From positions 62,001 to 126,000 of the forward strand of contig NZ_JAPYPG010000003.1 in assembly GCF_029937755.1 (NCBI RefSeq): DNA of 64,000 nt. Reading direction: 5' to 3'. This document shows positions 1 through 64,000 of this stretch, in pieces. Within the stretch, counting starts at the first letter, position 1; every line of letters begins with the position of its first letter. The notes under the pieces are model-generated. The model did not search any database. It had not been told where the DNA came from and saw only the letters and a program-made list of their open reading frames with translations. The DNA is from Henriciella sp. (GTDB lineage Bacteria > Pseudomonadota > Alphaproteobacteria > Caulobacterales > Hyphomonadaceae). The translations under genes were made by a program, and so were the position numbers.

Positions 1-1324
1 GGTCGCTGAAGACCTGCTCCACATCGCCAGCCGCCTGCTTGGACGGATCAATGGTGGGCTTGGGTACGCCGTCGTTCTGGTCGGCGCGTTGCTTGCCGCA
101 TCGACCGGAATTGTCGGGGCGACCGTGATCACCATGACACTGATTGCCCTGCCCTCCATGTTGCAACAGAAATACGATACGCGGCTCGCCACTGGCGCCA
201 TCGCCGCGTCTGGCACGCTCGGACAGATCATTCCCCCTAGCATTGTACTCATCCTTCTGGCCGACGCGGTATCCAATGCTGCCAGTCAAGCGGCTTCGCA
301 GATGGGTATTGGTGCCTTCGTTGTCTCTGTTGGCGACCTGTTCGCCGGCGCCTTGATCCCCGGCTTCATTCTTGTGGGACTCTATCTGATCTGGATCGCC
401 ATTAATGCCTGGTTTCGTCCGCACCACTGTCCACCGGTGGTGGATGACACATCTGACCCGCTCACTCGGAAGGAAGTCCTCTTCGGCCTCGGCGCGCCGC
501 TGCTTCTGATCTTTGCTGTTCTGGGGGCTATCCTCTCAGGTATCGCAACACCAACCGAAGCAGCTGCAATTGGTGTCGCTGGCGCTATTCTGCTTGCAGG
601 CCTGCGCCTCTCCGACGATGATGATGCATTCCTCTCAGCGCTCGTTCTTGCCGCGTTCGCAAGCCTTGCTGTGATCATCTTCACCCGGAACGTTGTCGAT
701 CTGAGGCTGGGCGTCGCCGATGCTGGAGCGCTCGCCTATGTCGGCGTCGGCATTTCATTGATAGCTACGATAATATTCTTCGCCGGACTTCTTGCTGGCA
801 TGGCTATACTCAATCGCAAGCAACAGCTTTCGCCAGCATTGAAAAGCGGCGTCCATATCACATCCATGGTGTTCCTGATCCTGATAGGAGCATCACTGTT
901 TTCGCTGGTTTTCCGCGGGTTCGGGGGCGATGAGATTGTCGCCGGCCTGCTTCACAGCATCCCAGGCGGAAAATGGGGGGCACTGGTCGGGGCGATGCTG
1001 GTCATGTTCGTCCTCGGCTTTTTCCTCGACTTCATCGAGATCATTTTCGTTGTGGTACCGCTCGTAACTCCGCCGCTGATCGTGATGGGGTTTGATCCGG
1101 TGTGGCTAGCCATATTGATGGCCCTGAATCTCCAGACGAGCTTTCTCACACCACCCTTCGGATTCGCCTTGTTTTATCTGCGCGGCGCTGCCCCCGAAGG
1201 TGTGAAAACGTCCGAAATCTGGCATGGCGCCGTGCCCTTTATCGGTCTTCAACTCATCATCATACTGCTCGTCGCCAGCATGCCGTGGCTCGCCACCTGG
1301 CTTCCCTCAGTCGCGGCTAAATAG
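1..1324 (+). CDS. TRAP transporter large permease (DctM-like), 5' end outside window
   Basis: The reading frame is open from base 2 of the window, so the gene starts upstream; the TTG at 89 is internal and not a real start. The product is an inner-membrane protein with many hydrophobic helices. It resembles the DctM subunit of TRAP transporters, which use an ion gradient to import substrates delivered by a periplasmic binding protein. Family-like segments include ASTGIVGATV, GTLGQIIPPSI, the IATPTEAAAIG motif and a C-terminal LNLQTSFLTPPFGFALFYLRG. The small permease (DctQ) and binding protein (DctP) are not visible and may lie upstream. An aminotransferase gene follows after 15 bases, so the two are probably cotranscribed. 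The substrate cannot be told from sequence; an amino or keto acid would fit the neighbour. Confidence 0.92.
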   Translation, partial: VAEDLLHIASRLLGRINGGLGYAVVLVGALLAASTGIVGATVITMTLIALPSMLQQKYDTRLATGAIAASGTLGQIIPPSIVLILLADAVSNAASQAASQMGIGAFVVSVGDLFAGALIPGFILVGLYLIWIAINAWFRPHHCPPVVDDTSDPLTRKEVLFGLGAPLLLIFAVLGAILSGIATPTEAAAIGVAGAILLAGLRLSDDDDAFLSALVLAAFASLAVIIFTRNVVDLRLGVADAGALAYVGVGISLIATIIFFAGLLAGMAILNRKQQLSPALKSGVHITSMVFLILIGASLFSLVFRGFGGDEIVAGLLHSIPGGKWGALVGAMLVMFVLGFFLDFIEIIFVVVPLVTPPLIVMGFDPVWLAILMALNLQTSFLTPPFGFALFYLRGAAPEGVKTSEIWHGAVPFIGLQLIIILLVASMPWLATWLPSVAAK

Positions 1325-1339
1325 GAGTGCGCAGTCCAG

Positions 1340-2470
1340 ATGGGCGTCGAGATTGATCCGTTTCATGCCATATCCATCAGCAGACTTGCGCATGAGCTGA
1401 AAGATCAGGGCCGCTCGATCATTCATATGGAATTCGGACAACCCTCCACTGGCGCACCAGCCCGCGCGCTGGAAAAAGCCAAAAATGTTCTCGCGTCGAA
1501 TGCATTGGGCTACTGGGAAAGCCTCCCGCTGAAAAAGCGCCTCTGCCAGCATTATGACGAAACATATGGTGTCACTGTGCGTCCGGGACGTATTGCCATC
1601 ACGGCTGGTGCTTCGGCTGCGCTGGTATCAGCGCTGACCTGCCGCTTTTCCGCCGGTGACACCATTGCCATGGCGCGGCCAGGCTATGTTTCCTATCGCA
1701 ACACGGTCAAGGCGCTGGGCATGACCGCTCTCGAATTGGATTGTGGAGCCGATACGAGGTTTTCGCTAACAGCCGATCGTATCGCGGCACTGGCTCCAGC
1801 ACCGCAAGGACTGATCCTGGCCAGTCCGGCCAACCCTACGGGCACGATCATGTCCGCCGAGGAACTTGAAGCCATTGCGCTGGTCTGCCGCGAACGAGAC
1901 ATAACGATCATCTCCGATGAAATCTATCACGGCCTGAGCTACACGCGCCCGACGCATTCGATCCTGGAATTCGAGCCCGAAGCTTTCGTAATCAACAGCT
2001 TCTCGAAGTATTTCAGCATGGCCGGCTGGCGCCTGGGCTGGTTGCTTTCCCCGGAAAGCTACGCTGAAAAGGCCGCCGCCTACACTGGGATCCTTTTCCT
2101 GACGGCACCCTCACTTGCGCAGCATGCGGCTCTCATCGCCTTGGACGAGAGAGAAGAGCTGGAAGCCCATCTCGACACATACCGCAGGAACCGTGATCTC
2201 CTTCTGGACGCCCTGCCAAAGATGGGTCTGGACGAAATCGCGCCCCCGGATGGCGCATTCTATATTTATACCAATGTCGAGCGATTCAGCGATGATAGCA
2301 TGTCACTCTGTAAGGATGTGCTCAGGGACACAGGAGTCGTCCTCGCGCCCGGTATCGACTTCGATCCTGCCAACGGCCACCGATATATTCGGATAAGCTT
2401 CGCGGTTTCGCAGGACGAGACGCGCGAAGCGATAAAGCGCCTGAAAAACTGGTTTGAGACGCGCGTTTAG
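1340..2470 (+). CDS. Pyridoxal phosphate-dependent aminotransferase, class I/II
   Basis: A 376-residue fold-type I aminotransferase of the AspC/ArAT-like group. Visible features are the N-terminal substrate loop EFGQPSTGAP, the PANPTG motif, ISDEIYHGLSY carrying the Asp and Tyr that bind the cofactor ring, and the Schiff-base lysine in NSFSKYFSMAGWRLGW. An AGGAG lies 12 bases before the ATG. The gene follows a TRAP permease with a 15-base gap, which suggests that the imported compound is transaminated. Its last four bases overlap the convergent lemA-like gene. The family does not fix the amino donor or acceptor, so no gene symbol is given. Confidence 0.93.
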   Translation: MGVEIDPFHAISISRLAHELKDQGRSIIHMEFGQPSTGAPARALEKAKNVLASNALGYWESLPLKKRLCQHYDETYGVTVRPGRIAITAGASAALVSALTCRFSAGDTIAMARPGYVSYRNTVKALGMTALELDCGADTRFSLTADRIAALAPAPQGLILASPANPTGTIMSAEELEAIALVCRERDITIISDEIYHGLSYTRPTHSILEFEPEAFVINSFSKYFSMAGWRLGWLLSPESYAEKAAAYTGILFLTAPSLAQHAALIALDEREELEAHLDTYRRNRDLLLDALPKMGLDEIAPPDGAFYIYTNVERFSDDSMSLCKDVLRDTGVVLAPGIDFDPANGHRYIRISFAVSQDETREAIKRLKNWFETRV

Positions 2471-3027
2471 AACTTCACTTCCGGCGGAGTGGATAGCGCC
2501 GTCCGGTCGCCGCCCAGATCAAAGAATTCCCTTGGCGGGAAGTTGAACATCCCAGCCACGATGGAATTCGGGAACTGTTCGCGCGAAGTGTTGTAGTCCT
2601 GCACGGCAGCATTGTAGAAACGACGGGCCGCAGCAAGCTTGTCCTCAATCACTGACAGCTCATCTTGCAAGTCCTTGAAGTTCTCGTTCGCCTTCAAGTC
2701 TGGATAGGCCTCAGAAAGCGCGAAAAGCTTGCCGAGCGCACTTGTCAGCATACCTTCTGCCTGCGCCATGTCGCCTGGGGACTCGGCTGCTACGGCTGAA
2801 TTTCGCGCATCGATGACTTCCTGCAGCGTCTCGCGTTCGTGAGACGCATAGCCCTTGACGGTCTCGACCAGGTTCGGGATCAGGTTCTGACGCTGCTTCA
2901 GCTGCACATCGATGTCGGCGAACGCCTGATTACAGCGCTGCTTCTTCGAGACGAGAGCATTGTAAATCCCGATCAGGAAGACTGCGACGATGGCGAGTGC
3001 CCCGAGCAGGATATAAAGTACCGTCAT
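2467..3027 (-). CDS. LemA family protein
   Basis: A 186-residue protein with one N-terminal membrane helix (about residues 4-24) followed by a helical cytoplasmic or periplasmic domain. LemA hallmarks are the VSKKQRCNQAFADIDVQLKQ start, RQNLIPNLVETVKGY, the LSEAYPDLKANENF segment, RRFYNAAVQDYN and an FNFPPREFFD C-terminus. The family's biochemical role is not established; members are often beside a TPM/YgcG-type protein, but none is present here. The gene lies downstream of parC on the same strand with a 66-base gap. No terminator was seen between them, so it may be read from the parC transcript. Confidence 0.9.
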   Translation of the reverse strand: MTVLYILLGALAIVAVFLIGIYNALVSKKQRCNQAFADIDVQLKQRQNLIPNLVETVKGYASHERETLQEVIDARNSAVAAESPGDMAQAEGMLTSALGKLFALSEAYPDLKANENFKDLQDELSVIEDKLAAARRFYNAAVQDYNTSREQFPNSIVAGMFNFPPREFFDLGGDRTALSTPPEVKF

Positions 3028-3093
3028 TCAAGGACCTCCACCCTCATTATTCGTCCTGAATCCTGACTAGCCCCAGCCTGAACCTGTGGCAAG

Positions 3094-5328
3094 TTATCCG
3101 TTGAACCGTCCTGACTTAGGGAAGCCTTTGGGAGCAACCTTGCCCGCTTGCGCGCGCTTGCCGAGCCAGTCTTCCCATTCCGGGAATCCACGTGATCGGC
3201 CAGCCGCGTCCCGCACGAACAGCCCGTCTTCCCGGAAGAAAGTCATCGCGTCAGCCAGCTGATCCTTGCCGCGATAGGTCTGAAGCTTGACGCCCTTGCC
3301 GCGCGGCATTTCCGGCAACTCGTCCAGTGGGAAGACAAGCATTTTCTTGTTGCTGCCAATGACGGCAATGTGGTCGCCGGAAACAACTTCACAGACCACG
3401 AGAGCCCCACCGCCGGTATTCACCGCGGATTTTCCCGCCTTGCGGTTAGATTCCAGCTCTTTTTCCGGCACGATAAAGCCATAGCCAATATCGGAAGCAA
3501 CGAGCCGCTTGCGTTCTGGCTCAAGCTTGAACATCGCAACGATGTCGACATTGTCTTCAAGATCAATCGACAACCGGATTGGCTCACCATGGCCGCGCCC
3601 ACTGGGAAGCTTGTCACAGTTTAGCGTGAATGCACGGCCATCACTTGCGAGGAGCACGATCTTGTCTGTCGTGTAGACTTCCTCGCTCTTGTACAGCGAG
3701 TCTCCGTCCTTGAACTTTGTCGCTTCAAGGTCGAGCCCGTGCCCCTTCATGCCTCGAATCCAGCCCATGGAAGAAAGGACGACCGTCAATGGCTCCCTCG
3801 GCGTCGATGCTTCCAGGGCGGCAGAGAGATCAATCTCCGGTGCATCCTCAAATGCGGCTCTGCGACGGCCCAACTCGGAATCCGGGTCGAACGACTTGCG
3901 GGCTTCCTTCAATTCCTTGGCGACCTTTGTCCACTGCCGCCGCGTCGAACCAATAAGTGCCTGGATATCCTCGCGCTCTTTCGAGAGGTTGTCATGCTCG
4001 CGCTTGATTTCCATCTCTTCGAGCTTGCGAAGGGCACGCAGCCGGAGATTGAGAATGGCTTCGGCCTGGATATCCGTGATGCCAAAGCGCTCCATCATCA
4101 CCTGTTTCGGTTCATCCTCTTCACGGATGATCCGGATCACTTCATCAATGTTGAGATAGGCGATCAGATATCCATCCAGCAGGTGAAGGCGCTTCTCGAT
4201 CTTGTCGAGGCGGAACTCTGCCCGGCGAACAACCACTTCCCGGCGGTGGTCGAGATAGGCCTGAAGCACATCTCTCAGGCCCATTACGCGCGGGGCGCCC
4301 CTATGAAGAACATTCATGTTCATCGGGAAACGCGATTCCAGATCGCAGCTTTTGAACAGGCTCTCCATCAACACATCGGGCTCGACCGTCTTGGCTCGCG
4401 GTTCCAGCACGATACGGATATCGTCGGCGCTCTCGTCCTTCACGTCGCTGAGCAGCGGCGCCTTTTTGGTCTCAATCAGTTCGGCAAGCTTTTCGATGAG
4501 ACGAGATTTCTGAACCTGGAAGGGGATCTCCGTGACTACGATCTGCCAGGTCCCGCGTCCGAGGTCCTCGGTGTGCCATCGGGCGCGAACCCTGAACCCG
4601 CCCCTGCCTGTCTCATAAGCTTCTCGGATCGCGCTACGCGGCTCGACAATCACCCCACCGGTCGGGAAGTCTGGTCCCGGCATGACATTCATGAGCTCCG
4701 TTAGCGGCGTATCCTTATTATCAATCAGCAGGAGGGCTGCATCGATGACTTCGGCGACGTTGTGAGGGGGTATGGATGTTGCCATACCGACAGCGATACC
4801 GGTTGCGCCATTGGCCAGCAGGTTCGGATAACCCGCCGGCAGGACAACAGGTTCGGTATCCGTTTCGGAATAGTTGTCCTTGAAGTCGACCGCGTCCTCG
4901 TTGAGGCCCTCAAGCATCAGCTTGGCAGCTTCTGTCATACGGGCTTCCGTATAGCGGTACGCTGCCGCGCTATCGCCATCGATGTTGCCGAAGTTCCCCT
5001 GCCCATCCACCAGCGGATAGCGGACAGAGAAGTTCTGCGCGAGACGCACGAGCGTGTCATAAATCGCGCTGTCGCCGTGCGGGTGGTAGTTACCCATAAC
5101 GTCGCCGACAATCTTGGCGCACTTGCGATAACCGGCATCGGGATCCAGCTTCAGTTCCCGCATACCGTACAGGATACGACGCTGGACAGGCTTCAACCCG
5201 TCGCGCACATCAGGCAAGGCACGAGAGGTAATCGTCGAAAGCGCGTAGGCGAGATAACGCTTGGTCAGCGCTTCGCTCAACGGTTCGTTGATAATATTGC
5301 CATCTTCGTGGTCCAGAACGTCGGACAT
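3094..5328 (-). CDS. parC: DNA topoisomerase IV subunit A
   Basis: A 744-residue type IIA topoisomerase breakage-reunion subunit; with ParE it decatenates daughter chromosomes. Seen: PVQRRILYGM at 48-56, the HPHGDSAIYD quinolone-pocket loop at 82-91 with the usual Ser87, and the catalytic Arg-Tyr pair at 125-126 in AAAYRYTEAR. The C-terminal beta-pinwheel is short and lacks the GyrA box (QRRGGKG), which with the length argues for ParC over GyrA. The partner gene parE lies about 8 kb away in this window on the opposite strand. The 90-base upstream region holds one GANTC site (5368-5372) and two TTAA half-sites. Confidence 0.95.
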   Translation of the reverse strand: MSDVLDHEDGNIINEPLSEALTKRYLAYALSTITSRALPDVRDGLKPVQRRILYGMRELKLDPDAGYRKCAKIVGDVMGNYHPHGDSAIYDTLVRLAQNFSVRYPLVDGQGNFGNIDGDSAAAYRYTEARMTEAAKLMLEGLNEDAVDFKDNYSETDTEPVVLPAGYPNLLANGATGIAVGMATSIPPHNVAEVIDAALLLIDNKDTPLTELMNVMPGPDFPTGGVIVEPRSAIREAYETGRGGFRVRARWHTEDLGRGTWQIVVTEIPFQVQKSRLIEKLAELIETKKAPLLSDVKDESADDIRIVLEPRAKTVEPDVLMESLFKSCDLESRFPMNMNVLHRGAPRVMGLRDVLQAYLDHRREVVVRRAEFRLDKIEKRLHLLDGYLIAYLNIDEVIRIIREEDEPKQVMMERFGITDIQAEAILNLRLRALRKLEEMEIKREHDNLSKEREDIQALIGSTRRQWTKVAKELKEARKSFDPDSELGRRRAAFEDAPEIDLSAALEASTPREPLTVVLSSMGWIRGMKGHGLDLEATKFKDGDSLYKSEEVYTTDKIVLLASDGRAFTLNCDKLPSGRGHGEPIRLSIDLEDNVDIVAMFKLEPERKRLVASDIGYGFIVPEKELESNRKAGKSAVNTGGGALVVCEVVSGDHIAVIGSNKKMLVFPLDELPEMPRGKGVKLQTYRGKDQLADAMTFFREDGLFVRDAAGRSRGFPEWEDWLGKRAQAGKVAPKGFPKSGRFNG

Positions 5329-5418
5329 GTCGGCTCCTTAGATCGGATCGATGCGGGCGGCTGAACAGAATCACAGCGCGCAGAATTACGTTAACAGAAA
5401 GGCCCGATTGGTTAAGGA

Positions 5419-6117
5419 ATGAACAACACGCTGAGACGCACGATAAAGCAGCTGGGCGTTGTCGCTACCGTCATTCTGGCGATCCTGATCCTGAACCGTT
5501 ATCTACCACCGCAACACAATCCGCTTCGGCCGATCGACCTTGATGACCCGATCGGCGTGGCTACCCATTTCAAGCTTGAACGCATCAAAGGCGATGCAGA
5601 CCTCTGCTACTCGCTTCTCGACAAGGCCAGCATTGCCTACTCTCCCCTTGAGGACGATGCTGGGACAGATCGCTGTCCGTTGAGTGAAGCGCTCGTGCTG
5701 AACCAGTCAAACTACCCCTACTCGGTCGCGCCCTTGCGGATGAGCTGCGCGACCACGTCTGCGCTTTACATCTGGGAGCACGATGTTGTCGGCGCACTGG
5801 CCGATAAAATACTCGGGTCTCCTGTCGAGGAGGTGCTGACCTATGGCAGCTTCTCCTGCCGCAATGTTGCCGGGACAAACCGGCCGAGTGAGCATGCACG
5901 GGCGAATGCCATAGACATTCGAGGCTTTCGTCTGCAGGACGGGCGCGAAATCGATGTAAGAGCTCACTGGCGGGAAGATAGCGAGCGTGGCGAATTTCTC
6001 GAGGCCGTTCATGATGGCGCCTGCAAGGTATTTTCGGTCGTTCTGAGCCCGGACTACAACGCCGCCCACGCCGATCACTTTCACTTCGACATGGGCGGTG
6101 GCACCCTCTGTCGTTAG
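5419..6117 (+). CDS. Extensin-like C-terminal domain protein
   Basis: A 232-residue protein with an N-terminal membrane anchor (about residues 10-27) and an extensin-like C-terminal domain (Pfam Extensin-like_C), probably facing the periplasm. Recognisable are the SCRNVAGTNRPSEHARANAID core with the S-x-H and A-x-D ligand-type residues, and the terminal ADHFHFDMGGGTLCR. This domain resembles zinc-dependent peptidases of the D-Ala-D-Ala carboxypeptidase fold, so a role on peptidoglycan is plausible but not shown. The gene is divergent from parC and converges on recO, overlapping it by four bases. Confidence 0.88.
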   Translation: MNNTLRRTIKQLGVVATVILAILILNRYLPPQHNPLRPIDLDDPIGVATHFKLERIKGDADLCYSLLDKASIAYSPLEDDAGTDRCPLSEALVLNQSNYPYSVAPLRMSCATTSALYIWEHDVVGALADKILGSPVEEVLTYGSFSCRNVAGTNRPSEHARANAIDIRGFRLQDGREIDVRAHWREDSERGEFLEAVHDGACKVFSVVLSPDYNAAHADHFHFDMGGGTLCR

Positions 6118-6845
6118 CCGCGGCGCAGAAACCTTGTCATCAGCCGGCGGCGAGATTCGGGTAGATCCTTGTTGACCGCATGGAAGAGCCTGCGCTCCAC
6201 AAAAAAACCTGTCAGCTCCAACCCTGCCACAATATCGTGCTGGCTCGCCTCCCCCGCAGGATCGATAAGGAAGGAAGGTAAAGTGAAGAGCCGATCAACA
6301 TAGTCCTCGGCTTCCGAACCGCGCACGGCCCGCCCAGTGCGCGGAGATACGTGGGTTAGCCCATCATTCCAGCCGCTGATTGCACACGCCTCAAGGTCCA
6401 ACCCAAAGCCAAGCGCGGACAGGAGGCCCAGCTCCCAGCGCACATAGAGCGCAGGCCAGAGATCATCTTCCTCCAGGCTATCCAGAAGCAGGAGTGTCGC
6501 ATCGTAAAGCGCAGAACCCGCTTCATCGCCTTCATTGAGCGCCCCTCGTAGAATGGCACAAGTCGCGGCGACCGCAGCCAACGCATCAGGCAGGTCGAGC
6601 AAGCGTGACGCGCGCTGTTTGGTGGCCTCGGCAACGTCAAAACGCCCAAGCTGCTCTTCAAGCCGGCCCGACCATGACAGCTCGACAGAGTTACCTGGCT
6701 CGAACTGTCCGCGCTTTCGCCGGGACGCGCCCCCATAGACAAGGCCTGATCGCCTGCCCCTTGTGCGTGTCAGCACATCCAGGATCAGGCCGCTCTCTCC
6801 AAATTTGCGCCCGCCGAGGATCAGACCCTCATCGCGCCATTGCAT
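6114..6845 (-). CDS. recO: DNA repair protein RecO
   Basis: A 243-residue recombination mediator that, in the RecFOR pathway, helps load RecA on SSB-coated single-stranded DNA. The N-terminal OB fold is clear (MQWRDEGLILGGRKFGESG, LVYGGASRRKRGQFEPGN), followed by the helical domain with YVRWELGLLSALGFGLDLEAC. The CxxC zinc-finger cysteines of some RecO proteins are not all present, as in other alphaproteobacteria. It is the last gene of the rsh-pyrE-acpS-rnc-era-recO series; its ATG shares one base with the end of era, which indicates translational coupling. Confidence 0.93.
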   Translation of the reverse strand: MQWRDEGLILGGRKFGESGLILDVLTRTRGRRSGLVYGGASRRKRGQFEPGNSVELSWSGRLEEQLGRFDVAEATKQRASRLLDLPDALAAVAATCAILRGALNEGDEAGSALYDATLLLLDSLEEDDLWPALYVRWELGLLSALGFGLDLEACAISGWNDGLTHVSPRTGRAVRGSEAEDYVDRLFTLPSFLIDPAGEASQHDIVAGLELTGFFVERRLFHAVNKDLPESRRRLMTRFLRRG

Positions 6846-7798
6846 CAGGCGTCAAACTCCAGCCCCAGTGTTGCGTAGGACTCGCGGCGCTCTTGCCATT
6901 TTTCGTCGACTTTCACGAACAGGAAAAGATGAACACGCCGATCCAGTAGCTCGCTCAATTCCTTGCGCGCAGCCTTGCTGACCGCCTTGATTGTCTGCCC
7001 ATTCTTCCCGAGCACCATCGATTTGTGAGACTCGCGTCCAACGATCACCGCCTGCTGGATCTTCACGTCACCGTTCTTGAAATTCTCCCAGACCTCAGCC
7101 TCGACGGTCAGCTGGTAAGGCAATTCTTCATGGAGGCGTAGCATTAGCTTTTCACGGGTAATCTCGGCTGCAAGCAATTGCATCGGGATATCTGCGGACT
7201 GCTCAGGTGGATAGAGCGGCCCGCCCTCTGGCATTGCTGCCGCGATCGCGGACATGAGTTGTGCAACGCCATCACCGTTTTCGGCCGAAATCATGAATAT
7301 CTCGGCGTAGACACCACTCTCATTGAATTCCGCCATCAACGGCAGAATCTGGTCGTGCGCGAAGAGGTCGATCTTGTTTAGCGCGAGCATCACCTTGCGG
7401 CCTGTATGCTTCAGCGTTTCAATGACCGCGCGGTCATCTTCGACGGACTTCTTTTGTGCAGCGGTTGCCTTCTCTTCCTGAACAGCGATCCATGCCGCCG
7501 CATCAATCAGATGGACAACCGCGTCCGCATCATCAGCCCCCGACCAGGCCGCGCGCACCATCGCACGGTCGAGGCGCTTCTTGGCGCCGAAGATGCCCGG
7601 CGTGTCAACGATCACAATCTGCGCGCCGTCTGCGTGCGCGATGCCTCTTACGGGGAATCGCGTCGTCTGAACCTTGTGCGTCACGATGGCGACCTTCGTA
7701 CCGACCATTGCATTGGTGAGCGTCGACTTGCCAGCGTTCGGAGCTCCTATGATAGCGGCAAATCCCGCCCGTCTGATCTCGTCTTCCATGTCAGTCAT
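6845..7798 (-). CDS. era: GTPase Era
   Basis: A 317-residue essential GTPase that binds the 3' end of 16S rRNA and assists 30S assembly. G1 (GAPNAGKST, residues 18-26), G3 (DTPG, 65-68) and G4 (NKID) are intact, and the C-terminal KH domain is recognisable from MVLGKNGQTIKAVSKAARKEL. The drawn start gives MTDMED and overlaps the rnc stop; a second ATG three codons later (7789) is equally possible. It sits between rnc and recO, the classical rnc-era-recO order, so ribosome maturation and rRNA cleavage genes are expressed together. Confidence 0.96.
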   Translation of the reverse strand: MTDMEDEIRRAGFAAIIGAPNAGKSTLTNAMVGTKVAIVTHKVQTTRFPVRGIAHADGAQIVIVDTPGIFGAKKRLDRAMVRAAWSGADDADAVVHLIDAAAWIAVQEEKATAAQKKSVEDDRAVIETLKHTGRKVMLALNKIDLFAHDQILPLMAEFNESGVYAEIFMISAENGDGVAQLMSAIAAAMPEGGPLYPPEQSADIPMQLLAAEITREKLMLRLHEELPYQLTVEAEVWENFKNGDVKIQQAVIVGRESHKSMVLGKNGQTIKAVSKAARKELSELLDRRVHLFLFVKVDEKWQERRESYATLGLEFDA

Positions 7799-8558
7799 TT
7801 CGCTGGAGTTCTCTCAACAATCTGTCTGCGGCAGCCATTTCTGCCTCCTGCCGCGACCGACCCGTTTCAATCGCTTCGCCGATTCCGTCGACACGTGCTC
7901 GAACCTTGAAAACGGGTTCGTGGTCCGGCCCGGCTCTGTCAACAATATCATAAACGGCATACGGCGCGCGATTGGCACCACACCAGTCACTGAGCCGTGT
8001 CTTCGGGTTCTGCTGTGAAACCTCGCGATCAACAAGGTCCAACACCCAGTTCCGGCTTATGAAACCACGGGCCGCATCAAGCCCGCCATCCCTGTAAATG
8101 GCCGCGATGATCGCCTCGACGGCATCAGCCACGCTCTTATCGTAACTACCGCGCTTGTTCTTCTCCATTGACGAATCGAGGAAAAGGAAGGGCCGGAGAC
8201 CAAGAGCTTCGCCCACTTCGGCACACGCTTCCCCGCTGACGAGCTGGTGGAAGATTTTTGTGAGATACCCTTCCCTCTCTGCTGGGAATTTCGCGATCAG
8301 CATCTCTGCCATAACTAGGCCAAGAATGCGGTCTCCCAGGAATTCCAGACGCTGGTTCGAGAACTGTGCGTCGCCATCATAATTGTCGATTAGACTGGGA
8401 TGGGTGAGCGCGCGGTTGAGCCAGTCAACGTCCTTGAATACATGACCAATGCGGGCCTCGATGTCGGCTCGCTGCTCATTATCAAGCTCAGGACGGCGTC
8501 TACGCGCAGCCTTACCGGACGCGCGTAGACGGGTACGTTTAGGACGACTTCTCTTCAT
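7791..8558 (-). CDS. rnc: Ribonuclease III
   Basis: A 255-residue double-strand-specific endoribonuclease for rRNA and mRNA processing. The signature [13 protein letters not shown] is at residues 68-80, close to the canonical NERLEFLGDSVL. The C-terminal dsRNA-binding domain occupies roughly the last 70 residues. The frame stays open upstream to an ATG at 8609, but the start at 8558 is preferred because its ATG overlaps the acpS stop as ATGA and leaves a normal-length protein. A basic stretch of about 25 residues ([11 protein letters not shown]) precedes the catalytic domain. Confidence 0.94.
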
Positions 8559-8968
8559 GGAGCGGTCTTTATCGGCATCGCTTCGATGATGACAACCGCT
8601 GACGCCCACGGATGATCATCCGTAATCGTCAGATGAATGATGGCTTCATGTCCTTCCGGCATCATCGCCGACAGTCTTTCGGCGGCACCGTGGGTCAGCG
8701 CCATAGTTGGCTTACCTGTAGGCAGGTTGACCACACCCATATGCTTCCAGTGCACTCCGCGCCGCGGCACGCCAGTACCAAGTGCCTTTGCGCAGGCTTC
8801 CTTGGCAGCGAACCGCTTGGCATACGTTTCGGCGCTCCGCCGACGCCGCTCAGCAAGGGCGATCTCCGTTTCCGTAAAGCAGCGCTGCTTGAAGCGCTCT
8901 CCAAAACGGACAATCGAGCGTTCGATGCGCTCGATATTGCACATGTCGTTTCCCATGCCGATGATCAT
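8555..8968 (-). CDS. acpS: Holo-[acyl-carrier-protein] synthase
   Basis: A 137-residue phosphopantetheinyl transferase that converts apo-ACP to holo-ACP using coenzyme A. The two metal-binding motifs are present: [10 protein letters not shown] with Asp8, and [14 protein letters not shown] with Glu57. The gene overlaps rnc by four bases. In many alphaproteobacteria lepB separates acpS from rnc and pdxJ precedes acpS; both are absent here. Confidence 0.95.
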
Positions 8969-8983
8969 GGAATTATCCTTGCG

Positions 8984-9565
8984 CTAGGCGAGCCCGCGAC
9001 TGCCAGGCTTGGTGGCCGGTATCGCTTCGAGCTCCGGCGGCAAATCCGTCGGCGCGTAGTCGGGAAAATCGACCCTGGCCAGAGAAACCAGCTTGCAACC
9101 AACATCTGCTTTGCCGTTTGACCGGTCGATAACGCAGGAGCCGCCGACTACGGTCCCAGGCAAATCGTTCAGGGCTTCAACAGTTTCGCGGAATGACAAG
9201 CCGGTAGTCACGATGTCTTCGGCGATCAGGACGCGGTCACCTTCGTATATTGAGAACCCGCGCCGGAACGTTAGCTGTCCATCGACACGCTCCGCGAATA
9301 TCGATCGGCACCCAAGCTGGCGGGCAAGCTCATATCCGGGAATGATGCCGCCAACCGCCGGTCCGGCAACAACGTCGATATCGCCGAACGTTTCTTTGAC
9401 TCTTTCCGCTAGCGCAGCACAAAGCTTTGCTGACAATTCCGGTTGCGAAAAGACCAGAGCCTTTTGCAGAAAAACGGGGCTGCGACGGCCTGATGACAGG
9501 ATGAAATGACCCTCAAGAAGTGCGCCTGCTTCGCGAAAAACTTCTAGCACCTCATCGCTGGTCAA
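8984..9565 (-). CDS. pyrE: Orotate phosphoribosyltransferase
   Basis: A 193-residue pyrimidine biosynthesis enzyme that joins orotate and PRPP to give OMP. The PRPP-binding signature [13 protein letters not shown] is at residues 112-124. [19 protein letters not shown] matches the family's 5'-phosphate region. The length is normal. Its start overlaps the end of rsh by four bases, so the stringent-response enzyme and a nucleotide synthesis enzyme are translationally coupled. Confidence 0.94.
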
Positions 9566-11805
9566 TTGGCAGCCTCCTCAATCCGATCAACGCTCTCCAC
9601 GACAGCGAGCGCGCGCAATGCCGCCTTTATCTGCTCCAGATGGCGCAGGTCCTCAACCTCGATATCGAAGACGAGCTGAAGAAAATCCTGGGTCCGCTCG
9701 CCGGTTTCTACACGCGTGATATTTCCGCCCGCCTGCGCAATGGCTGAGCACTGGCTTGCCATGACACCGCGCTTGTTAACTGCACGCACATTGATGCGGC
9801 CGACCGCCACGACCCCCTGCCGGGCAACATCATTCCAGCGCAGATCGACCCAGAGGTCCGGCCGATCCTCATATTCGGCGACCTGTCGGCAGTAGATCGT
9901 ATGAATGACCAGCCCCTTTTCCGGCTCTCGCAAGCCAATGATGCGGTCCCCAGGGATTGGATGGCAGCACTCACCGAGATGAAGCGTCACGCCTGGCGTC
10001 AGGTCTTCACCTGCAATCATGCGGCTAGCATGGCTGTCATCAAGCACGGTGCGGTCTGCCGGAATGGATTGCACCGGCTCATAGCCCGGAAAGACTGTGC
10101 GGATGAAATCCGCAGTGTCATACCGACCCCGTCCGATCGCTTCAGCAAGCGCCTCGGCGGTCTCGAAATCTGCGCGACGCGCAACACGCGGCAGATCCAC
10201 CTCGAAGGGATCAAGCCCAGCCCTGCGCAGGTCACGGTCGATGAGCGTGCGCCCGAGCTTAACGAATTCAGCCTGCTCACGGTCACGGATTAGCCTGCGA
10301 ATGGCCGAGCGTGCCCGGCCCGTAATCGTCAACGCTTCCCAGCCCACGACGGGGCGGGCTTCCTCGCGCCGAAGGATCTCGACTACATCGCCGTTCTTAA
10401 GAGGCGTGCGAAGCGTGCGTATAACGCCATTAATCTTGGCCCCATCACATGTGTCCCCTACGGCTGTATGAACCGCATACGCAAAATCTAACGGCATTGC
10501 TCCACCCGGCAGAATGATCAGCCGGCCTTTGGGGGTAAACGCAAAAACGTGCTCACGATACATTTCGAGCTTGGCATGCTCGAGAAATTCATCGGGCTCA
10601 GCACCGTCTGCAAGCAATTCACCGAAGGCACGCAAGTTCGCCCCGGGGTCCAGACCTGCCGCCTTGGATGATTCCAGGTCAAACCCGTATTCGCTATTCT
10701 TATAGGTCCAGTGTGCCGCAACGCCGCGCTCGGCCGTTTCGTCCATCGCTTCGGTGCGTATCTGAAGTTCGACCAGACGGTTGCCTGATGCCCGCACAGT
10801 GGTGTGCAGTGAGGCATAACCATTCGGCTTAGGAACCGAGATGAAGTCGCGAAACCGGTCCGGAAGACAGGCCCAAACCGTATGGAACGCGCCGAGCAGC
10901 CGGTAGCATTCTTCAACGTCTGAAACGATAATCCGAAAAGCAAAAATATCAGCGACGTCCCGGAAGGAGATCGATTTTTTCTCCAGCTTCCGCCAGATGG
11001 AATACGGCTGCTTGCGCCGCCCCTTTACGCGCGCCTCTATCCCCCTTTCAGCAACGATCTGTTTGATCGCAAACCGGATCCGCTCAAGGTCGTCTGCGTT
11101 CTCGGACGTGAGTTCCTCCAGCTTCTTGACGATACTGTCACGAGCTGCGGGATTAACATGATGGAAGGCCAGATCCTCAAGCTCCGAAGCGACGGCGTAA
11201 AGGCCAACCCGTCTGGCAAGAGGCGCGTAAATCTCCATCGTTTCGCCTGCGATCCGCAGGCGCGAGCTTTCCTTGGGCACAAAATGCAACGTCCGCATAT
11301 TGTGCAGCCGGTCTGCCAGTTTAACGAGCAAGACGCGAACATCCTGAACCGTTGCGAGAATGAATTTCTGGAAGTTCTCGGCCTGCTTGGATTTTTCAGA
11401 CTTGTAATCGAGTTTTCCGAGCTTCGTGACACCATCAACAAGCTCAGCCACATCGGTACCAAAGCGCTCGTCAATCTCAGCCAGCGATACGTCGCAGTCT
11501 TCAACCGTATCGTGGAGCAAGCCAGCCATGATGGTGCACTCATCCAGACGGATGACCGCAAGTAGCATGGCGACCTGGACGGGATGGGTATAATAGGGAT
11601 CGCCGGACTGACGCAGTTGCTCGCCGTGTTTTTCTTTCGCGAAAGCATATGCGCCCGCAAGGCGTACACTATCCACATCCGGATGGTATGCCTTGACGGC
11701 GTTGATCAGATCGTCTGCGGTCGGAACGTCAGGCGGAGCGCCACTTTCGCGCCGCTCCATATTTGCGGGCGACCGGTCAGAAGTAGCTACGGTCGCACTT
11801 GCCAT
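9562..11805 (-). CDS. rsh: Bifunctional (p)ppGpp synthetase/hydrolase (Rsh)
   Basis: A 747-residue RelA/SpoT homologue that makes and degrades the alarmone (p)ppGpp. In order: an HD hydrolase domain with the HDTVED motif near residue 90; the synthetase domain with [15 protein letters not shown] and [13 protein letters not shown]; a TGS domain ([16 protein letters not shown]); and a C-terminal ACT domain ([20 protein letters not shown]). The RFRD sequence before the GYxSLHT motif resembles the RxKD form of bifunctional enzymes rather than the ExDD form of RelA-only enzymes. The intact HD motif also argues for hydrolysis. rpoZ lies 6 bases upstream; the omega subunit takes part in ppGpp binding to RNA polymerase in other proteobacteria. 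Confidence 0.95.
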
Positions 11806-11811
11806 GCCAGC

Positions 11812-12162
11812 CTAGAACCTGTCGTCACGCCCCGATTCGAGCTCGGCCTGGTAAGCACGCATAACGTCTTCCTCGCTGGCAGCCGGAGCTGCCTCGAGAG
11901 CCGCCTTGTCAGCCTCGCGCTCTTCTTCCTCGCCCGGGCGAACTTCCTGAAGGTTGGCGATCAAACCCTCGCGGACGACATCAAGCGAAACGGAACGCTC
12001 CGCAATCTCACGAAGGGCAACGACAGGGTCCTTGTCGTTGTCACGATCCACAGTCAGCGGGGAGCCTTCACGGATCATACGGGCGCGCTGCGCGGCCACG
12101 AGAATGAGGTCAAACCGGTTCGGAACCTGCTCAATGCAGTCTTCAACAGTAACGCGTGCCAT
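11812..12162 (-). CDS. rpoZ: DNA-directed RNA polymerase omega subunit
   Basis: A 116-residue omega subunit. The start [19 protein letters not shown] is the conserved N-terminus, so the ATG at 12162 is chosen over an in-frame ATG at 12210. An AGGAG Shine-Dalgarno lies eight bases before it. AAQRARMI and the [11 protein letters not shown] segment are family features. The C-terminal 40 residues are acidic and alanine-rich, ending EVESGRDD-like ([10 protein letters not shown]). It is the first gene of a minus-strand operon continuing into rsh. Confidence 0.95.
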
Positions 12163-12186
12163 AGGGGAAATCTCCTGTAGCCGATT

Positions 12187-12215
12187 TTTATATGCGCTGC
12201 ACCACAGCAATACAA
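12187..12215 (-). promoter_or_regulatory. Sigma-70-type promoter of rpoZ-rsh operon
   Basis: On the minus strand, TTGTAT (12215-12210) and TATAAA (12192-12187) are separated by 17 bases. Transcription would begin near 12180, leaving an 18-base leader that is mostly the Shine-Dalgarno. Assignment is by consensus match only. Confidence 0.5.
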
Positions 12216-12294
12216 CCCGGCTTGTTGCCTGAAACGCAGTTCGCTCATAGGCTTACATGTATTCAGAGATCGATTTTGATGACGGATATATTTG

Positions 12295-12870
12295 ATGGTT
12301 TTTTACAAAGACGAGCGCATTGCGCTTTTCATTGACGGCGCAGGCCTTTACGCAACGGCACGAGCACTGAATCTGGAGATCGATTTTCGCAAGCTGTTGA
12401 GTGAGTTCAGGGATCGCGGAAGACTTTTGCGCGCGAACTACTACACCACGATTGTCGAGAGCGACGAATACAGTCCCATCCGGCCGCTGGTCGACTGGCT
12501 CGCCTATAACGGCTTCAACGTGATCAAGAAGCCCGCGCGCGAGTTCACTGACCGCGAAGGACGTCGACGTGTCCGTGGCAACATGAACGTCGAACTCGCA
12601 ATCGACCTACTGCAAACCGCCGAACATGTTGATCATATTGTTCTCTTCGCGGGCGAAGGAGATTTCCGGCAGGCTGTCGAAGCCGCCAAAGCCAAAGGCG
12701 CTCGTGTCACAGTGGTTTCTTCCATAAAGGGCCAAAGCCAGACAATGTCCGATGAGCTTCGGCGCGAAGCGGATGTGTTCATCGATCTTGCGGACATGGC
12801 GCAACTCATTGCACGCCCACGCCGCGATGTTGAAAGCTCAGACAACAACCAAGAGGACGACTATGACTGA
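12295..12870 (+). CDS. NYN domain protein (LabA/DUF88-like, PIN-like fold)
   Basis: A protein of about 191 residues with a NYN domain, a PIN-like nuclease fold. Seen are the first acidic strand IALFIDGAGLYATARAL, the central RVRGNMNVELAIDLL, and HIVLFAGEGDFRQAVEAAKAKGARVTVVSS with a conserved GDFxxxV acidic motif. Family members are thought to act as RNases or in RNA metabolism; the target here is unknown. An in-frame TTG lies one codon upstream, so the exact start is uncertain. The stop codon lies inside the first codons of the uracil-DNA glycosylase gene (8-base overlap), so the two are translationally coupled. Confidence 0.85.
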   Translation: MVFYKDERIALFIDGAGLYATARALNLEIDFRKLLSEFRDRGRLLRANYYTTIVESDEYSPIRPLVDWLAYNGFNVIKKPAREFTDREGRRRVRGNMNVELAIDLLQTAEHVDHIVLFAGEGDFRQAVEAAKAKGARVTVVSSIKGQSQTMSDELRREADVFIDLADMAQLIARPRRDVESSDNNQEDDYD

Positions 12871-13513
12871 GGCCCGGCTCAAGCCGCCCGAAGCGCCTGT
12901 AAATTGCCCTCTTTGTCCGCGACTGGTCGCCTATCGAAAAGAGAATGACGAGAAGCATCCCGATTGGTTCAATGGGGCCGTGCCTTCTTTTGGCGATGAA
13001 ACGGCAAAACTTCTCGTTATCGGGCTGGCGCCCGGCGTAACCGGTGCGAACAAGACCGGACGCCCATTTACCGGCGACTGGGCAGGAGATTTGCTGTACG
13101 CGACATTACAGAAATTCGGCTTTTCGGAAGGTACGTACCAGGCGCATCCCGATGACGGGCTTCGCCTCAAGCGGGCAATGATCACGAATGCCGTGCGCTG
13201 TGTACCTCCTGCTAACAAACCTGTGGGGGCTGAAATCAATGAATGCAGACCATTCCTTGTGTCGCGGATTAAGGCACTGCCCCGCCTGAAGGTGCTGCTG
13301 TGCCTGGGAAAGATTGCCCATGACTCAACGGTCCGGGGACTCGGTCTGAAATTGAAAGACCACCCATTCGGTCACGGCAGCGAATACACGGTGCAAGATG
13401 GCCTGATCCTGCTCTCAAGTTATCACTGCTCGCGCTACAATACGAATACCGGTCGCCTGACAACTGAAATGTTCGAAACCGTTTTCGCTCGCGCGAAAGA
13501 TATCATTGCCTGA
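12863..13513 (+). CDS. Uracil-DNA glycosylase, family 5 (UdgB-like)
   Basis: A 216-residue base-excision repair enzyme. Four cysteines at 15, 18, 113 and 128 (CPLC near the N-terminus, then RC and EC) have the spacing of the [4Fe-4S] cluster of family 4/5 UDGs. The motif GLAPGVTGANKTGRPFTGD (54-72) has no polar catalytic residue where family 1 has Asp, and the C-terminal loop HCSRYNTNTGRLT (188-200) is the family 5 form. The frame extends upstream, but the ATG at 12863 matches the conserved N-terminus. It overlaps the NYN gene by 8 bases. Confidence 0.9.
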   Translation: MTEARLKPPEAPVNCPLCPRLVAYRKENDEKHPDWFNGAVPSFGDETAKLLVIGLAPGVTGANKTGRPFTGDWAGDLLYATLQKFGFSEGTYQAHPDDGLRLKRAMITNAVRCVPPANKPVGAEINECRPFLVSRIKALPRLKVLLCLGKIAHDSTVRGLGLKLKDHPFGHGSEYTVQDGLILLSSYHCSRYNTNTGRLTTEMFETVFARAKDIIA

Positions 13514-13543
13514 AACCGAGACTCTTGTGAGTTTCCGAGAGGG

Positions 13544-13558
13544 TTAACGCGCCATTAA
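13544..13558 (+). promoter_or_regulatory. CtrA-type binding site upstream of parE
   Basis: TTAA (13544-13547), seven bases, TTAA (13555-13558): an exact TTAA-N7-TTAA match to the alphaproteobacterial CtrA box, 65 bases before the parE ATG. The same 109-base intergenic region has three GANTC sites at 13520-13524, 13597-13601 and 13612-13616, the target of the cell-cycle methylase CcrM. Binding is inferred from consensus only. Confidence 0.45.
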
Positions 13559-13622
13559 TAGCTTCCACATGTCATTGAGGCTCGTATCAATCCGGTGAGT
13601 CGGTCTAGACGGAGTCCCTTCG

Positions 13623-15623
13623 ATGGCAGCCCACAACCAAGCGCAACTGTTCGACAACATGACCCCAGACCAATCCGGATATTCTGCAAAGGACATCGAG
13701 GTCCTCGAGGGCCTGGAGCCCGTCCGCAAACGCCCCGGCATGTATATTGGCGGCACGGATGAGCGCGCCTATCATCACCTGTTCGCAGAGATTCTCGACA
13801 ATGCCATGGACGAAGCGGTGGCGGGCCATGCCAACCGCATCGAAGTGCACCTTGCAGAGGATGGTTATCTCACCGTTGTCGATAACGGCCGGGGCATTCC
13901 CGTTGATCCGCACCCAAAATTTCCGAACAAGTCAGCACTAGAAGTCATCATGACGACGCTCCACTCCGGGGGCAAATTTTCAAACAAGGCCTACGCAACA
14001 GCAGGTGGCCTGCATGGCGTTGGCATTTCTGTCGTGAATGCGCTGTCGGAACGTGTGGATGTCGAGGTGGCGCGCGATAAAAAGCTTTACGTCCAATCTT
14101 TTGAACGCGGCAAGGTAACCGGCCCGGTCGAGCTTGCCGGCGCGGCGCCCAATCGTCGAGGCACATCAGTTCGCTTCAAGCCAGATGTGGAAATCTTTGG
14201 CGAAAAACTGCGCTTCCGTCCAGCCCGTCTTTTCCAGATGGCACGATCCAAGGCCTACCTTTATCGTGGCGTGGAAGTTCGCTGGAGCTGCGCCCCGGAA
14301 CTACTTCCGGAAGACTCGAAGATCCCCGATGAAGCGGTTCTCACTTACCCGAATGGACTCGCTGACCAGCTGGATGAAGTCTTCAAGGGCAAAGACACGA
14401 TTACGGCAGAATCCTTTTCCGGTCTCGTGGAAACCGAAGAAGGCAAGGTCGAGTGGGCGATTGCATGGACCGCTTCAGGCTTTGGGGAGGCCGATGGTTT
14501 CTCACGTTCATACTGCAACACCATCCCGACGCCGGACGGCGGGACCCACGAAGCCGGTCTTCGCTCGGCGATCACCAAGGGGCTTCGCAATTACGGTGAG
14601 CTGACCGGTCAGAAAAAAGCTTCAACCGTTACCGCTGACGATGTCATGTCGTATGCTGGCATTCTTCTTTCGGTGTTCATTGGCAACCCGGAATTCGTCG
14701 GCCAGACGAAGGACAAGCTCTCCACGACTGCGGCTTTCCGTCTTGTCGAGAATGCCGTTCGCGACCGTTTTGACCATTGGCTGGCAGCCAGCCCGAAAGA
14801 ATCCGACAAACTGCTAAACTGGGCCATGGAACGCGCTGAGGAACGTGCCCGTCGGCGCAAGGCGAAGGATGTTCAGCGCAAGTCCGCCACCAAGAAGCTT
14901 CGCCTTCCGGGCAAGCTCGCCGATTGTTCAGCAAATGGTCCGGAAAGCACAGAACTCTTTATCGTTGAGGGCGACTCGGCTGGTGGCTCCGCCAAGCAGG
15001 CGCGCGACCGGAAGACCCAGGCCATCCTGCCGCTGCGTGGCAAAATCCTGAACGTTGCCTCTGCCTCCGACGATAAACTTGAAAAGAATCAGGAGCTCTC
15101 AGACCTGATGCTGGCGCTCGGCACTGGCCTGAAGACGCGCTTCAGCATAGACGACCTGCGCTATGAGCGCGTCATTATCATGACAGATGCCGACGTCGAT
15201 GGGGCCCACATCGCATCGCTGCTTATTACTTTCTTCTATCAAATGACGCCGGGACTAATCGAAAGCGGACGGCTCTATCTCGCCATGCCACCGCTCTACC
15301 GTCTGAGCTACAAGGGCAAGTCCGTCTACGCCATGGATGACCAGAGCAAGGCTGAGCTCATGCAAAAAGAGTTCAAGCCTAACCAGAAGGTCGAGGTTGG
15401 ACGGTTCAAAGGTCTTGGCGAGATGAACCCAGCTCACCTGAAAGAGACCACGATGGATCCCAAAACACGCACACTGGCGCGGATCACCCTGCCGGACTCG
15501 ATGGATGAGCTAACAGAGCTGCGGCCAGCAGAACTCATCGATACCTTGATGGGAAAAAAGGCCGAACACCGGTTCCGCTTCATCCAGGAAAATGCTCACT
15601 TCGCGGACGATCTCGATATCTAG
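13623..15623 (+). CDS. parE: DNA topoisomerase IV subunit B
   Basis: A 666-residue ATPase subunit partnering ParC. N-terminal GHKL ATPase features are RPGMYIGGTDERAYHHL, EILDNAMDEA and GLHGVGISVVNAL. The Toprim region has EGDSAGGSAKQARDRK and the metal-binding MTDADVDGAHI. The length and the KTQAILPLRGKILN sequence fit ParE better than GyrB, which is usually longer in this class. The upstream region carries a CtrA-type box and three GANTC sites, suggesting cell-cycle-timed expression. parC is on the other strand about 8 kb away, so the two subunits are not in one operon. Confidence 0.95.
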   Translation: MAAHNQAQLFDNMTPDQSGYSAKDIEVLEGLEPVRKRPGMYIGGTDERAYHHLFAEILDNAMDEAVAGHANRIEVHLAEDGYLTVVDNGRGIPVDPHPKFPNKSALEVIMTTLHSGGKFSNKAYATAGGLHGVGISVVNALSERVDVEVARDKKLYVQSFERGKVTGPVELAGAAPNRRGTSVRFKPDVEIFGEKLRFRPARLFQMARSKAYLYRGVEVRWSCAPELLPEDSKIPDEAVLTYPNGLADQLDEVFKGKDTITAESFSGLVETEEGKVEWAIAWTASGFGEADGFSRSYCNTIPTPDGGTHEAGLRSAITKGLRNYGELTGQKKASTVTADDVMSYAGILLSVFIGNPEFVGQTKDKLSTTAAFRLVENAVRDRFDHWLAASPKESDKLLNWAMERAEERARRRKAKDVQRKSATKKLRLPGKLADCSANGPESTELFIVEGDSAGGSAKQARDRKTQAILPLRGKILNVASASDDKLEKNQELSDLMLALGTGLKTRFSIDDLRYERVIIMTDADVDGAHIASLLITFFYQMTPGLIESGRLYLAMPPLYRLSYKGKSVYAMDDQSKAELMQKEFKPNQKVEVGRFKGLGEMNPAHLKETTMDPKTRTLARITLPDSMDELTELRPAELIDTLMGKKAEHRFRFIQENAHFADDLDI

Positions 15624-15737
15624 ATAACCGCTTCCGCAGGACACGGTCCGGAATTTGCGCGCCTGACACGCGAACCTTCAACTTTCGCCCCATAGAATGG
15701 GCGAATGCAAGGAAAGCGTTTCAGGACGGGACATATC

Positions 15738-16658
15738 ATGGCGGTCGACTGGCAAAACGATATCCGCAAGACATTTGGTAACGCCATCCATCAGGCAAAC
15801 CACACCCTCCACAAGTCTCCAGCGTTCTGCGATGCCTCCCTAGCAGCATTGCTCGATGCGTATCCGCGCGACCAGCTCGGCATCTGGACGTTCGCAAAGC
15901 ACGGCGAGGGCGATGAAGCGCCAATCCGGGGCGTTGCTCCCGACCTGTCCGGGGAAGAACTTCTGGCAGCTGTTCGCGACGGACGTATTTGGCTGAATCT
16001 GCGCGCTACAAACCAGCGGGTCGAAAATTATGCCGCGATTGGCGAGCAGATCTTCGATACGCTGCAGGACGCAGGCGGGCACAAGGTCTTCAAGCGCGAT
16101 ATGGGCGTTCTGATTTCCTCACCCGGTGTTAACGTCCACTATCATCTAGACATTCCAATGGTTGCCCTGCTGCAGATCCGCGGTGAAAAAACCGTTTGGA
16201 TCTATCCCGCGTCGGAACAGTTCGCCCCCAGTGAAAAAGTAGAATCAATTGCGCTGCGACAGCAGGAAGAGGGGCTGCCCTTCCGTAACGAATTCGAGAG
16301 CGAGGCAGTAGAAATCCAGCTCAAGCCCGGTATGGCCCTCACCTGGCCCCAAGCCGCGCCGCACCGCGTACAAAACGGAAGCATGTTGAACGTATCGCTG
16401 TCGTGTGAATTCATGACCGTTCCTGCTCTCCTCAGGGCAAATGCCTTTTATGCGAATGGTCGTTTGCGTCGTGATTTCGGTGCGCGTCCAGAGCGCCCAG
16501 ACAAACTCGGCGCACAGGTCTTCGGCAAAGCTCTGTTTGCCCGGCTCCTCAAAACAACCGAAAAAAAGCAGGTTAAAAAAGCACCCACTGCTCCAAGCTT
16601 CGTGGTGGACCTGAGTGCGGAGAACTGCACGAGACCGATCAAGGAGCCGGCCCTTTGA
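15738..16658 (+). CDS. Cupin/JmjC-like 2-oxoglutarate-type oxygenase
   Basis: A 306-residue protein with a double-stranded beta-helix region like cupin-8/JmjC proteins. A possible iron-binding triad is His136-x-Asp138 (in NVHYHLDIPM) and His209 (in WPQAAPHRVQNG), the HxD...H arrangement of these oxygenases. The start at 15738 is preferred over an upstream ATG at 15705 because an AGGACGGGA lies just before it. The stop shares a base with the next gene (a GNAT protein), so the two work as a pair. The substrate is unknown; protein or small-molecule hydroxylation is possible. Confidence 0.7.
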   Translation: MAVDWQNDIRKTFGNAIHQANHTLHKSPAFCDASLAALLDAYPRDQLGIWTFAKHGEGDEAPIRGVAPDLSGEELLAAVRDGRIWLNLRATNQRVENYAAIGEQIFDTLQDAGGHKVFKRDMGVLISSPGVNVHYHLDIPMVALLQIRGEKTVWIYPASEQFAPSEKVESIALRQQEEGLPFRNEFESEAVEIQLKPGMALTWPQAAPHRVQNGSMLNVSLSCEFMTVPALLRANAFYANGRLRRDFGARPERPDKLGAQVFGKALFARLLKTTEKKQVKKAPTAPSFVVDLSAENCTRPIKEPAL

Positions 16659-17860
16659 TGACAAAGCCGGCACCTTCCCATGTAAACGAATGGTCAGCTA
16701 TCGCATTCAAGTACGAAGACCTGTCAGCGACAGATCTCGATGCGTGGCGGAGCCTCTGCCGCCAGCATGCTGATTACGACAGCGCCCTTCTCACCCCCGA
16801 ATTTACTTATGTCATTGCCGGCATCCGCCAGGATGTCCGCGTCGTACTGGTGCGTAAGGGCGATGCTATCAAAGCAGTGCTCCCCATTCACCTTAGACCG
16901 GACGGACTCGCAAGACCTTTGGGGACGCCGTTTGCGGATTATACGGGGCCGGTCCGCACTGTCGACTGTGAACTCTCCCTTTCGGATATGCTCGCCGCGG
17001 CCGGAATCGCAGCCTTCTCGACCAATGCCATGCCGGACCCTTGGGGACTCATGGAGGGCCCAGTCGAACCAAGTGGCAAGACTGACAGTCACGTCATCCG
17101 AGTCGATACTTCAAATCCTCAGGACCTGATAGAGGAGCAAAGGTCAAAGCACTCGAAGCGTTTCAAGAATTTCCGCCGGCTACGTAATCAGCTCGAACGC
17201 GAGGCTGGAACGCTACGCTTTGACTGGGGCGCTCCCGACACTGCCACCCTCGCAACGCTGCTTGAATACAAGCGGGCGCAGTTCAGGCAAACCGGTCTTG
17301 TCGATCTCACTTCGGCAACCCAGTCCCGTCAAATGCTGGATGCCGTCGCACTCAGCCCCTACGCGTTCCACACTGCATTGTGGCTCGGCGACACCCTCAT
17401 CAGCGGTCATTTCGGCATTCGGGTTGCGACATCGTTCCATCCATGGATTGCCGCGTTCAATCCAGCATTCCGTCATTTTTCTCCTGGCAATCTCCTGCTG
17501 ATGAGTGTGCTTGAGACAATGCAGGACATGGGCCTTGAAACCTACGACCTCGCGAATGGCCACGATCACTACAAGAAATACTTCTCGAATGCTGACCGGC
17601 CCGTTCAGCCCGCCTGGGCCACCGGTAAGGGGATCGGGGCGCTGCGACAGAAGCTGAACAGACGTGTCTGGCAACTTGTTGGCGCTGATGCCGACAACTC
17701 CGCCACTGGCCGCCTGAAGCGGCGTATAGATCAGATCGCGGTTAGCGAATTTGGCGCTGTCTCCCGGTTGCGGCAGTTTGGGTATGCTGTTCTGGCCCGT
17801 TCTCTTCCCAAGAAAGTCAACCAGAACAATTCTGCTGAGAATCTGCCAGCCCGCCATTGA
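16658..17860 (+). CDS. GNAT-fold acetyltransferase, CelD/BcsL (Acetyltransf_6) type
   Basis: A 400-residue protein with the C-terminal GNAT domain of the CelD/BcsL family. Typical segments are HSKRFKNFRRLRNQLEREAG, TLISGHFGIRV, FRHFSPGNLLLMSVLETM and YDLANGHDHYKKYF with the YK-x-x-(F/W) ending common in this group. Relatives often act in exopolysaccharide or cellulose biosynthesis, but no such genes are nearby. The ATG overlaps the stop of the preceding cupin/JmjC-like gene by one base, with an AAGGAG upstream. The acceptor molecule cannot be told from the sequence. Confidence 0.78.
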   Translation: MTKPAPSHVNEWSAIAFKYEDLSATDLDAWRSLCRQHADYDSALLTPEFTYVIAGIRQDVRVVLVRKGDAIKAVLPIHLRPDGLARPLGTPFADYTGPVRTVDCELSLSDMLAAAGIAAFSTNAMPDPWGLMEGPVEPSGKTDSHVIRVDTSNPQDLIEEQRSKHSKRFKNFRRLRNQLEREAGTLRFDWGAPDTATLATLLEYKRAQFRQTGLVDLTSATQSRQMLDAVALSPYAFHTALWLGDTLISGHFGIRVATSFHPWIAAFNPAFRHFSPGNLLLMSVLETMQDMGLETYDLANGHDHYKKYFSNADRPVQPAWATGKGIGALRQKLNRRVWQLVGADADNSATGRLKRRIDQIAVSEFGAVSRLRQFGYAVLARSLPKKVNQNNSAENLPARH

Positions 17861-17915
17861 AACTAGTCGCGAACCGCGCACTATTCCGGCAAGTATTGCT
17901 GGCAGAGGGGCCTCA

Positions 17916-19334
17916 ATGAAACATGCCTTGCGGATCGCTGGCGCTGCGGTGTTGCTAATGAGCGCAGCCGCGTGCGGTGGAAACGATTCTGAAAACGACA
18001 AAAGCAACCAAAACCAGGAAGCGGCCTTCAACAAGGACCCTTACCCGTCAACTTACGAGCCGTATCCTTCCAATCCGATCTTGCTTCAAGACGCTACCGT
18101 CTATGATGGCCTTGGCAGTGTTTTTGAGCATTACGATGTGCTGCTGCGGGATGGAAACATCGCCGAACTCGGCGAGAACCTCGAGGTTAGCGACGATGTC
18201 GAAGTGATCGATGCTTCAGACAAGGTCGTGACACCGGGCATCATCGACAATCACTCCCATCTCGGCGTCTATCCCTCTCCGAGTGTCAGCTCTCTGCAGG
18301 ACGGCAACGAGATCTCTGCGCCCGTTACAGCAGAGGTCTGGGCCGAGCATGGCGCCTGGCCCCAGGACCCCGGCTTTACCCGGGCACTGGCTGGTGGCGT
18401 CACCTCGCTGCAGATTTTGCCTGGCTCCGCCAACCTTTTCGGCGGACGGGGCGTCATTGTGAAGAACGTCCTTTCCCGAACGGTCCAGGGCATGAAGTTT
18501 CCTGACGCGCCCTACACATTGAAGATGGCGTGCGGCGAGAATCCTAAAAGGGTCTATGGCTATGGTGGCGGCCGCTTTCCGGGCGGTTCCCCCTATTCCC
18601 GTATGGGTAACCTGGCTGGATACCGCTCTTCCTGGATCCAGGCGCAGGAATACAAGCGCAAATGGGACAAGTGGGAAGACGAGGGCGGCGACATGCCAAC
18701 CCGCGACCTTGAGCTGGACACCCTGAAGGGTGTTCTCGATGGCGATATCCTTGTCCATATGCACTGCTACCGTGCCGACGAAATGGCCCAGATCATCGAT
18801 ATGTCGAAAGAGTTCGGCTACAAGATCACCGCATTTCATCACGCAGTCGAAAGCTACAAGATTGCCGACAAGCTGGCTGAGGAAGAAATCTGTTCTTCCA
18901 TGTGGGCAGACTGGTGGGGCTTCAAAATGGAAGCTTATGACGGCATTCGGGAGAATATTCCGCTCGTGCATCAGGCCGGCGCCTGCGCCATTGTCCACTC
19001 CGACAGCGATATCGGGATCCAGCGCCTGAACCAAGAAGCTGCGAAGGCTCTTGCCGACGGCAGGAGGGTCGGGATCGACATTTCAAAAGCTGACGCCTGG
19101 ACCTGGTTATCTGCCAATCCAGCAAAATCGCTGGGCATCTTTGACCAAACCGGCTCATTGGAGGCGGGCAAGGATGCTGATGTTGTCGTCTGGTCTGGCG
19201 ATCCATTCAGCGTCTATTCGCAAGCCGAAAAGGTCTATGTCGACGGCGCGTTGATGTTCGACCGTGACAATCCGGACTTCAATCCCGTTACCGACTTCGA
19301 ACTTGGCCAGCCTGGTGAAGGAGACATGAAATGA
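17916..19334 (+). CDS. Exported amidohydrolase, metal site intact
   Basis: A 472-residue amidohydrolase-superfamily enzyme. The start at 17916 gives a signal peptide with a lipobox-like end (LLMSAAAC, Cys20), so it is probably a lipoprotein; the frame is open further upstream but lies within the previous gene. The metal-binding HxH is present as VTPGIIDNHSHLG (His113, His115). Further histidines and acids are in LVHMHCYRADE, AFHHAVES and VHSDSDIGIQRLN. The C-terminal AGKDADVVVWSGDPFSVYSQ is the usual composite beta-domain ending of imidazolonepropionase-like enzymes. The substrate is unknown. It overlaps the next gene, a second amidohydrolase, by four bases. Confidence 0.88.
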   Translation: MKHALRIAGAAVLLMSAAACGGNDSENDKSNQNQEAAFNKDPYPSTYEPYPSNPILLQDATVYDGLGSVFEHYDVLLRDGNIAELGENLEVSDDVEVIDASDKVVTPGIIDNHSHLGVYPSPSVSSLQDGNEISAPVTAEVWAEHGAWPQDPGFTRALAGGVTSLQILPGSANLFGGRGVIVKNVLSRTVQGMKFPDAPYTLKMACGENPKRVYGYGGGRFPGGSPYSRMGNLAGYRSSWIQAQEYKRKWDKWEDEGGDMPTRDLELDTLKGVLDGDILVHMHCYRADEMAQIIDMSKEFGYKITAFHHAVESYKIADKLAEEEICSSMWADWWGFKMEAYDGIRENIPLVHQAGACAIVHSDSDIGIQRLNQEAAKALADGRRVGIDISKADAWTWLSANPAKSLGIFDQTGSLEAGKDADVVVWSGDPFSVYSQAEKVYVDGALMFDRDNPDFNPVTDFELGQPGEGDMK

Positions 19335-20596
19335 TCAGGACCTTTCTATCTGCCTGTGTCGCCACCGCCTGCATCGCCGTTATGGCTGAAGCTCAGACAG
19401 TCGCAGTTACCAATGCGAAGCTGTGGACCGGGGAAGAACTTGTCGAGGGGGCCACTGTCGTCATCCGTGATGGAAAGGTGACGGCTGCAGGCGACGAGGC
19501 CTCAGTACCCTCGGGTGTCGAGGCTATAGATGCTGAAGGCGCCTGGGTCACGCCCGGCATCTTTTCGGCGTTCAGTCGTGTAGGCATCGTTGAAGTCGGT
19601 GCTGAGGACACCACCAATGACACGGCCGCTCCAATGTCGACCTTTGGGCCGGCCCTGCAGCTTTCCGATGCATTCAATCCCTTGGCCACGACCGTTCCGG
19701 TCACGCGGACTGAAGGCGTTACGCGGATAGCGGTCGCTCCGGGATTCGGCTCATCCATGTTCGCTGGGCAGGGTTTTATCGCCGATACGTCAGGCGAACC
19801 GGATTCCATTACCGAAGAAAAGGCCTTCACATTCATCAATCTCGGTGAAGGCGGTGCCGGCCTCACCGGAGGATCACGCGCTGCCGCCTGGGCGACCTTG
19901 CGAGCTGCCCTCGCTGACGCGCGTACATTCCCTGCCCGCTATATTGCTTCCGATGAAGGCGATGCGCTTGGCCGTCTGGATGCTCAGGCCCTCGCTCCGG
20001 CTGCCCGCGGCGACCAGCTCATTCTTGTCGCCGTTGACCGCGCTAGTGACATCCGGAAGGTTATCGATCTCAAAAATGACAACCAGGCTCTCAACATTGC
20101 TCTGGTGAGTGCTCGTGAGGGCTGGATGATCGCCGAAGACCTCGCAGAGGCCGGCATTCCAGTCATTCTCGACCCTTATGCGAACCTGCCCAGCCGATTC
20201 GAAGCGCTCGGCTCAACACAAAAGAACGCCGAACGCCTCATCGAGGCTGGTGTGAATGTGGCTATTGCCTATTTCGACGATGACAGTCACCAGGCCCGTC
20301 TGGTTCTGCAGGCTGCGGGAAATGCTGTTGCCAATGGCGTGTCTCACGAAGACGCTATGCGCGCGATTACATCTGCCCCTGCCACTATCTACGGGCTCGA
20401 TGACATAGGAACGCTGGAGACCGGAAGCGTGGGCGATCTGGTGATCTGGGACGGAGATCCCCTCGAAGTCATGAGCGCGCCGACGCACGTCTATGTCAAT
20501 GGCGTCGAACAATCGCTTGAAAGCCGGCAAACAAAGCTTCGTGACCGGTATCTGTCACTCGATGAGAGCGAGCGGCCGATGGGCTTCAAGCGCTAG
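19331..20596 (+). CDS. Exported amidohydrolase-like protein lacking the HxH metal motif
   Basis: A 421-residue paralogue of the upstream amidohydrolase with a cleavable signal peptide (about residues 1-21, ending AEAQ). The beta-domain framing is retained (LWTGEELVEGATVVIRDGKVTAAG, TGSVGDLVIWDGDPLEV). However, the strand that normally carries HxH reads VTPGIFSAFSRVG (residues 73-85), with no histidine. The protein is therefore unlikely to bind the usual binuclear metal centre and may be a partner or regulatory subunit. Its start overlaps the upstream gene by four bases, consistent with a fixed-ratio complex. Confidence 0.85.
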   Translation: MIRTFLSACVATACIAVMAEAQTVAVTNAKLWTGEELVEGATVVIRDGKVTAAGDEASVPSGVEAIDAEGAWVTPGIFSAFSRVGIVEVGAEDTTNDTAAPMSTFGPALQLSDAFNPLATTVPVTRTEGVTRIAVAPGFGSSMFAGQGFIADTSGEPDSITEEKAFTFINLGEGGAGLTGGSRAAAWATLRAALADARTFPARYIASDEGDALGRLDAQALAPAARGDQLILVAVDRASDIRKVIDLKNDNQALNIALVSAREGWMIAEDLAEAGIPVILDPYANLPSRFEALGSTQKNAERLIEAGVNVAIAYFDDDSHQARLVLQAAGNAVANGVSHEDAMRAITSAPATIYGLDDIGTLETGSVGDLVIWDGDPLEVMSAPTHVYVNGVEQSLESRQTKLRDRYLSLDESERPMGFKR

Positions 20597-20617
20597 GCAT
20601 CCTGTAGCTAGCGCTTG
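20587..20617. terminator. Inverted repeat spanning both convergent stop codons
   Basis: CAAGCGCTAG (20587-20596) and CTAGCGCTTG (20608-20617) form a perfect 10-bp stem with an 11-base loop. The arms include the stop codons of the amidohydrolase-like gene (plus) and the NUDIX gene (minus). There is no T-run, so it could be a bidirectional transcript-end hairpin or a by-product of the two similar C-termini. Confidence 0.4.
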
Positions 20618-21420
20618 GCAACGTTGGCCACGCGTTCGAGTGGTTCCGTTGTTTGCATGTACCCTGCTTCGGCAGGTATGTGCAGACACGGGTTGCCCCT
20701 TTCATCCTTTCCCACCAACGGAAGGACCGTGACCACACCCTCAGATTTGAACCGGTTAATCGCTGTCGGAACGCTCTGGCACTCGGCAAGTTTTCCCAGG
20801 TTCATACGGGTCGGAAAGATAATGGTGGCCTCTCCGGCATCGGCCATGTCCAACGCCAGCTGTGGCGAGAGCCACGCCGTCTCCGTGGTTTCGCGGCCAT
20901 CATGGCTCGCAAGCTGCTCCGGTGGTGTCGGCGCCAGATAGAAATGCGTATCGAAGCGCTTTGGCATCATGTCGGGCGTGATCCAGTGACCGAAGTGTAC
21001 GAGCGTATCCAGCGCCAGGACGAGCCCGTTGTCCCGAAGGAGTTCGACAAAGCTTGCTTCACGCCGATCAATTGGACCTCGATGAGGTTCCAGCTTCTGG
21101 GCAATGTCAGCACCAACCAGCGCCTGGCCTTCACCGCGCTTCGATTTGGGACGAGCGAGGAGCACGCCGGATTCCTCAAATGCTTCACGGATTGCGGCCA
21201 CGCGTGCAGCAAGTTCAGCCCCCTCGAAGTCTCCGTCGGTAAGCTCGTTCCAGTCTTCGACGGCATCTTCTTCATGTGTTTTTCCACCCGGGAACACCAG
21301 GGCTCCGGCTGCGAAATCGATCTCGTAGTGGCGCTTGACCATCAGGACCTGAAGGTCTGGCGCATCCCGAAGCAGCAGTATTGTCGCGGACAGCTTCGGC
21401 TCCGCAGCGTTCTGGCTCAA
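20608..21420 (-). CDS. NUDIX hydrolase, NUDT19-like
   Basis: A 270-residue NUDIX protein. The Nudix box is split: FPGGKTHEED at 43-52 and AAIREAFEESGVLLA at 75-89, separated by an insertion of about 20 residues. Such insertions, with FxxGA-x-VFPGGK before them, are typical of the NUDT19/acyl-CoA diphosphatase-like group. The catalytic REAFEESGV is intact. A CoA-ester or other nucleoside diphosphate derivative is the likely substrate. It is divergent from the EAL-like gene (117-base gap) and converges on the amidohydrolase pair. Confidence 0.85.
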   Translation of the reverse strand: MSQNAAEPKLSATILLLRDAPDLQVLMVKRHYEIDFAAGALVFPGGKTHEEDAVEDWNELTDGDFEGAELAARVAAIREAFEESGVLLARPKSKRGEGQALVGADIAQKLEPHRGPIDRREASFVELLRDNGLVLALDTLVHFGHWITPDMMPKRFDTHFYLAPTPPEQLASHDGRETTETAWLSPQLALDMADAGEATIIFPTRMNLGKLAECQSVPTAINRFKSEGVVTVLPLVGKDERGNPCLHIPAEAGYMQTTEPLERVANVAKR

Positions 21421-21537
21421 ATCATTCCTCCCAAACTTCTGGAAAATTTGAAGAAAATCTGGCGTTCATCGTGCGCCTGATTTCAACCTTGTTCCAGTAG
21501 GTTTTCTTTTCCCGACAATCACAGAGACAGGTGAGAC

Positions 21538-22224
21538 ATGCAACACGCCAGAATGCGCGTTCAATCGACCGGAACGATCACAGAGGCCACACGCCTCCTG
21601 CGGTTTGAGCCGGTGGTCCATCTTGTCAAAGGCGATGTGGTTTGCGCCACTGCCGAGTCGTCCAGGCGTTTCGAAGAATTCGCGGCGTTTGGACCGTCGG
21701 GACTTGTTTCCGAGGCCGAGAGCCCGGCCAAGTGGCTCGCCAACACGATCGAGGATCTGGCCGTACGCGCCCGCGTGACTGACATGGATGTTCGCCCGAT
21801 CCACATCGAAGCGCCCGTTGCCGCCATGATGCATCCAGACACACCAGCGGCTTGCGAGGCGGCTGCAGCGCGCTCGCGCCTGCTTCCGCAAGAGATCTGC
21901 ATCGAGGTAAGCGATGCTTCCCTCGCCCAGTCAAAACGGGACGTGACCCGCAGCATCGAAGCGCTGCGCCGCCGCGGCTTCCGTCTCGGGGTCATCGCCA
22001 CACGATCCTGGAATACGCCGCTGGATACCGCGCTACGCCTGATGCTGGATACCGTCCGCGTCGATGCCCGAAACCTCTTCCGTGAAGACGACCTGATGAA
22101 GCGGGTTGAGGCAGCTGTCGCCTGCGGCATGTCCGTAATTGCAGAAAGAGCTCGCTACCGTGACGGGTATGAGCTGGCTGAAATCGGCGTTGAACTGGCC
22201 CTGCGCCCGACGTCGGACGCCTAG
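21538..22224 (+). CDS. Degenerate EAL-like domain protein
   Basis: A 228-residue protein that can be aligned by eye to the EAL (c-di-GMP phosphodiesterase) fold: RFEPVVHLVKGDVV (22-35) for the YQPIV-x-L strand, ICIEVSD (120-126) for the EITE strand, LRRRGFRLGVIATRSWNTPL (143-162) for the DDFG region, DTVRVDARNLF (171-181) for the D-x-(V/I)KID strand, and SVIAERARYRDGYELAEIGVEL for the ViAEGVE region. The EAL triplet reads ATA and the DDFG aspartates are gone (VIATR), so phosphodiesterase activity is unlikely; nucleotide binding or a protein-interaction role is possible. An AGGTGAGAC sequence precedes the ATG. It overlaps the convergent DUF2336 gene by four bases. Confidence 0.6.
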   Translation: MQHARMRVQSTGTITEATRLLRFEPVVHLVKGDVVCATAESSRRFEEFAAFGPSGLVSEAESPAKWLANTIEDLAVRARVTDMDVRPIHIEAPVAAMMHPDTPAACEAAAARSRLLPQEICIEVSDASLAQSKRDVTRSIEALRRRGFRLGVIATRSWNTPLDTALRLMLDTVRVDARNLFREDDLMKRVEAAVACGMSVIAERARYRDGYELAEIGVELALRPTSDA

Positions 22225-23396
22225 CCGTTGCTGATGTAGCGCCCGGGTTCCTCTGCCGCCTCTTCCTGTGCGTCAGCCTGCTCTGAATAGATATCGAGTT
22301 TCTCAAGAAGATAGTCGAGGTCGTCCTTCGGGATGGCCTGGAACTGCGTCAGCACGCGTTCGATCATACGCGAACGGAACCGTGCCTTGTCATTCGCACC
22401 ACCATCCAGCTCCGTCTCATGGAAGACGGTTACGGCAGCCTTGAAGGCCGGTAGCAGCTTGCGCGGCAAGCCGGCACGATCGAAAACGGCGGCAAGGCCC
22501 CGCGGCCCAGCATCATGGACCATCATCCAGACACGATTGTGAGGTACGCCGGACAGCACTGCCAGAGCGTGCTCGACAAATTTCATATGACCAACGCAAA
22601 GCGCTCGCATGATAAGCGAATAAGTGAGCCGGCCATTCAGATCGAGCTGGTGGACAAATTGCTCCATGTCATGCGTGCGATCCGCCTGCTCGACGAGGTC
22701 GATTGTTGCACGCTCACGGGCACCAGCGGCCAGATCAATCGCCACCTGCGCCGGCAGTTCGTGTTTATTGACCAGCAGGTCAAAGGTCTGTCCCGAGACC
22801 AGCGAGACCAGCTTCTCAGCGATATGAACCGGGATTTGTTCGCGGCTGATCAGACCTTCCTTGATATCTTCATTATCCGCAAATCGACGAAGGGAATGCT
22901 CGTATGCCGCGTTTGTCCATGAAGCCCCACGGTTACGGGACAAAACACTCACGGCCTCGGCGGCGCCATGTTCGGCGATGAGCGATGTAAGCTCTGGATT
23001 TACGGTTTCCCGCCCGGCAATAGCGGCCTGTTTCGGTGGGGTAACGGCAAGTACTAGCTCGATCAGGTCGTCGTCCGTGAAGGCCGGGGAGAACTCCAGC
23101 ACTGGCAGGGCAACTGCCTCGATATCCTGAGCAAGGCGAAGCGCCACATCCCTTGGCAAACGGGGTGAGTTCTTAAGAGTCACCGAAAGGGTCCTGCGCA
23201 CGAGGTCGGCAGCGTCCTCAGCGAGAATCTTGATGATCTCCTCAGCATGCAGGCGTTCGGCATCCGTTAACGGGTCGGCTGCGATGCGCCGGCAAAGACG
23301 ATGCGCTATGCCAGCGCGCTCTTCAGAGGTTTCGCCCCGCATCAGGCGTTCGATGTCACCTTCAGAGAGATGCGGACGCATTGTTGCTATACCCAT
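22221..23396 (-). CDS. DUF2336 domain-containing protein
   Basis: A roughly 391-residue, mostly helical, soluble protein. It begins LSEGDIERLMRGETSEERAGIAHRLCRR and continues DAERLHAEEIIKILAEDAADLVRRTLSVTLKNSP, the pattern of the DUF2336 family found in alphaproteobacteria; function unknown. A frame open to 23789 antisense to the CaiB gene was not used; starts at 23396 (MGIATM) or 23381 (MRPHL) are both reasonable. The C-terminus is acidic (EQADAQEEAAEEPG). The intergenic region shared with the CoA transferase carries a CtrA-like site and one GANTC. Confidence 0.75.
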   Translation of the reverse strand: MGIATMRPHLSEGDIERLMRGETSEERAGIAHRLCRRIAADPLTDAERLHAEEIIKILAEDAADLVRRTLSVTLKNSPRLPRDVALRLAQDIEAVALPVLEFSPAFTDDDLIELVLAVTPPKQAAIAGRETVNPELTSLIAEHGAAEAVSVLSRNRGASWTNAAYEHSLRRFADNEDIKEGLISREQIPVHIAEKLVSLVSGQTFDLLVNKHELPAQVAIDLAAGARERATIDLVEQADRTHDMEQFVHQLDLNGRLTYSLIMRALCVGHMKFVEHALAVLSGVPHNRVWMMVHDAGPRGLAAVFDRAGLPRKLLPAFKAAVTVFHETELDGGANDKARFRSRMIERVLTQFQAIPKDDLDYLLEKLDIYSEQADAQEEAAEEPGRYISNG

Positions 23397-23452
23397 GGGG
23401 AAAGGGCCTCTCTTGTGCCAGAATCTATTTTGCAAGAATTGCAAACTGCCGG

Positions 23453-23467
23453 TTAATTTCCGGTTTA
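23453..23467. promoter_or_regulatory. CtrA-like site between DUF2336 and CaiB genes
   Basis: TTAA-N7-TTTA, one mismatch from TTAA-N7-TTAA, in the 115-base divergent region; a GANTC lies at 23421-23425. It is 45 bases before the CoA-transferase ATG and 57 before the DUF2336 start. Weak by itself. Confidence 0.25.
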
Positions 23468-23511
23468 CCAATGGGGCGCTTACAGCCCGAAAACAGCGTG
23501 AGGGCGACGGA

Positions 23512-24729
23512 ATGCTGGAAGGCATCAGGGTTATAGAATACGCAACATACATGGCCGCACCCGGGGCCGGCAGCATACTCAGCGACTGGGGCGCCGACGT
23601 CATCAAGATCGAACCTCCGGGCGGCGACCCAATCCGCAAGTTCTTCCGCACGCTAGGCACGGACATCCAGGACAACCCCGTCTTCGATTTTGACAATCGC
23701 GGCAAGAAGTCCGTTGCCCTCGACACCAGTACCGACGAGGGCAAGGCAATCCTGCGAGAACTGGCCGAAAGCGCCGACGTGTTTCTCACAAATGTACGTC
23801 CGGGCGGGCTTGAGCGCTCCGGACTGGGCTATGAACAACTCAAATCCGTAAACCCCAAGCTCGTCTATTGTAGCCTCACCGGCTACGGCCTCGACGGACC
23901 TGACGCCGATAAACCCGGCTTCGATGTCGCGAGCTTCTGGGCACGCTCTGGCGTCGCGAGAGCAACCATTCCCAAAGGCGGCGAACCCTTTCCCTGCCGA
24001 ACCGCTTTTGGCGATCACACGACGAGCATTGCCGCTGCAGCGGGCATCTGCGCGGCGCTGGTCGAGGCGGGAAAGACCGGAAAGGGACGGCTTGTCGAAG
24101 CATCCCTTCTGAGAACGGCCCTTTTCACGATTGGCTCCGATTTCGCCATCCAGCTTTTCTTCGGACGTCTCGGCTCAACGAAAGCCCGTCATGAACAGAC
24201 CGTCCCCATCATGAACTTCTTCATGACCAAGGACGAACACTGGCTCTGCATCGTCGCCCGTCAGGGGGAATCGGACTGGGCGCCCATATGCCGTGTCATC
24301 GGCCGGGAAGACCTGATCGATGACGAGCGCTTCAACTCGGCGAAGGCGCGGCGCAAAAACTCGAAAGCCTGCGTCGACATCCTGGATGACGGCTTCGGAA
24401 AGTTGACCCGTGAAGAAGCTGCCGCCCGGCTGGATAAACACTCCATCGCCTGGTCGCCTGTCCAGACGCTTGCAGAAGCCGCCGAGGACGAGCAGGTAAA
24501 AGCGGCGGGCGGGATCGTGGATGTGCCGTCTTCAGCCGGCGACGGCTCGACCTTTGCTTCACCCGCCTCCCCCGTGCGCTTTCCTGGGGCTGATGATGGT
24601 CCCAAAGGACCGGCACCGCGTTTCGGCGAGCATACGCGCGAAGTCCTGGCTTCGCTTGGGCGTAGCGAACGCGACGTCGCTCAGTTGCTGGAAGACGGCG
24701 TCGTCTCGGAAGGCTCGGCTTCCGCCTGA
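23512..24729 (+). CDS. CaiB/BaiF family CoA-transferase
   Basis: A 405-residue class III CoA-transferase. Seen are the N-terminal LEGIRVIEYATYMAAPGAGSI, LSDWGADVIKIEPPGGDP, the NRGKKSVALDTSTDEGK segment, VRPGGLERSGLGYEQLK, and GFDVASFWARSGV, whose Asp is at the catalytic position known from formyl-CoA transferase. The upstream-extended frame is antisense to DUF2336 coding and was rejected in favour of this ATG with GAGGGCGACGGA before it. The 3' end overlaps the convergent M1 peptidase by 49 bases. The CoA donor and acceptor are unknown. Confidence 0.92.
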   Translation: MLEGIRVIEYATYMAAPGAGSILSDWGADVIKIEPPGGDPIRKFFRTLGTDIQDNPVFDFDNRGKKSVALDTSTDEGKAILRELAESADVFLTNVRPGGLERSGLGYEQLKSVNPKLVYCSLTGYGLDGPDADKPGFDVASFWARSGVARATIPKGGEPFPCRTAFGDHTTSIAAAAGICAALVEAGKTGKGRLVEASLLRTALFTIGSDFAIQLFFGRLGSTKARHEQTVPIMNFFMTKDEHWLCIVARQGESDWAPICRVIGREDLIDDERFNSAKARRKNSKACVDILDDGFGKLTREEAAARLDKHSIAWSPVQTLAEAAEDEQVKAAGGIVDVPSSAGDGSTFASPASPVRFPGADDGPKGPAPRFGEHTREVLASLGRSERDVAQLLEDGVVSEGSASA

Positions 24730-27458
24730 GCTTCATTTATTGCCGGGTCCCGTTCCTCCGGAGCAAACCGGGCGAAATAGGTTTGAACCTCACCGGCCTT
24801 TGCCTGGCGAAACGCTATGCAGAGGTCGATGCGCTCGGTCGCCTCCGACAGCGCGCGCTCATGCCCGGGTGCGAGCGTCCCGTAAAGCTCGAAAAGGGTC
24901 TCCAGCTCTTCCCGGCCTTTTGTTGAGCAGAGGTCTGAAGCCAAACGAGGTGTGGAGCGAGGCCGCTGGCCCGGAATGACCTTCAGGAACTCTGCAAAGT
25001 TCATCTGCAGCCAGTCCCACGTGCTTTCTCGCGTTTCAGCTTCGTCCATCTGACCAGAAATAATTCTGTAATTCTCACGGGTTCCGAGCCGGCCGGACAT
25101 TGTCAGATTCAGAATCTCATCCAGCAGGGCCGGGTCCTTGTTCTGCCCGATGGCATAGGCAGCAGCCTGCTCAAAATTTGGGTCATCAATAACTTCCATG
25201 CTGTGAAGCAACGCCGGCAGAAAGTTCGCACTATCCTCCTGCATACCGATGGCCAGAGCGGTCGAAAAATCATCACTTGTCAGGACTCTGGAAGCCCCTG
25301 AGGTTTCGAGCCCCACATAGTCTCGCGCAGCATTCGAAAACTCCTCACGCAAGGTTGCATCGTTTCCCTGCCTCGCCAGAAAAGCCTCGAGGCGCTGGCG
25401 AAGAATACGATCATTCTCATCGTCAGATGCGGCAAGCGCTTCAAGCCGGGGACGAAAGACCCTCGCAATCTCGGCTTCAAGCCCCGCCTTGGCGTCGGTA
25501 TCGCCATGAGCAAGCGGCACGAGCGTGCGATAGGCTTTCATTGCCTCTGTCACGACCTGGTTTTCGGGCCGGCGGGCGCCTGCTTCAATGATGGCCATGA
25601 GGGAAGCCAGCGTAATCTCCCCAGCCTCATAACTGGCCATGGCACTGTCGACAGCTGTCAGAGCCTCGCCGCCATCGAGCAGTGGGAAATTTACCGCCAA
25701 GGTCGCCCACTGGGGATCTTCCAGCGAGAAACGCCAATAGCCCTTACCGCCTGCGTTCGGCATGATCCACGCCGGACAGCTTGCCTCTTGGCCTAATGAA
25801 AGGGTCGTATTCCGACCGTTGATCATCTTGCAGTATCGCGCTGTTTCCTCCTCGCGGCCTGCAGTCAGGCAAAAGGGGATAGTCCACTGGCGCGCTTCAG
25901 AGATCGGGCTGCCAAGTGGCTTGTAACGATGCTGAGACAACGCCACGGACGGCGAACCGCTTTCCGGACAGGACAGATCTGCCGTGATCACGGGCAAACC
26001 CGACCGCTCAACGAAGCTCCGAAAGGCCTTCGTCAGGTCAGGTTCATCGGTCTCCTGTCCGATCACGTCAAAGAAATCGGGGCTATCCGCAACACCGTCT
26101 TCGAAGCGTTGAATATAGCGACCGAGAGCGGGCCGGAATGTCTCGGCTCCAAAATAGGAATCGACCATCGCGATCACCGCCAGCCCTTTGTCATAGGTGA
26201 TCGAGTCATAGGCGTTCCGGATATCCTCATTGAGGGTGATGGGTTCGCGAACTGCTCGCGCGCTCGCCAGGCTGTCGAGGTTCATCGCATCAATCGCATC
26301 AGCAACGGAATCAAGTTCATAGCCCCCCTCTGGTTCAATTTCTGACAGTACGATTCCCGTAGCCCAGCTGGAGAAAGCTTCCTTGAGCCAGAGATCATCC
26401 CACCAGGGCGGCGTCACCAGATCACCGAACCACATGTGCGCCAGCTCATGGCTATGAATACTCAACAGCGCCCGGCGGGCGGCCGGGCCGCTATTCTCAC
26501 CATAGAGGATACGGCTCTCACGGTAGGTGATCGCTGCGGCCAGCTCCGTCGCTCCGCTCGGCCATTGAGGCGCCGCGACAATATCAAGCTTTTTGTACGG
26601 ATAGGGCACGCCAAGCGACGTCTCGAAGAATTCAATCATGGGCTCTGTCATGAGCAGCGCATAGGACAGGTCATCGCCCTTTCCGGCTCGCGTATAGCCC
26701 GTCAGCGGGATTGAGACATCGCGCACCTCATTTGGCACAAGCGCTGGTGCCTCGACTTTCTCGAACGTGCCCACTGCAAGCGACAGAAGATAGGTCGGAA
26801 GCGGTCTGGTGCGGTCGAACTCAATCCGCACCTTCCCGTCTTCGACTACGTTTCGGGATGCTTCCGGTGTATTCGTGATCGCGGTATCGCTCTCCGGGAT
26901 GGTCAGGATAATGTCGAACGGCGCCTTGAATCTCGGCTCGTCGAAACCCGGCATGAAGCGCCGGGCCTGAATGCTTTCAGACTTGGCCAGCGCGTAAGCA
27001 TTACCCTGCTCATCCACCCGGAAAAGCCCCGACAGATTGACGTCGAAAGGCGCTGCATAATCGATAGCGACCGTTACAGGACCTGGCCCCAGGCGCCGCG
27101 GAAATCCGATCCATGCCACGCCAGATTTCAACACGTCCCGCCATATACCGTCTTCTGGCTCCATGTTGGGCGTCGAGATTGTCACCTCTCTGATCTCAAG
27201 CCCCTGCCCATGCAACCATACGCCCGTAGCAGCACGATCGAGGTCGAGATCAATCGTAACTTTGCCGCCAAAGCGTGACTCACGCGGGTCGATCCGGAGA
27301 TCGAGCTCGTAAGCCGTCGGCTTCACCCCTTCCGGGAGCGGCCCGCGCGGTGCCATCGTGTAGAGTTCCGAGAGGTCAGGCTGACGAGGCTGAGGGGTCG
27401 GCCCGCACGCTGTAACAAGCAGTGCAAAACAGCTTATCAGGCCGGCAAGACGCTTCAT
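24681..27458 (-). CDS. M1 family zinc metallopeptidase (lipoprotein)
   Basis: A 925-residue aminopeptidase N-type protein with a lipoprotein signal (LLVTAC, Cys18), so likely membrane-anchored in the periplasm or outer membrane. The zinc site HELAH is at 337-341 with the third ligand Glu360 (WLKEAF), giving the HEXXH-x18-E spacing. The GAMEN exopeptidase motif is changed to GATELA (302-307), keeping the glutamate but not Met or Asn. A YDSITYDKG segment supplies the usual catalytic tyrosine region. The C-terminal half is a helical ERAP1-like domain. The C-terminus is Glu/Ser/Thr-rich. The gene is divergent from xth. Confidence 0.92.
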   Translation of the reverse strand: MKRLAGLISCFALLVTACGPTPQPRQPDLSELYTMAPRGPLPEGVKPTAYELDLRIDPRESRFGGKVTIDLDLDRAATGVWLHGQGLEIREVTISTPNMEPEDGIWRDVLKSGVAWIGFPRRLGPGPVTVAIDYAAPFDVNLSGLFRVDEQGNAYALAKSESIQARRFMPGFDEPRFKAPFDIILTIPESDTAITNTPEASRNVVEDGKVRIEFDRTRPLPTYLLSLAVGTFEKVEAPALVPNEVRDVSIPLTGYTRAGKGDDLSYALLMTEPMIEFFETSLGVPYPYKKLDIVAAPQWPSGATELAAAITYRESRILYGENSGPAARRALLSIHSHELAHMWFGDLVTPPWWDDLWLKEAFSSWATGIVLSEIEPEGGYELDSVADAIDAMNLDSLASARAVREPITLNEDIRNAYDSITYDKGLAVIAMVDSYFGAETFRPALGRYIQRFEDGVADSPDFFDVIGQETDEPDLTKAFRSFVERSGLPVITADLSCPESGSPSVALSQHRYKPLGSPISEARQWTIPFCLTAGREEETARYCKMINGRNTTLSLGQEASCPAWIMPNAGGKGYWRFSLEDPQWATLAVNFPLLDGGEALTAVDSAMASYEAGEITLASLMAIIEAGARRPENQVVTEAMKAYRTLVPLAHGDTDAKAGLEAEIARVFRPRLEALAASDDENDRILRQRLEAFLARQGNDATLREEFSNAARDYVGLETSGASRVLTSDDFSTALAIGMQEDSANFLPALLHSMEVIDDPNFEQAAAYAIGQNKDPALLDEILNLTMSGRLGTRENYRIISGQMDEAETRESTWDWLQMNFAEFLKVIPGQRPRSTPRLASDLCSTKGREELETLFELYGTLAPGHERALSEATERIDLCIAFRQAKAGEVQTYFARFAPEERDPAINEAQAEAEPSETTPSSSN

Positions 27459-27602
27459 CGAATCCTCTCTCAGACAATTAACTCAGGAGATAGCGGATTC
27501 AGGGAAGCCACGTCACCCTCAGGCCCTACGGGAACTATGCGTCTGCTGCGATTTTACAACACGACGATGGTCTGAGCGGGGAATCCTGCCTATAGGAACA
27601 CC

Positions 27603-28382
27603 ATGAAGATTGCGACTTGGAACGTAAACTCCATAAAGGCACGCCTCCCCATGGTGCTGGAGGTGCTCAAGACCATCGATTGCGACGTGGTCTGCCTGCA
27701 GGAGATTAAGTGCGAGACCGATGCCTTCCCCTACATGGAGATCGAAGAGCTCGGCTATAATTGTGCCGTGCACGGGCAGAAGACCTATAACGGTGTCGCC
27801 CTGCTCTCTCGCCATCCTCTCGAGGACATCGTCAAAGGCCTGCCCGAGAACGAAGGAGACGATCAGGCACGCTATGTCGAAGCGCTGGTCCTTGCGGACC
27901 GGCCAGTTCGTGTCGGCGCGCTCTATTTGCCGAACGGCAATCCGGCCCCGGGCGACAAGTATGACTACAAGCTGTCCTGGATGAATCGCCTGCTCACCCA
28001 TGCCGAGGCGCAGTTGAAACTCGAAGAGCCCTTTGTGCTCGCAGGCGATTACAATGTCATTCCGCGCGATGAGGATTGTTGGGACATTGCGGTCTGGCGC
28101 GACGACGCGTTGGCCTTGCCTGAGACCCGGGCTGCATTCCGGAAACTGAAATGGCTTGGCTTGACGGAAGCCTATGAGGCCACCGACGGCCGGGCGCACG
28201 AATACTCGTTCTGGGATTATCAGGGCGGCGCCTGGCAGAAAGGGCACGGCATCCGGATCGATCACCTGCTCCTGTCACCGCAAGCAGCCGACCGGCTTGA
28301 AAAGGTAGAGATTTTCAAGAAGGCCCGTGAGATGGAAAAGCCGTCCGATCATGTGCCCGTGATTGCCGAGTTGGCTGACTGA
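27603..28382 (+). CDS. xth: Exodeoxyribonuclease III
   Basis: A 259-residue AP endonuclease/3' exonuclease of the exonuclease III family, cutting at abasic sites in base-excision repair. Conserved motifs are MKIATWNVNSIKARL, VCLQEIKCE with the metal-binding Glu, NGVALLSR-like (YNGVALLSRHPL), LAGDYNVIPRDEDCW, and the C-terminal GIRIDHLLLS and PSDHVPVIAEL with the catalytic His. The 144-base divergent region before it contains three GANTC sites (27460-27464, 27496-27500, 27581-27585). Confidence 0.95.
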   Translation: MKIATWNVNSIKARLPMVLEVLKTIDCDVVCLQEIKCETDAFPYMEIEELGYNCAVHGQKTYNGVALLSRHPLEDIVKGLPENEGDDQARYVEALVLADRPVRVGALYLPNGNPAPGDKYDYKLSWMNRLLTHAEAQLKLEEPFVLAGDYNVIPRDEDCWDIAVWRDDALALPETRAAFRKLKWLGLTEAYEATDGRAHEYSFWDYQGGAWQKGHGIRIDHLLLSPQAADRLEKVEIFKKAREMEKPSDHVPVIAELAD

Positions 28383-28386
28383 CAGC

Positions 28387-28761
28387 CTACTTCTTCGTCG
28401 CGCATCGCTTGTTGTATGCGGCAACATCGGCATTCAGGTCCGAAACGCGCCCTTGCAGATCCTCCTCAACCGAGACCAGTTCGGCTTTCAGCGCGTCATA
28501 GTCCCGCTTGGCGGCATCGGCCTTTGAGGCTTCCTCAGCGCCGAATAGCCGCGTGTCTTCAGCCGCTTCCCATTCATCACCAGCGACTTCGACCTCTTCG
28601 AGCAGGGCATCGCGTTCGGCCTTCAGGGCATTCGCCGCCTTCTGGCCCGCCTTGATGGCCTTGGCCTGTGAATGGCAGCTCGCATTTGCAAACGCAGCCG
28701 GGGCCGAAAAAGCCACAGCAGATAATGACAGAAGTGCAGTAACGGTTACAGATTTCATCAT
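28387..28761 (-). CDS. Hypothetical exported coiled-coil protein
   Basis: A 124-residue protein with a signal peptide (about residues 1-26, ending AFA-NA). The mature part has two cysteines at its ends (ASCHSQ and NKRCATKK) and a charged helical middle with heptad-like spacing (KAERDALLEEVEVAGDEWEAAE, broken at GAEE, then KRDYDALKAELVSVEEDLQ). It looks like a small periplasmic helical hairpin that could be closed by a disulfide. No family was recognised. It converges on xth with a 4-base gap. Confidence 0.6.
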   Translation of the reverse strand: MMKSVTVTALLSLSAVAFSAPAAFANASCHSQAKAIKAGQKAANALKAERDALLEEVEVAGDEWEAAEDTRLFGAEEASKADAAKRDYDALKAELVSVEEDLQGRVSDLNADVAAYNKRCATKK

Positions 28762-28857
28762 GCCTACCTATTAGCCAAACATGCGTGAAGCCTTGCTGAA
28801 CAAGGTGACCATAGTCTGGCCATCATCGGGCCGTTCTGCGATCACCTCAATCCCGGT

Positions 28858-30585
28858 TCAGATGTCGGCATAGACATGACGCTCGGCTGCATAGCCTTCG
28901 TGCGTCACTGCCCCTTTACAGGCTGGCCCGACCAGTTTCGCGAACTTTGCAAGCGCGCCGGAAGCGTAGCGTGTCTCCTTGGGGGTCCAGGCCTTGCGCC
29001 GCTGCTCCAGTTCCGCCTCATCGACCTCAAGATCGATGCGACCGGTCTCTGCGTCGATAGAGATCATGTCACCGTCCTGAACCAGTCCGATCGGCCCGCC
29101 TTCCTGCGCTTCCGGCCCGACATGGCCAATGCAGAAGCCACGTGTAGCGCCGGAAAAGCGGCCATCGGTGATGAGAGCCACCTTGTCGCCCATGCCCTGT
29201 CCGTAGATGGCCGCCGTTGTCGATAGCATCTCGCGCATGCCAGGGCCGCCCTTGGCGCCCTCATAGCGGATGATCAGGACGTCGCCTTCATTGTAGTCAC
29301 GGTTCGCGACAGCCTCGAAGCAGGCTGCCTCGCCGTCAAACACACGGGCAGGACCGCGGAACTGGAGGCTATGCAGCCCCGCGACTTTCACAATGCCGCC
29401 TTCAGGCGCCAGAGAGCCCCACAGGCCTACGACGCCACCCGTCTTGGTGATCGGTTTGGAGGCCAGATAAATGACCTTCTGATCCGGATTCCAGCGAACG
29501 TCTTCGAGATTCTCTGCCCACGTCTTGCCGGTGACCGTCATGCAGTCGCCGTGGATAAGCCCTTCTTCATGAAGGGTTTTCATGAGCATCGGAACGCCAC
29601 CGGCTTCTCCGAAATCCTTGGCAACATATTCACCGCCTGGCTTGAGCGAGGCAATGTAAGGCGTTTTCTGGAAGATCTCGGCGACATCTTTGAGCTCGAA
29701 CTGCACACCGCACTCATTCGCCATCGCCGGCAGATGCAGGGCAGCATTCGTCGAGCCGCCCGTCGCGGCAACAACAATTGCCGCGTTTTCAAAGGCTTCG
29801 CGCGTACAGATGTCGCGCGGGCGGAGATTGGTCTCGATGAGGCGCATCACAGCCTTGCCGGACTCGACCGCATACTCGTCGCGATTGGCATAAGGCGCGG
29901 GCAAGGCCGAGGAAAGCGGCAAGGCAAGGCCGATCGCTTCGGAGACGCAAGCCATTGTATTTGCTGTAAATTGTCCACCACAGGCGCCGTCACCCGGGCA
30001 GGCCAGCTTTTCCAGTGCGTGCAGCTTTTCCTCGGTCATGTTGTTGTCGCCGGCGGCATGCGCCCCAACCGCTTCGAAGATGTCGAGAACGGTGACATCC
30101 TTGCCCTCGAAACGGCCCGGAAGGATCGACCCGCCATAGAGGAAAACGGAGGGGACGTTCAGGCGCAGCATGGACATCATCATGCCCGGCAGGGACTTGT
30201 CACAACCTGCAACGCCGACAAGCGCATCATAGGAATGGCCGCGCATCGTCAGCTCGACGGAGTCCGCGATGATTTCGCGGGACACCAGTGAGGACCGCAT
30301 GCCCTCATGGCCCATGGCGATGCCGTCCGTAACCGTGATGGTGCAGAACTCGCGCGGGGTGCCATCAGCCTCCTTTACGCCCTCGGAAACCGCGTGGGCC
30401 TGGCGCATCAGGGTGGTGTTGCAGGGAGCGGCTTCATTCCAGCAGGAGGCGACGCCGACGAAAGGCTTCTGGATGTCCTTGGTCGACAGCCCCATTGCGT
30501 AATAATAGCTACGGTGCGGCGCGCGCGCGGGGCCTTCGGTCACATGGCGTGACGGCAGCCGCGACTTGTCCCAGGTCTTGCTCAT
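28858..30585 (-). CDS. ilvD: Dihydroxy-acid dehydratase
   Basis: A 575-residue iron-sulfur enzyme of branched-chain amino acid synthesis that dehydrates 2,3-dihydroxy-isovalerate and -methylvalerate. The IlvD/Edd signatures are [19 protein letters not shown] and [20 protein letters not shown]. The cluster-ligand cysteines are in [18 protein letters not shown] and CPGDGACGG. The length is normal. It is transcribed alone; 190 bases separate it from the upstream GNAT gene and include a 17-base palindrome. Confidence 0.96.
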
Positions 30586-30767
30586 CTTTCAGCACTCTCA
30601 CAAAGCTTGTTTCGACGTGCTTTCCATAAGACGCGCGGGCTGGCGACGCTACCCGGTTGCGGCAATTTTCCTCGGGACAGCTTGAGAAATATCCTGCCCC
30701 TGAACCCCAAAAACGGAGTCCGAAAACAGTCCAATTCCAGCCCACTTTCGAATTCGGACCCAAATTC

Positions 30768-30784
30768 TTGGAATATTATTCCAA
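30768..30784. repeat. 17-base palindrome overlapping the GNAT stop, upstream of ilvD
   Basis: TTGGAATA-T-TATTCCAA: a perfect 8-bp dyad around one central base, overlapping the GNAT stop codon. A CCAATTCCA element also occurs near 30731. It is about 185 bases before the ilvD start. It could be an operator or a transcript-end structure; no regulator was identified. Confidence 0.35.
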
Positions 30785-31318
30785 TCGGCGCCGCATCAGG
30801 AATTCGAGATCGCGGTGTTCGCCGACCGGGAACAGGAACTCACCAATCTTCTCGAAGCCGACGCGCTCATAGAGCCGCCGGGCACCGTCATTCTCGGAGA
30901 AGACGCTCAGATACATTTCCGGTGCTTCCTGGCGGCGTGCCCAGGCAAAGGCCTCGTCAATGAAGTGCCTGCCCAGCCCCCTGCCCTGAAGCGAGGCGTC
31001 AACATAGATCCGCTTCAGTTCGACGGCCCCTTCTGCTGCCTCTTCGGCCGGCAAGGTAAGCGGTCCACATACGAGATAGGCCCCAAGGCTACCTTCAGGC
31101 GTCTCGGCAACGCGGACCAGTGTTCGCGGCGCCGCCAGCGCGGTCCGGTAGGTGCTGAGACTATGCTCAGTGTCCAGAAAGGCCTGCAGGTCTTCTGGCT
31201 TGTAGAGGTGGCCGAATTTGTCGGTGAAGGTTTTCTGCGAAAGCGCGACGAGCGCATCCAGGTCGTCGCGTGTCGCATCGCGGACATGGATGGCTGACGT
31301 ATCGGTTTCAGCAGGCAT
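30776..31318 (-). CDS. GNAT family N-acetyltransferase
   Basis: A 180-residue GNAT protein. It starts IHVRDATRDDLDALVALSQKTF and has the acetyl-CoA binding region ELKRIYVDASLQGRGLGRHFIDEAF (the Q-x-x-G-x-G/A loop) and the motif B end SENDGARRLYERVGFEKIGEF. The acceptor is unknown. Its start overlaps the end of the aldo/keto reductase gene by 11 bases, so the two are coexpressed. Confidence 0.88.
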   Translation of the reverse strand: MPAETDTSAIHVRDATRDDLDALVALSQKTFTDKFGHLYKPEDLQAFLDTEHSLSTYRTALAAPRTLVRVAETPEGSLGAYLVCGPLTLPAEEAAEGAVELKRIYVDASLQGRGLGRHFIDEAFAWARRQEAPEMYLSVFSENDGARRLYERVGFEKIGEFLFPVGEHRDLEFLMRRRLE

Positions 31319-32264
31319 TGAGCTTGTTGATCTCCTCGGCCGACAGGCGCAGATCGCTCGCGCCCATTATGTCTTCGAGCTGCTCCATCTTCGTCGCGCT
31401 GGCGATTGGAGCCGTCACGCTTGGGCGCGCCATCAGCCAGGCAAGCGCGACCTGCGCCATGGTCGCGTCATGCGCATGGGCGACCTCCTTCATCAGCTCG
31501 AGAAGCGTCATGTTGCGATCGGTGAACCAGTCCGCCATGCGCCGTCCGCGCGGACTCTTGTCGAGATCGTCCTTGCTCCGGTACTTGCCGGTCAGGAAGC
31601 CCATGGCGAGCGCGAAATACGGGATCACGCCGAGATCATGATCAAGGCAGAGGTTTTCGAGTGGGCCCTCATACTGGTCACGCGTCAGCAAATTGTAGTG
31701 CGGCTGAAGCACATCATAAGAGGCTCGCCCGTCGGCCTCACCTGCCTCTAACGCTGCCTTCAAGCCGGCTGCATCATAGTTCGATCCACCGACAAAGCGG
31801 ACCTTGCCGGCCTTCACCAGCTGGTAATGGCCTTCCAGCGTTTCTTCGATGGGGGTTTCCGGGTCCGGGAAATGCGAAAAGTAGAGATCGATATGGTCGG
31901 TCTTCAGGCGCTTGAGCGACTCCTCGCAGCGCGCAACGATCTGGTCTGCGGTCAGGCCCTTCTTGCCTTCGCCCATGTCGCCGCCAACCTTGGTGATCAG
32001 GAAGAGCGCGTCGCGGCGTTTGCCCTGCTCCAGCCAGTTGCCGATCACGGTCTCCGACTCCCCGCCCTCATTGCCGGGAATGAAGCGGGTGTAGATGTTG
32101 GCCGTGTCGACGGCGTTGAAACCGCGATCGAGGAACGTATCGAGCAGCCGGAAGCTCGTCGGCTCGTCTGCGGTCCAGCCAAACACATTGCCGCCCAAGA
32201 CCAGCGGCGCAATCTCGCCGCCCGTACGCCCGAGAGATACCCTTGAAGGGGATGAGGTGCTCAT
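31308..32264 (-). CDS. Aldo/keto reductase
   Basis: A 318-residue NADPH-dependent oxidoreductase of the AKR superfamily, TIM-barrel fold. Seen are GGNVFGWTADEP, NAVDTANIYTRF with the catalytic Asp and Tyr, FLITKVGGD with the catalytic Lys, DHIDLYFSHFPDP with the His, and the C-terminal MARPSVTAPIASATKMEQL cofactor region. The start at 32264 is preferred to an in-frame ATG at 32354, which would give an unlikely 30-residue extension running into the divergent promoter. The substrate is not deducible. Confidence 0.92.
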   Translation of the reverse strand: MSTSSPSRVSLGRTGGEIAPLVLGGNVFGWTADEPTSFRLLDTFLDRGFNAVDTANIYTRFIPGNEGGESETVIGNWLEQGKRRDALFLITKVGGDMGEGKKGLTADQIVARCEESLKRLKTDHIDLYFSHFPDPETPIEETLEGHYQLVKAGKVRFVGGSNYDAAGLKAALEAGEADGRASYDVLQPHYNLLTRDQYEGPLENLCLDHDLGVIPYFALAMGFLTGKYRSKDDLDKSPRGRRMADWFTDRNMTLLELMKEVAHAHDATMAQVALAWLMARPSVTAPIASATKMEQLEDIMGASDLRLSAEEINKLNAC

Positions 32265-32366
32265 ACGGTCTTCATAGGTGCCCGCCGGGACAGGCTCAAT
32301 AGCGGAGGGTTTGTGATCGTGGCGCGCTTTGCTAGTTTGCTGTGAGCGACACACGGAGGGGACGCC

Positions 32367-32858
32367 ATGCGACGCACCATTGGATGTGCACTCGTCGCCG
32401 CATCTATCGCGGCCGCACAGCCCGCTTTCGCCCAGTTCGACAGCCTGCCATCAGGCGACCTTGACCTGCGCATGGAGGGCCTGAACGAAAAGTATGCCAT
32501 GTATATCGAGCATGGATCGCTCGCGACGGAAGGCAGCACGGTCTGGTTCTGGGCGCTACAGGTGATTCCCGAAAGCATCGGCAGTTATGCCGCCTGGACG
32601 GTGCAGGGTATGAACTGTGCCACGCGCGAGGCGGCAACCTCGGAAATCGTAGGCGTGAAGCCAGACGGGTCCTTCTATGGCAGCGGAGGGGAGGCCCGCG
32701 AGATGGGTCCAATCACACCCGACAGCATGGAAGCGTCCCTGTTCCAGGTGGTCTGTGAGGACAAGTCTTTCGAATTAGGCGAACCGGCCGTATCGACCGT
32801 GGCCGCCGCTATGGACCAGGGCCAGGCGACACTGAAACGCCGTTTCGGCGTCGAGTAA
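32367..32858 (+). CDS. Hypothetical exported protein, surface-adhesin E-like pattern
   Basis: A 163-residue protein with a clear signal peptide (about 1-22, ending AFA-QF). The mature part has STVWFWALQV, SYAAWTVQGMNCATREAA and LFQVVCEDKS. The arrangement of Trp-containing strands and two cysteines resembles the family annotated as surface-adhesin protein E, found as small secreted proteins in many proteobacteria; this is a pattern impression only. A GGAGGGG lies six bases before the ATG. It is divergent from the aldo/keto reductase and converges on the isoaspartyl peptidase. Confidence 0.6.
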   Translation: MRRTIGCALVAASIAAAQPAFAQFDSLPSGDLDLRMEGLNEKYAMYIEHGSLATEGSTVWFWALQVIPESIGSYAAWTVQGMNCATREAATSEIVGVKPDGSFYGSGGEAREMGPITPDSMEASLFQVVCEDKSFELGEPAVSTVAAAMDQGQATLKRRFGVE

Positions 32859-32862
32859 CGCT

Positions 32863-33879
32863 TTATTCCTTCGCCTCGAAGATCGCTGTCTCGATGGCGC
32901 CCGTGGAATCCATCATGCCGCGATACATGCCCTTGGAATTGAAGACATAGGCATACTGGCCTTCACCGCCCATGACGATGACGCCGCCATCGCCGCCAAG
33001 GTCTGCGACCTGGCCAAGCGCGTTTTCTGCGGCGGCGTCGATGCTGTCGCCAGCGAGTTCGACGCGGGCACAGATGGTCTTTGCGACACCGACCCGGATG
33101 AAATATTCGCCATGGCCAGTGGCAGACACCGCGCAGACACCGTTCTGCGCATAGGTCGCGGCACCGATAAGCGGCGAGTCACCGACCCGGCCGGTGGCCT
33201 TGGCGGTCATGCCGCCTGTTGTCGTGGCGGCCGCCAGATTACCGTCCCGGTCGATAGCCACAGCGCCGACAGTTCCGTGACGGTCTGCGTCGGTCCGCTC
33301 ACGGGTATCGAGCACACGCTCAAGCGCTTTCTCGCGACGTTCGGTCGTGAAGTAGCTATTATCGACCGTCTCGAGGCCGACCGACTCGGCAAAAGCATCC
33401 GCACCGGCACCAGAGAACATAACATGTTCCGACTGGTCCATGACAGCGCGGGCGGCGAGGATCGGGTTCTTCACATGCTTGACGCCGGCCACGGAGCCGG
33501 CATCACGGTCACGACCGTCCATGATGGACGCATCGAGCTCATGCTCGTGGGCGGCGGTGAGGACAGCGCCCTTGCCGGCATTGAACAGCTCATTGTTTTC
33601 CATGGTGAGCACGGCGGCCTGGACAGCATCGACGGAGGTGCCGCCCTGTTTCAGCACTTCAGCCCCCGCATCGAGCGCGACCTCGAGCGCCGCGCGATAG
33701 GCGGCTTCCTGCTCGTCGGAGAGGTTCTCGCGCAGGATGACGCCGGCCCCGCCGTGAATCACGATCCGCCAGTCCGGCTGCTCGGCGTCAGCCATGGGCG
33801 TGTCCGGTTGCGCGATCGTTTCCTTTCCGCAGGCGGAAATGATGAGGGCGAGAAATAGTCCGGCCAGAATGCGCGTCAA
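32863..33879 (-). CDS. Isoaspartyl peptidase/L-asparaginase (Ntn hydrolase), lipoprotein
   Basis: A 338-residue plant-type asparaginase/isoaspartyl dipeptidase. It has a lipoprotein signal (LIISAC, Cys17), then IVIHGGAGVIL, the NELFNAGKGAVLT region, and GTVGAVAIDRDGNLAAATTTGG, where the Thr after Gly is the autoprocessing nucleophile, followed by GRVGDSPLIGAATYA. The precursor is expected to cleave itself just before that Thr into alpha and beta subunits. It degrades isoaspartyl dipeptides or asparagine in the periplasm. It follows valS, from which it is separated by 18 bases. Confidence 0.92.
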   Translation of the reverse strand: MTRILAGLFLALIISACGKETIAQPDTPMADAEQPDWRIVIHGGAGVILRENLSDEQEAAYRAALEVALDAGAEVLKQGGTSVDAVQAAVLTMENNELFNAGKGAVLTAAHEHELDASIMDGRDRDAGSVAGVKHVKNPILAARAVMDQSEHVMFSGAGADAFAESVGLETVDNSYFTTERREKALERVLDTRERTDADRHGTVGAVAIDRDGNLAAATTTGGMTAKATGRVGDSPLIGAATYAQNGVCAVSATGHGEYFIRVGVAKTICARVELAGDSIDAAAENALGQVADLGGDGGVIVMGGEGQYAYVFNSKGMYRGMMDSTGAIETAIFEAKE

Positions 33880-33897
33880 AGAGAGCCTCCCGTGAAA

Positions 33898-36801
33898 TCA
33901 GCTGATCGCCTCCAATTGTTCACGTGCGGAGGTGAGCTTGGCAAGGGTGGCGGTCCATTCACGGATGCGTTCGCGGTTCTCCTCGACAATCTCAGGCGGT
34001 GCCTTGGAGACGAAATTCTCGTTCGAGAGCTTCTTCTCGGTGCCGGTAATGTCCTTCTGGAGCTTGCCGATTTCCTTGTCGAGGCGGGCGATCTCGTCGG
34101 ACGCCGTGATGAACTCCTCGACTTCGAGCGCAATTGTCTCGTCGCCGGAGGCGATAGTGACGGCGCGGGCCGGTTTGTCGTCAGCGACAGTGAAGCTGCC
34201 GAGGCGCGCGAGCTGCTTGATCGGCGTCTCATTCTCCGTTGCCCAGGCTTTCACCGTGTCGGACGCGCCGATCAGGGAGGCCGCGATCTGTGCGCCAGCG
34301 GGAACATTGAGGACGGACCGCGTGGAGCGGATTTCCGAAACCGTATCGAGCACCCAGGCCATTTCAGCTTCAGCGTCTGCATCGGCCCAGCGATCACCAA
34401 AGTCCGGCCAGTCCTGCAGCATCAGGAAGTCCGAGCGCTTGCGGCTCTCATCCTCGGTCTGCTCCCAGAGGGCTTCGGTGACGAAGGGCGTGAACGGGTG
34501 AAGCAGTTTCAGCGTCTGGTCGATGACCCAGCCGCAGGCCTTGCGGGTCTCGGCCTTTGCCGCCTCGTCCTCGCCATTCATGACCGGCTTGATGAGCTCG
34601 ATATACCAGTCGCAGAGCACGTTCCAGATGAACTGGTAGAGCGCGTCGGCGGCCTCATTGAACTTGTAGGCTTCAAGGCTTGCGGTCACGGCCTGTTCGA
34701 CCTTGGCCAGCTCAGCCGCGATCCAGCGGTTGAGCGGGAGTTTCAGGTCGCCGGGCTTCAGCTCGTGACCGAATTCGCACTGGTTCATCTCCGCAAAGCG
34801 GGTCGCGTTCCAGAGCTTGGTCGTAAAGTTGCGGAAGCCCTCGACCGACTGTTTGGCGAGGCGGATATTGCGGCCCTGCGCGGCAAGGCGCGCGAAGGTG
34901 AAGCGCAGCGCGTCGGCGCCGTATTCGTCGACCAGTTCCAGCGGGTCCATGGCGTTGCCCTTGGACTTCGACATCTTCTGGCCCTTCTCGTCGAGGACGA
35001 GGGCGTGGATGTAGACGTCGTGGAACGGGATCTCGTCCATGAAGTGGATGCCCATCATCATCATCCGCGCAACCCAGAAGAAGATGATGTCATGCGCGGT
35101 GATCAGCACGCTGGTGGGGTAGTATTGCTTCAGCGCCTCGGTCTTCTCTGGCCATCCTTGCGTCGAGAACGGCCAGAGGGCGGAGGAGAACCAGGTGTCG
35201 AGGACGTCTTCGTCCTGAAAGATATTTACCCAGTGTTCTTTTGTTCCCGCCACGTGTGAATATGAATACCCGCGAGGCTTGCTTGGATCAGAAAAGACCC
35301 GAAACTCTACACCATAGTAAGCTTCCGCCTGCTGAATCGCTTCTACTTCTGTCTCTGCGCAAAATACTTTCATCGCATGGTGTTCGTTGGCGAGCCGGTC
35401 GTAAGCTGGTGTTTTGCCTGACGCTACTTGGTCCGACTTCAATGTCGGCCCATACCAGACCGGTATCCGATGGCCCCACCAGAGCTGGCGGGAGATGCAC
35501 CAGGGCTGGATGTTGTCCATCCAGTTGTAATAGGTCTTGGTCCAGTTTTCCGGCACGAACTTCGTGTCGCCGGAGCGCACGGCCTTGATGGCGGGCTTCG
35601 CCAGTTCCTCGGCGTTTACATACCACTGGTCGGTCAGCCACGGCTCGATGACAACGCCGGAGCGGTCACCGAAGGGCTGTTCGATCTTGGTCTTCTCGAT
35701 TTCCGCGAGCAAGCCGAGGGCCTCGAAGTCTTCTTCGATCTTCTTGCGCGCGTCATAGCGGTCGAGCCCGCGATAGGCGTCTGGCACGCCAGCCGCATCG
35801 GCCTCGGCACCGTCCACGATGGCAGCGGTCTCGGTCAGGATATTCAGCCGTGGCAACCCTGCCCGTTCGCCGACCTGAAAGTCATTGAAGTCATGCGCGG
35901 GCGTGATCTTCACCGCGCCCGAGCCCTTCTCCGGGTCAGCATGCTCGTCGGCGACGATTGGGATACGGCGGCCCACGATGGGAAGCTCGACAAACTTGCC
36001 CACCAGCGGCGCATAGCGCTCATCCTCGGGATGGACGGCCACGCCCGTATCGCCGAGCATGGTTTCCGGGCGGGTTGTCGCTACGACAATGAAGTCCCGC
36101 GTCTCGGTCTCGACAACGTTGCCGTCCTCATCCTTGATCGGGTGCTCATAGGTGACGCCATCGGCGAGCGGATAGCGCAGGTGCCAATAGGCGCCGGGCA
36201 CTTCCTTCTGCTCGACTTCGAGATCGGAAATAGCGGTCTGGAAATGCGGGTCCCAGTTCACCAGCCGCTTGTCGCGGTAGATGAGGCCTTCATTGTAGAG
36301 ATCGACGAAGACCTTCCGCACGGCTTCTTGCATCTGGTCGTCCGGGTCGGACCGGTCGCCCATGGTGAAGCGCTCATTCTCCCAGTCGCATGACGCCCCG
36401 AGACGTTTCAGCTGGTTGATGATCTGGCCGCCGGACTGCTCTTTCCATTCCCAGACGCGGTCGACGAATTTCTCGCGCCCGAGCGAGGCACGGCTCTCAT
36501 TCCCACCATCCTGGGCGAGCTGGCGTTCGACCACCATCTGCGTGGCGATGCCGGCATGGTCCGTGCCCGGCTGCCAGCGGACATTCTTGCCGCGCATGCG
36601 CTCAAAGCGGACGAGGATGTCCTGCAGCGTATTGTTCAGGGCATGGCCCATATGCAGGACGCCGGTGACGTTTGGCGGCGGAATGACGATGGAATAGGCC
36701 TCGGCACTCGTATCACCGGAGGGGCGGAAGCACCCTTCCTCCTCCCAGCGCTGGTAGATGCGCTGTTCTGCGCCTTGGGGGTCGAAGCGTTGGTCGAGCA
36801 T
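33898..36801 (-). CDS. valS: Valyl-tRNA synthetase
   Basis: A 967-residue class I aminoacyl-tRNA synthetase. The HIGH-type motif is HMGH at 50-53 within PPNVTGVLHMGHALN, and the KMSKS motif is in GQKMSKSKGNAMDP, near residue 605. The editing domain is present (VATTRPETMLGDTGVAVHPED), as are the anticodon-binding domain and the C-terminal coiled-coil arm (LDKEIGKLQKDITGTEKKL). The length is normal for the bacterial enzyme. A popZ-like gene and its terminator lie immediately upstream. Confidence 0.97.
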   Translation of the reverse strand: MLDQRFDPQGAEQRIYQRWEEEGCFRPSGDTSAEAYSIVIPPPNVTGVLHMGHALNNTLQDILVRFERMRGKNVRWQPGTDHAGIATQMVVERQLAQDGGNESRASLGREKFVDRVWEWKEQSGGQIINQLKRLGASCDWENERFTMGDRSDPDDQMQEAVRKVFVDLYNEGLIYRDKRLVNWDPHFQTAISDLEVEQKEVPGAYWHLRYPLADGVTYEHPIKDEDGNVVETETRDFIVVATTRPETMLGDTGVAVHPEDERYAPLVGKFVELPIVGRRIPIVADEHADPEKGSGAVKITPAHDFNDFQVGERAGLPRLNILTETAAIVDGAEADAAGVPDAYRGLDRYDARKKIEEDFEALGLLAEIEKTKIEQPFGDRSGVVIEPWLTDQWYVNAEELAKPAIKAVRSGDTKFVPENWTKTYYNWMDNIQPWCISRQLWWGHRIPVWYGPTLKSDQVASGKTPAYDRLANEHHAMKVFCAETEVEAIQQAEAYYGVEFRVFSDPSKPRGYSYSHVAGTKEHWVNIFQDEDVLDTWFSSALWPFSTQGWPEKTEALKQYYPTSVLITAHDIIFFWVARMMMMGIHFMDEIPFHDVYIHALVLDEKGQKMSKSKGNAMDPLELVDEYGADALRFTFARLAAQGRNIRLAKQSVEGFRNFTTKLWNATRFAEMNQCEFGHELKPGDLKLPLNRWIAAELAKVEQAVTASLEAYKFNEAADALYQFIWNVLCDWYIELIKPVMNGEDEAAKAETRKACGWVIDQTLKLLHPFTPFVTEALWEQTEDESRKRSDFLMLQDWPDFGDRWADADAEAEMAWVLDTVSEIRSTRSVLNVPAGAQIAASLIGASDTVKAWATENETPIKQLARLGSFTVADDKPARAVTIASGDETIALEVEEFITASDEIARLDKEIGKLQKDITGTEKKLSNENFVSKAPPEIVEENRERIREWTATLAKLTSAREQLEAIS

Positions 36802-36824
36802 TTCAGGGTCAGTCCATCAAAATC

Positions 36825-36857
36825 ACAAACAAAAGGCGCGCCGGTCAGGGCGCGCCT
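36825..36857 (-). terminator. Rho-independent terminator of the popZ-like gene
   Basis: Read on the minus strand: AGGCGCGCC, a 6-base loop, GGCGCGCCT (9-bp GC stem), then TTTTGTTTGT. It lies 30 bases after the popZ-like stop and just before the valS start. Confidence 0.75.
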
Positions 36858-36886
36858 CGTCTCTATATCAATGTAGGAACGAGGGT

Positions 36887-37702
36887 CTAGCGCGCCATGC
36901 GGGCAATGCGCTGTACTTCCTCTTCGACCTTCCGTTCCACGATGGCCGGAAGGTTGGCGTCGAGCCATTCCTTGATCATCGGGCGGAGCAGTTCCTTCAT
37001 CAGGCCGTCGAGCGTATTCGGATTGCCCTCATCAGCCGACTGCTTGACCATGAGCTTGCCAAGCGCGCTGGCGGCAGCGCCTGCAATGCGCTCGTCGGTG
37101 AGGCCTTCAGCCTCATGTTTTGCAGTCGATTCCATCTTGCCACGCAGCATGGACGTATCCTCAAAGACTGGGCGTTCGACAGGCTCCGGCTCGGGAGCGG
37201 GCGCCGTCAGTTCCGGTTCGGGCTCATTCATAGCGGAGTCCCAGTCTTCAACGGGATCGTCGAAAGACTTTTCGTGGCTCTCCGTCGCAAGGACGGGCTC
37301 TTCATTCTCGAGATTGACGACATCCAGGTCGAAGTCCTCGAGCTCCTCATCCGCTGTGCCCTCGACCTCGGAGGTCTGGGTCGCCTCTTCCATGGCGAGA
37401 TCCTCGAACATCGACTCATCGACATCGGTCAGCAGCTCATCACTGCTCTCGTTTATGCCAATGGGATCGATATTGTCATCGCTGTCCTGGCCAAGCGCCT
37501 CGGCACTGCCGCCGGTCTGCTCGATCACATCATCCAGCGAGAGATCCTCAAAATCGTCATCGTCGGAAACATTCACCGATACCGCCGGCTCCTCCTTTTT
37601 GGGTGCCGCGGCACGCGGGCTGTCGCCCTCGTCCGATATGATTTTCCGAATGGAGGCAAGGATTTCCTCCATCGTCGGTTCTGATTGCGCTTTTTCGGCC
37701 AT
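36887..37702 (-). CDS. popZ: PopZ-like polar organizing protein (DUF2497)
   Basis: A 271-residue acidic protein. The N-terminal helix EPTMEEILASIRKIISDE and the C-terminal helices (ALGKLMVKQ, DGLMKELLRPMIKEWLDANLPAIVERKVEEEVQRIARM) are the two conserved ends of the PopZ/DUF2497 family. Between them is a long Asp/Glu/Pro-rich disordered linker. In Caulobacter, PopZ forms a polar matrix that anchors the ParB-parS centromere and cell-cycle kinases. The linker here is longer than in the Caulobacter protein as I recall it. A CtrA-like site and a GANTC (37774-37778) lie upstream. Confidence 0.85.
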   Translation of the reverse strand: MAEKAQSEPTMEEILASIRKIISDEGDSPRAAAPKKEEPAVSVNVSDDDDFEDLSLDDVIEQTGGSAEALGQDSDDNIDPIGINESSDELLTDVDESMFEDLAMEEATQTSEVEGTADEELEDFDLDVVNLENEEPVLATESHEKSFDDPVEDWDSAMNEPEPELTAPAPEPEPVERPVFEDTSMLRGKMESTAKHEAEGLTDERIAGAAASALGKLMVKQSADEGNPNTLDGLMKELLRPMIKEWLDANLPAIVERKVEEEVQRIARMAR

Positions 37703-37754
37703 TCCCAGCTCCCGAAGGTAAAACAGTCTCCCCGATGGGGCTACATCGCGTCGG

Positions 37755-37769
37755 TTAATGACGTGTTAT
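37755..37769 (-). promoter_or_regulatory. CtrA-like site upstream of popZ-like gene
   Basis: On the plus strand TTAA-N7-TTAT, one mismatch from the CtrA consensus, 53 bases before the popZ-like ATG, with a GANTC five bases further upstream. Suggestive only. Confidence 0.25.
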
Positions 37770-37804
37770 GACGGATTCGCCGCAACTGTGCACGCCAAAG
37801 CCTG

Positions 37805-39097
37805 TCAGCGCAGTGAAAGACCTAGCGTGGATGGCGTCAACTGCCCCATCGCGGCAAGCAACTGATGGGCTGCGACATAACGGTCGCGCTTGGCTGTTGC
37901 CAGCGAAAGCCGAGCCTCCAGAAGCTGCTGCTCCTGGTCGAGAACGTTAAGGGTCGTGCGTACGCCAACGCTCAGCTCCTCCTGCGCGCCCTCATAGGCG
38001 ATCTCGGCCGCCTCGACCTGGCGTTCAGACGCTGCCACAGCCCGGTCGGCTGCCAGATGGGCATACCAGGCCTGAGCGACATTTGTCCGGATCGCGCGCT
38101 GCAACTGGCTTATCTGCAGGAATGCCTGATTTCGGGACAGCCTCGCTTCGCGCAGGGCGGATGTATTCCCTCCCCCGGCATAAAGGGGAATGCGCGCCTG
38201 GGCGCCTGCGACGACCGCCGTGTCGGTAAAGCCTTCGGTGTGATACTCCTCGACGCCGGCCTGACCGATGATCGAGACTTCGGGCCGCAACGCCCCACGT
38301 GCCACGTCGACACCTTCACTGGCAGCCCGTTCCGCATGCTTTGCAGCCCGAAGGTCCGGATTGGCATTGAGCGCGACAGCCAGTGCGGCTTCGAAACTTT
38401 CGGGCAGCGGCGGAGCTGGCGGCACGGGTGCAAGCGTGCCGGCCTCGAGCCCGGTCAGGAAACCGTAAAAGGCAAGGCTGCCCTCAAGCTGCGCCTCGGC
38501 GGCGGCGAGTTGCGCTCGCCCGCCTTCCAGCCGGGCTTCCGACAGCGCGACATCGGTGCGCGTGATGTCGCCGACATCGAAGCGATCCTGCGACTGGGTG
38601 AGCTGGCCGGAGAGCAAGTCGATGCTGCTCTGGCGGATATCAATGACCTGCCGGGCGCGGAGGATATCGACATAGGCGGTAACCGTATCCAGCAGCAGCG
38701 TCTGGCCGGCGCTGTCGAGCTGGGCATCGGCGGCAAGCGCGCCCGCCTTCGCCTGACGGATTCCAGCGCTGAGGCGCCCGCCCGAATAGACAGGCAACCG
38801 CGCCTCAAGTTGTGCGGAGGCGACCGGGAAGTCCCCGGTATTGAAAGCAAAGGGCCGGTTCGAATCAATCGACTGGTAGACGTAGCCGGAGAAGAGATCG
38901 ACGGTCGGCTTCCGGCGCGCCTTTGCCTGCGTGATTCGCTCTTCGGCAATTTCGGCGGCGCTACGCTCCTGCTCGAGACCGGGATTGTTGAGCCAGGCCG
39001 CTGTCAGCGCATCCTGTAGCGTTTCGGCCTCTGCTGTGCCGCCAATAGCAACAAGGCCCGAAACCAGAACCGCCCGCAAAGCATCGCGTGTCTTCAT
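37805..39097 (-). CDS. TolC family outer membrane protein
   Basis: A 430-residue outer-membrane efflux channel subunit with a signal peptide (ending AEA-ET). It shows the duplicated TolC pattern: ETLQDALTAAWLNNPGLEQERSA at the N-terminus and its second copy SFEAALAVALNANPDLRAAKHAER. TRTDVALSEARLEGGRAQLAAAEAQL and VGVRTTLNVLDQEQQLLEARL are typical coiled-coil helices. It is the general TolC-type channel of type I secretion and drug efflux, distinct from the CzcC-like gene near 60 kb. A pcm-like gene lies immediately upstream, a common alphaproteobacterial arrangement. Confidence 0.93.
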   Translation of the reverse strand: MKTRDALRAVLVSGLVAIGGTAEAETLQDALTAAWLNNPGLEQERSAAEIAEERITQAKARRKPTVDLFSGYVYQSIDSNRPFAFNTGDFPVASAQLEARLPVYSGGRLSAGIRQAKAGALAADAQLDSAGQTLLLDTVTAYVDILRARQVIDIRQSSIDLLSGQLTQSQDRFDVGDITRTDVALSEARLEGGRAQLAAAEAQLEGSLAFYGFLTGLEAGTLAPVPPAPPLPESFEAALAVALNANPDLRAAKHAERAASEGVDVARGALRPEVSIIGQAGVEEYHTEGFTDTAVVAGAQARIPLYAGGGNTSALREARLSRNQAFLQISQLQRAIRTNVAQAWYAHLAADRAVAASERQVEAAEIAYEGAQEELSVGVRTTLNVLDQEQQLLEARLSLATAKRDRYVAAHQLLAAMGQLTPSTLGLSLR

Positions 39098-39201
39098 GTC
39101 GATCCCCTTCTCCCTTCACGCATTCCATAGCATAAGAAGACAGGCAGTGAACAGCGTTCACTTTTCGACAGACGTTCAATTGATCTGGCGTGGTGACGTG
39201 G

Positions 39202-39855
39202 TCAGAAAACGAAGGATGGCTTCTTGTCGAAGCCCGGCAGCTTCGGCGGACAGGCGTCGAAGGCATCCCGGTAGGAGGTGATGTCGCCGGAATGGGTATA
39301 GACGCGGCCACGGCCGAGATCCCGGCCCACGGGCACGGCAAGGCCAAGGCGGCCGCCTTCGGCGAGCTGGTTGAACCAGGTTTCCGGCGCCTGCTCGATC
39401 ATGCCGGGCACCAGGATGATGTCGAAGGGCGCCTGATCCGGCAGGCCTTCCTTGAGATCGCCATGCACGGCCACGGCCCGGTCAACACCGAGCGAGGCAA
39501 AACGCCGGGTCATTTCATCGACCAGGGCTTCATCATCCTCGAGCGCAATCACCGTCTCGACGATGCGCCCCAGCAATGCGGTTTCATAGCCGGCGCCAGC
39601 CCCGATGACGAGGGCAATGTCGGACGGCTCAGGCTCAAGCGCCTTGATCATCTTGCCGAGGTCACGCGGCGTCCACAGGGCGCGGCCATCGCTGGTCTCG
39701 ATCTCATATTCGGCATAGGCAATCGACTGGTCCGGCTTCGGCACGAACGCCTCGCGCGGCGTGTTCAGGAAAGCGGACACGATCTCCGGATCGGTCACAT
39801 CATTCGGGCGGATCTGTGAGTCCACCATGATCCGGCGCATCTTCGCGAAATCCAT
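39202..39855 (-). CDS. pcm: Protein-L-isoaspartate O-methyltransferase family protein
   Basis: A 217-residue SAM-dependent methyltransferase. The SAM loop VIGAGAGYETALL is the family form of the (V/I)GxGxGYxTA motif. RRIMVDSQIRPNDVTDPEIVSAF and PREAFVPKPDQSIAYAE match the N-terminus of the alphaproteobacterial group found beside tolC. Some members of this group lack repair activity, so methylation of isoaspartate is likely but not certain. It lies 104 bases upstream of the tolC-like gene on the same strand. Confidence 0.88.
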   Translation of the reverse strand: MDFAKMRRIMVDSQIRPNDVTDPEIVSAFLNTPREAFVPKPDQSIAYAEYEIETSDGRALWTPRDLGKMIKALEPEPSDIALVIGAGAGYETALLGRIVETVIALEDDEALVDEMTRRFASLGVDRAVAVHGDLKEGLPDQAPFDIILVPGMIEQAPETWFNQLAEGGRLGLAVPVGRDLGRGRVYTHSGDITSYRDAFDACPPKLPGFDKKPSFVF

Positions 39856-39960
39856 CTCAGCCTGCCCTTTTCCGGCTCGTCTCGATTAGTCTGACCGCCA
39901 TTATCCTAGCATACCGCCGCTGGCAATGTGACCAGATGTGAGAAACGCCGCTTTAGGCGA

Positions 39961-39989
39961 TTGCAAGTGCAGTGGGCGACTGCTATCTA
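39961..39989 (+). promoter_or_regulatory. Sigma-70-type promoter of tRNA-Cys
   Basis: TTGCAA (39961-39966), 17 bases, TATCTA (39984-39989). Transcription would begin about 14 bases before the tRNA 5' end. Confidence 0.55.
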
Positions 39990-40009
39990 GCCGCCTCGCT
40001 CACCGAGAG

Positions 40010-40083
40010 GGCCCTGTGGCGGAGTGGTGACGCAGCGGATTGCAAATCCGTGTACCCCGGTTCGATTCCGGGCGGGGCCTCCA
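40010..40083 (+). tRNA. tRNA-Cys (anticodon GCA)
   Basis: A 74-base cloverleaf including encoded CCA. The acceptor stem pairs GGCCCTG with CGGGGCC. The anticodon loop is TTGCAAA-like with GCA at its centre, and the T arm is CCCCGGTTCGATTCCGGGG-like. Its antisense frame gives the common spurious protein WRPRPESNRG..., which was rejected. Confidence 0.97.
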
Positions 40084-40145
40084 GAGCAAACCTTTCCTTT
40101 CCCTGCTGCAGACGCGATATGCCGCCATGACGGGAGTGTTGCGAG

Positions 40146-40205
40146 ATGTACGAGAAGTTCTCGAAACTGGTTTACCTGCTGTTAACCAATCCCCCCGATA
40201 AATGA
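40146..40205 (+). CDS. Possible 19-residue small protein
   Basis: A short ORF, MYEKFSKLVYLLLTNPPDK, between the two tRNA genes. It has a GGGAG about nine bases before the ATG and a strong terminator 41 bases after the stop. It has a hydrophobic middle (LVYLLL). The 13-base palindrome CGAGAAGTTCTCG lies within it. It could equally be part of a small noncoding RNA or chance; nothing was recognised. Confidence 0.2.
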   Translation: MYEKFSKLVYLLLTNPPDK

Positions 40206-40246
40206 GACTGTCTTCTTTGGAGACACCCACCATCACCCAACGCCTC

Positions 40247-40276
40247 GGCGGGAGAGTCATCTCCCGCCGTTTTTTT
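40247..40276 (+). terminator. Rho-independent terminator between the two tRNA genes
   Basis: GGCGGGAGA, a 4-base loop, TCTCCCGCC (perfect 9-bp stem), then G and seven T. It would end a transcript from the tRNA-Cys promoter or from an unannotated small RNA in 40084-40246. Confidence 0.85.
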
Positions 40277-40299
40277 GTCAGCTGCCTGCAAACGGGCGT

Positions 40300-40327
40300 T
40301 TGACACCGGCGCTTCGTTTGCTATTGG
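40300..40327 (+). promoter_or_regulatory. Sigma-70-type promoter of tRNA-Asn
   Basis: A consensus TTGACA (40300-40305), 16 bases, TATTGG (40322-40327), 17 bases before the tRNA 5' end. Confidence 0.6.
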
Positions 40328-40344
40328 AGCCCTCTCGCAGGTGA

Positions 40345-40420
40345 TCCGCGATAGCTCAGTTGGTAGAGCAGGCGACTGTTAATCGCCCGGTCGTAGGTTC
40401 GAGTCCTACTCGCGGAGCCA
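40345..40420 (+). tRNA. tRNA-Asn (anticodon GTT)
   Basis: A 76-base cloverleaf with encoded CCA. The acceptor stem TCCGCGA pairs with TCGCGGA. The D arm is TAGCTCAGTTGGTAGAGCA, the anticodon loop is CTGTTAA, and the T arm is GTAGGTTCGAGTCCTAC. Confidence 0.98.
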
Positions 40421-40462
40421 GCGAACTTCCCCCAGAAAGCCGACAGGTAAGCTGGGCCCGCT

Positions 40463-40957
40463 TCAGGGCTGGCAGGCACGCACGCCGAGCACGGGAATGA
40501 GCGTGCGCCAGCCTTCGGGCGTTGAGATTTCGAGCTTTCCGGCCTCGACGCGCTGACCAGCCTGCAACGGCTCCCCCGGGACGATGGTCAGCAGGATCTG
40601 CTCGCCATCCGGCGCGGCGAATCCCTGCTCGGTCATGAACTCACCGAAAATCTCGCCGCGGTTTATCGTCTGGGTGACCTCAACGGCCTTCGACCCGATC
40701 TGCACGGTCGCGCGGCCCGTCTGGGCGCGCTCGAAAAAGATGAGCTGGGTCGGGTCGGTCTTGCTCCAGAGGAACAGACCACACTCATTCTTCGCCAGCT
40801 GCTGCGGCCCGAGACCCGATTCGGGAACCACGTTGACCGCAGGCACAAGCGCTTCGGGATTAACCGGCGCGCGCTCGACAGGTGCCGGGTCAGGCCGCGA
40901 GGAACACGCTGCGAGAACAAGGCCTGCTGCGAGAAAGAGAATCGCTTGTCGGCTCAT
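40463..40957 (-). CDS. Small lipoprotein at the end of the T2SS operon
   Basis: A 164-residue predicted lipoprotein (lipobox LAAC, Cys18) with a Pro-rich linker and a compact, probably beta-rich domain holding two cysteines (Cys59 and Cys162) that could form a disulfide. Its ATG overlaps the gspN stop as ATGA, so it is translationally coupled to the secretion genes. No gspS/pilotin is recognisable in the operon and this protein takes that place, but it is not recognisably GspS, so a pilotin-like role is only a suggestion. No family was recognised. Confidence 0.7.
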   Translation of the reverse strand: MSRQAILFLAAGLVLAACSSRPDPAPVERAPVNPEALVPAVNVVPESGLGPQQLAKNECGLFLWSKTDPTQLIFFERAQTGRATVQIGSKAVEVTQTINRGEIFGEFMTEQGFAAPDGEQILLTIVPGEPLQAGQRVEAGKLEISTPEGWRTLIPVLGVRACQP

Positions 40958-41709
40958 GGCGTGCCTGCGCCTCCCGTTGTTGCATCGCGACGGTACGTCC
41001 AGGTGCCATCCTCGCGCGAGAACCCGGCATTGGCCAGAAACATCTGGATGTCGCGGTCCTGGGTGTCGATGACGACGTTGATGGTCGCCTCGCCCTGCAG
41101 CGTGGCGTTCGCATCAATGGCAATGGTGTCACCGGCCGGCCCCTGCCCTGTCATGGTGAGATCGAAAGCGCCGTTCTCGCAGCCAAGCGCACCGGTGAGG
41201 TCAGAGAATTCGCGGCCGAACTGCTGGGCCGCAATCGAGAGTGTATCGGTCTGGAGAGCCCCGCTGGCCTGCGTGCAGGCATCTCCATCGATTCGTACAT
41301 CGCCGCCTGACAGGCGGAACGTTCCGCCAACCGAGCGCAGGTCCGTGGAGAGGCTCTCAAGGGCAGAGACATTCTGCTGCAAACGCACATCGCTGGCCCG
41401 CACAGCATCGCCCCCAAGCAGGGTAACCGTACCCGCCCCGCGGCCACCTGCTCCGCCCCATTGCACATCCAGAGACGGCTTGAACATGACAAGCGACATG
41501 GGCTTCAACGCAACATCGACATCACCGACCGGCTGGCCGTTGAGATAGACACCCATGATCCGGCCATCCCAGACTGTGCCCTCCGACTGTGTCCATTGGA
41601 CGCCCATGTCATTCAGCGGCACCTTGCGCAGCGCATAGCCGAGCGGGATCTGTGCGGCAGCGAACCAGGCAAGCGCAACGATGGCGACCAGAATGATCAG
41701 GAACCGCAT
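40954..41709 (-). CDS. gspN: Type II secretion system protein N
   Basis: A 251-residue inner-membrane-anchored periplasmic protein: one N-terminal helix (about 2-22), then a long beta-rich domain beginning QIPLGYALRKVPLNDMGVQWTQSEGTVWDGRI, a typical GspN opening. GspN is an accessory and often dispensable T2SS protein of uncertain function. Its first base overlaps the gspM stop and its end overlaps the small lipoprotein gene by four bases. Confidence 0.82.
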   Translation of the reverse strand: MRFLIILVAIVALAWFAAAQIPLGYALRKVPLNDMGVQWTQSEGTVWDGRIMGVYLNGQPVGDVDVALKPMSLVMFKPSLDVQWGGAGGRGAGTVTLLGGDAVRASDVRLQQNVSALESLSTDLRSVGGTFRLSGGDVRIDGDACTQASGALQTDTLSIAAQQFGREFSDLTGALGCENGAFDLTMTGQGPAGDTIAIDANATLQGEATINVVIDTQDRDIQMFLANAGFSREDGTWTYRRDATTGGAGTP

Positions 41710-42203
41710 CAGCCGGCCCCTCCCGAAATCTCGACTGTAGCGCGCACGCGCCCGCCGCCAGCCTGGTCGATGCTCATCCGCTCCACCTGCCCGCCAAGGC
41801 GGTTCTCGACCTCATTCAGCCAGTAGAAGAGCTGGCGCGGGTCAGCCTGCTCGAAGACAAGCGAGAAGCTCCCGCTCTGGCCACCCTGCAGGCGTGCGAT
41901 TGCAAGGCCGGCGGTCTGCGCGGTGCGCGTCACTTCCGCCTTGAAGGCATCCGGATTGAGGGCTGCGCCGGTCGAGACGGCAACGCCTGTTGCAACCGGC
42001 GAGCGTGCCCGGTCTGCTGCGACGAGGCGTTCAAGCTGCGCAAGGTCGTCGGCAGCCTGCTGGCGATCAATACGGGCATCGGCGCGCGCAGCCAGCGACG
42101 GCGCAATAAGGCCGTACCAGAGGATGACGACACCAACGAGCGTGCCGGCGCAGGCGATCAGCGCTTTCTCGCGCAGGGAAAGGGATTGCCACCAGCCGCT
42201 CAT
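41709..42203 (-). CDS. gspM: Type II secretion system protein M
   Basis: A 164-residue protein with a short cytoplasmic start (WWQSLSLREKALIACAG), one membrane helix (about 12-32) and a periplasmic ferredoxin-like domain. The family start W-x-x-L-S-x-R-E is clear. GspM partners GspL in the inner-membrane platform. It overlaps gspL by four bases. Confidence 0.85.
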   Translation of the reverse strand: MSGWWQSLSLREKALIACAGTLVGVVILWYGLIAPSLAARADARIDRQQAADDLAQLERLVAADRARSPVATGVAVSTGAALNPDAFKAEVTRTAQTAGLAIARLQGGQSGSFSLVFEQADPRQLFYWLNEVENRLGGQVERMSIDQAGGGRVRATVEISGGAG

Positions 42204-43369
42204 GAGCCTGCCTCGATCGCGAATTCGCCCATGACGCGGTTACCGGTCTGGCGGGCTTCACCCAGCCGGACAGCGAGCCCCTTTTCTTCCAGTCGTCCGC
42301 CAATCTCATCGGCGTCACCATAACTGTCGAACACGACCATCGCCGTCAGCCGGCCGGAACCGGCATCATAGCGCAAGGACCGGACCTGCGCATTCGGGAC
42401 GGGCGCGATGGCATCGTAAAGCGCGGCAGACACCAGCGTCGGACGCAGCGAAGAGGCGGCAAGCTTCTGTTCCCGGCGCAGGCTCTCCATCGCCTCAGGC
42501 AAGCGGCCATTGGCCTCCGGCGCGACAGCCGCGACAAGCTCGTTTGTTTGCATACGGAGTTCAGTGGCCTGATTGTCCAGCGCGCGCGTCTCCAGCCATA
42601 CAGACCCCAGCCAAAGAACCGCGAGGGACGCCGCCAGGGCACCAACCGGCCGCCAGCGTGACAGTCCCTCAAGCTGGATCGGGCGGCGAATGCTGAAGTC
42701 ACCCTGACGAAGCGATACAAGGGTTGCGGCTGGCTTGTCCCTGTACCAGCCAGCGAGCTGGACGAGCCAGTCCGCCGCTCCGCCCGGCGCCTCTGCCGAA
42801 GCTTCTTTATCAAGCAGGTTTGCCAGTCGATGGCCTTGCACAAAATCCGGCGCTTCGGGCGCGAGAGAGCGGATCAGATCGTCCGGGGCCGTTGCATCCA
42901 GCGCGAAGACAGACTGGTCGCGCCGGAACAGGCACTCGCCCACACCTTCCACCGCAACGCGCCCCTCCGGCAGGCAGGCATGACTGGCAACGATGTCTGC
43001 GTCTGGCAGCCCCCATTCAGTCAGCAGCTCAACCCAGCGCCGCATGGCCTCCATGGACACGACCTGGACCTGACGCTGAGCCGCCTCCCCGGCCGGACCG
43101 AGGGCGGCATGCAGATGCTCGACCGGTTCAGCAAGGTCATCCTCCAGCGCGAACAGGGCGATGCGCCTGGCCTCAACAGGCTTGCGCGCCGCGATCTCTG
43201 CATGGTGAACCGTCGCCGCCGTTCCGGGGACAAAGGCGACAGCATCATCGCCCCGTCCGGACCGGCCTGCCGGGGGCGCTGTGTCCACGACCCAGTCCCC
43301 GCCGGAGCGCCAGGCGAACAGCGCGCCGTCGTCTTCCCGAACCGGGATGAGGATGAACAGATCCGCCAA
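42200..43369 (-). CDS. gspL: Type II secretion system protein L
   Basis: A 389-residue inner-membrane platform protein. The N-terminal cytoplasmic part (about 1-230) is the actin-like domain that binds the GspE ATPase, with FVPGTAATVHHAEIAARKPVEARRIALFALED-type sequence. A membrane helix follows near 236-256 (ALAASLAVLWLGSVW) and then a periplasmic ferredoxin-like domain. The N-terminal sequence is weakly conserved, so position in the operon supports the call. Confidence 0.85.
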   Translation of the reverse strand: MADLFILIPVREDDGALFAWRSGGDWVVDTAPPAGRSGRGDDAVAFVPGTAATVHHAEIAARKPVEARRIALFALEDDLAEPVEHLHAALGPAGEAAQRQVQVVSMEAMRRWVELLTEWGLPDADIVASHACLPEGRVAVEGVGECLFRRDQSVFALDATAPDDLIRSLAPEAPDFVQGHRLANLLDKEASAEAPGGAADWLVQLAGWYRDKPAATLVSLRQGDFSIRRPIQLEGLSRWRPVGALAASLAVLWLGSVWLETRALDNQATELRMQTNELVAAVAPEANGRLPEAMESLRREQKLAASSLRPTLVSAALYDAIAPVPNAQVRSLRYDAGSGRLTAMVVFDSYGDADEIGGRLEEKGLAVRLGEARQTGNRVMGEFAIEAGS

Positions 43370-43372
43370 GCC

Positions 43373-44368
43373 TTATCCTTTCCGTTCCCGCCGCACAGGT
43401 TTGACCGCGCCGGTCTCGTCCACGACCAGGAGCTGATCGTAGATCCTGCGCAGGCCGCGATACTCGATGATGGTTCTGACACCAATATGGCTGGAGGTCA
43501 CCGACAACATGTCGGTGCGCCGCAGCTCTGGAGATATCTGCGCCAAGGCCGGAGTGGCCATCATATCCTCGACACTCTCCCACCCACCTTGTGGACGCTG
43601 GAAGATCACGTCACGGGCCGCTTCGCTCGTCAGCGCGCCCGACATCGCCAGCGACAGAAGCGGCGCCTGTGCCTCACCCAGCGTATTGATGTTGAAGGCC
43701 TGCTGATCTTCGTCCGGGTAGGCGCAGACAATGGGCCTCAGCTGCTCAACGAGACTCGGGTCGAAATACCGTATGGCGTAAAGCTCGCTCAGATTTTCGA
43801 TCGGCTGGCCCGATGTCCGGTAAGGGGGCGTCAGGCTGCTATAATAGCTGTCTTCTGCTCCACCCAGTTCCGGGGAGAGGTCAGCATCCATCCAGTCCAC
43901 CAGCGTCGCTGTGGCAACGTCAGCGTCGACGCCGTCGATGTCTGCAGCTTCAAGCAATGCTATGAAGTCCTTGCGCGCTGCCGGCTCCTCTCCGGTGTCC
44001 TCACGCCCCGGGGACGGTGACTGGCGGAGTGAATTGATGTTGAAGCAATTGCTCGCCTCACGGCCAGTGAGGGAGAGGACACCCCCCTCAATTTCGAACG
44101 CCATAGGCTGTGCCAGCATCGGCATGCCGGCAAACAGCTTCGCGCCGGATTCCGAGACAAGCTGGTCGACGGTCACCTGGGCAAATGCCCCTGCCCCTTT
44201 GGCGAACCAGTCGGCCTGCGCACTCGCATCAAGCGCCTTGGCGCGGTTGGTGCTCGCGAGAACTGCCGAGGAGAGCATGATCGCGACAGCCGACATGGCC
44301 GCGACAATCATCAGCACCGTGACGAGCGCAACACCCTCCTGGTTGCGGCAGGAAGTGGGGACACTCAT
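43373..44368 (-). CDS. gspK: Type II secretion system minor pseudopilin K
   Basis: A 331-residue minor pseudopilin. The start at 44368 overlaps the gspJ stop as ATGA and gives a prepilin leader ending QEG, then VALVTVLMIVAAMSAVAIML; the usual Glu5 is replaced, as is normal for GspK. The large globular domain contains the helix-hairpin-helix-like segments of the family (FNINTLGEAQAPLLSLAMSG). GspK caps the pseudopilus tip with GspI and GspJ. Confidence 0.9.
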   Translation of the reverse strand: MSVPTSCRNQEGVALVTVLMIVAAMSAVAIMLSSAVLASTNRAKALDASAQADWFAKGAGAFAQVTVDQLVSESGAKLFAGMPMLAQPMAFEIEGGVLSLTGREASNCFNINSLRQSPSPGREDTGEEPAARKDFIALLEAADIDGVDADVATATLVDWMDADLSPELGGAEDSYYSSLTPPYRTSGQPIENLSELYAIRYFDPSLVEQLRPIVCAYPDEDQQAFNINTLGEAQAPLLSLAMSGALTSEAARDVIFQRPQGGWESVEDMMATPALAQISPELRRTDMLSVTSSHIGVRTIIEYRGLRRIYDQLLVVDETGAVKPVRRERKG

Positions 44369-45000
44369 GAGCCACTCCCCGTTTGGGATGCAAGCACCAG
44401 GACACGGTCGTCCTCGAAACGGATCTGCATTTCCACCAATTCGGGCAGGACATTGTCTGGCGGCGTCGGCGTGCCTTCCCAATAGGTCGAGGTTTCATTG
44501 CCTTTCCAGAAGGTCATCTCGATATCGGCTATGCCGGTCAGCAATATCCGCTTCGCGGTTGGCGTCGAGACCGTTGCATCGGGACGCAACCAGGCCGTGC
44601 GCACAAGCTCACCTTCGGGTGTCAGGTCATAGCGAACCGGTTGGAGGTCGCTGCGCGGTGCCATGCCGCCAGGGTTCATCCAGCCAGAGCGCACAAGCTG
44701 GAAAAGCGCATCGGTCCGGTTGGTTTCGCCCCCGACCAGCGTCATCGCGCCATCATAACCTTCCGGCGGCTCCACACCGCGCGTAACGGCGGCCTCGAAA
44801 TCACTGCGGATGAAGGCCTGCGCGATGTCGAGCTGGCGGATCACCGCCTCCCGCTCCCTCAACTGCTCGCCGGAGGCCGTCCCCCGCAGCAGGAGGTTTC
44901 CACCGGCAACCGCCAGAATGGACAGGATGAAAAGCGCAACCAGCATCTCGGCCAGCGTGAAGCCCTTCTGCGGGCAAGTGTTGGCACACGCCCGGCTCAT
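44365..45000 (-). CDS. gspJ: Type II secretion system minor pseudopilin J
   Basis: A 211-residue minor pseudopilin. The prepilin cleavage site is CPQKG-FTLAEMLVALFILSI, with Glu at position +5. REAVIRQLDIAQAFIRSDFEAA and the C-terminal LPELVEMQIRFED match GspJ. It overlaps gspI and gspK by four bases each. Processing needs a GspO/PilD peptidase that is not encoded in this window. Confidence 0.92.
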   Translation of the reverse strand: MSRACANTCPQKGFTLAEMLVALFILSILAVAGGNLLLRGTASGEQLREREAVIRQLDIAQAFIRSDFEAAVTRGVEPPEGYDGAMTLVGGETNRTDALFQLVRSGWMNPGGMAPRSDLQPVRYDLTPEGELVRTAWLRPDATVSTPTAKRILLTGIADIEMTFWKGNETSTYWEGTPTPPDNVLPELVEMQIRFEDDRVLVLASQTGSGS

Positions 45001-45386
45001 GAGGTCTGGCCTTTCAGGGTCGTTAGCCGGGCGAGCTCCTGCTGGCGTCCGGATTGGCTCACACGGACTTCCAGCCGGAACAGGCTGTCGCGCTCGGTCG
45101 GAAAGACGGTAAGCGTCCAGTCATAGGCCCGGCCCATCTGGGCTTCACTGCCCGACGTCTGGCCTACCTGCACAGGGTCGCTGTCCGCCATCGCGCGCGA
45201 CAGGACGTTCTCAGCTGTTGTCCTGGCCAGCAATCGTGACTCCAGCCGGGCGGTATTCTGCAGCGCATCAGACGAGAGCTGCATCAGCGGCACGGCAGCC
45301 AGCGCCAGGATACCCAGCGCGGCGACGGTCTCCACAAGGCTGAAGCCCTGGGCGCGGTGTCGTGTATGGCTAGCCCGTCCGGCCAA
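44997..45386 (-). CDS. gspI: Type II secretion system minor pseudopilin I
   Basis: A 129-residue minor pseudopilin with cleavage site HRAQG-FSLVETVAALGILALA. The NTARLESRLLARTTAENVL segment is the conserved GspI helix. It nucleates the pseudopilus tip with GspJ and GspK. Its start overlaps the end of gspH by 17 bases. Confidence 0.92.
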   Translation of the reverse strand: MAGRASHTRHRAQGFSLVETVAALGILALAAVPLMQLSSDALQNTARLESRLLARTTAENVLSRAMADSDPVQVGQTSGSEAQMGRAYDWTLTVFPTERDSLFRLEVRVSQSGRQQELARLTTLKGQTS

Positions 45387-45852
45387 GGCTCACCTCACCA
45401 CCGGGATTGATCAACAGGGTCTTCTGGAAGGCGCCATAGGAGACGATCAGATTGGCCGGTTCGGTCACGCCAAGCGGGTCGAAGACCAGCATGCGGCCTC
45501 CATGATCTTCTGGCGCACGGCTCTCGTCAGGACGAACCAGCTGCACCGAAACGCCATCCGGCAGTTCGAGCACGTTACGCCGGGTGGCCTGCCACTCATA
45601 TCCGTCCCAGCGTAGCAGCGTCACCGCCCCATCAGTCGCCCGGAGTGCGAGGGTGTCGCCCGTCAGGATGGCCTGGTCCTGAATATCCCGGACCGCCTGA
45701 CCCAGTTCGCGCACGGCCTTCTCGCGCGGGCTTTCCCGCTCCGGGATGGTCATCACGGCGACGCCTGCAACCAGACCGACGATGAAGACGACAATCATCA
45801 CCTCGACCAGCGTCATGCCGGCCTGTCTTGAAAGAGAGGCGTGCCGCGTCAT
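45370..45852 (-). CDS. gspH: Type II secretion system minor pseudopilin H
   Basis: A 160-residue pseudopilin. The start at 45852 gives the leader MTRHASLSRQAG and the cleavage site G-MTLVEVMIVVFIVGLVAG; the frame stays open another 94 codons antisense-like into gspG coding and was not used. REKAVRELGQAVRDIQDQAILTGDTLAL is the typical GspH helix. It follows gspG by 7 bases. Confidence 0.9.
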   Translation of the reverse strand: MTRHASLSRQAGMTLVEVMIVVFIVGLVAGVAVMTIPERESPREKAVRELGQAVRDIQDQAILTGDTLALRATDGAVTLLRWDGYEWQATRRNVLELPDGVSVQLVRPDESRAPEDHGGRMLVFDPLGVTEPANLIVSYGAFQKTLLINPGGEVSLGRTG

Positions 45853-45859
45853 GCCGTTC

Positions 45860-46312
45860 CTAGTTCCAGTTCCCGATATCGGCATTCTCTTCTTCGCCGC
45901 CGGGCTCCCCATCGGCCCCGAGCGAGTAGAGATCATACGCCTTGTCGGAACGCTCGGCCGGGCGGCGATAGACGAAGGGACGGCCCCAAGGGTCGAGCGG
46001 CACCTTGTTGATATATCCGCCTTTCCGGTAAGAGCCCGCCGTATTTCCACGAGCCGGCTTTGTGACCAGCGCATCGAGCCCCTGCTCCGTGGTCGGATAA
46101 TCATACATGTCGAGGCTGTACTGCTCGAGCGCATTGGTAAGTGCGGAGACGTTGGTGCGCGCGGTCTTCAGCTGCGCATCGGTACGTGCGCCGAGCACGT
46201 TGAAAAGCACGACGGTCGACAGAAGGCCGATAATGAAAATCACCACCATGATCTCCGTCAGGGTGAACCCGGCTTCCTTTGAGCGTGTCGGGACAGGTTT
46301 GCGTGTCTTCAT
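45860..46312 (-). CDS. gspG: Type II secretion system major pseudopilin G
   Basis: A 150-residue major pseudopilin, the main subunit of the pseudopilus piston. The cleavage site is SKEAG-FTLTEIMVVIFIIGLLS. The family's conserved LDMYDYPTTEQGLDALV, DPWGRPFVYRRPAE and the C-terminal calcium-binding SLGADGEPGGEEENADIGNW are all present. It sits 12 bases after gspF. Confidence 0.96.
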   Translation of the reverse strand: MKTRKPVPTRSKEAGFTLTEIMVVIFIIGLLSTVVLFNVLGARTDAQLKTARTNVSALTNALEQYSLDMYDYPTTEQGLDALVTKPARGNTAGSYRKGGYINKVPLDPWGRPFVYRRPAERSDKAYDLYSLGADGEPGGEEENADIGNWN

Positions 46313-46324
46313 CGGGGTTTCCTC

Positions 46325-47539
46325 CTAACCGATGGCAAGTGTGTTGATCTGCAGGATGGGCAGCATGATGGACAGGACAATCAGCGCCACGATACCGGCG
46401 AGGACAACGATCATGATCGGCTCCAGCAGGCCGAGCGCGACGGTCGCCGCATTGTCGAATTCGTCTTCAAGATAGTTGGCGGCGCGCTCCATCATGCCGG
46501 CGAGGTCTCCGCCGCGCTCACCGCTGGCGACCATGTGCATCAGCATGGGCGGGAAAACCGCTTCGGCGCGCATGGCACGGGCAAGCGTCGACCCTTCCTC
46601 CACCTTGCGGCGGACAGTCGTCACGGCCTTGCGGAAGACGGCATTCGACATGGAATTTCTGGCCGCGCCAAGGCATTCGGGCACGGGGGCCCCACTGGCC
46701 GAGAGCGTCGCGAAAGTGCGGGCGAAGGCCGCGGCTGCAACGCCGCGCGAGAGCTTTCCGATGACTGGCAATGACAGGATGAACCGGTCACGCGCTTCTC
46801 GTGCGGCCGGGGTCTGGAACAGCCGGCGCAACGCCCACCCCGCGGCAAAGATCGCGATCAAGAGGACCACCCCCCATTGCCGGATGAAGGTTGATACAGC
46901 GATGACCGCGTCGGTGAGCCAAGGCAGGTCCTGGCCGAGCGTATCGAACTGTTCGACAATCGCCGGCACGACGAAGATCATCAGCAGCGTCACGACGAGA
47001 AGCGCAATCACACTCAGCACGATCGGATAGATCAGGGCGGAGAGAATCTTGTTCTTCATCTTCCTCGATTTCTCGAGGTGGGTGGCGAGCCGTTCCAGAA
47101 CTTCATCGAGACGGCCGGAGGACTGGCCAGCAGAAACCACCGCCCGATAAAAAGCCGGGAAGGCTTTCGGGGCGCTGTTCAACGCTTCAGAGACCGAATA
47201 GCCGTCGGTGATCGACGAGCGCACGCCCATGAAGACCTTGCGCGTCGAGGGCTTCTCGGCTTCGGCGGCGACCGATCCGATCGCTTCCTCAACCGGCGTG
47301 CCGGCTTTCACGAGTAGCGCCAGCTGGCGCGTCGCCACGACGAGATCGCCCCCCGGCAGCTTCTGGTCATGGCCGCTGACCGCACTTGCCGACCGGCCCT
47401 TGCGGCTCTCGCTGACATCAAGCGGAGAAAGCTGGCGCAGGCGCAGTTCCTTGCGGGCCGCACGCGGGGAATCGGCGGTGATCACACCGGAGGTGCGTTT
47501 CCCGTCAGCAGCCAGCGCCTGATAGTCGTAGACGGCCAT
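46325..47539 (-). CDS. gspF: Type II secretion system inner-membrane protein F
   Basis: A 404-residue polytopic membrane protein with two repeated GspF domains. The N-terminal MAVYDYQALAADGKRTSGVI and DLVVATRQLALLVKAGTPVEEAI, the SGRLDEVLERLATHLEKSRKMKNKI segment, and the second-domain ARTFATLSASGAPVPECLG and VASGERGGDLAGMMERAANY are diagnostic. Three membrane helices are visible. It connects the GspE ATPase to pseudopilus assembly. Confidence 0.95.
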   Translation of the reverse strand: MAVYDYQALAADGKRTSGVITADSPRAARKELRLRQLSPLDVSESRKGRSASAVSGHDQKLPGGDLVVATRQLALLVKAGTPVEEAIGSVAAEAEKPSTRKVFMGVRSSITDGYSVSEALNSAPKAFPAFYRAVVSAGQSSGRLDEVLERLATHLEKSRKMKNKILSALIYPIVLSVIALLVVTLLMIFVVPAIVEQFDTLGQDLPWLTDAVIAVSTFIRQWGVVLLIAIFAAGWALRRLFQTPAAREARDRFILSLPVIGKLSRGVAAAAFARTFATLSASGAPVPECLGAARNSMSNAVFRKAVTTVRRKVEEGSTLARAMRAEAVFPPMLMHMVASGERGGDLAGMMERAANYLEDEFDNAATVALGLLEPIMIVVLAGIVALIVLSIMLPILQINTLAIG

Positions 47540-47541
47540 TG

Positions 47542-49032
47542 CTAGCTCTCATCCTTGCGGCAGACTCGCAGGACTTCCTCGACGCTGGTCTGGCCGGCGA
47601 CCACATAGCGGCGTGCATTGCGGAACAGCGTATCGTGTCCAGCGAAGGCGCGGGCTTCGAGGTCGTCCTCGGACACATCCTCACGAATGAGTTGGCGCAC
47701 CTCCTGGTCGACGACCAGAAGCTCATAGACGCCGAGGCGGCCCTCATAGCCGGTCTGGGCGCAGGCCATGCAGCCTTGCGGGCGGTAGAATTCATGGTGT
47801 TCTTCAAGCGGCACGCCGAACATCGCCTTCTCGTCGGCCGTTGCCTCGTGTGGCACCTTGCAATGGTCGCAGAGCTTTCGCACGAGCCGCTGGGCGAGCA
47901 CAGCGCGCATGGTCGCCGCGAGCACATAGGGCTCGATCCCCATATCGCGCAGGCGCTGGATCGCCCCGGCGGCACTATTGGTATGCACGGTGGAGAGTGC
48001 CGGGCGGCCGGTCGATGAGAACTCGAAGGCCACCTTGGCGGTTTCGAGGTCGCGGATCTCGCCGACCATAACCACGTCCGGGTCGTGTCGCAGAATCGCA
48101 CGCAGCGTGGCGGCGAAGGTCAGCCCGACCTTGTGGTGCATCTGCGTCTGGCTGATGCCTTCCAGGCCATATTCGATCGGGTCTTCCAGCGTCATGACGT
48201 TTCGCTGGCCATTGTTGAGCACAGACAGTGCCGAATACAGCGTCGTGGTCTTGCCCGAACCGGTGGGGCCAGTCACCAGCGTGATCCCGTTCGGCTGGGC
48301 GAGCACCGACCGGAAACGTCTGAGCGTTTCTTCGTCCATGCCAAGTTCGTCGAGCCCGAGCAGCGCATTGCGCGTGTCGAGCAGGCGCATGGTGACCCGT
48401 TCGCCATAGCGCGATGGCAGCGTGGAGACGCGGACATCAATGGATCGTCCACCAATGGAAAGTGAAATCCGGCCGTCCTGCGGGATGCGTTTTTCCGCGA
48501 TATCGAGCCGCGCCATCACCTTCACCCGGCTGGTCAGCGGAGCGGCGAGACGGCGAGACGGCGTCAGCACTTCCTGCAGCACGCCGTCGATCCGGTAGCG
48601 TACCGACAGCGTATCTTCATGCGGCTCAATATGAATATCCGACGCGCGCCGCTTCACAGCTTCATAGATGAGGCCATTGATCAGGCGAACGACCGGCGCA
48701 TCATCATCACCGTCTAGCAGGTCTGCGGTCTGCGGGATGTCATCAATGAGCGACATGAGATCGCCCTCGCCATCCATGGCCGCTTCCGTTTCACCGCCAT
48801 CAATCGCGGCGCGGGCATAGTGTTCGGACAATTCCCGCTCAAACCGGGCTGGATCGAGCGGCTGGAAGCTCAGCGGGCGACCGATGGCGCGGCGCGCCTC
48901 GAGAATGGCGACAGGGTCGGCGCCCGCGCGGACGCCGAGCTCGACGGTCTCGCCATCCCTCGACAGCACGACCAGGCCCTTGTCGCGTGCAAAGGCATAG
49001 GTCAGCGTCCGTCCTGTCTCTGCCTCACTCAT
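47542..49032 (-). CDS. gspE: Type II secretion system ATPase E
   Basis: A 496-residue secretion ATPase. Walker A is GPTGSGKTTTLYS near residue 255, the Walker B region is HDPDVVMVGEIRDLETA, and a tetracysteine zinc site is formed by CDHC and CMAC (roughly residues 390-430). The Asp box SDIHIEPHED and the His box STVHTNSAAGAIQRL are intact. It powers pseudopilus assembly from the cytoplasm. It is 2 bases from gspF and 35 from gspD. Confidence 0.97.
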   Translation of the reverse strand: MSEAETGRTLTYAFARDKGLVVLSRDGETVELGVRAGADPVAILEARRAIGRPLSFQPLDPARFERELSEHYARAAIDGGETEAAMDGEGDLMSLIDDIPQTADLLDGDDDAPVVRLINGLIYEAVKRRASDIHIEPHEDTLSVRYRIDGVLQEVLTPSRRLAAPLTSRVKVMARLDIAEKRIPQDGRISLSIGGRSIDVRVSTLPSRYGERVTMRLLDTRNALLGLDELGMDEETLRRFRSVLAQPNGITLVTGPTGSGKTTTLYSALSVLNNGQRNVMTLEDPIEYGLEGISQTQMHHKVGLTFAATLRAILRHDPDVVMVGEIRDLETAKVAFEFSSTGRPALSTVHTNSAAGAIQRLRDMGIEPYVLAATMRAVLAQRLVRKLCDHCKVPHEATADEKAMFGVPLEEHHEFYRPQGCMACAQTGYEGRLGVYELLVVDQEVRQLIREDVSEDDLEARAFAGHDTLFRNARRYVVAGQTSVEEVLRVCRKDES

Positions 49033-49067
49033 TCATGCCACCATCGCTGCAGTCATGGCTGCAAGCC

Positions 49068-51017
49068 CTACTGGTCCTGCGGCACAGGCGGTTCGCTCAA
49101 CACCTGCCCCAGGAACTCGTCCAAGGATACGTTCACCTCGTCTTCGCGCAACAATTCCTGCGCGCGGATATAGTTGTAGCTACGGGCCGTCACGCGCGCT
49201 GCATCCTCGCGGTCGCGCACGATGGTCGGCTTGATGAAAACCATCAGATTGGTGCGCGTGCCGCCCCGGCCTTCCGACTTGAACAGGTTCCCGGCCACCG
49301 GAATGTCGCCCAGGAACGGCACTTTGGAACTCTGCTTGGATTCCGTCTGCTCAATCAGGCCGCCCAGCACGATGATTTCGCCATCGTCGGCAAGCACGCT
49401 GGTCGAGATGTTCCGGGTGTTCAGGATCAGGTCCGGTGAAACATTACCAACCTGGCCGAACACGCTGGAAACTTCCTGGAAGATGTCGAGGCGGATCGTG
49501 TCGTCCGAGGAGATGCGCGGTGTGACTTCGAGCTTCACACCGACCTCTTCACGCTGAACGGTTCGGAAAGGGTTGGAATTGTCCGATCCCAGAACCTCAC
49601 CCGATGTCAGCGGGACATTCTGGCCGACGAGGAGGGAAGAGGTGCCATTGTCGAGGGTCATGTTGAACGGTTTCGACAGGACGCGGGAATTGGTGTCTTC
49701 CTCAACTGCGTTGATGACCGCACCGAACAGCGTATCGCCGCTCTGGCCGCCGATTCCCAGCAGTGTGCCATTGACCCCGAGCAGGGAGCTGATGGCCGCC
49801 TGCTGGAAGGGATTGCTGCCATCACTCTCGCCGTCACCGAAGATATCTTCATTGATGAGGGCGCCAGCAAGCGCCAGGAGGTTCGGCGCGGACCGCGAAA
49901 AATTCGTGCCGACGAGCGGCGTTGTGGAATCGCCTTGCCCGGCGAGCAGGAACTGGACCCCGAGTTCGCGCGCGGTGTCATCCGACATCTCGACAATGAT
50001 CGCCTCGACAAGCACTTGCGCACGGCGCTGGTCCAGCGCATCGACCACGCGCTGCATGGCAAGCAGCGTATCAGGCTGGGCGCTGATGATCAGGGAGTTT
50101 GATTCCGCGTGGTGGGCGATCGTCGCGCGCGGTGCGGTCGTCTCGGCCGGTCCGGTCTGCTCGGCCATCGTGGCGGCGAGCTTTTCAAGCACCGGAAGGA
50201 TTTCCTCTGCCTTGGCGTTGTTGAGCTGCATGACGCGAAGATTGTCGCGTGTCGGCTCTTCCGCATCGAGGTCGGAGGCAACCTTGAGGGCGCGGGTCAC
50301 CAGCGCATTATCGCCGCGCACGACAATGGAATTGCTCGTCGGCGAGGAGGACACTTCGAAATTCGGAACGGGATTGCCGTCACGCGTGCCCAGCAGGTCG
50401 GTCAGCAGCTGCGCCATTTCCCGCGACGGGACGCTCTTGAGCGCAAGCGACCGCACATCCGAGCTGTCGTCCTCATCAAGTTCCGCGATGATGTTGCGGA
50501 TACGCGGCATGTTGGACGCATAGTCGACGACGACCACGGAATTGGACCGCGAATTGGCGACAACCTGCCCCTGCGCATCGACCAGTGGCTTCACCATCTG
50601 GGCCGCTTCGACCGCCCCGAACGTTTCGAGCCTGAAGACCTGGGTGATGAACGTGTTCGGACCGGTATTCGCAACGCCGGCTTCACCGACCGCGAGCTGC
50701 TCTGGCACGATGCGGTAAACACCCTTCCCTGCAGGGATCGCCGCAAAGCCATGCACCCGCAGCGTCGACAGGAAAACCTGAAAGACCTCGTCAGTCGTCA
50801 TCGGGGCCTGCGACAGAACCGTCACGCGCGTGCGCGCCACATCCGGATGCAGGATGAAGGTATAACCGGTGATGATCGAGACATCGTCAATCAGCGCTGT
50901 GATCTCGACGTCGTCGAGGCTCAACACATGGCGTGCCGATTGCGGTGACTGCATTTCCGCATGCGTTGCCGGCGCAGCAAACGCCAGGACAGCCAGAGCG
51001 GTCATAAAATGCTTCAT
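49068..51017 (-). CDS. gspD: Type II secretion system secretin D
   Basis: A 649-residue outer-membrane secretin with a signal peptide (ending THA-EM). The N0 domain begins HVLSLDDVEITALIDDVSIITG; N1-N3 repeats follow (VFRLETFGAVEAAQMVKPLV, LALKSVPSREMAQLLTDLL, VMQLNNAKAEEILPVLEKL). The secretin core has QVLVEAIIVEMSDD, VPLTSGEV and VPFLGDIPVAGNLFKS. No C-terminal pilotin-binding S-domain is obvious. It forms the exit channel for folded substrates. Confidence 0.97.
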   Translation of the reverse strand: MKHFMTALAVLAFAAPATHAEMQSPQSARHVLSLDDVEITALIDDVSIITGYTFILHPDVARTRVTVLSQAPMTTDEVFQVFLSTLRVHGFAAIPAGKGVYRIVPEQLAVGEAGVANTGPNTFITQVFRLETFGAVEAAQMVKPLVDAQGQVVANSRSNSVVVVDYASNMPRIRNIIAELDEDDSSDVRSLALKSVPSREMAQLLTDLLGTRDGNPVPNFEVSSSPTSNSIVVRGDNALVTRALKVASDLDAEEPTRDNLRVMQLNNAKAEEILPVLEKLAATMAEQTGPAETTAPRATIAHHAESNSLIISAQPDTLLAMQRVVDALDQRRAQVLVEAIIVEMSDDTARELGVQFLLAGQGDSTTPLVGTNFSRSAPNLLALAGALINEDIFGDGESDGSNPFQQAAISSLLGVNGTLLGIGGQSGDTLFGAVINAVEEDTNSRVLSKPFNMTLDNGTSSLLVGQNVPLTSGEVLGSDNSNPFRTVQREEVGVKLEVTPRISSDDTIRLDIFQEVSSVFGQVGNVSPDLILNTRNISTSVLADDGEIIVLGGLIEQTESKQSSKVPFLGDIPVAGNLFKSEGRGGTRTNLMVFIKPTIVRDREDAARVTARSYNYIRAQELLREDEVNVSLDEFLGQVLSEPPVPQDQ

Positions 51018-51874
51018 TACTCTCGCTCCTCCTCGAAGCGGATTTCGATGGTGCGGGTCTCGCCTGACCGCTGGAGATCAAGTGTCGCCACCCCGCCAGC
51101 CTCGAGTTCTGTGGACAAGGCCGACAGGTCTGTTTCTGATACGCTCACGCCGTTTACGTTCAAAAGCTGGTCTCCAGGTTCAAGGCCAGCTGCACGCATG
51201 AGACTGCCATCTCCCTTTGGCCGCAAAACCAGGCTGGAGACCACGTCGTTTCTCATCCGCGGCTCAGCATCGATGCCGGCAAGCAATGTCCGCGCCGACA
51301 GACCCGGTTCAAACAGGGACGGGCTTTCGCTGGTCACGCGGCCAGCTTCATTCCGCGCGGTCGCTGGATCGCCGATGACAGACAGCCCCGCGTCGCGGCC
51401 GCTGCGCATGATCGTCTCTTCCCGGCCATCCCGGGTGATGATTGCCCGGTCTGAGAGCACGCGGTCGAGCATGACCCCAGGCAGGATTTCCTCGCCTGGC
51501 TCATAGCGGGTGGCCGTGTTGTCGGGGGTGATGATGGTCGCCGACGACGTGCCACTGTCGCCAGTCGACATGAAAAGGGCAACGAGCTTGAGATTGAGAT
51601 CGGTCTCCGGAGCATCGGGAACGGCTTCTGAAGCCCCCTCCCCCACTTCGAACGGGTTCTCTTTCAGGAGCAGGCTGATATCCGCCCGCACATCACTGAC
51701 AGACCTCTGCCCGACCGGCGTTGGCAGCGGCCGCGGGGTCAGCGTCGACACAGCATCGCCGGGGGCAACAAGCAGCCAGCAGATGCGCGCGACGAGATAT
51801 GCGACCGCGATCAGCAACACGAATTGCGTGCCGATGCGTGCCGTTTCGACAAGTCTGGGGTCCATCACCCTCAT
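51017..51874 (-). CDS. gspC: Type II secretion system protein C
   Basis: A 285-residue inner-membrane protein: a short cytoplasmic start, one helix (about 14-32), a Pro-rich linker (TPRPLPTPV), the HR domain (FMSTGDSGTSSATIITPDNTA, YEPGEEILPGVMLDRVLSDRAIITRDGREE) and a C-terminal PDZ-like domain (LRPKGDGSLMRAAGLEPGDQLLNVNGVSVSE). GspC links the platform to GspD N0. It is the first gsp gene and shares one base with gspD. The sequence before it contains a strong hairpin. Confidence 0.9.
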   Translation of the reverse strand: MRVMDPRLVETARIGTQFVLLIAVAYLVARICWLLVAPGDAVSTLTPRPLPTPVGQRSVSDVRADISLLLKENPFEVGEGASEAVPDAPETDLNLKLVALFMSTGDSGTSSATIITPDNTATRYEPGEEILPGVMLDRVLSDRAIITRDGREETIMRSGRDAGLSVIGDPATARNEAGRVTSESPSLFEPGLSARTLLAGIDAEPRMRNDVVSSLVLRPKGDGSLMRAAGLEPGDQLLNVNGVSVSETDLSALSTELEAGGVATLDLQRSGETRTIEIRFEEERE

Positions 51875-51908
51875 TAAAGTCTACCCGTTTCCCCTCTGGG
51901 GATAGAAT

Positions 51909-51937
51909 GGTTGAGGGCGGGGAGCCCGCCCTCAACC
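51909..51937 (-). terminator. Perfect hairpin between TonB-dependent receptor and gspC
   Basis: GGTTGAGGGCGGG, a 3-base loop, CCCGCCCTCAACC: a perfect 13-bp stem 55 bases after the receptor stop and 35 before the gspC start. No T-run follows on either strand. It may partly terminate, protect or process a transcript running from the receptor into the gsp genes. Confidence 0.45.
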
Positions 51938-51991
51938 GTACATATTAGGCCAGATCAGGCAATTGCGCGAACGCCTGACGCAGGCCCTGCT

Positions 51992-54661
51992 CTAGAACCG
52001 GCGCTTCAGGCCGAGAGAGATCGAGGTGCCGATATCGTACACGTCGACATCAATCCGGTCTCCGCCACGTTCCTGATAGGCTTCATAGTCATCTCCAAGC
52101 AGGTTCTTGACCTTGAAGCTGAACTCATAATCTCCTCCGCGGAAATCGAACCCCTGATTGAGCACGAAGTCCACCGTCAGGGGTGGTTCTTCGATGATCG
52201 CCGGGATGTTCAGGGCCAGCGCTTCACCAGACCGGATCCGCTCGCTCGCATAGTTGACGAGGATGTTGGCTTCCGTACCCGACATCTCATCGGTGTAGAT
52301 GAGCTGCAGGTTGAACAGATGCTCAGACTGCCCCTGCAGGCGGCGTCCGTCCTCGATCAGGCCAGCCCCCGGGAGCGGGAAAGGCTCGGGGTTAAGCGGG
52401 TTCTGATTGGTGATGACGCACTCTTCCGAAAACTGCGCACAGAATTCCGGTGTCGTCAGACCCAGATCTGCCGGGTTGCGGCCTGCCGAGACTTCCGAGT
52501 CCGACCAGGTATAGTTCGCCTTCACGGTCAGGTCCCGGTCGCGGAAGAAGTCGAGACCGAACGTATCGAACATCGGCAGGGCCTGCTCATACTCCATCTC
52601 GACGCCGTAGAGTTCTGCGCTCGGAACGTTGATGAAGGTCGTCACCGGCTCATCGCCTGACCGGTTGTTGATCTCCTCAATCGGGCGTTCCATGTCCTTG
52701 TAGAAGACACCAAAGGTCACGAACTGCTCGCGGCCGAAATAGTATTCGGCCCGGATATCATAGTTCTCGATCGAAGCGTTGATCAGGAACGGGTTCCCCT
52801 GGAAGACCACATCCGTTTCGGTGTTGAGGAATTCCGTCGGCGCCAGTTCGCGGAACTGCGGACGCGTCAGGGTTTCGGAATAGCCTGCCCGCACCTGCAG
52901 ATCATCGAACGGGTTCCAGGTGACGGTTGCGGCCGGAAGTAGGTCATACTCATAGTCACAACTGCCGTCCGGTTCGCGGTCGATGCAGGACTCGACGAAG
53001 TTCTGGGACGGATCGCCACCGATGACACGCGTATCGATCGCCTCGATGGCGCGCTCGTAGCGAACACCGATCGCCCCACGCAGATACGGTGTGATCTGCG
53101 TATCCAGTCCGGCATAGGCGGCATCGACTTCCAGCGTTGCCACATATTGTTCCGGGAACTGGTCGCCGCCGATCGAACTGGAATCGAGATCGCCATTGGC
53201 AAACAGCGACGAGAACAGATAGTCGATCCGCGTGCTGGAGAGCGGCAGGCCCTCGATCGCGAAGATACGCGACGTCGCAAGCCGGTCGCTTTCGAGATAG
53301 GCGTAACCCGCTTTCAGGTCCGTTTCACAGAACAGATAGCAATCGGCGCCCCGCATGATTGGCAGTTCGAGATCGATGCCGAGGTCTGTGGAGTCATCGT
53401 CAATCGTGCTGAAGGTGAAGGTCGTGTCTTCAGAGTTGGCGAGCGTCTGAAGGCCCTGCCCTGAATCCTGGTAGAGGATCGAGAACTGGTATGGCGCATT
53501 GCGCTGGGCTTCGGAATAGGACGCCCGCCAGTCGACCTTCAGGTCCATCAGCGATGGGAAGAAGTGCTCCCCGGAAAGCTGGGTTGTCCAGAGCTGGCGT
53601 TCGAACCACTCGATATTGTCCTGACGTTCGAAGTTGTCATCGAAATCGATACCCTGCTCGGTGCGGGCTTCCTTCGAAGTCGACCGGGTAATCAGCGCCG
53701 TCCCGCGAATCTCGTGATTGTCATAGAGATCGAAACCGACTGTTGCGAAGCCATTCACACCGACGGAATTCTCGGTGGCATAAAGGTCGTTCTCGAAGCG
53801 CTGTTGCAGGCCATCACCGGAGCTGTCGCCAAACCCGCGCTTGCCTTCCCTCGTGCTCCATTCATTCGAATAGGCAACCGCAGCCAGAACCCCCATCGAG
53901 ATATCCGGGCTCAGATCAAAGAGCTGACCCCCGGTTGCGCTCAGGCTGATATCGGCCGGGACGGTGCCTTCCTGGGTAATCAGCAGGGAGGAGTTGTTCG
54001 TCAGCTCCCTTGCGAAATTCGCATCGGGCCCGTCCGGGCCGAGCGTCGGCGGTGTGCGCACATTGTCTGACACACCGAGGAAGTCGAGGTCGCCGCCATC
54101 ATAAAGCAGACCGTCCTGGAAGGTTGTCTGCGTGTCGCCGGAAACAGTGGCCGACACTTCAAAGAAAGCCTCATCAGGAACCGTCTTCGTGCGAATGTCG
54201 ACAAGCCCGCCCGCAAATTCACCCGGAAGGTCCGGCGAATAGGTCTTCTGCACGAGAATGCTGCGCAGGACCGAGGTCGGGAAGAGGTCGAGTGGCGCGA
54301 CACGGCGGAGCGGTTCCGGGCTCGGCAGCGGCGAGCCGTTGAGCGTCGCACTGGAATAGCGTTCGTTCAGGCCTCGCACATAGACGAAACGGTCTTCGGC
54401 CGTCGAAATCCCTGCCACGCGTGAGAGGGCTGCGGCTGCGTCGGCGTCCCCGGAGACCTGGAAATCCTTGGCGTCGATGAGGCTGGAAACTTCTGACGTG
54501 GAGCGCTTTTCGTCCGGGATGAACTGTCCGCGGACCACAACGCTCTGCTGGCGAAGCTCATCAGACGGGTCTTCAGCTTCCTGGGCAGAGACAGCGGATA
54601 TGCAGGCCAGCGAAGCCCCTGTCAGCAGCGCCAGGCGAAAATAAGTGGCAGGTTTCAACAT
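51992..54661 (-). CDS. TonB-dependent outer membrane receptor
   Basis: An 889-residue TonB-dependent receptor with a signal peptide (ending VSA-QE). The plug domain is clear: SDADAAAALSRVAGIS-type sequence (GDADAAAALSRVAGIS), RFVYVRGLNERYSSATLNG and LVDIRTKT. The barrel has a TonB-dependent C-terminal signature ending ISLGLKRRF with terminal Phe, and the LRAGYSETLTRPQFREL-type segment (VRAGYSETLTRPQFREL) before it. The substrate is unknown. It sits between a Pho-box-controlled lipoprotein and the T2SS operon on the same strand, which suggests uptake of something the secreted lipoprotein releases or binds. Confidence 0.93.
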   Translation of the reverse strand: MLKPATYFRLALLTGASLACISAVSAQEAEDPSDELRQQSVVVRGQFIPDEKRSTSEVSSLIDAKDFQVSGDADAAAALSRVAGISTAEDRFVYVRGLNERYSSATLNGSPLPSPEPLRRVAPLDLFPTSVLRSILVQKTYSPDLPGEFAGGLVDIRTKTVPDEAFFEVSATVSGDTQTTFQDGLLYDGGDLDFLGVSDNVRTPPTLGPDGPDANFARELTNNSSLLITQEGTVPADISLSATGGQLFDLSPDISMGVLAAVAYSNEWSTREGKRGFGDSSGDGLQQRFENDLYATENSVGVNGFATVGFDLYDNHEIRGTALITRSTSKEARTEQGIDFDDNFERQDNIEWFERQLWTTQLSGEHFFPSLMDLKVDWRASYSEAQRNAPYQFSILYQDSGQGLQTLANSEDTTFTFSTIDDDSTDLGIDLELPIMRGADCYLFCETDLKAGYAYLESDRLATSRIFAIEGLPLSSTRIDYLFSSLFANGDLDSSSIGGDQFPEQYVATLEVDAAYAGLDTQITPYLRGAIGVRYERAIEAIDTRVIGGDPSQNFVESCIDREPDGSCDYEYDLLPAATVTWNPFDDLQVRAGYSETLTRPQFRELAPTEFLNTETDVVFQGNPFLINASIENYDIRAEYYFGREQFVTFGVFYKDMERPIEEINNRSGDEPVTTFINVPSAELYGVEMEYEQALPMFDTFGLDFFRDRDLTVKANYTWSDSEVSAGRNPADLGLTTPEFCAQFSEECVITNQNPLNPEPFPLPGAGLIEDGRRLQGQSEHLFNLQLIYTDEMSGTEANILVNYASERIRSGEALALNIPAIIEEPPLTVDFVLNQGFDFRGGDYEFSFKVKNLLGDDYEAYQERGGDRIDVDVYDIGTSISLGLKRRF

Positions 54662-54716
54662 GGTTATTCCCTCGGAGGAGAGGAGTTGCCTCCTCTGTGA
54701 GATGTCTGAATACGAT

Positions 54717-54750
54717 GGGGCAGAGCGACCGTTTCGGACCGCCCTGCCCC
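54717..54750 (-). terminator. Inverted repeat between the large lipoprotein gene and the receptor gene
   Basis: GGGGCAG (54717-54723) and CTGCCCC (54744-54750), with further partial pairing inside (GCG/CGC and CCG/CGG), 17 bases after the lipoprotein stop. No T-run is present. A second small hairpin (AGAGGAG/CTCCTCT, 54679-54696) lies just upstream of the receptor's Shine-Dalgarno. Confidence 0.4.
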
Positions 54751-54766
54751 GGATTGTCAGCGGTCG

Positions 54767-57658
<2,892 letters not shown>

Positions 57659-58063
57659 GAGAGCCCCCTCAGGGTTTTCGATCCATCACTCGAGCGGAGA
57701 AGACGCAGCCTTCCCCGAACTCGCAGGGCCCTATGGCACAGCTCATTGAAACTAATGCGACATCACAAAACCTTCACATCATTGCATTTTTTATACGCTT
57801 TTCTGACAGTTACGTGACACTCCAAGCATAAATCCCGTATAAAATTAACTATTGAAGACGGCGTGATGCTGAAGCGAAGGAGAGTTACAGAGCTAGCCGG
57901 GTTTTCTCCGCATGCGGATATAGACGGTGTCATCGAAGCGCAGCCAATTAATCCACAGGGGAATCAAGGCGCTCCTGCCATGCGGCACGAAAGCCACACT
58001 GTGGGAGGAAGCGGACGGCCGGCTTCAGGTTTCAAGAACAGGGGTCAGGCCGGAAGCTTGTGC
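57659..58063. other. 405-base intergenic region upstream of the large lipoprotein
   Basis: AT-rich from 57755 to 57860 compared with its surroundings. It holds the Pho-box promoter described separately. The remaining part, 57860-58063, is ordinary in composition; a 97-codon plus-strand frame at 57863 overlaps the next gene and was not accepted. Confidence 0.6.
57790..57820 (-). promoter_or_regulatory. Pho-box promoter of the large lipoprotein gene
   Basis: On the minus strand GTGTCAC (57820-57814), four bases, CTGTCAG (57809-57803): two 7-mers 11 bases apart, matching 5/7 and 6/7 of the CTGTCAT-N4-CTGTCAT PhoB consensus. Seven bases downstream is TATAAA (57795-57790), a perfect place for a -10 when the Pho box replaces the -35. 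The leader to the ATG at 57658 would be about 125 bases. Confidence 0.55.
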
Positions 58064-58957
58064 CTACTTCTGACTGCCAGTTACGTCACTTCCAGCAAGC
58101 GCCGCGGTCAGGGCTATCTCCATCAGCACGCCATCGCGGGAGAAGAAAAGAACTGATCCGTCGGCAGACAATCCTGCTCCAAAGTCGATTCCCGCCGTGT
58201 TGACTGGTTCACCCAGATTATAGGGGATGCCCCAGGTGCCGGTTTCATCGCGCTCGGCCGTCCAGATATCGACGACACCGAGTTTCGGCTGACGGTGGGA
58301 ATAGAAGAAAAGCCGCTCGCCATCGGGCGTAACCGCTACATGGGCATCGGCTTTTGCATCGTTGAAGCCATCCGGCATCTTCGAGACCGTCCAGTCTCCG
58401 CTGGCCTCATCGAACCGGGCCTCGAAAATGTCATGACCACCAACGCTGTCATAGCCATTGGAGGTGAAATAGAGGCGGCCCTCGCGGTCCATGGCAGGAT
58501 TGAGCTGCTCAGCACCGTCATTGATCGATGCGGGCAGATGTTCCGGCGTCCCCCACCCTTCACCGTCCAGCGCAACACGCCAGAGATTGGCATCCCGCTG
58601 GCCGCGGTCGAGAATGTCGATGTCAGATGCGTAATAGAGCATGCCATCAGCAAAGCTGAAGGACGGCGTGGTCAACTTGTTACGCGTCGGAAAATCGAGC
58701 TCTGCGGGTTCCGACCAGCTGCCATCGGACTGCTTGCGCATTTCATAGAGTTTCGTGACATCGCGATGCTCGCGCGCAAAGACGCGAACATTGCCATCCA
58801 TCGATTCGGTCAGGCTATAGGCGCGATTGAACGCGTCCGGCACTTCGGCATCGGGGAAGATGCTGCTCGGCGTCTGCGGCAGCTCCGTTTCTGACTGACT
58901 GGCACCACAGGCAGCCAGCACGCCCAGGGCGAGCAGGATCGACACGCGCTTCATCAT
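58064..58957 (-). CDS. PD40-repeat (TolB-like beta-propeller) lipoprotein
   Basis: A 297-residue predicted lipoprotein (lipobox LAAC, Cys17-18) with WD40-like PD40 repeats: LNPAMDREGRLYFTSNG, HVAVTPDGERLFFYSHR and GAGLSADGSVLFFSRDG. These blades form a beta-propeller similar to that of TolB, usually a binding rather than catalytic domain. The start at 58957 is chosen because it begins the signal peptide; the frame runs on upstream to 59305. It lies downstream of the metal-efflux genes on the same strand, 199 bases away, and no link to efflux is evident. Confidence 0.78.
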   Translation of the reverse strand: MMKRVSILLALGVLAACGASQSETELPQTPSSIFPDAEVPDAFNRAYSLTESMDGNVRVFAREHRDVTKLYEMRKQSDGSWSEPAELDFPTRNKLTTPSFSFADGMLYYASDIDILDRGQRDANLWRVALDGEGWGTPEHLPASINDGAEQLNPAMDREGRLYFTSNGYDSVGGHDIFEARFDEASGDWTVSKMPDGFNDAKADAHVAVTPDGERLFFYSHRQPKLGVVDIWTAERDETGTWGIPYNLGEPVNTAGIDFGAGLSADGSVLFFSRDGVLMEIALTAALAGSDVTGSQK

Positions 58958-58985
58958 ACACCTCGATACAGTCCGGAACCGAGGC

Positions 58986-59010
58986 GCGTCATACCCATGC
59001 GTGATGACGC
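58986..59010. repeat. Dyad upstream of the PD40 gene
   Basis: GCGTCAT (58986-58992) and ATGACGC (59004-59010), a 7-bp inverted repeat with an 11-base spacer, 28 bases before the PD40 gene start. On the plus strand TTTTCTT follows. It could be an operator or the terminator-like end of the efflux transcript; undecided. Confidence 0.25.
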
Positions 59011-59156
59011 TTTTCTTACACTCGCTGCGCACAAGCACCCGTGCGCTCCCCCAAGCTGGCGGTTTGAAGCCATCAACGTCGTCTTCCACAGTCCATCCAT
59101 CCCGGAAGGAGACATCAGTCGACAGCACTAAAGTTTCGCTGGGAAGATGCTGAAGC

Positions 59157-60374
59157 TTAATCCGGCCAAAGGTCTTCAGCCTTGATACGCATATTGATAT
59201 CTGCCCGGCGGGCCTGGAGCCGGGCTTCGGCCTCTGCCATGACGACCCGTCCATGCCGCTGCTCGGCAATGAGACGTGTCGGCAAGTCATAGGCACCAAG
59301 ATCAAAGCCGCGCCTGACGCGCTCGATGGCTGTCTGGCTGTTGGCCCGCGCCTTATCGGCGGCTCTCCAGGCCTCGTATTCGCTTGCCGCCATGATGACT
59401 GCCTGGCTGGCGTCAGCTTCGACCTGGCGGCGAAGGGCAGCGGTCTCGAGCCTCATGGCTCGTGCAAGGGAAAGGTCTCGGTCAGAAGCGGCGCTTCGCG
59501 CTGGCCCGCCAAGCGGAATGGCGACGAAGACGCCCATACCCAATTCATCGCCGCCGCGCTCCGAAAAGGCCCGGACGCCGACTTCCGGATCGGGCCGAAG
59601 GTTTGCTCTGGCCCGGCGCGAGCGCGCCTCAAGACGGCGGATCTCCGCCTCCGCCACCGCGAGGTCCGGACTGGCCGCGACGATTCTCTCCTGCCAGTTT
59701 CCACTCGTGGAGACAGAAACCGGCGCACTTACAGTGAGCAAACCTTCCGGTTTTATGAGATCCGGGAAACGGGACTGGAGCCGGGCATCTGCAATATCGG
59801 CCTCCCCTTGCCGACGGCGGGCAACGCCTTCGGCTTCGGCCAGTGCGCTCGCAGCCAGTTCGACATCCACTTCAGCAGACTGTCCACTCTCCTGCTGGCG
59901 TCCTACCGCTGCAAGGGCGCTCTCATACGTCTTGACCTGCTCGTCACTGATCCGCGCCAATTCTTCAGCTGCCAGCCAGTCCATCCAGAGATTGGCAAGT
60001 TCGAGCTTCAGGGCACGCCTCGTAAGAACGGACTGGCTTGCAGCACTATTGATAGTGGCCTTGCCAAGAGCCTTATCGAGGAGCGCCTTGCCGGGTCTTC
60101 GGATTGGACGCGAAGCGCCTATTTCAAACTCGTCGAACCGGCCCTCATGGCTAATATCACGGCTGGAATAGCCTCCCTCCAGCCGCCACTCATATTCGCC
60201 AGCCGCTTGTCGGCGGGCTTCGCTTTGAGCTGCGGAAAGCTGCTCATGGGCGGCTTGGCGGGTGGGGTGAGCGTCGATCGACGCCTGCACGCTGGGCGCT
60301 GGCGGCAGGAAGGCCTGGGCAACGGCCACAGGAGCAGACATCAGGAGACTGGTGGCAAGTAAAAGGGGTTTCAC
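59157..60374 (-). CDS. TolC-family outer membrane channel, CzcC-like
   Basis: A 405-residue outer-membrane factor with a signal peptide (ending VAVAQA). The helical TolC pattern is present: EQVKTYESALAAVGRQQESGQSAEVDVELAASALAEAEG in the first half and YDLPTRLIAEQRHGRVVMAEAEARLQAR near the end. It is the third component of the metal efflux system encoded upstream. The ATG overlaps the DUF3240 stop by four bases. Confidence 0.87.
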   Translation of the reverse strand: MKPLLLATSLLMSAPVAVAQAFLPPAPSVQASIDAHPTRQAAHEQLSAAQSEARRQAAGEYEWRLEGGYSSRDISHEGRFDEFEIGASRPIRRPGKALLDKALGKATINSAASQSVLTRRALKLELANLWMDWLAAEELARISDEQVKTYESALAAVGRQQESGQSAEVDVELAASALAEAEGVARRRQGEADIADARLQSRFPDLIKPEGLLTVSAPVSVSTSGNWQERIVAASPDLAVAEAEIRRLEARSRRARANLRPDPEVGVRAFSERGGDELGMGVFVAIPLGGPARSAASDRDLSLARAMRLETAALRRQVEADASQAVIMAASEYEAWRAADKARANSQTAIERVRRGFDLGAYDLPTRLIAEQRHGRVVMAEAEARLQARRADINMRIKAEDLWPD

Positions 60375-60682
60375 AGCAGGCGGCCTCCGGCGATCACGGG
60401 TTCGATCCAGTACATGAGTTTCGGGATGGGAGCGTTTGTCCGCACCGCCTCCAGGGCGGCGTCGATGCGTTCACGCCGGGCAATCGTCGTCAGCACGCGG
60501 CGGCTGACATTGCCCCGCACTTTCTCGACATGGCTAGCCTCGTCATAGCCGAAGCCATGCCCGGCACCGGCCCAGGTCGTGAAGCCCGGCAGAGCTGGCT
60601 CCATGCCAAGCAGGGCCTCGGTGATCGCATCCTCAGAGGCTGGCGGGTAGACCAGCGTCAGGCGGCAGAGATCGGTGTCCAT
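60371..60682 (-). CDS. DUF3240 PII-like protein in metal efflux operon
   Basis: A 103-residue small protein beginning CRLTLVYPPASEDAITEALLG with FTTWAGAGHGFGYDEASHVEKVRG and IDAALEAVRTNAPIPKLMYWIEPV. This is the pattern of DUF3240, a PII-fold family commonly found beside czcCBA genes. A metal- or nucleotide-sensing role is inferred from the fold. It overlaps the pump gene by 25 bases and the CzcC-like gene by four. Confidence 0.75.
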   Translation of the reverse strand: MDTDLCRLTLVYPPASEDAITEALLGMEPALPGFTTWAGAGHGFGYDEASHVEKVRGNVSRRVLTTIARRERIDAALEAVRTNAPIPKLMYWIEPVIAGGRLL

Positions 60683-63600
60683 TCAAGTGACCTTTCCGTC
60701 TGGCGTGCCTCGCCCTTGCCCACGCCGAAGCGGCGGAACAGGACAGGCAGGAGAAGCAGGGTAAGCAGGGTCGACGACACGAGGCCGCCAATCACGACGA
60801 TGGCGAGCGGCTTCTGGATTTCCGAGCCGGGGCCTTCGGCAAACATCAGCGGCACAAGGCCGAGAGCGGCCGTGGTGGCTGTCATCAGCACCGGGCGCAG
60901 ACGCCGCTGGGCACCTGTCTCGACCGCTGCGTGCAGTGAAAGCCCGCTCGCGATGAGCTGGTTGAAATAGCTGACAAGGACGAGCCCGTTCAGCACGGCA
61001 ATACCAAGTAGGGCGATGAAACCAACCGAGGCTGGCACGGAGAGATATTCCCCCGACATCCAGAGGGCGAGCATGCCACCGACAAGCGCAAAGGGGACGT
61101 TGGCGAAGATCAGGGCCGCCTGGCGCACGGACCGCAAGGTCGCGAACAGCACGATGAAGATCAGACCCAGCGCCATCGGCACAACAAGGGCAAGACGAGC
61201 GGCGGCGCGGCGCTGATTCTCGAACTCCCCGCCCCATTCAAGCCGGTAGCCGAGCGGAAGATCCACCTCACTGGCCACGGCCGCCTGGGCATCCCCAACA
61301 AAGCCGACAAGGTCACGCCCCTCCACGAAGGCCTGTACGAGAGCAAAGCGCGAGGCATTCTCCCGGTCGATCTTCACCGGGCCGGGCTCAACCGCGATAT
61401 GGGCAAGATCAGAGACCCGCACACTGCCGCCGTCCGGTGTGGCAATCGGCATGTCGGACAGTTGCTCAGGCGACTGGCGCAGCTCTTCCTGGCCGCGGAT
61501 CAGGATGGGCGTGCGCCGTCCCGGTTCAATGACCACACCGGCACCGATACCCTCCAGCATGGCACGCAGGCTGTCTTCGGCCTCGGAAAGCGGAAGCCCC
61601 GCCGCACCGGCGCGCATCCGGTCGAGACGCAATTGCATGAAGTCGATCGTGTCATTCGACAGGGTCATGACCTCGGCAGCGCCGTCGACGCCAGCAATCG
61701 AGGTTTCAATCTGCCCTGCGAGGTCGGCCAGCGTATCGAGGTCCGGGCCGAAAATCTTGATGGCCAGATCGCCCCGTGCACCCGTCAGCATTTCCGATGT
61801 CCGCATCTCGATCGGCTGGGTAAAGGCCGGGGCCATGCCGGGCACCGTCTGCATGGTCTTGCGCATTTCCCCGATCAGCCAGGCCTTGTCCGGCTCACGC
61901 CACTCCTCTTTCGGCTTGAGCACGAGGAACATGTCGGCTTCGTTCAGCCCCATGGGGTCGAGGCCCAGCTCATCAGACCCGACGCGTCCGATGACACTCT
62001 CGATCTCGGGGACGTCTTCCAGCAGTGCCTTCTGGACCAGCAGATCGCCTTCAACGCTTCGGCCGAGATTGACCGAGGGCAGCTTGGCGGTCTGCATGAT
62101 GACGGAGCCCTCATCCATGGTCGGCATGAAGGTCTTCCCGACACCCTGATAGGCCAGGACAGCGGCAACGATGCCACCGCCAGCGATGAGATAGACCGGC
62201 AGCGGGAAAGCGAGGCTCCAGCGCAGGAGTCGCGCATAGACCGGCGAAATCAGCCGCATCAGGAGCGGGTCGCGCCCATGCTTCTCCGGTAGCAGATAGG
62301 AGGCCAGTACCGGGATCACGGTCAGCGACAGGATCAGCGACGCGGCAAGCGCGAAGATGATCGTCGCCGCCACGGGCCGGAACAGCTTGCCCTCAAGACC
62401 CTCCAGCGACAGCAAGGGCAGGAAGACGAGACAGATGATGAGCACGCCGGAGAAAACCGGCGCGGCCACTTCAGCCGTCGCCCGGAACACGGTGTGAATT
62501 CGTGGCGCCGATGTTCCCTGGTCAGTGCGTCTTGCAAGATGCTCCACGGTGTTCTCCACGACCACAACGGCCGCATCGACAATCAGGCCGATGGCAATGG
62601 CCAGCCCGCCAAGACTCATCAGGTTGGCCGACAGCCCAAAGCCCTGCATCGCCAGGAAGGTCATGAGCGCTGCCAGTGGCAATGTAATCGCCACGACAAG
62701 GGCGGCGCGCAGATTCCCGAGAAAGAGCAGAAGCAGCACGAGGACGAGCACAATGGCTTCTGTGAGCGCCTTGCGTACAGTCGTGATGGCCCGATCAATC
62801 AGTGCAGAGCGGTCATAGAAGGGCTTGATGGTCACGCCTTCCGGAAAGGAGGGCTGCAATGTATCCAGCGTCGCACGCACATCCCGGACGATCGCATTCG
62901 CGTCCGCGCCGCGCAGCGACAGGACGATGCCCTGAACCGCTTCCCCCTCGCCATCCATCGTCACCGCGCCATAGCGCGTCAGACTGCCGATGCGGACATC
63001 AGCGACATCGCCGATCCGCACCAGACGGCCCTCGCGGCTGTCGATCGCGAGTTGCTCAAGATCATCCAGCGTTTCGATGGCCCCGACCGAGCGCACGATC
63101 AGGGCTTCATCCCCGACATCCACCCGGCCGGCCCCGTCATTGCGGTTACCAAGCTGGATAGCTTCGGCCAGATCCCCCGAGGAAAGACCGAGCTGCGCCA
63201 GAAGATCCGGATCAGGGCGCACTTCGAAGGTGCGCACCCGTCCGCCCAGCGCATTAACATCCGCCACGCCAGGCAAGGTTCTCAGCGCCGGTCGTATGGT
63301 CCAGTCGAGCAAGGACCGTTTTTCCTCAAGCGAGAGGCTGTCGCTTTCAATGGTGAACATGAACACGTCCGACAGCGGGGTCGAAATCGGCGCCAGGCCG
63401 CCGGACACGGTCGAGGGCAGATCACCCATGACCGAGCCCAGGCGCTCGGACACTTGCTGCCGGGCCCAGTAGATGTCCGCGCTGTCCTCGAAATCGATCG
63501 TGATGTCGGCAATCGCGTACTTCGCTGTCGAGCGCAGCACAGTCTGGCGCGGGATACCGAGAAGCTCCATCTCAAGCGGACGGATGACCCGCTGCTCGAC

Positions 63601-63780
63601 CTCTTCCGGGGTCATGCCCGGCGCCTTCATGACAATCTTGACCTGGGTGGTCGAGATGTCGGGAAAGGCATCAATCGGCAGGCGCATGAAGGCCAGCGCC
63701 CCGGCCAGCACCAGCAGGAGGGTTGTGGCAAGTACGAACAGGCGCTGGGTGAGCGCTCCCTGGACAATCGCGCGCAACAT
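60658..63780 (-). CDS. Heavy metal efflux RND pump (CusA/CzcA family)
   Basis: A 1040-residue inner-membrane RND pump with 12 expected membrane helices and two large periplasmic domains. The fourth-helix motif reads AIAIGLIVDAAVVVVEN: it keeps the Asp and Glu common to all heavy-metal RND pumps but lacks the first Asp of the CzcA DFG-type motif, which makes it look closer to CusA-type pumps for monovalent copper and silver. Methionines in ADMFLVL and SEMLTGA also sit where CusA has two of its three binding methionines; the third position appears to be Leu. Metal specificity therefore stays open. It shares one base with the adaptor gene. Confidence 0.93.
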   Translation of the reverse strand: MLRAIVQGALTQRLFVLATTLLLVLAGALAFMRLPIDAFPDISTTQVKIVMKAPGMTPEEVEQRVIRPLEMELLGIPRQTVLRSTAKYAIADITIDFEDSADIYWARQQVSERLGSVMGDLPSTVSGGLAPISTPLSDVFMFTIESDSLSLEEKRSLLDWTIRPALRTLPGVADVNALGGRVRTFEVRPDPDLLAQLGLSSGDLAEAIQLGNRNDGAGRVDVGDEALIVRSVGAIETLDDLEQLAIDSREGRLVRIGDVADVRIGSLTRYGAVTMDGEGEAVQGIVLSLRGADANAIVRDVRATLDTLQPSFPEGVTIKPFYDRSALIDRAITTVRKALTEAIVLVLVLLLLFLGNLRAALVVAITLPLAALMTFLAMQGFGLSANLMSLGGLAIAIGLIVDAAVVVVENTVEHLARRTDQGTSAPRIHTVFRATAEVAAPVFSGVLIICLVFLPLLSLEGLEGKLFRPVAATIIFALAASLILSLTVIPVLASYLLPEKHGRDPLLMRLISPVYARLLRWSLAFPLPVYLIAGGGIVAAVLAYQGVGKTFMPTMDEGSVIMQTAKLPSVNLGRSVEGDLLVQKALLEDVPEIESVIGRVGSDELGLDPMGLNEADMFLVLKPKEEWREPDKAWLIGEMRKTMQTVPGMAPAFTQPIEMRTSEMLTGARGDLAIKIFGPDLDTLADLAGQIETSIAGVDGAAEVMTLSNDTIDFMQLRLDRMRAGAAGLPLSEAEDSLRAMLEGIGAGVVIEPGRRTPILIRGQEELRQSPEQLSDMPIATPDGGSVRVSDLAHIAVEPGPVKIDRENASRFALVQAFVEGRDLVGFVGDAQAAVASEVDLPLGYRLEWGGEFENQRRAAARLALVVPMALGLIFIVLFATLRSVRQAALIFANVPFALVGGMLALWMSGEYLSVPASVGFIALLGIAVLNGLVLVSYFNQLIASGLSLHAAVETGAQRRLRPVLMTATTAALGLVPLMFAEGPGSEIQKPLAIVVIGGLVSSTLLTLLLLPVLFRRFGVGKGEARQTERSLEWTPISAA

Positions 63781-64000
63781 CAGCCGATCTCCTCGATGGC
63801 AAGCATCTTGAGTTCACTAAGACCGCGAATGGCTACACGGTCGCCGGCGCGGAGTGCGCCCGAGACGAGCGCGACATCAGAAGTACGGTTGGCAACCTCG
63901 ACCTCGACGGCATCGAAACCGCCCTCATCCTCACGGAAGACATATGTCTTGTCTTCGATGGCCACGACGGCCGCCGAGGGCACGGACATCACCCCGGCTT
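63780..64000 (-). CDS. RND efflux periplasmic adaptor, C-terminal fragment (CusB/CzcB-like)
   Basis: Only the last 73 codons are inside the window; the frame continues past base 64000, so the GTG at 63992 is internal. The visible part (GVMSVPSAAVVAIEDKTYVFRED, then RTSDVALVSGALRAGDRVAIRGLSELKML) is the typical end of a membrane-fusion adaptor, with the beta-barrel strand and the VxxGLxxGDxV-type motif. It is the first visible gene of the B-A-DUF3240-C operon. Confidence 0.88.
   Translation of the reverse strand, partial: AGVMSVPSAAVVAIEDKTYVFREDEGGFDAVEVEVANRTSDVALVSGALRAGDRVAIRGLSELKMLAIEEIG

Follow-up and report, generated by a model that had tools for sequence, protein, structure and literature searches.

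Which promoter serves the minus-strand run of genes that encodes a large lipoprotein, a TonB-dependent receptor and a type II secretion system (T2SS) in this Henriciella genome, and how far along the run does its control reach? The initial annotation of the window (the whole stretch of 64,000 nucleotides analyzed here) placed a Pho box at 57803-57820 and derived from it phosphate-starvation control of the entire array, with the lipoprotein as T2SS cargo. From the promoter comparisons below, Pho control of the lipoprotein gene, which resembles elpS of Caulobacter crescentus, is likely.

The Gene Array and Its Leading Product

The array consists of the following genes:

54767-57658, minus: elpS-like lipoprotein, 963 aa (lipobox, homologues, synteny)
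51992-54661, minus: TonB-dependent receptor (profile match; counterpart of cc0171 by position)
51017-51874, minus: gspC
49068-51017, minus: gspD
47542-49032, minus: gspE
46325-47539, minus: gspF
45860-46312, minus: gspG
45370-45867, minus: gspH (Pfam score 21.1, cut-off 21, marginal; start provisional)
44997-45386, minus: gspI
44365-45000, minus: gspJ
43373-44482, minus: gspK (start provisional)
42200-43369, minus: gspL (start provisional)
41709-42203, minus: gspM
40954-41709, minus: gspN
40463-40957, minus: small lipoprotein, 164 aa, lipobox, downstream of gspN

The core gspC-N set of a T2SS is present as 12 genes, gspH being the marginal one, and the small lipoprotein at 40463-40957 has no Pfam match. 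The order first described (lipoprotein, receptor, 12 gsp genes, small lipoprotein) holds, but the same-strand run begins upstream of the box: the genes at 58064-63780 (PD40, OEP, DUF3240 and ACR_tran) are also on the minus strand. A match to the Caulobacter sRNA CC0196 lies at 40214-40271 on the plus strand, between tRNA-Cys and tRNA-Asn (35.7 bits; gathering score 35), and is overlapped by a terminator-like hairpin at 40246-40269.

What does the leading gene encode? AlphaFold2 predicts two tandem right-handed parallel beta-helix domains, as judged from the secondary structure of the model and from its matches, and each half of the predicted structure matches polysaccharide-active and tailspike beta-helix proteins. 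Where the homologues of family f2 (about 510-540 aa) have a single unit, this protein has two, and its best named matches are seven Henriciella records at 73-83% identity (L038-L044). Single-unit homologues (35-37%) stand beside the same receptor in five genomes of the same order, with gspD/E nearby in three of them. A receptor gene lies 3' of elpS in all fully listed loci that are alphaproteobacterial or of the window's order (L154 is left out of this statement). The mostly gammaproteobacterial set shows the same for 16 of its 18 scanned loci, the exceptions (L069 and L083) both being short. Matches to gspC/D/E beside elpS occur in part of the Alphaproteobacteria only, within flanks that span only ~3 to 9 kb, so that distant gsp genes would be missed.

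A Strong but Poorly Conserved Box

The region upstream of the lipoprotein gene contains five elements that bear on its control:

57820-57803, minus: candidate Pho box, paired half-site GTGTCAC-GTAA-CTGTCAG (from sequence)
57795-57790, minus: TATAAA, 7 bases (AAAAGCG) past that box (from sequence)
57761-57778, minus: TGTGA-N6-TGTGATG block, hardly varying among the 10 closest loci, single genome copy
57746-57763, minus: Pho-type box ATGTCGC-N4-GTTTCAA, position shared by the 10 closest loci, matrix score 11.0
57730-57735, minus: -10-like hexamer CATAGG, exactly 10 nt past the 57746-57763 box

The features first described for the box at 57803-57820, namely its motif, its 11-base period, the 7 bases to the -10 hexamer and its distance from the gene, were all confirmed from the sequence; 144 bases separate it from the lipoprotein ATG at 57658. 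It is the top-scoring half-site pair on both strands of the 64-kb window (16.5; next, 11.7). When the 260 bp upstream of the gene were shuffled 300 times with dinucleotides preserved, the best score of that region was never reached (p = 0.003). Across the genome, the word TGTCA-N6-TGTCA on its own is no more frequent than its reversed control (7 matches each); its 7 matches include the Pho box of pstC and the 57803-57820 site. The word also occurs at 1501-1516 of L005 (G000:C32:351673-351688), in a short gap between ORFs that we take to be cvpA and purF.

Is this box the promoter element? Its TATAAA lies three bases nearer than the 10 seen in same-group pstC and pstS-like promoters (TATAAA stands at N7, AAAAAA at N10), and a sigma-70 -35/-10 promoter scan of the minus strand from 40000 to 58200 gave no match. 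The ten closest loci, that is, the window itself (L008) and L009-L017, are all of the same genus; L019 and L020, also of that genus, are more distant (63% and 59%) and fall outside this set. Conservation at the box is weak (~5.8 of 10 per alignment column). The nearest relative, L009, carries GCGTCACGCATCCGTCGT at this place, a degenerate copy, and nothing resembling the box is found by eye at the same place in the alignment of the other eight. Because L009 alone of the nine closest loci keeps a copy, and a degenerate one, the exact motif fails the test of conservation at orthologous loci. The 57803-57820 box is probably an accessory, lineage-specific extra site.

A Conserved Proximal Site

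Which element do the relatives share? Conservation in the ten-locus upstream alignment is highest at ~57780-57745 (8.4-9.3 of 10 per column), and comparison of upstream regions revealed a Pho-type site at 57746-57763, common to all ten closest loci and 57 bp closer to elpS than the 57803-57820 box. The conserved block reads TGTGAAGSTTTTGTGATGTCGCAATACTGTC, with some variation between loci, and leads into GATAGC/CATAGC-like hexamers. In the window, the second half-site of the box has decayed (GTTTCAA); the relative L010 has ATGTCGC-N4-CTGTCAA-N10-GATAGG at this site, which resembles the pstC promoter GTGTCAC-N4-GTGTCAA-N10-TAAGAG. In the window's genome, TGTCACATATGTGTCA precedes pstC, an identical word occurs in 19 of 21 aligned pstC upstream regions, and pstC promoters carry a TAAGAG- or TATGAG-like hexamer 10 nt past the box.

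The upstream half-sites in the ten closest loci are TGTGA and lie outside the 11-bp register with the box. At 57761-57778 (minus) the sequence is TGTGAAGGTTTTGTGATG, which includes an exact TGA-N8-TGA; this block may be either a site for a second regulator or a set of shifted Pho half-sites. In Rhodobacter sphaeroides, the part of the literature consulted gives TGA-N8-TGA as the CenR consensus, with activating sites upstream of the -35 element (PMC9275681). The published motif, together with the near-invariance of the block in the ten closest loci and its single copy in the genome, would fit an OmpR-family regulator such as CenR acting instead of or along with PhoB. We consider this unlikely: TGA-N8-TGA is short and taken from a different order, and elsewhere the array of half-sites matches pstC/pstS-like boxes, not TGTGA. 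Since the TGA-N8-TGA lies just upstream of the conserved box, dual control by phosphate and envelope signals is possible.

Pho-Type Sites before elpS across Two Classes

How general is the PhoB-type site that we favor? We scanned the 260 bp before elpS at 43 loci with a matrix of the form [7]-N4-[7]-N10-[6], trained on 31 pstC and pstS-like promoters only, and drew p values from 300 dinucleotide shuffles. The best site reached p <= 0.05 in 30 of the 43 regions, and in 20 of 27 in a thinned set that was picked by hand after the scores had been seen. The combined Fisher p of 1.5e-22 overstates independence because the loci share ancestry. The signal depends on geometry: the mean score is 8.0 at period 11 and spacer 10 and at most 4.55 at 34 other geometries, and period scans of half-site pairs likewise peak at 11. 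The reverse-strand control averaged -0.6, with the forward strand scoring higher in 24 of 27 loci, and 60 column-permuted matrices averaged -2.6 (SD 1.4, maximum 4.5). Against real sequence, namely 1462 windows drawn at random from these loci, the 99% point was exceeded by 14 of 24 elpS regions and the 95% point by 18.

The threshold was missed by 13 of the 43 loci, four of them among the ten closest (L012, L014, L015 and L017), two others of the window's genus (L019 and L020) and seven more (L022, L046, L052, L054, L085, L149 and L150), where L046, L052 and L054 are Hyphomonas and two like it. Some passing sites are distant (L013 at -230, L153 at -225) or have a poor -10. Within the window, the matrix ranks 57803-57820 (12.0) and 57746-57763 (11.0) as the top two minus-strand sites; on the plus strand, the sites at 20328 and 20482 come out a little higher (12.3 and 12.4).

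Outside the ten closest loci, the promoters are more elaborate. When 29 such loci were anchored on their best site, half-site scores peaked at offsets of -11 and -22 (-3.1 and -3.2, against a background of -10.5, SD 1.6), neither of which was used in the anchoring. Many relatives therefore carry three to four half-sites in register before the -10, and in some up to six can be counted by eye. Read from their sequences, the elpS promoters of many relatives outside the window's group appear as a tandem double Pho box.

The signal recurs in a mostly gammaproteobacterial set of 18 elpS homologue loci, scanned with mononucleotide shuffles. At period 11, 10 of 16 loci have a pair score of at least 12, vs no more than 1 of 16 at any of ten other periods. 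Of the 14 homologues that start with a lipobox, 12 are preceded by a period-11 pair (p <= 0.026), including one titled Candidatus Azophilus (L087); L077 and L083 are without such a pair. Four gammaproteobacterial homologues without a lipobox at the predicted start (L064, L065, L067 and L070) lack the Pho box too.

The regulator itself is encoded in the window's genome (G000:C18:231245-231910; 343.5 bits, cut-off 296.2), one of 10 among 11 genomes tested with PhoB above cut-off. The sole genome without it, G047, lacks elpS as well; G006 has PhoB and no elpS match. Four genomes of the same order (G040, G044, G048 and G052) are without PstC above cut-off, yet have PhoB above cut-off and elpS homologues.

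The matrix sites, the 11/10 geometry, the double box and the 12 of 14 lipobox homologues together give good support to Pho control of elpS. The PhoB control first proposed is thus supported for the lipoprotein gene, as the PhoB gene and the gammaproteobacterial set also indicate, but conservation singles out another site than the 18-mer originally named.

Extent of the Control along the Array

Two hairpins interrupt the array:

54717-54750, minus: strong RNA hairpin between elpS and the receptor gene
51909-51937, minus: 13-bp perfect hairpin between the receptor gene and gspC

A survey of the window and 18 loci found a GC-rich hairpin 3' of elpS in all 18 loci that have intergenic sequence there, and one 3' of the receptor gene in 16 of 19 by eye (absent in L052, L054 and L092). 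Across eight of the closest loci, the main stem of the elpS-receptor hairpin has pair-keeping changes on both sides in 4 of 16 pairs, and two smaller stems hold 3 further covarying pairs. A T run follows this hairpin in two of three Ponticaulis loci (L045 and L047, not L053); none follows it in the window, where the terminator scan did not flag it. The hairpins may cause partial termination or RNA processing, which would give expression in the order elpS > receptor > gsp.

Could the 57803-57820 box with its TATAAA nevertheless drive lipoprotein, receptor and T2SS as one unit, with the lipoprotein as T2SS cargo? The box is the best half-site pair of the window, the genes share one strand, the gsp genes are tightly packed, and a 2024 study, seen in part, lists the T2SS within the PhoB regulon of C. 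crescentus (PMC11208175). We find this quite unlikely. Only one of the nine closest loci retains the box, and in degenerate form; TATAAA is 7 bases away from it, not 10; and hairpins follow both elpS and the receptor gene. Among relatives, the 260 bp before the receptor gene (25 loci; mean -5.7) and before gspC (11 loci; mean -5.6, best 3.4), which include coding sequence, give no Pho signal, and none of the 12 best matrix sites of the window precedes either gene on the minus strand. Pho-type sites precede elpS at loci L056-L061, which have no gsp match in the flank. In C. crescentus, receptor and T2SS were reported as constitutive in 2010, in the portion of that paper available to us (PMC2996285), and the 2010 and 2024 reports differ on this point. 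Of the phosphate control claimed for the whole array, the part for the lipoprotein gene is supported, and control of the receptor and T2SS by the elpS promoter is unproven.

The cargo proposal conflicts with the same source on C. crescentus, according to which ElpS gets to the cell surface independently of the T2SS, a system required just for releasing the protein (PMC2996285). On our analysis, cargo status of the window's lipoprotein would count as unproven and contrary to the published evidence on the Caulobacter gene.

A Model for the elpS-Like Promoter

That the repeats are accidental TGTCA words in AT-richer upstream DNA, as the equal genome counts for the word and its reverse and the poor conservation of the exact 57803-57820 site might suggest, is very improbable given a geometry-specific signal over 43 loci under several kinds of control, extra half-sites in register and its repetition in the mostly gammaproteobacterial set.

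We propose instead that the elpS-like gene is transcribed from a PhoB-activated promoter for which a -35 is dispensable. In its phosphorylated form, PhoB would bind direct repeats of 7-mers, spaced every 11 bp and ending 10 nt before the -10 hexamer, and would recruit RNA polymerase when phosphate is scarce. The promoter element in the window would be the 57746-57763 box with its -10 CATAGG at 57730-57735, the stronger box 57 bp upstream would be a lineage-specific addition, and the tandem double box would do the same job in many other relatives. The gene would give a lipoprotein with two beta-helix domains at the cell surface. The adjoining TonB-dependent receptor gene and the T2SS genes would receive at most partial read-through from the elpS promoter. 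The regulation, together with a phosphatase result in a partly consulted Caulobacter source, points to a probable role of the elpS-like protein in collecting extracellular phosphorus compounds.

A broader history can be offered tentatively: elpS and the receptor may form an old, widespread, SusD/SusC-like pair for scavenging phosphorus that a double Pho box places in the core Pho regulon of two classes, Alpha- and Gammaproteobacteria. The T2SS would have joined the locus later in some Alphaproteobacteria, and the distal box of the window's group would have slipped out of register and become a CenR-like site for a second regulator.

What follows from this model? Through promoter architecture alone, it ties a common, little-studied pair of lipoprotein and receptor to phosphate starvation across two bacterial classes. 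It is sharply testable and changes which site to mutate; reporter work on the 57803-57820 box alone could mislead. A possible role of ElpS-receptor pairs in the import or processing of organic phosphorus also becomes testable.

Comparison with Known Systems

How does this locus compare with known phosphate-controlled systems? The phosphate-controlled T2SS Hxc of Pseudomonas is tied to phosphatase activity as well as to phosphate starvation. The T2SS-phosphate link is alike; in the window it is the lipoprotein gene that carries the Pho box, and that this box drives gsp is unproven. PhoB-dependent promoters of the proposed type include E. coli phoA. With the pstC and pstS-like Pho promoters of its own group, the elpS promoter shares the 7-mer repeats every 11 bp, the gap of 10 nt between box and -10, and no need for a -35; unlike them, many elpS promoters of other genera have a tandem double box, and those of the window's group combine TGTGA repeats with a weak proximal box.

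The closest counterpart is the C. crescentus locus, in which, in the sections of PMC2996285 consulted, elpS (cc0170) is followed by the TonB receptor gene cc0171 and gspC-N (cc0172-cc0184), and elpS is induced 3.5-fold in phosphate-poor medium; the term "pho box" is absent from the main text of that paper. The window is like it in gene order, lipobox, adjacent receptor and complete gspC-N (PMC2996285). As far as that partial account goes, it differs in its small lipoprotein after gspN and in the size of the lead protein, ElpS being ~50 kDa vs the 963 aa and two beta-helix units of the window's lipoprotein. Judged by its gene order, we regard the locus as a Henriciella-like version of the Caulobacter elpS-TonB receptor-gspC-N locus.
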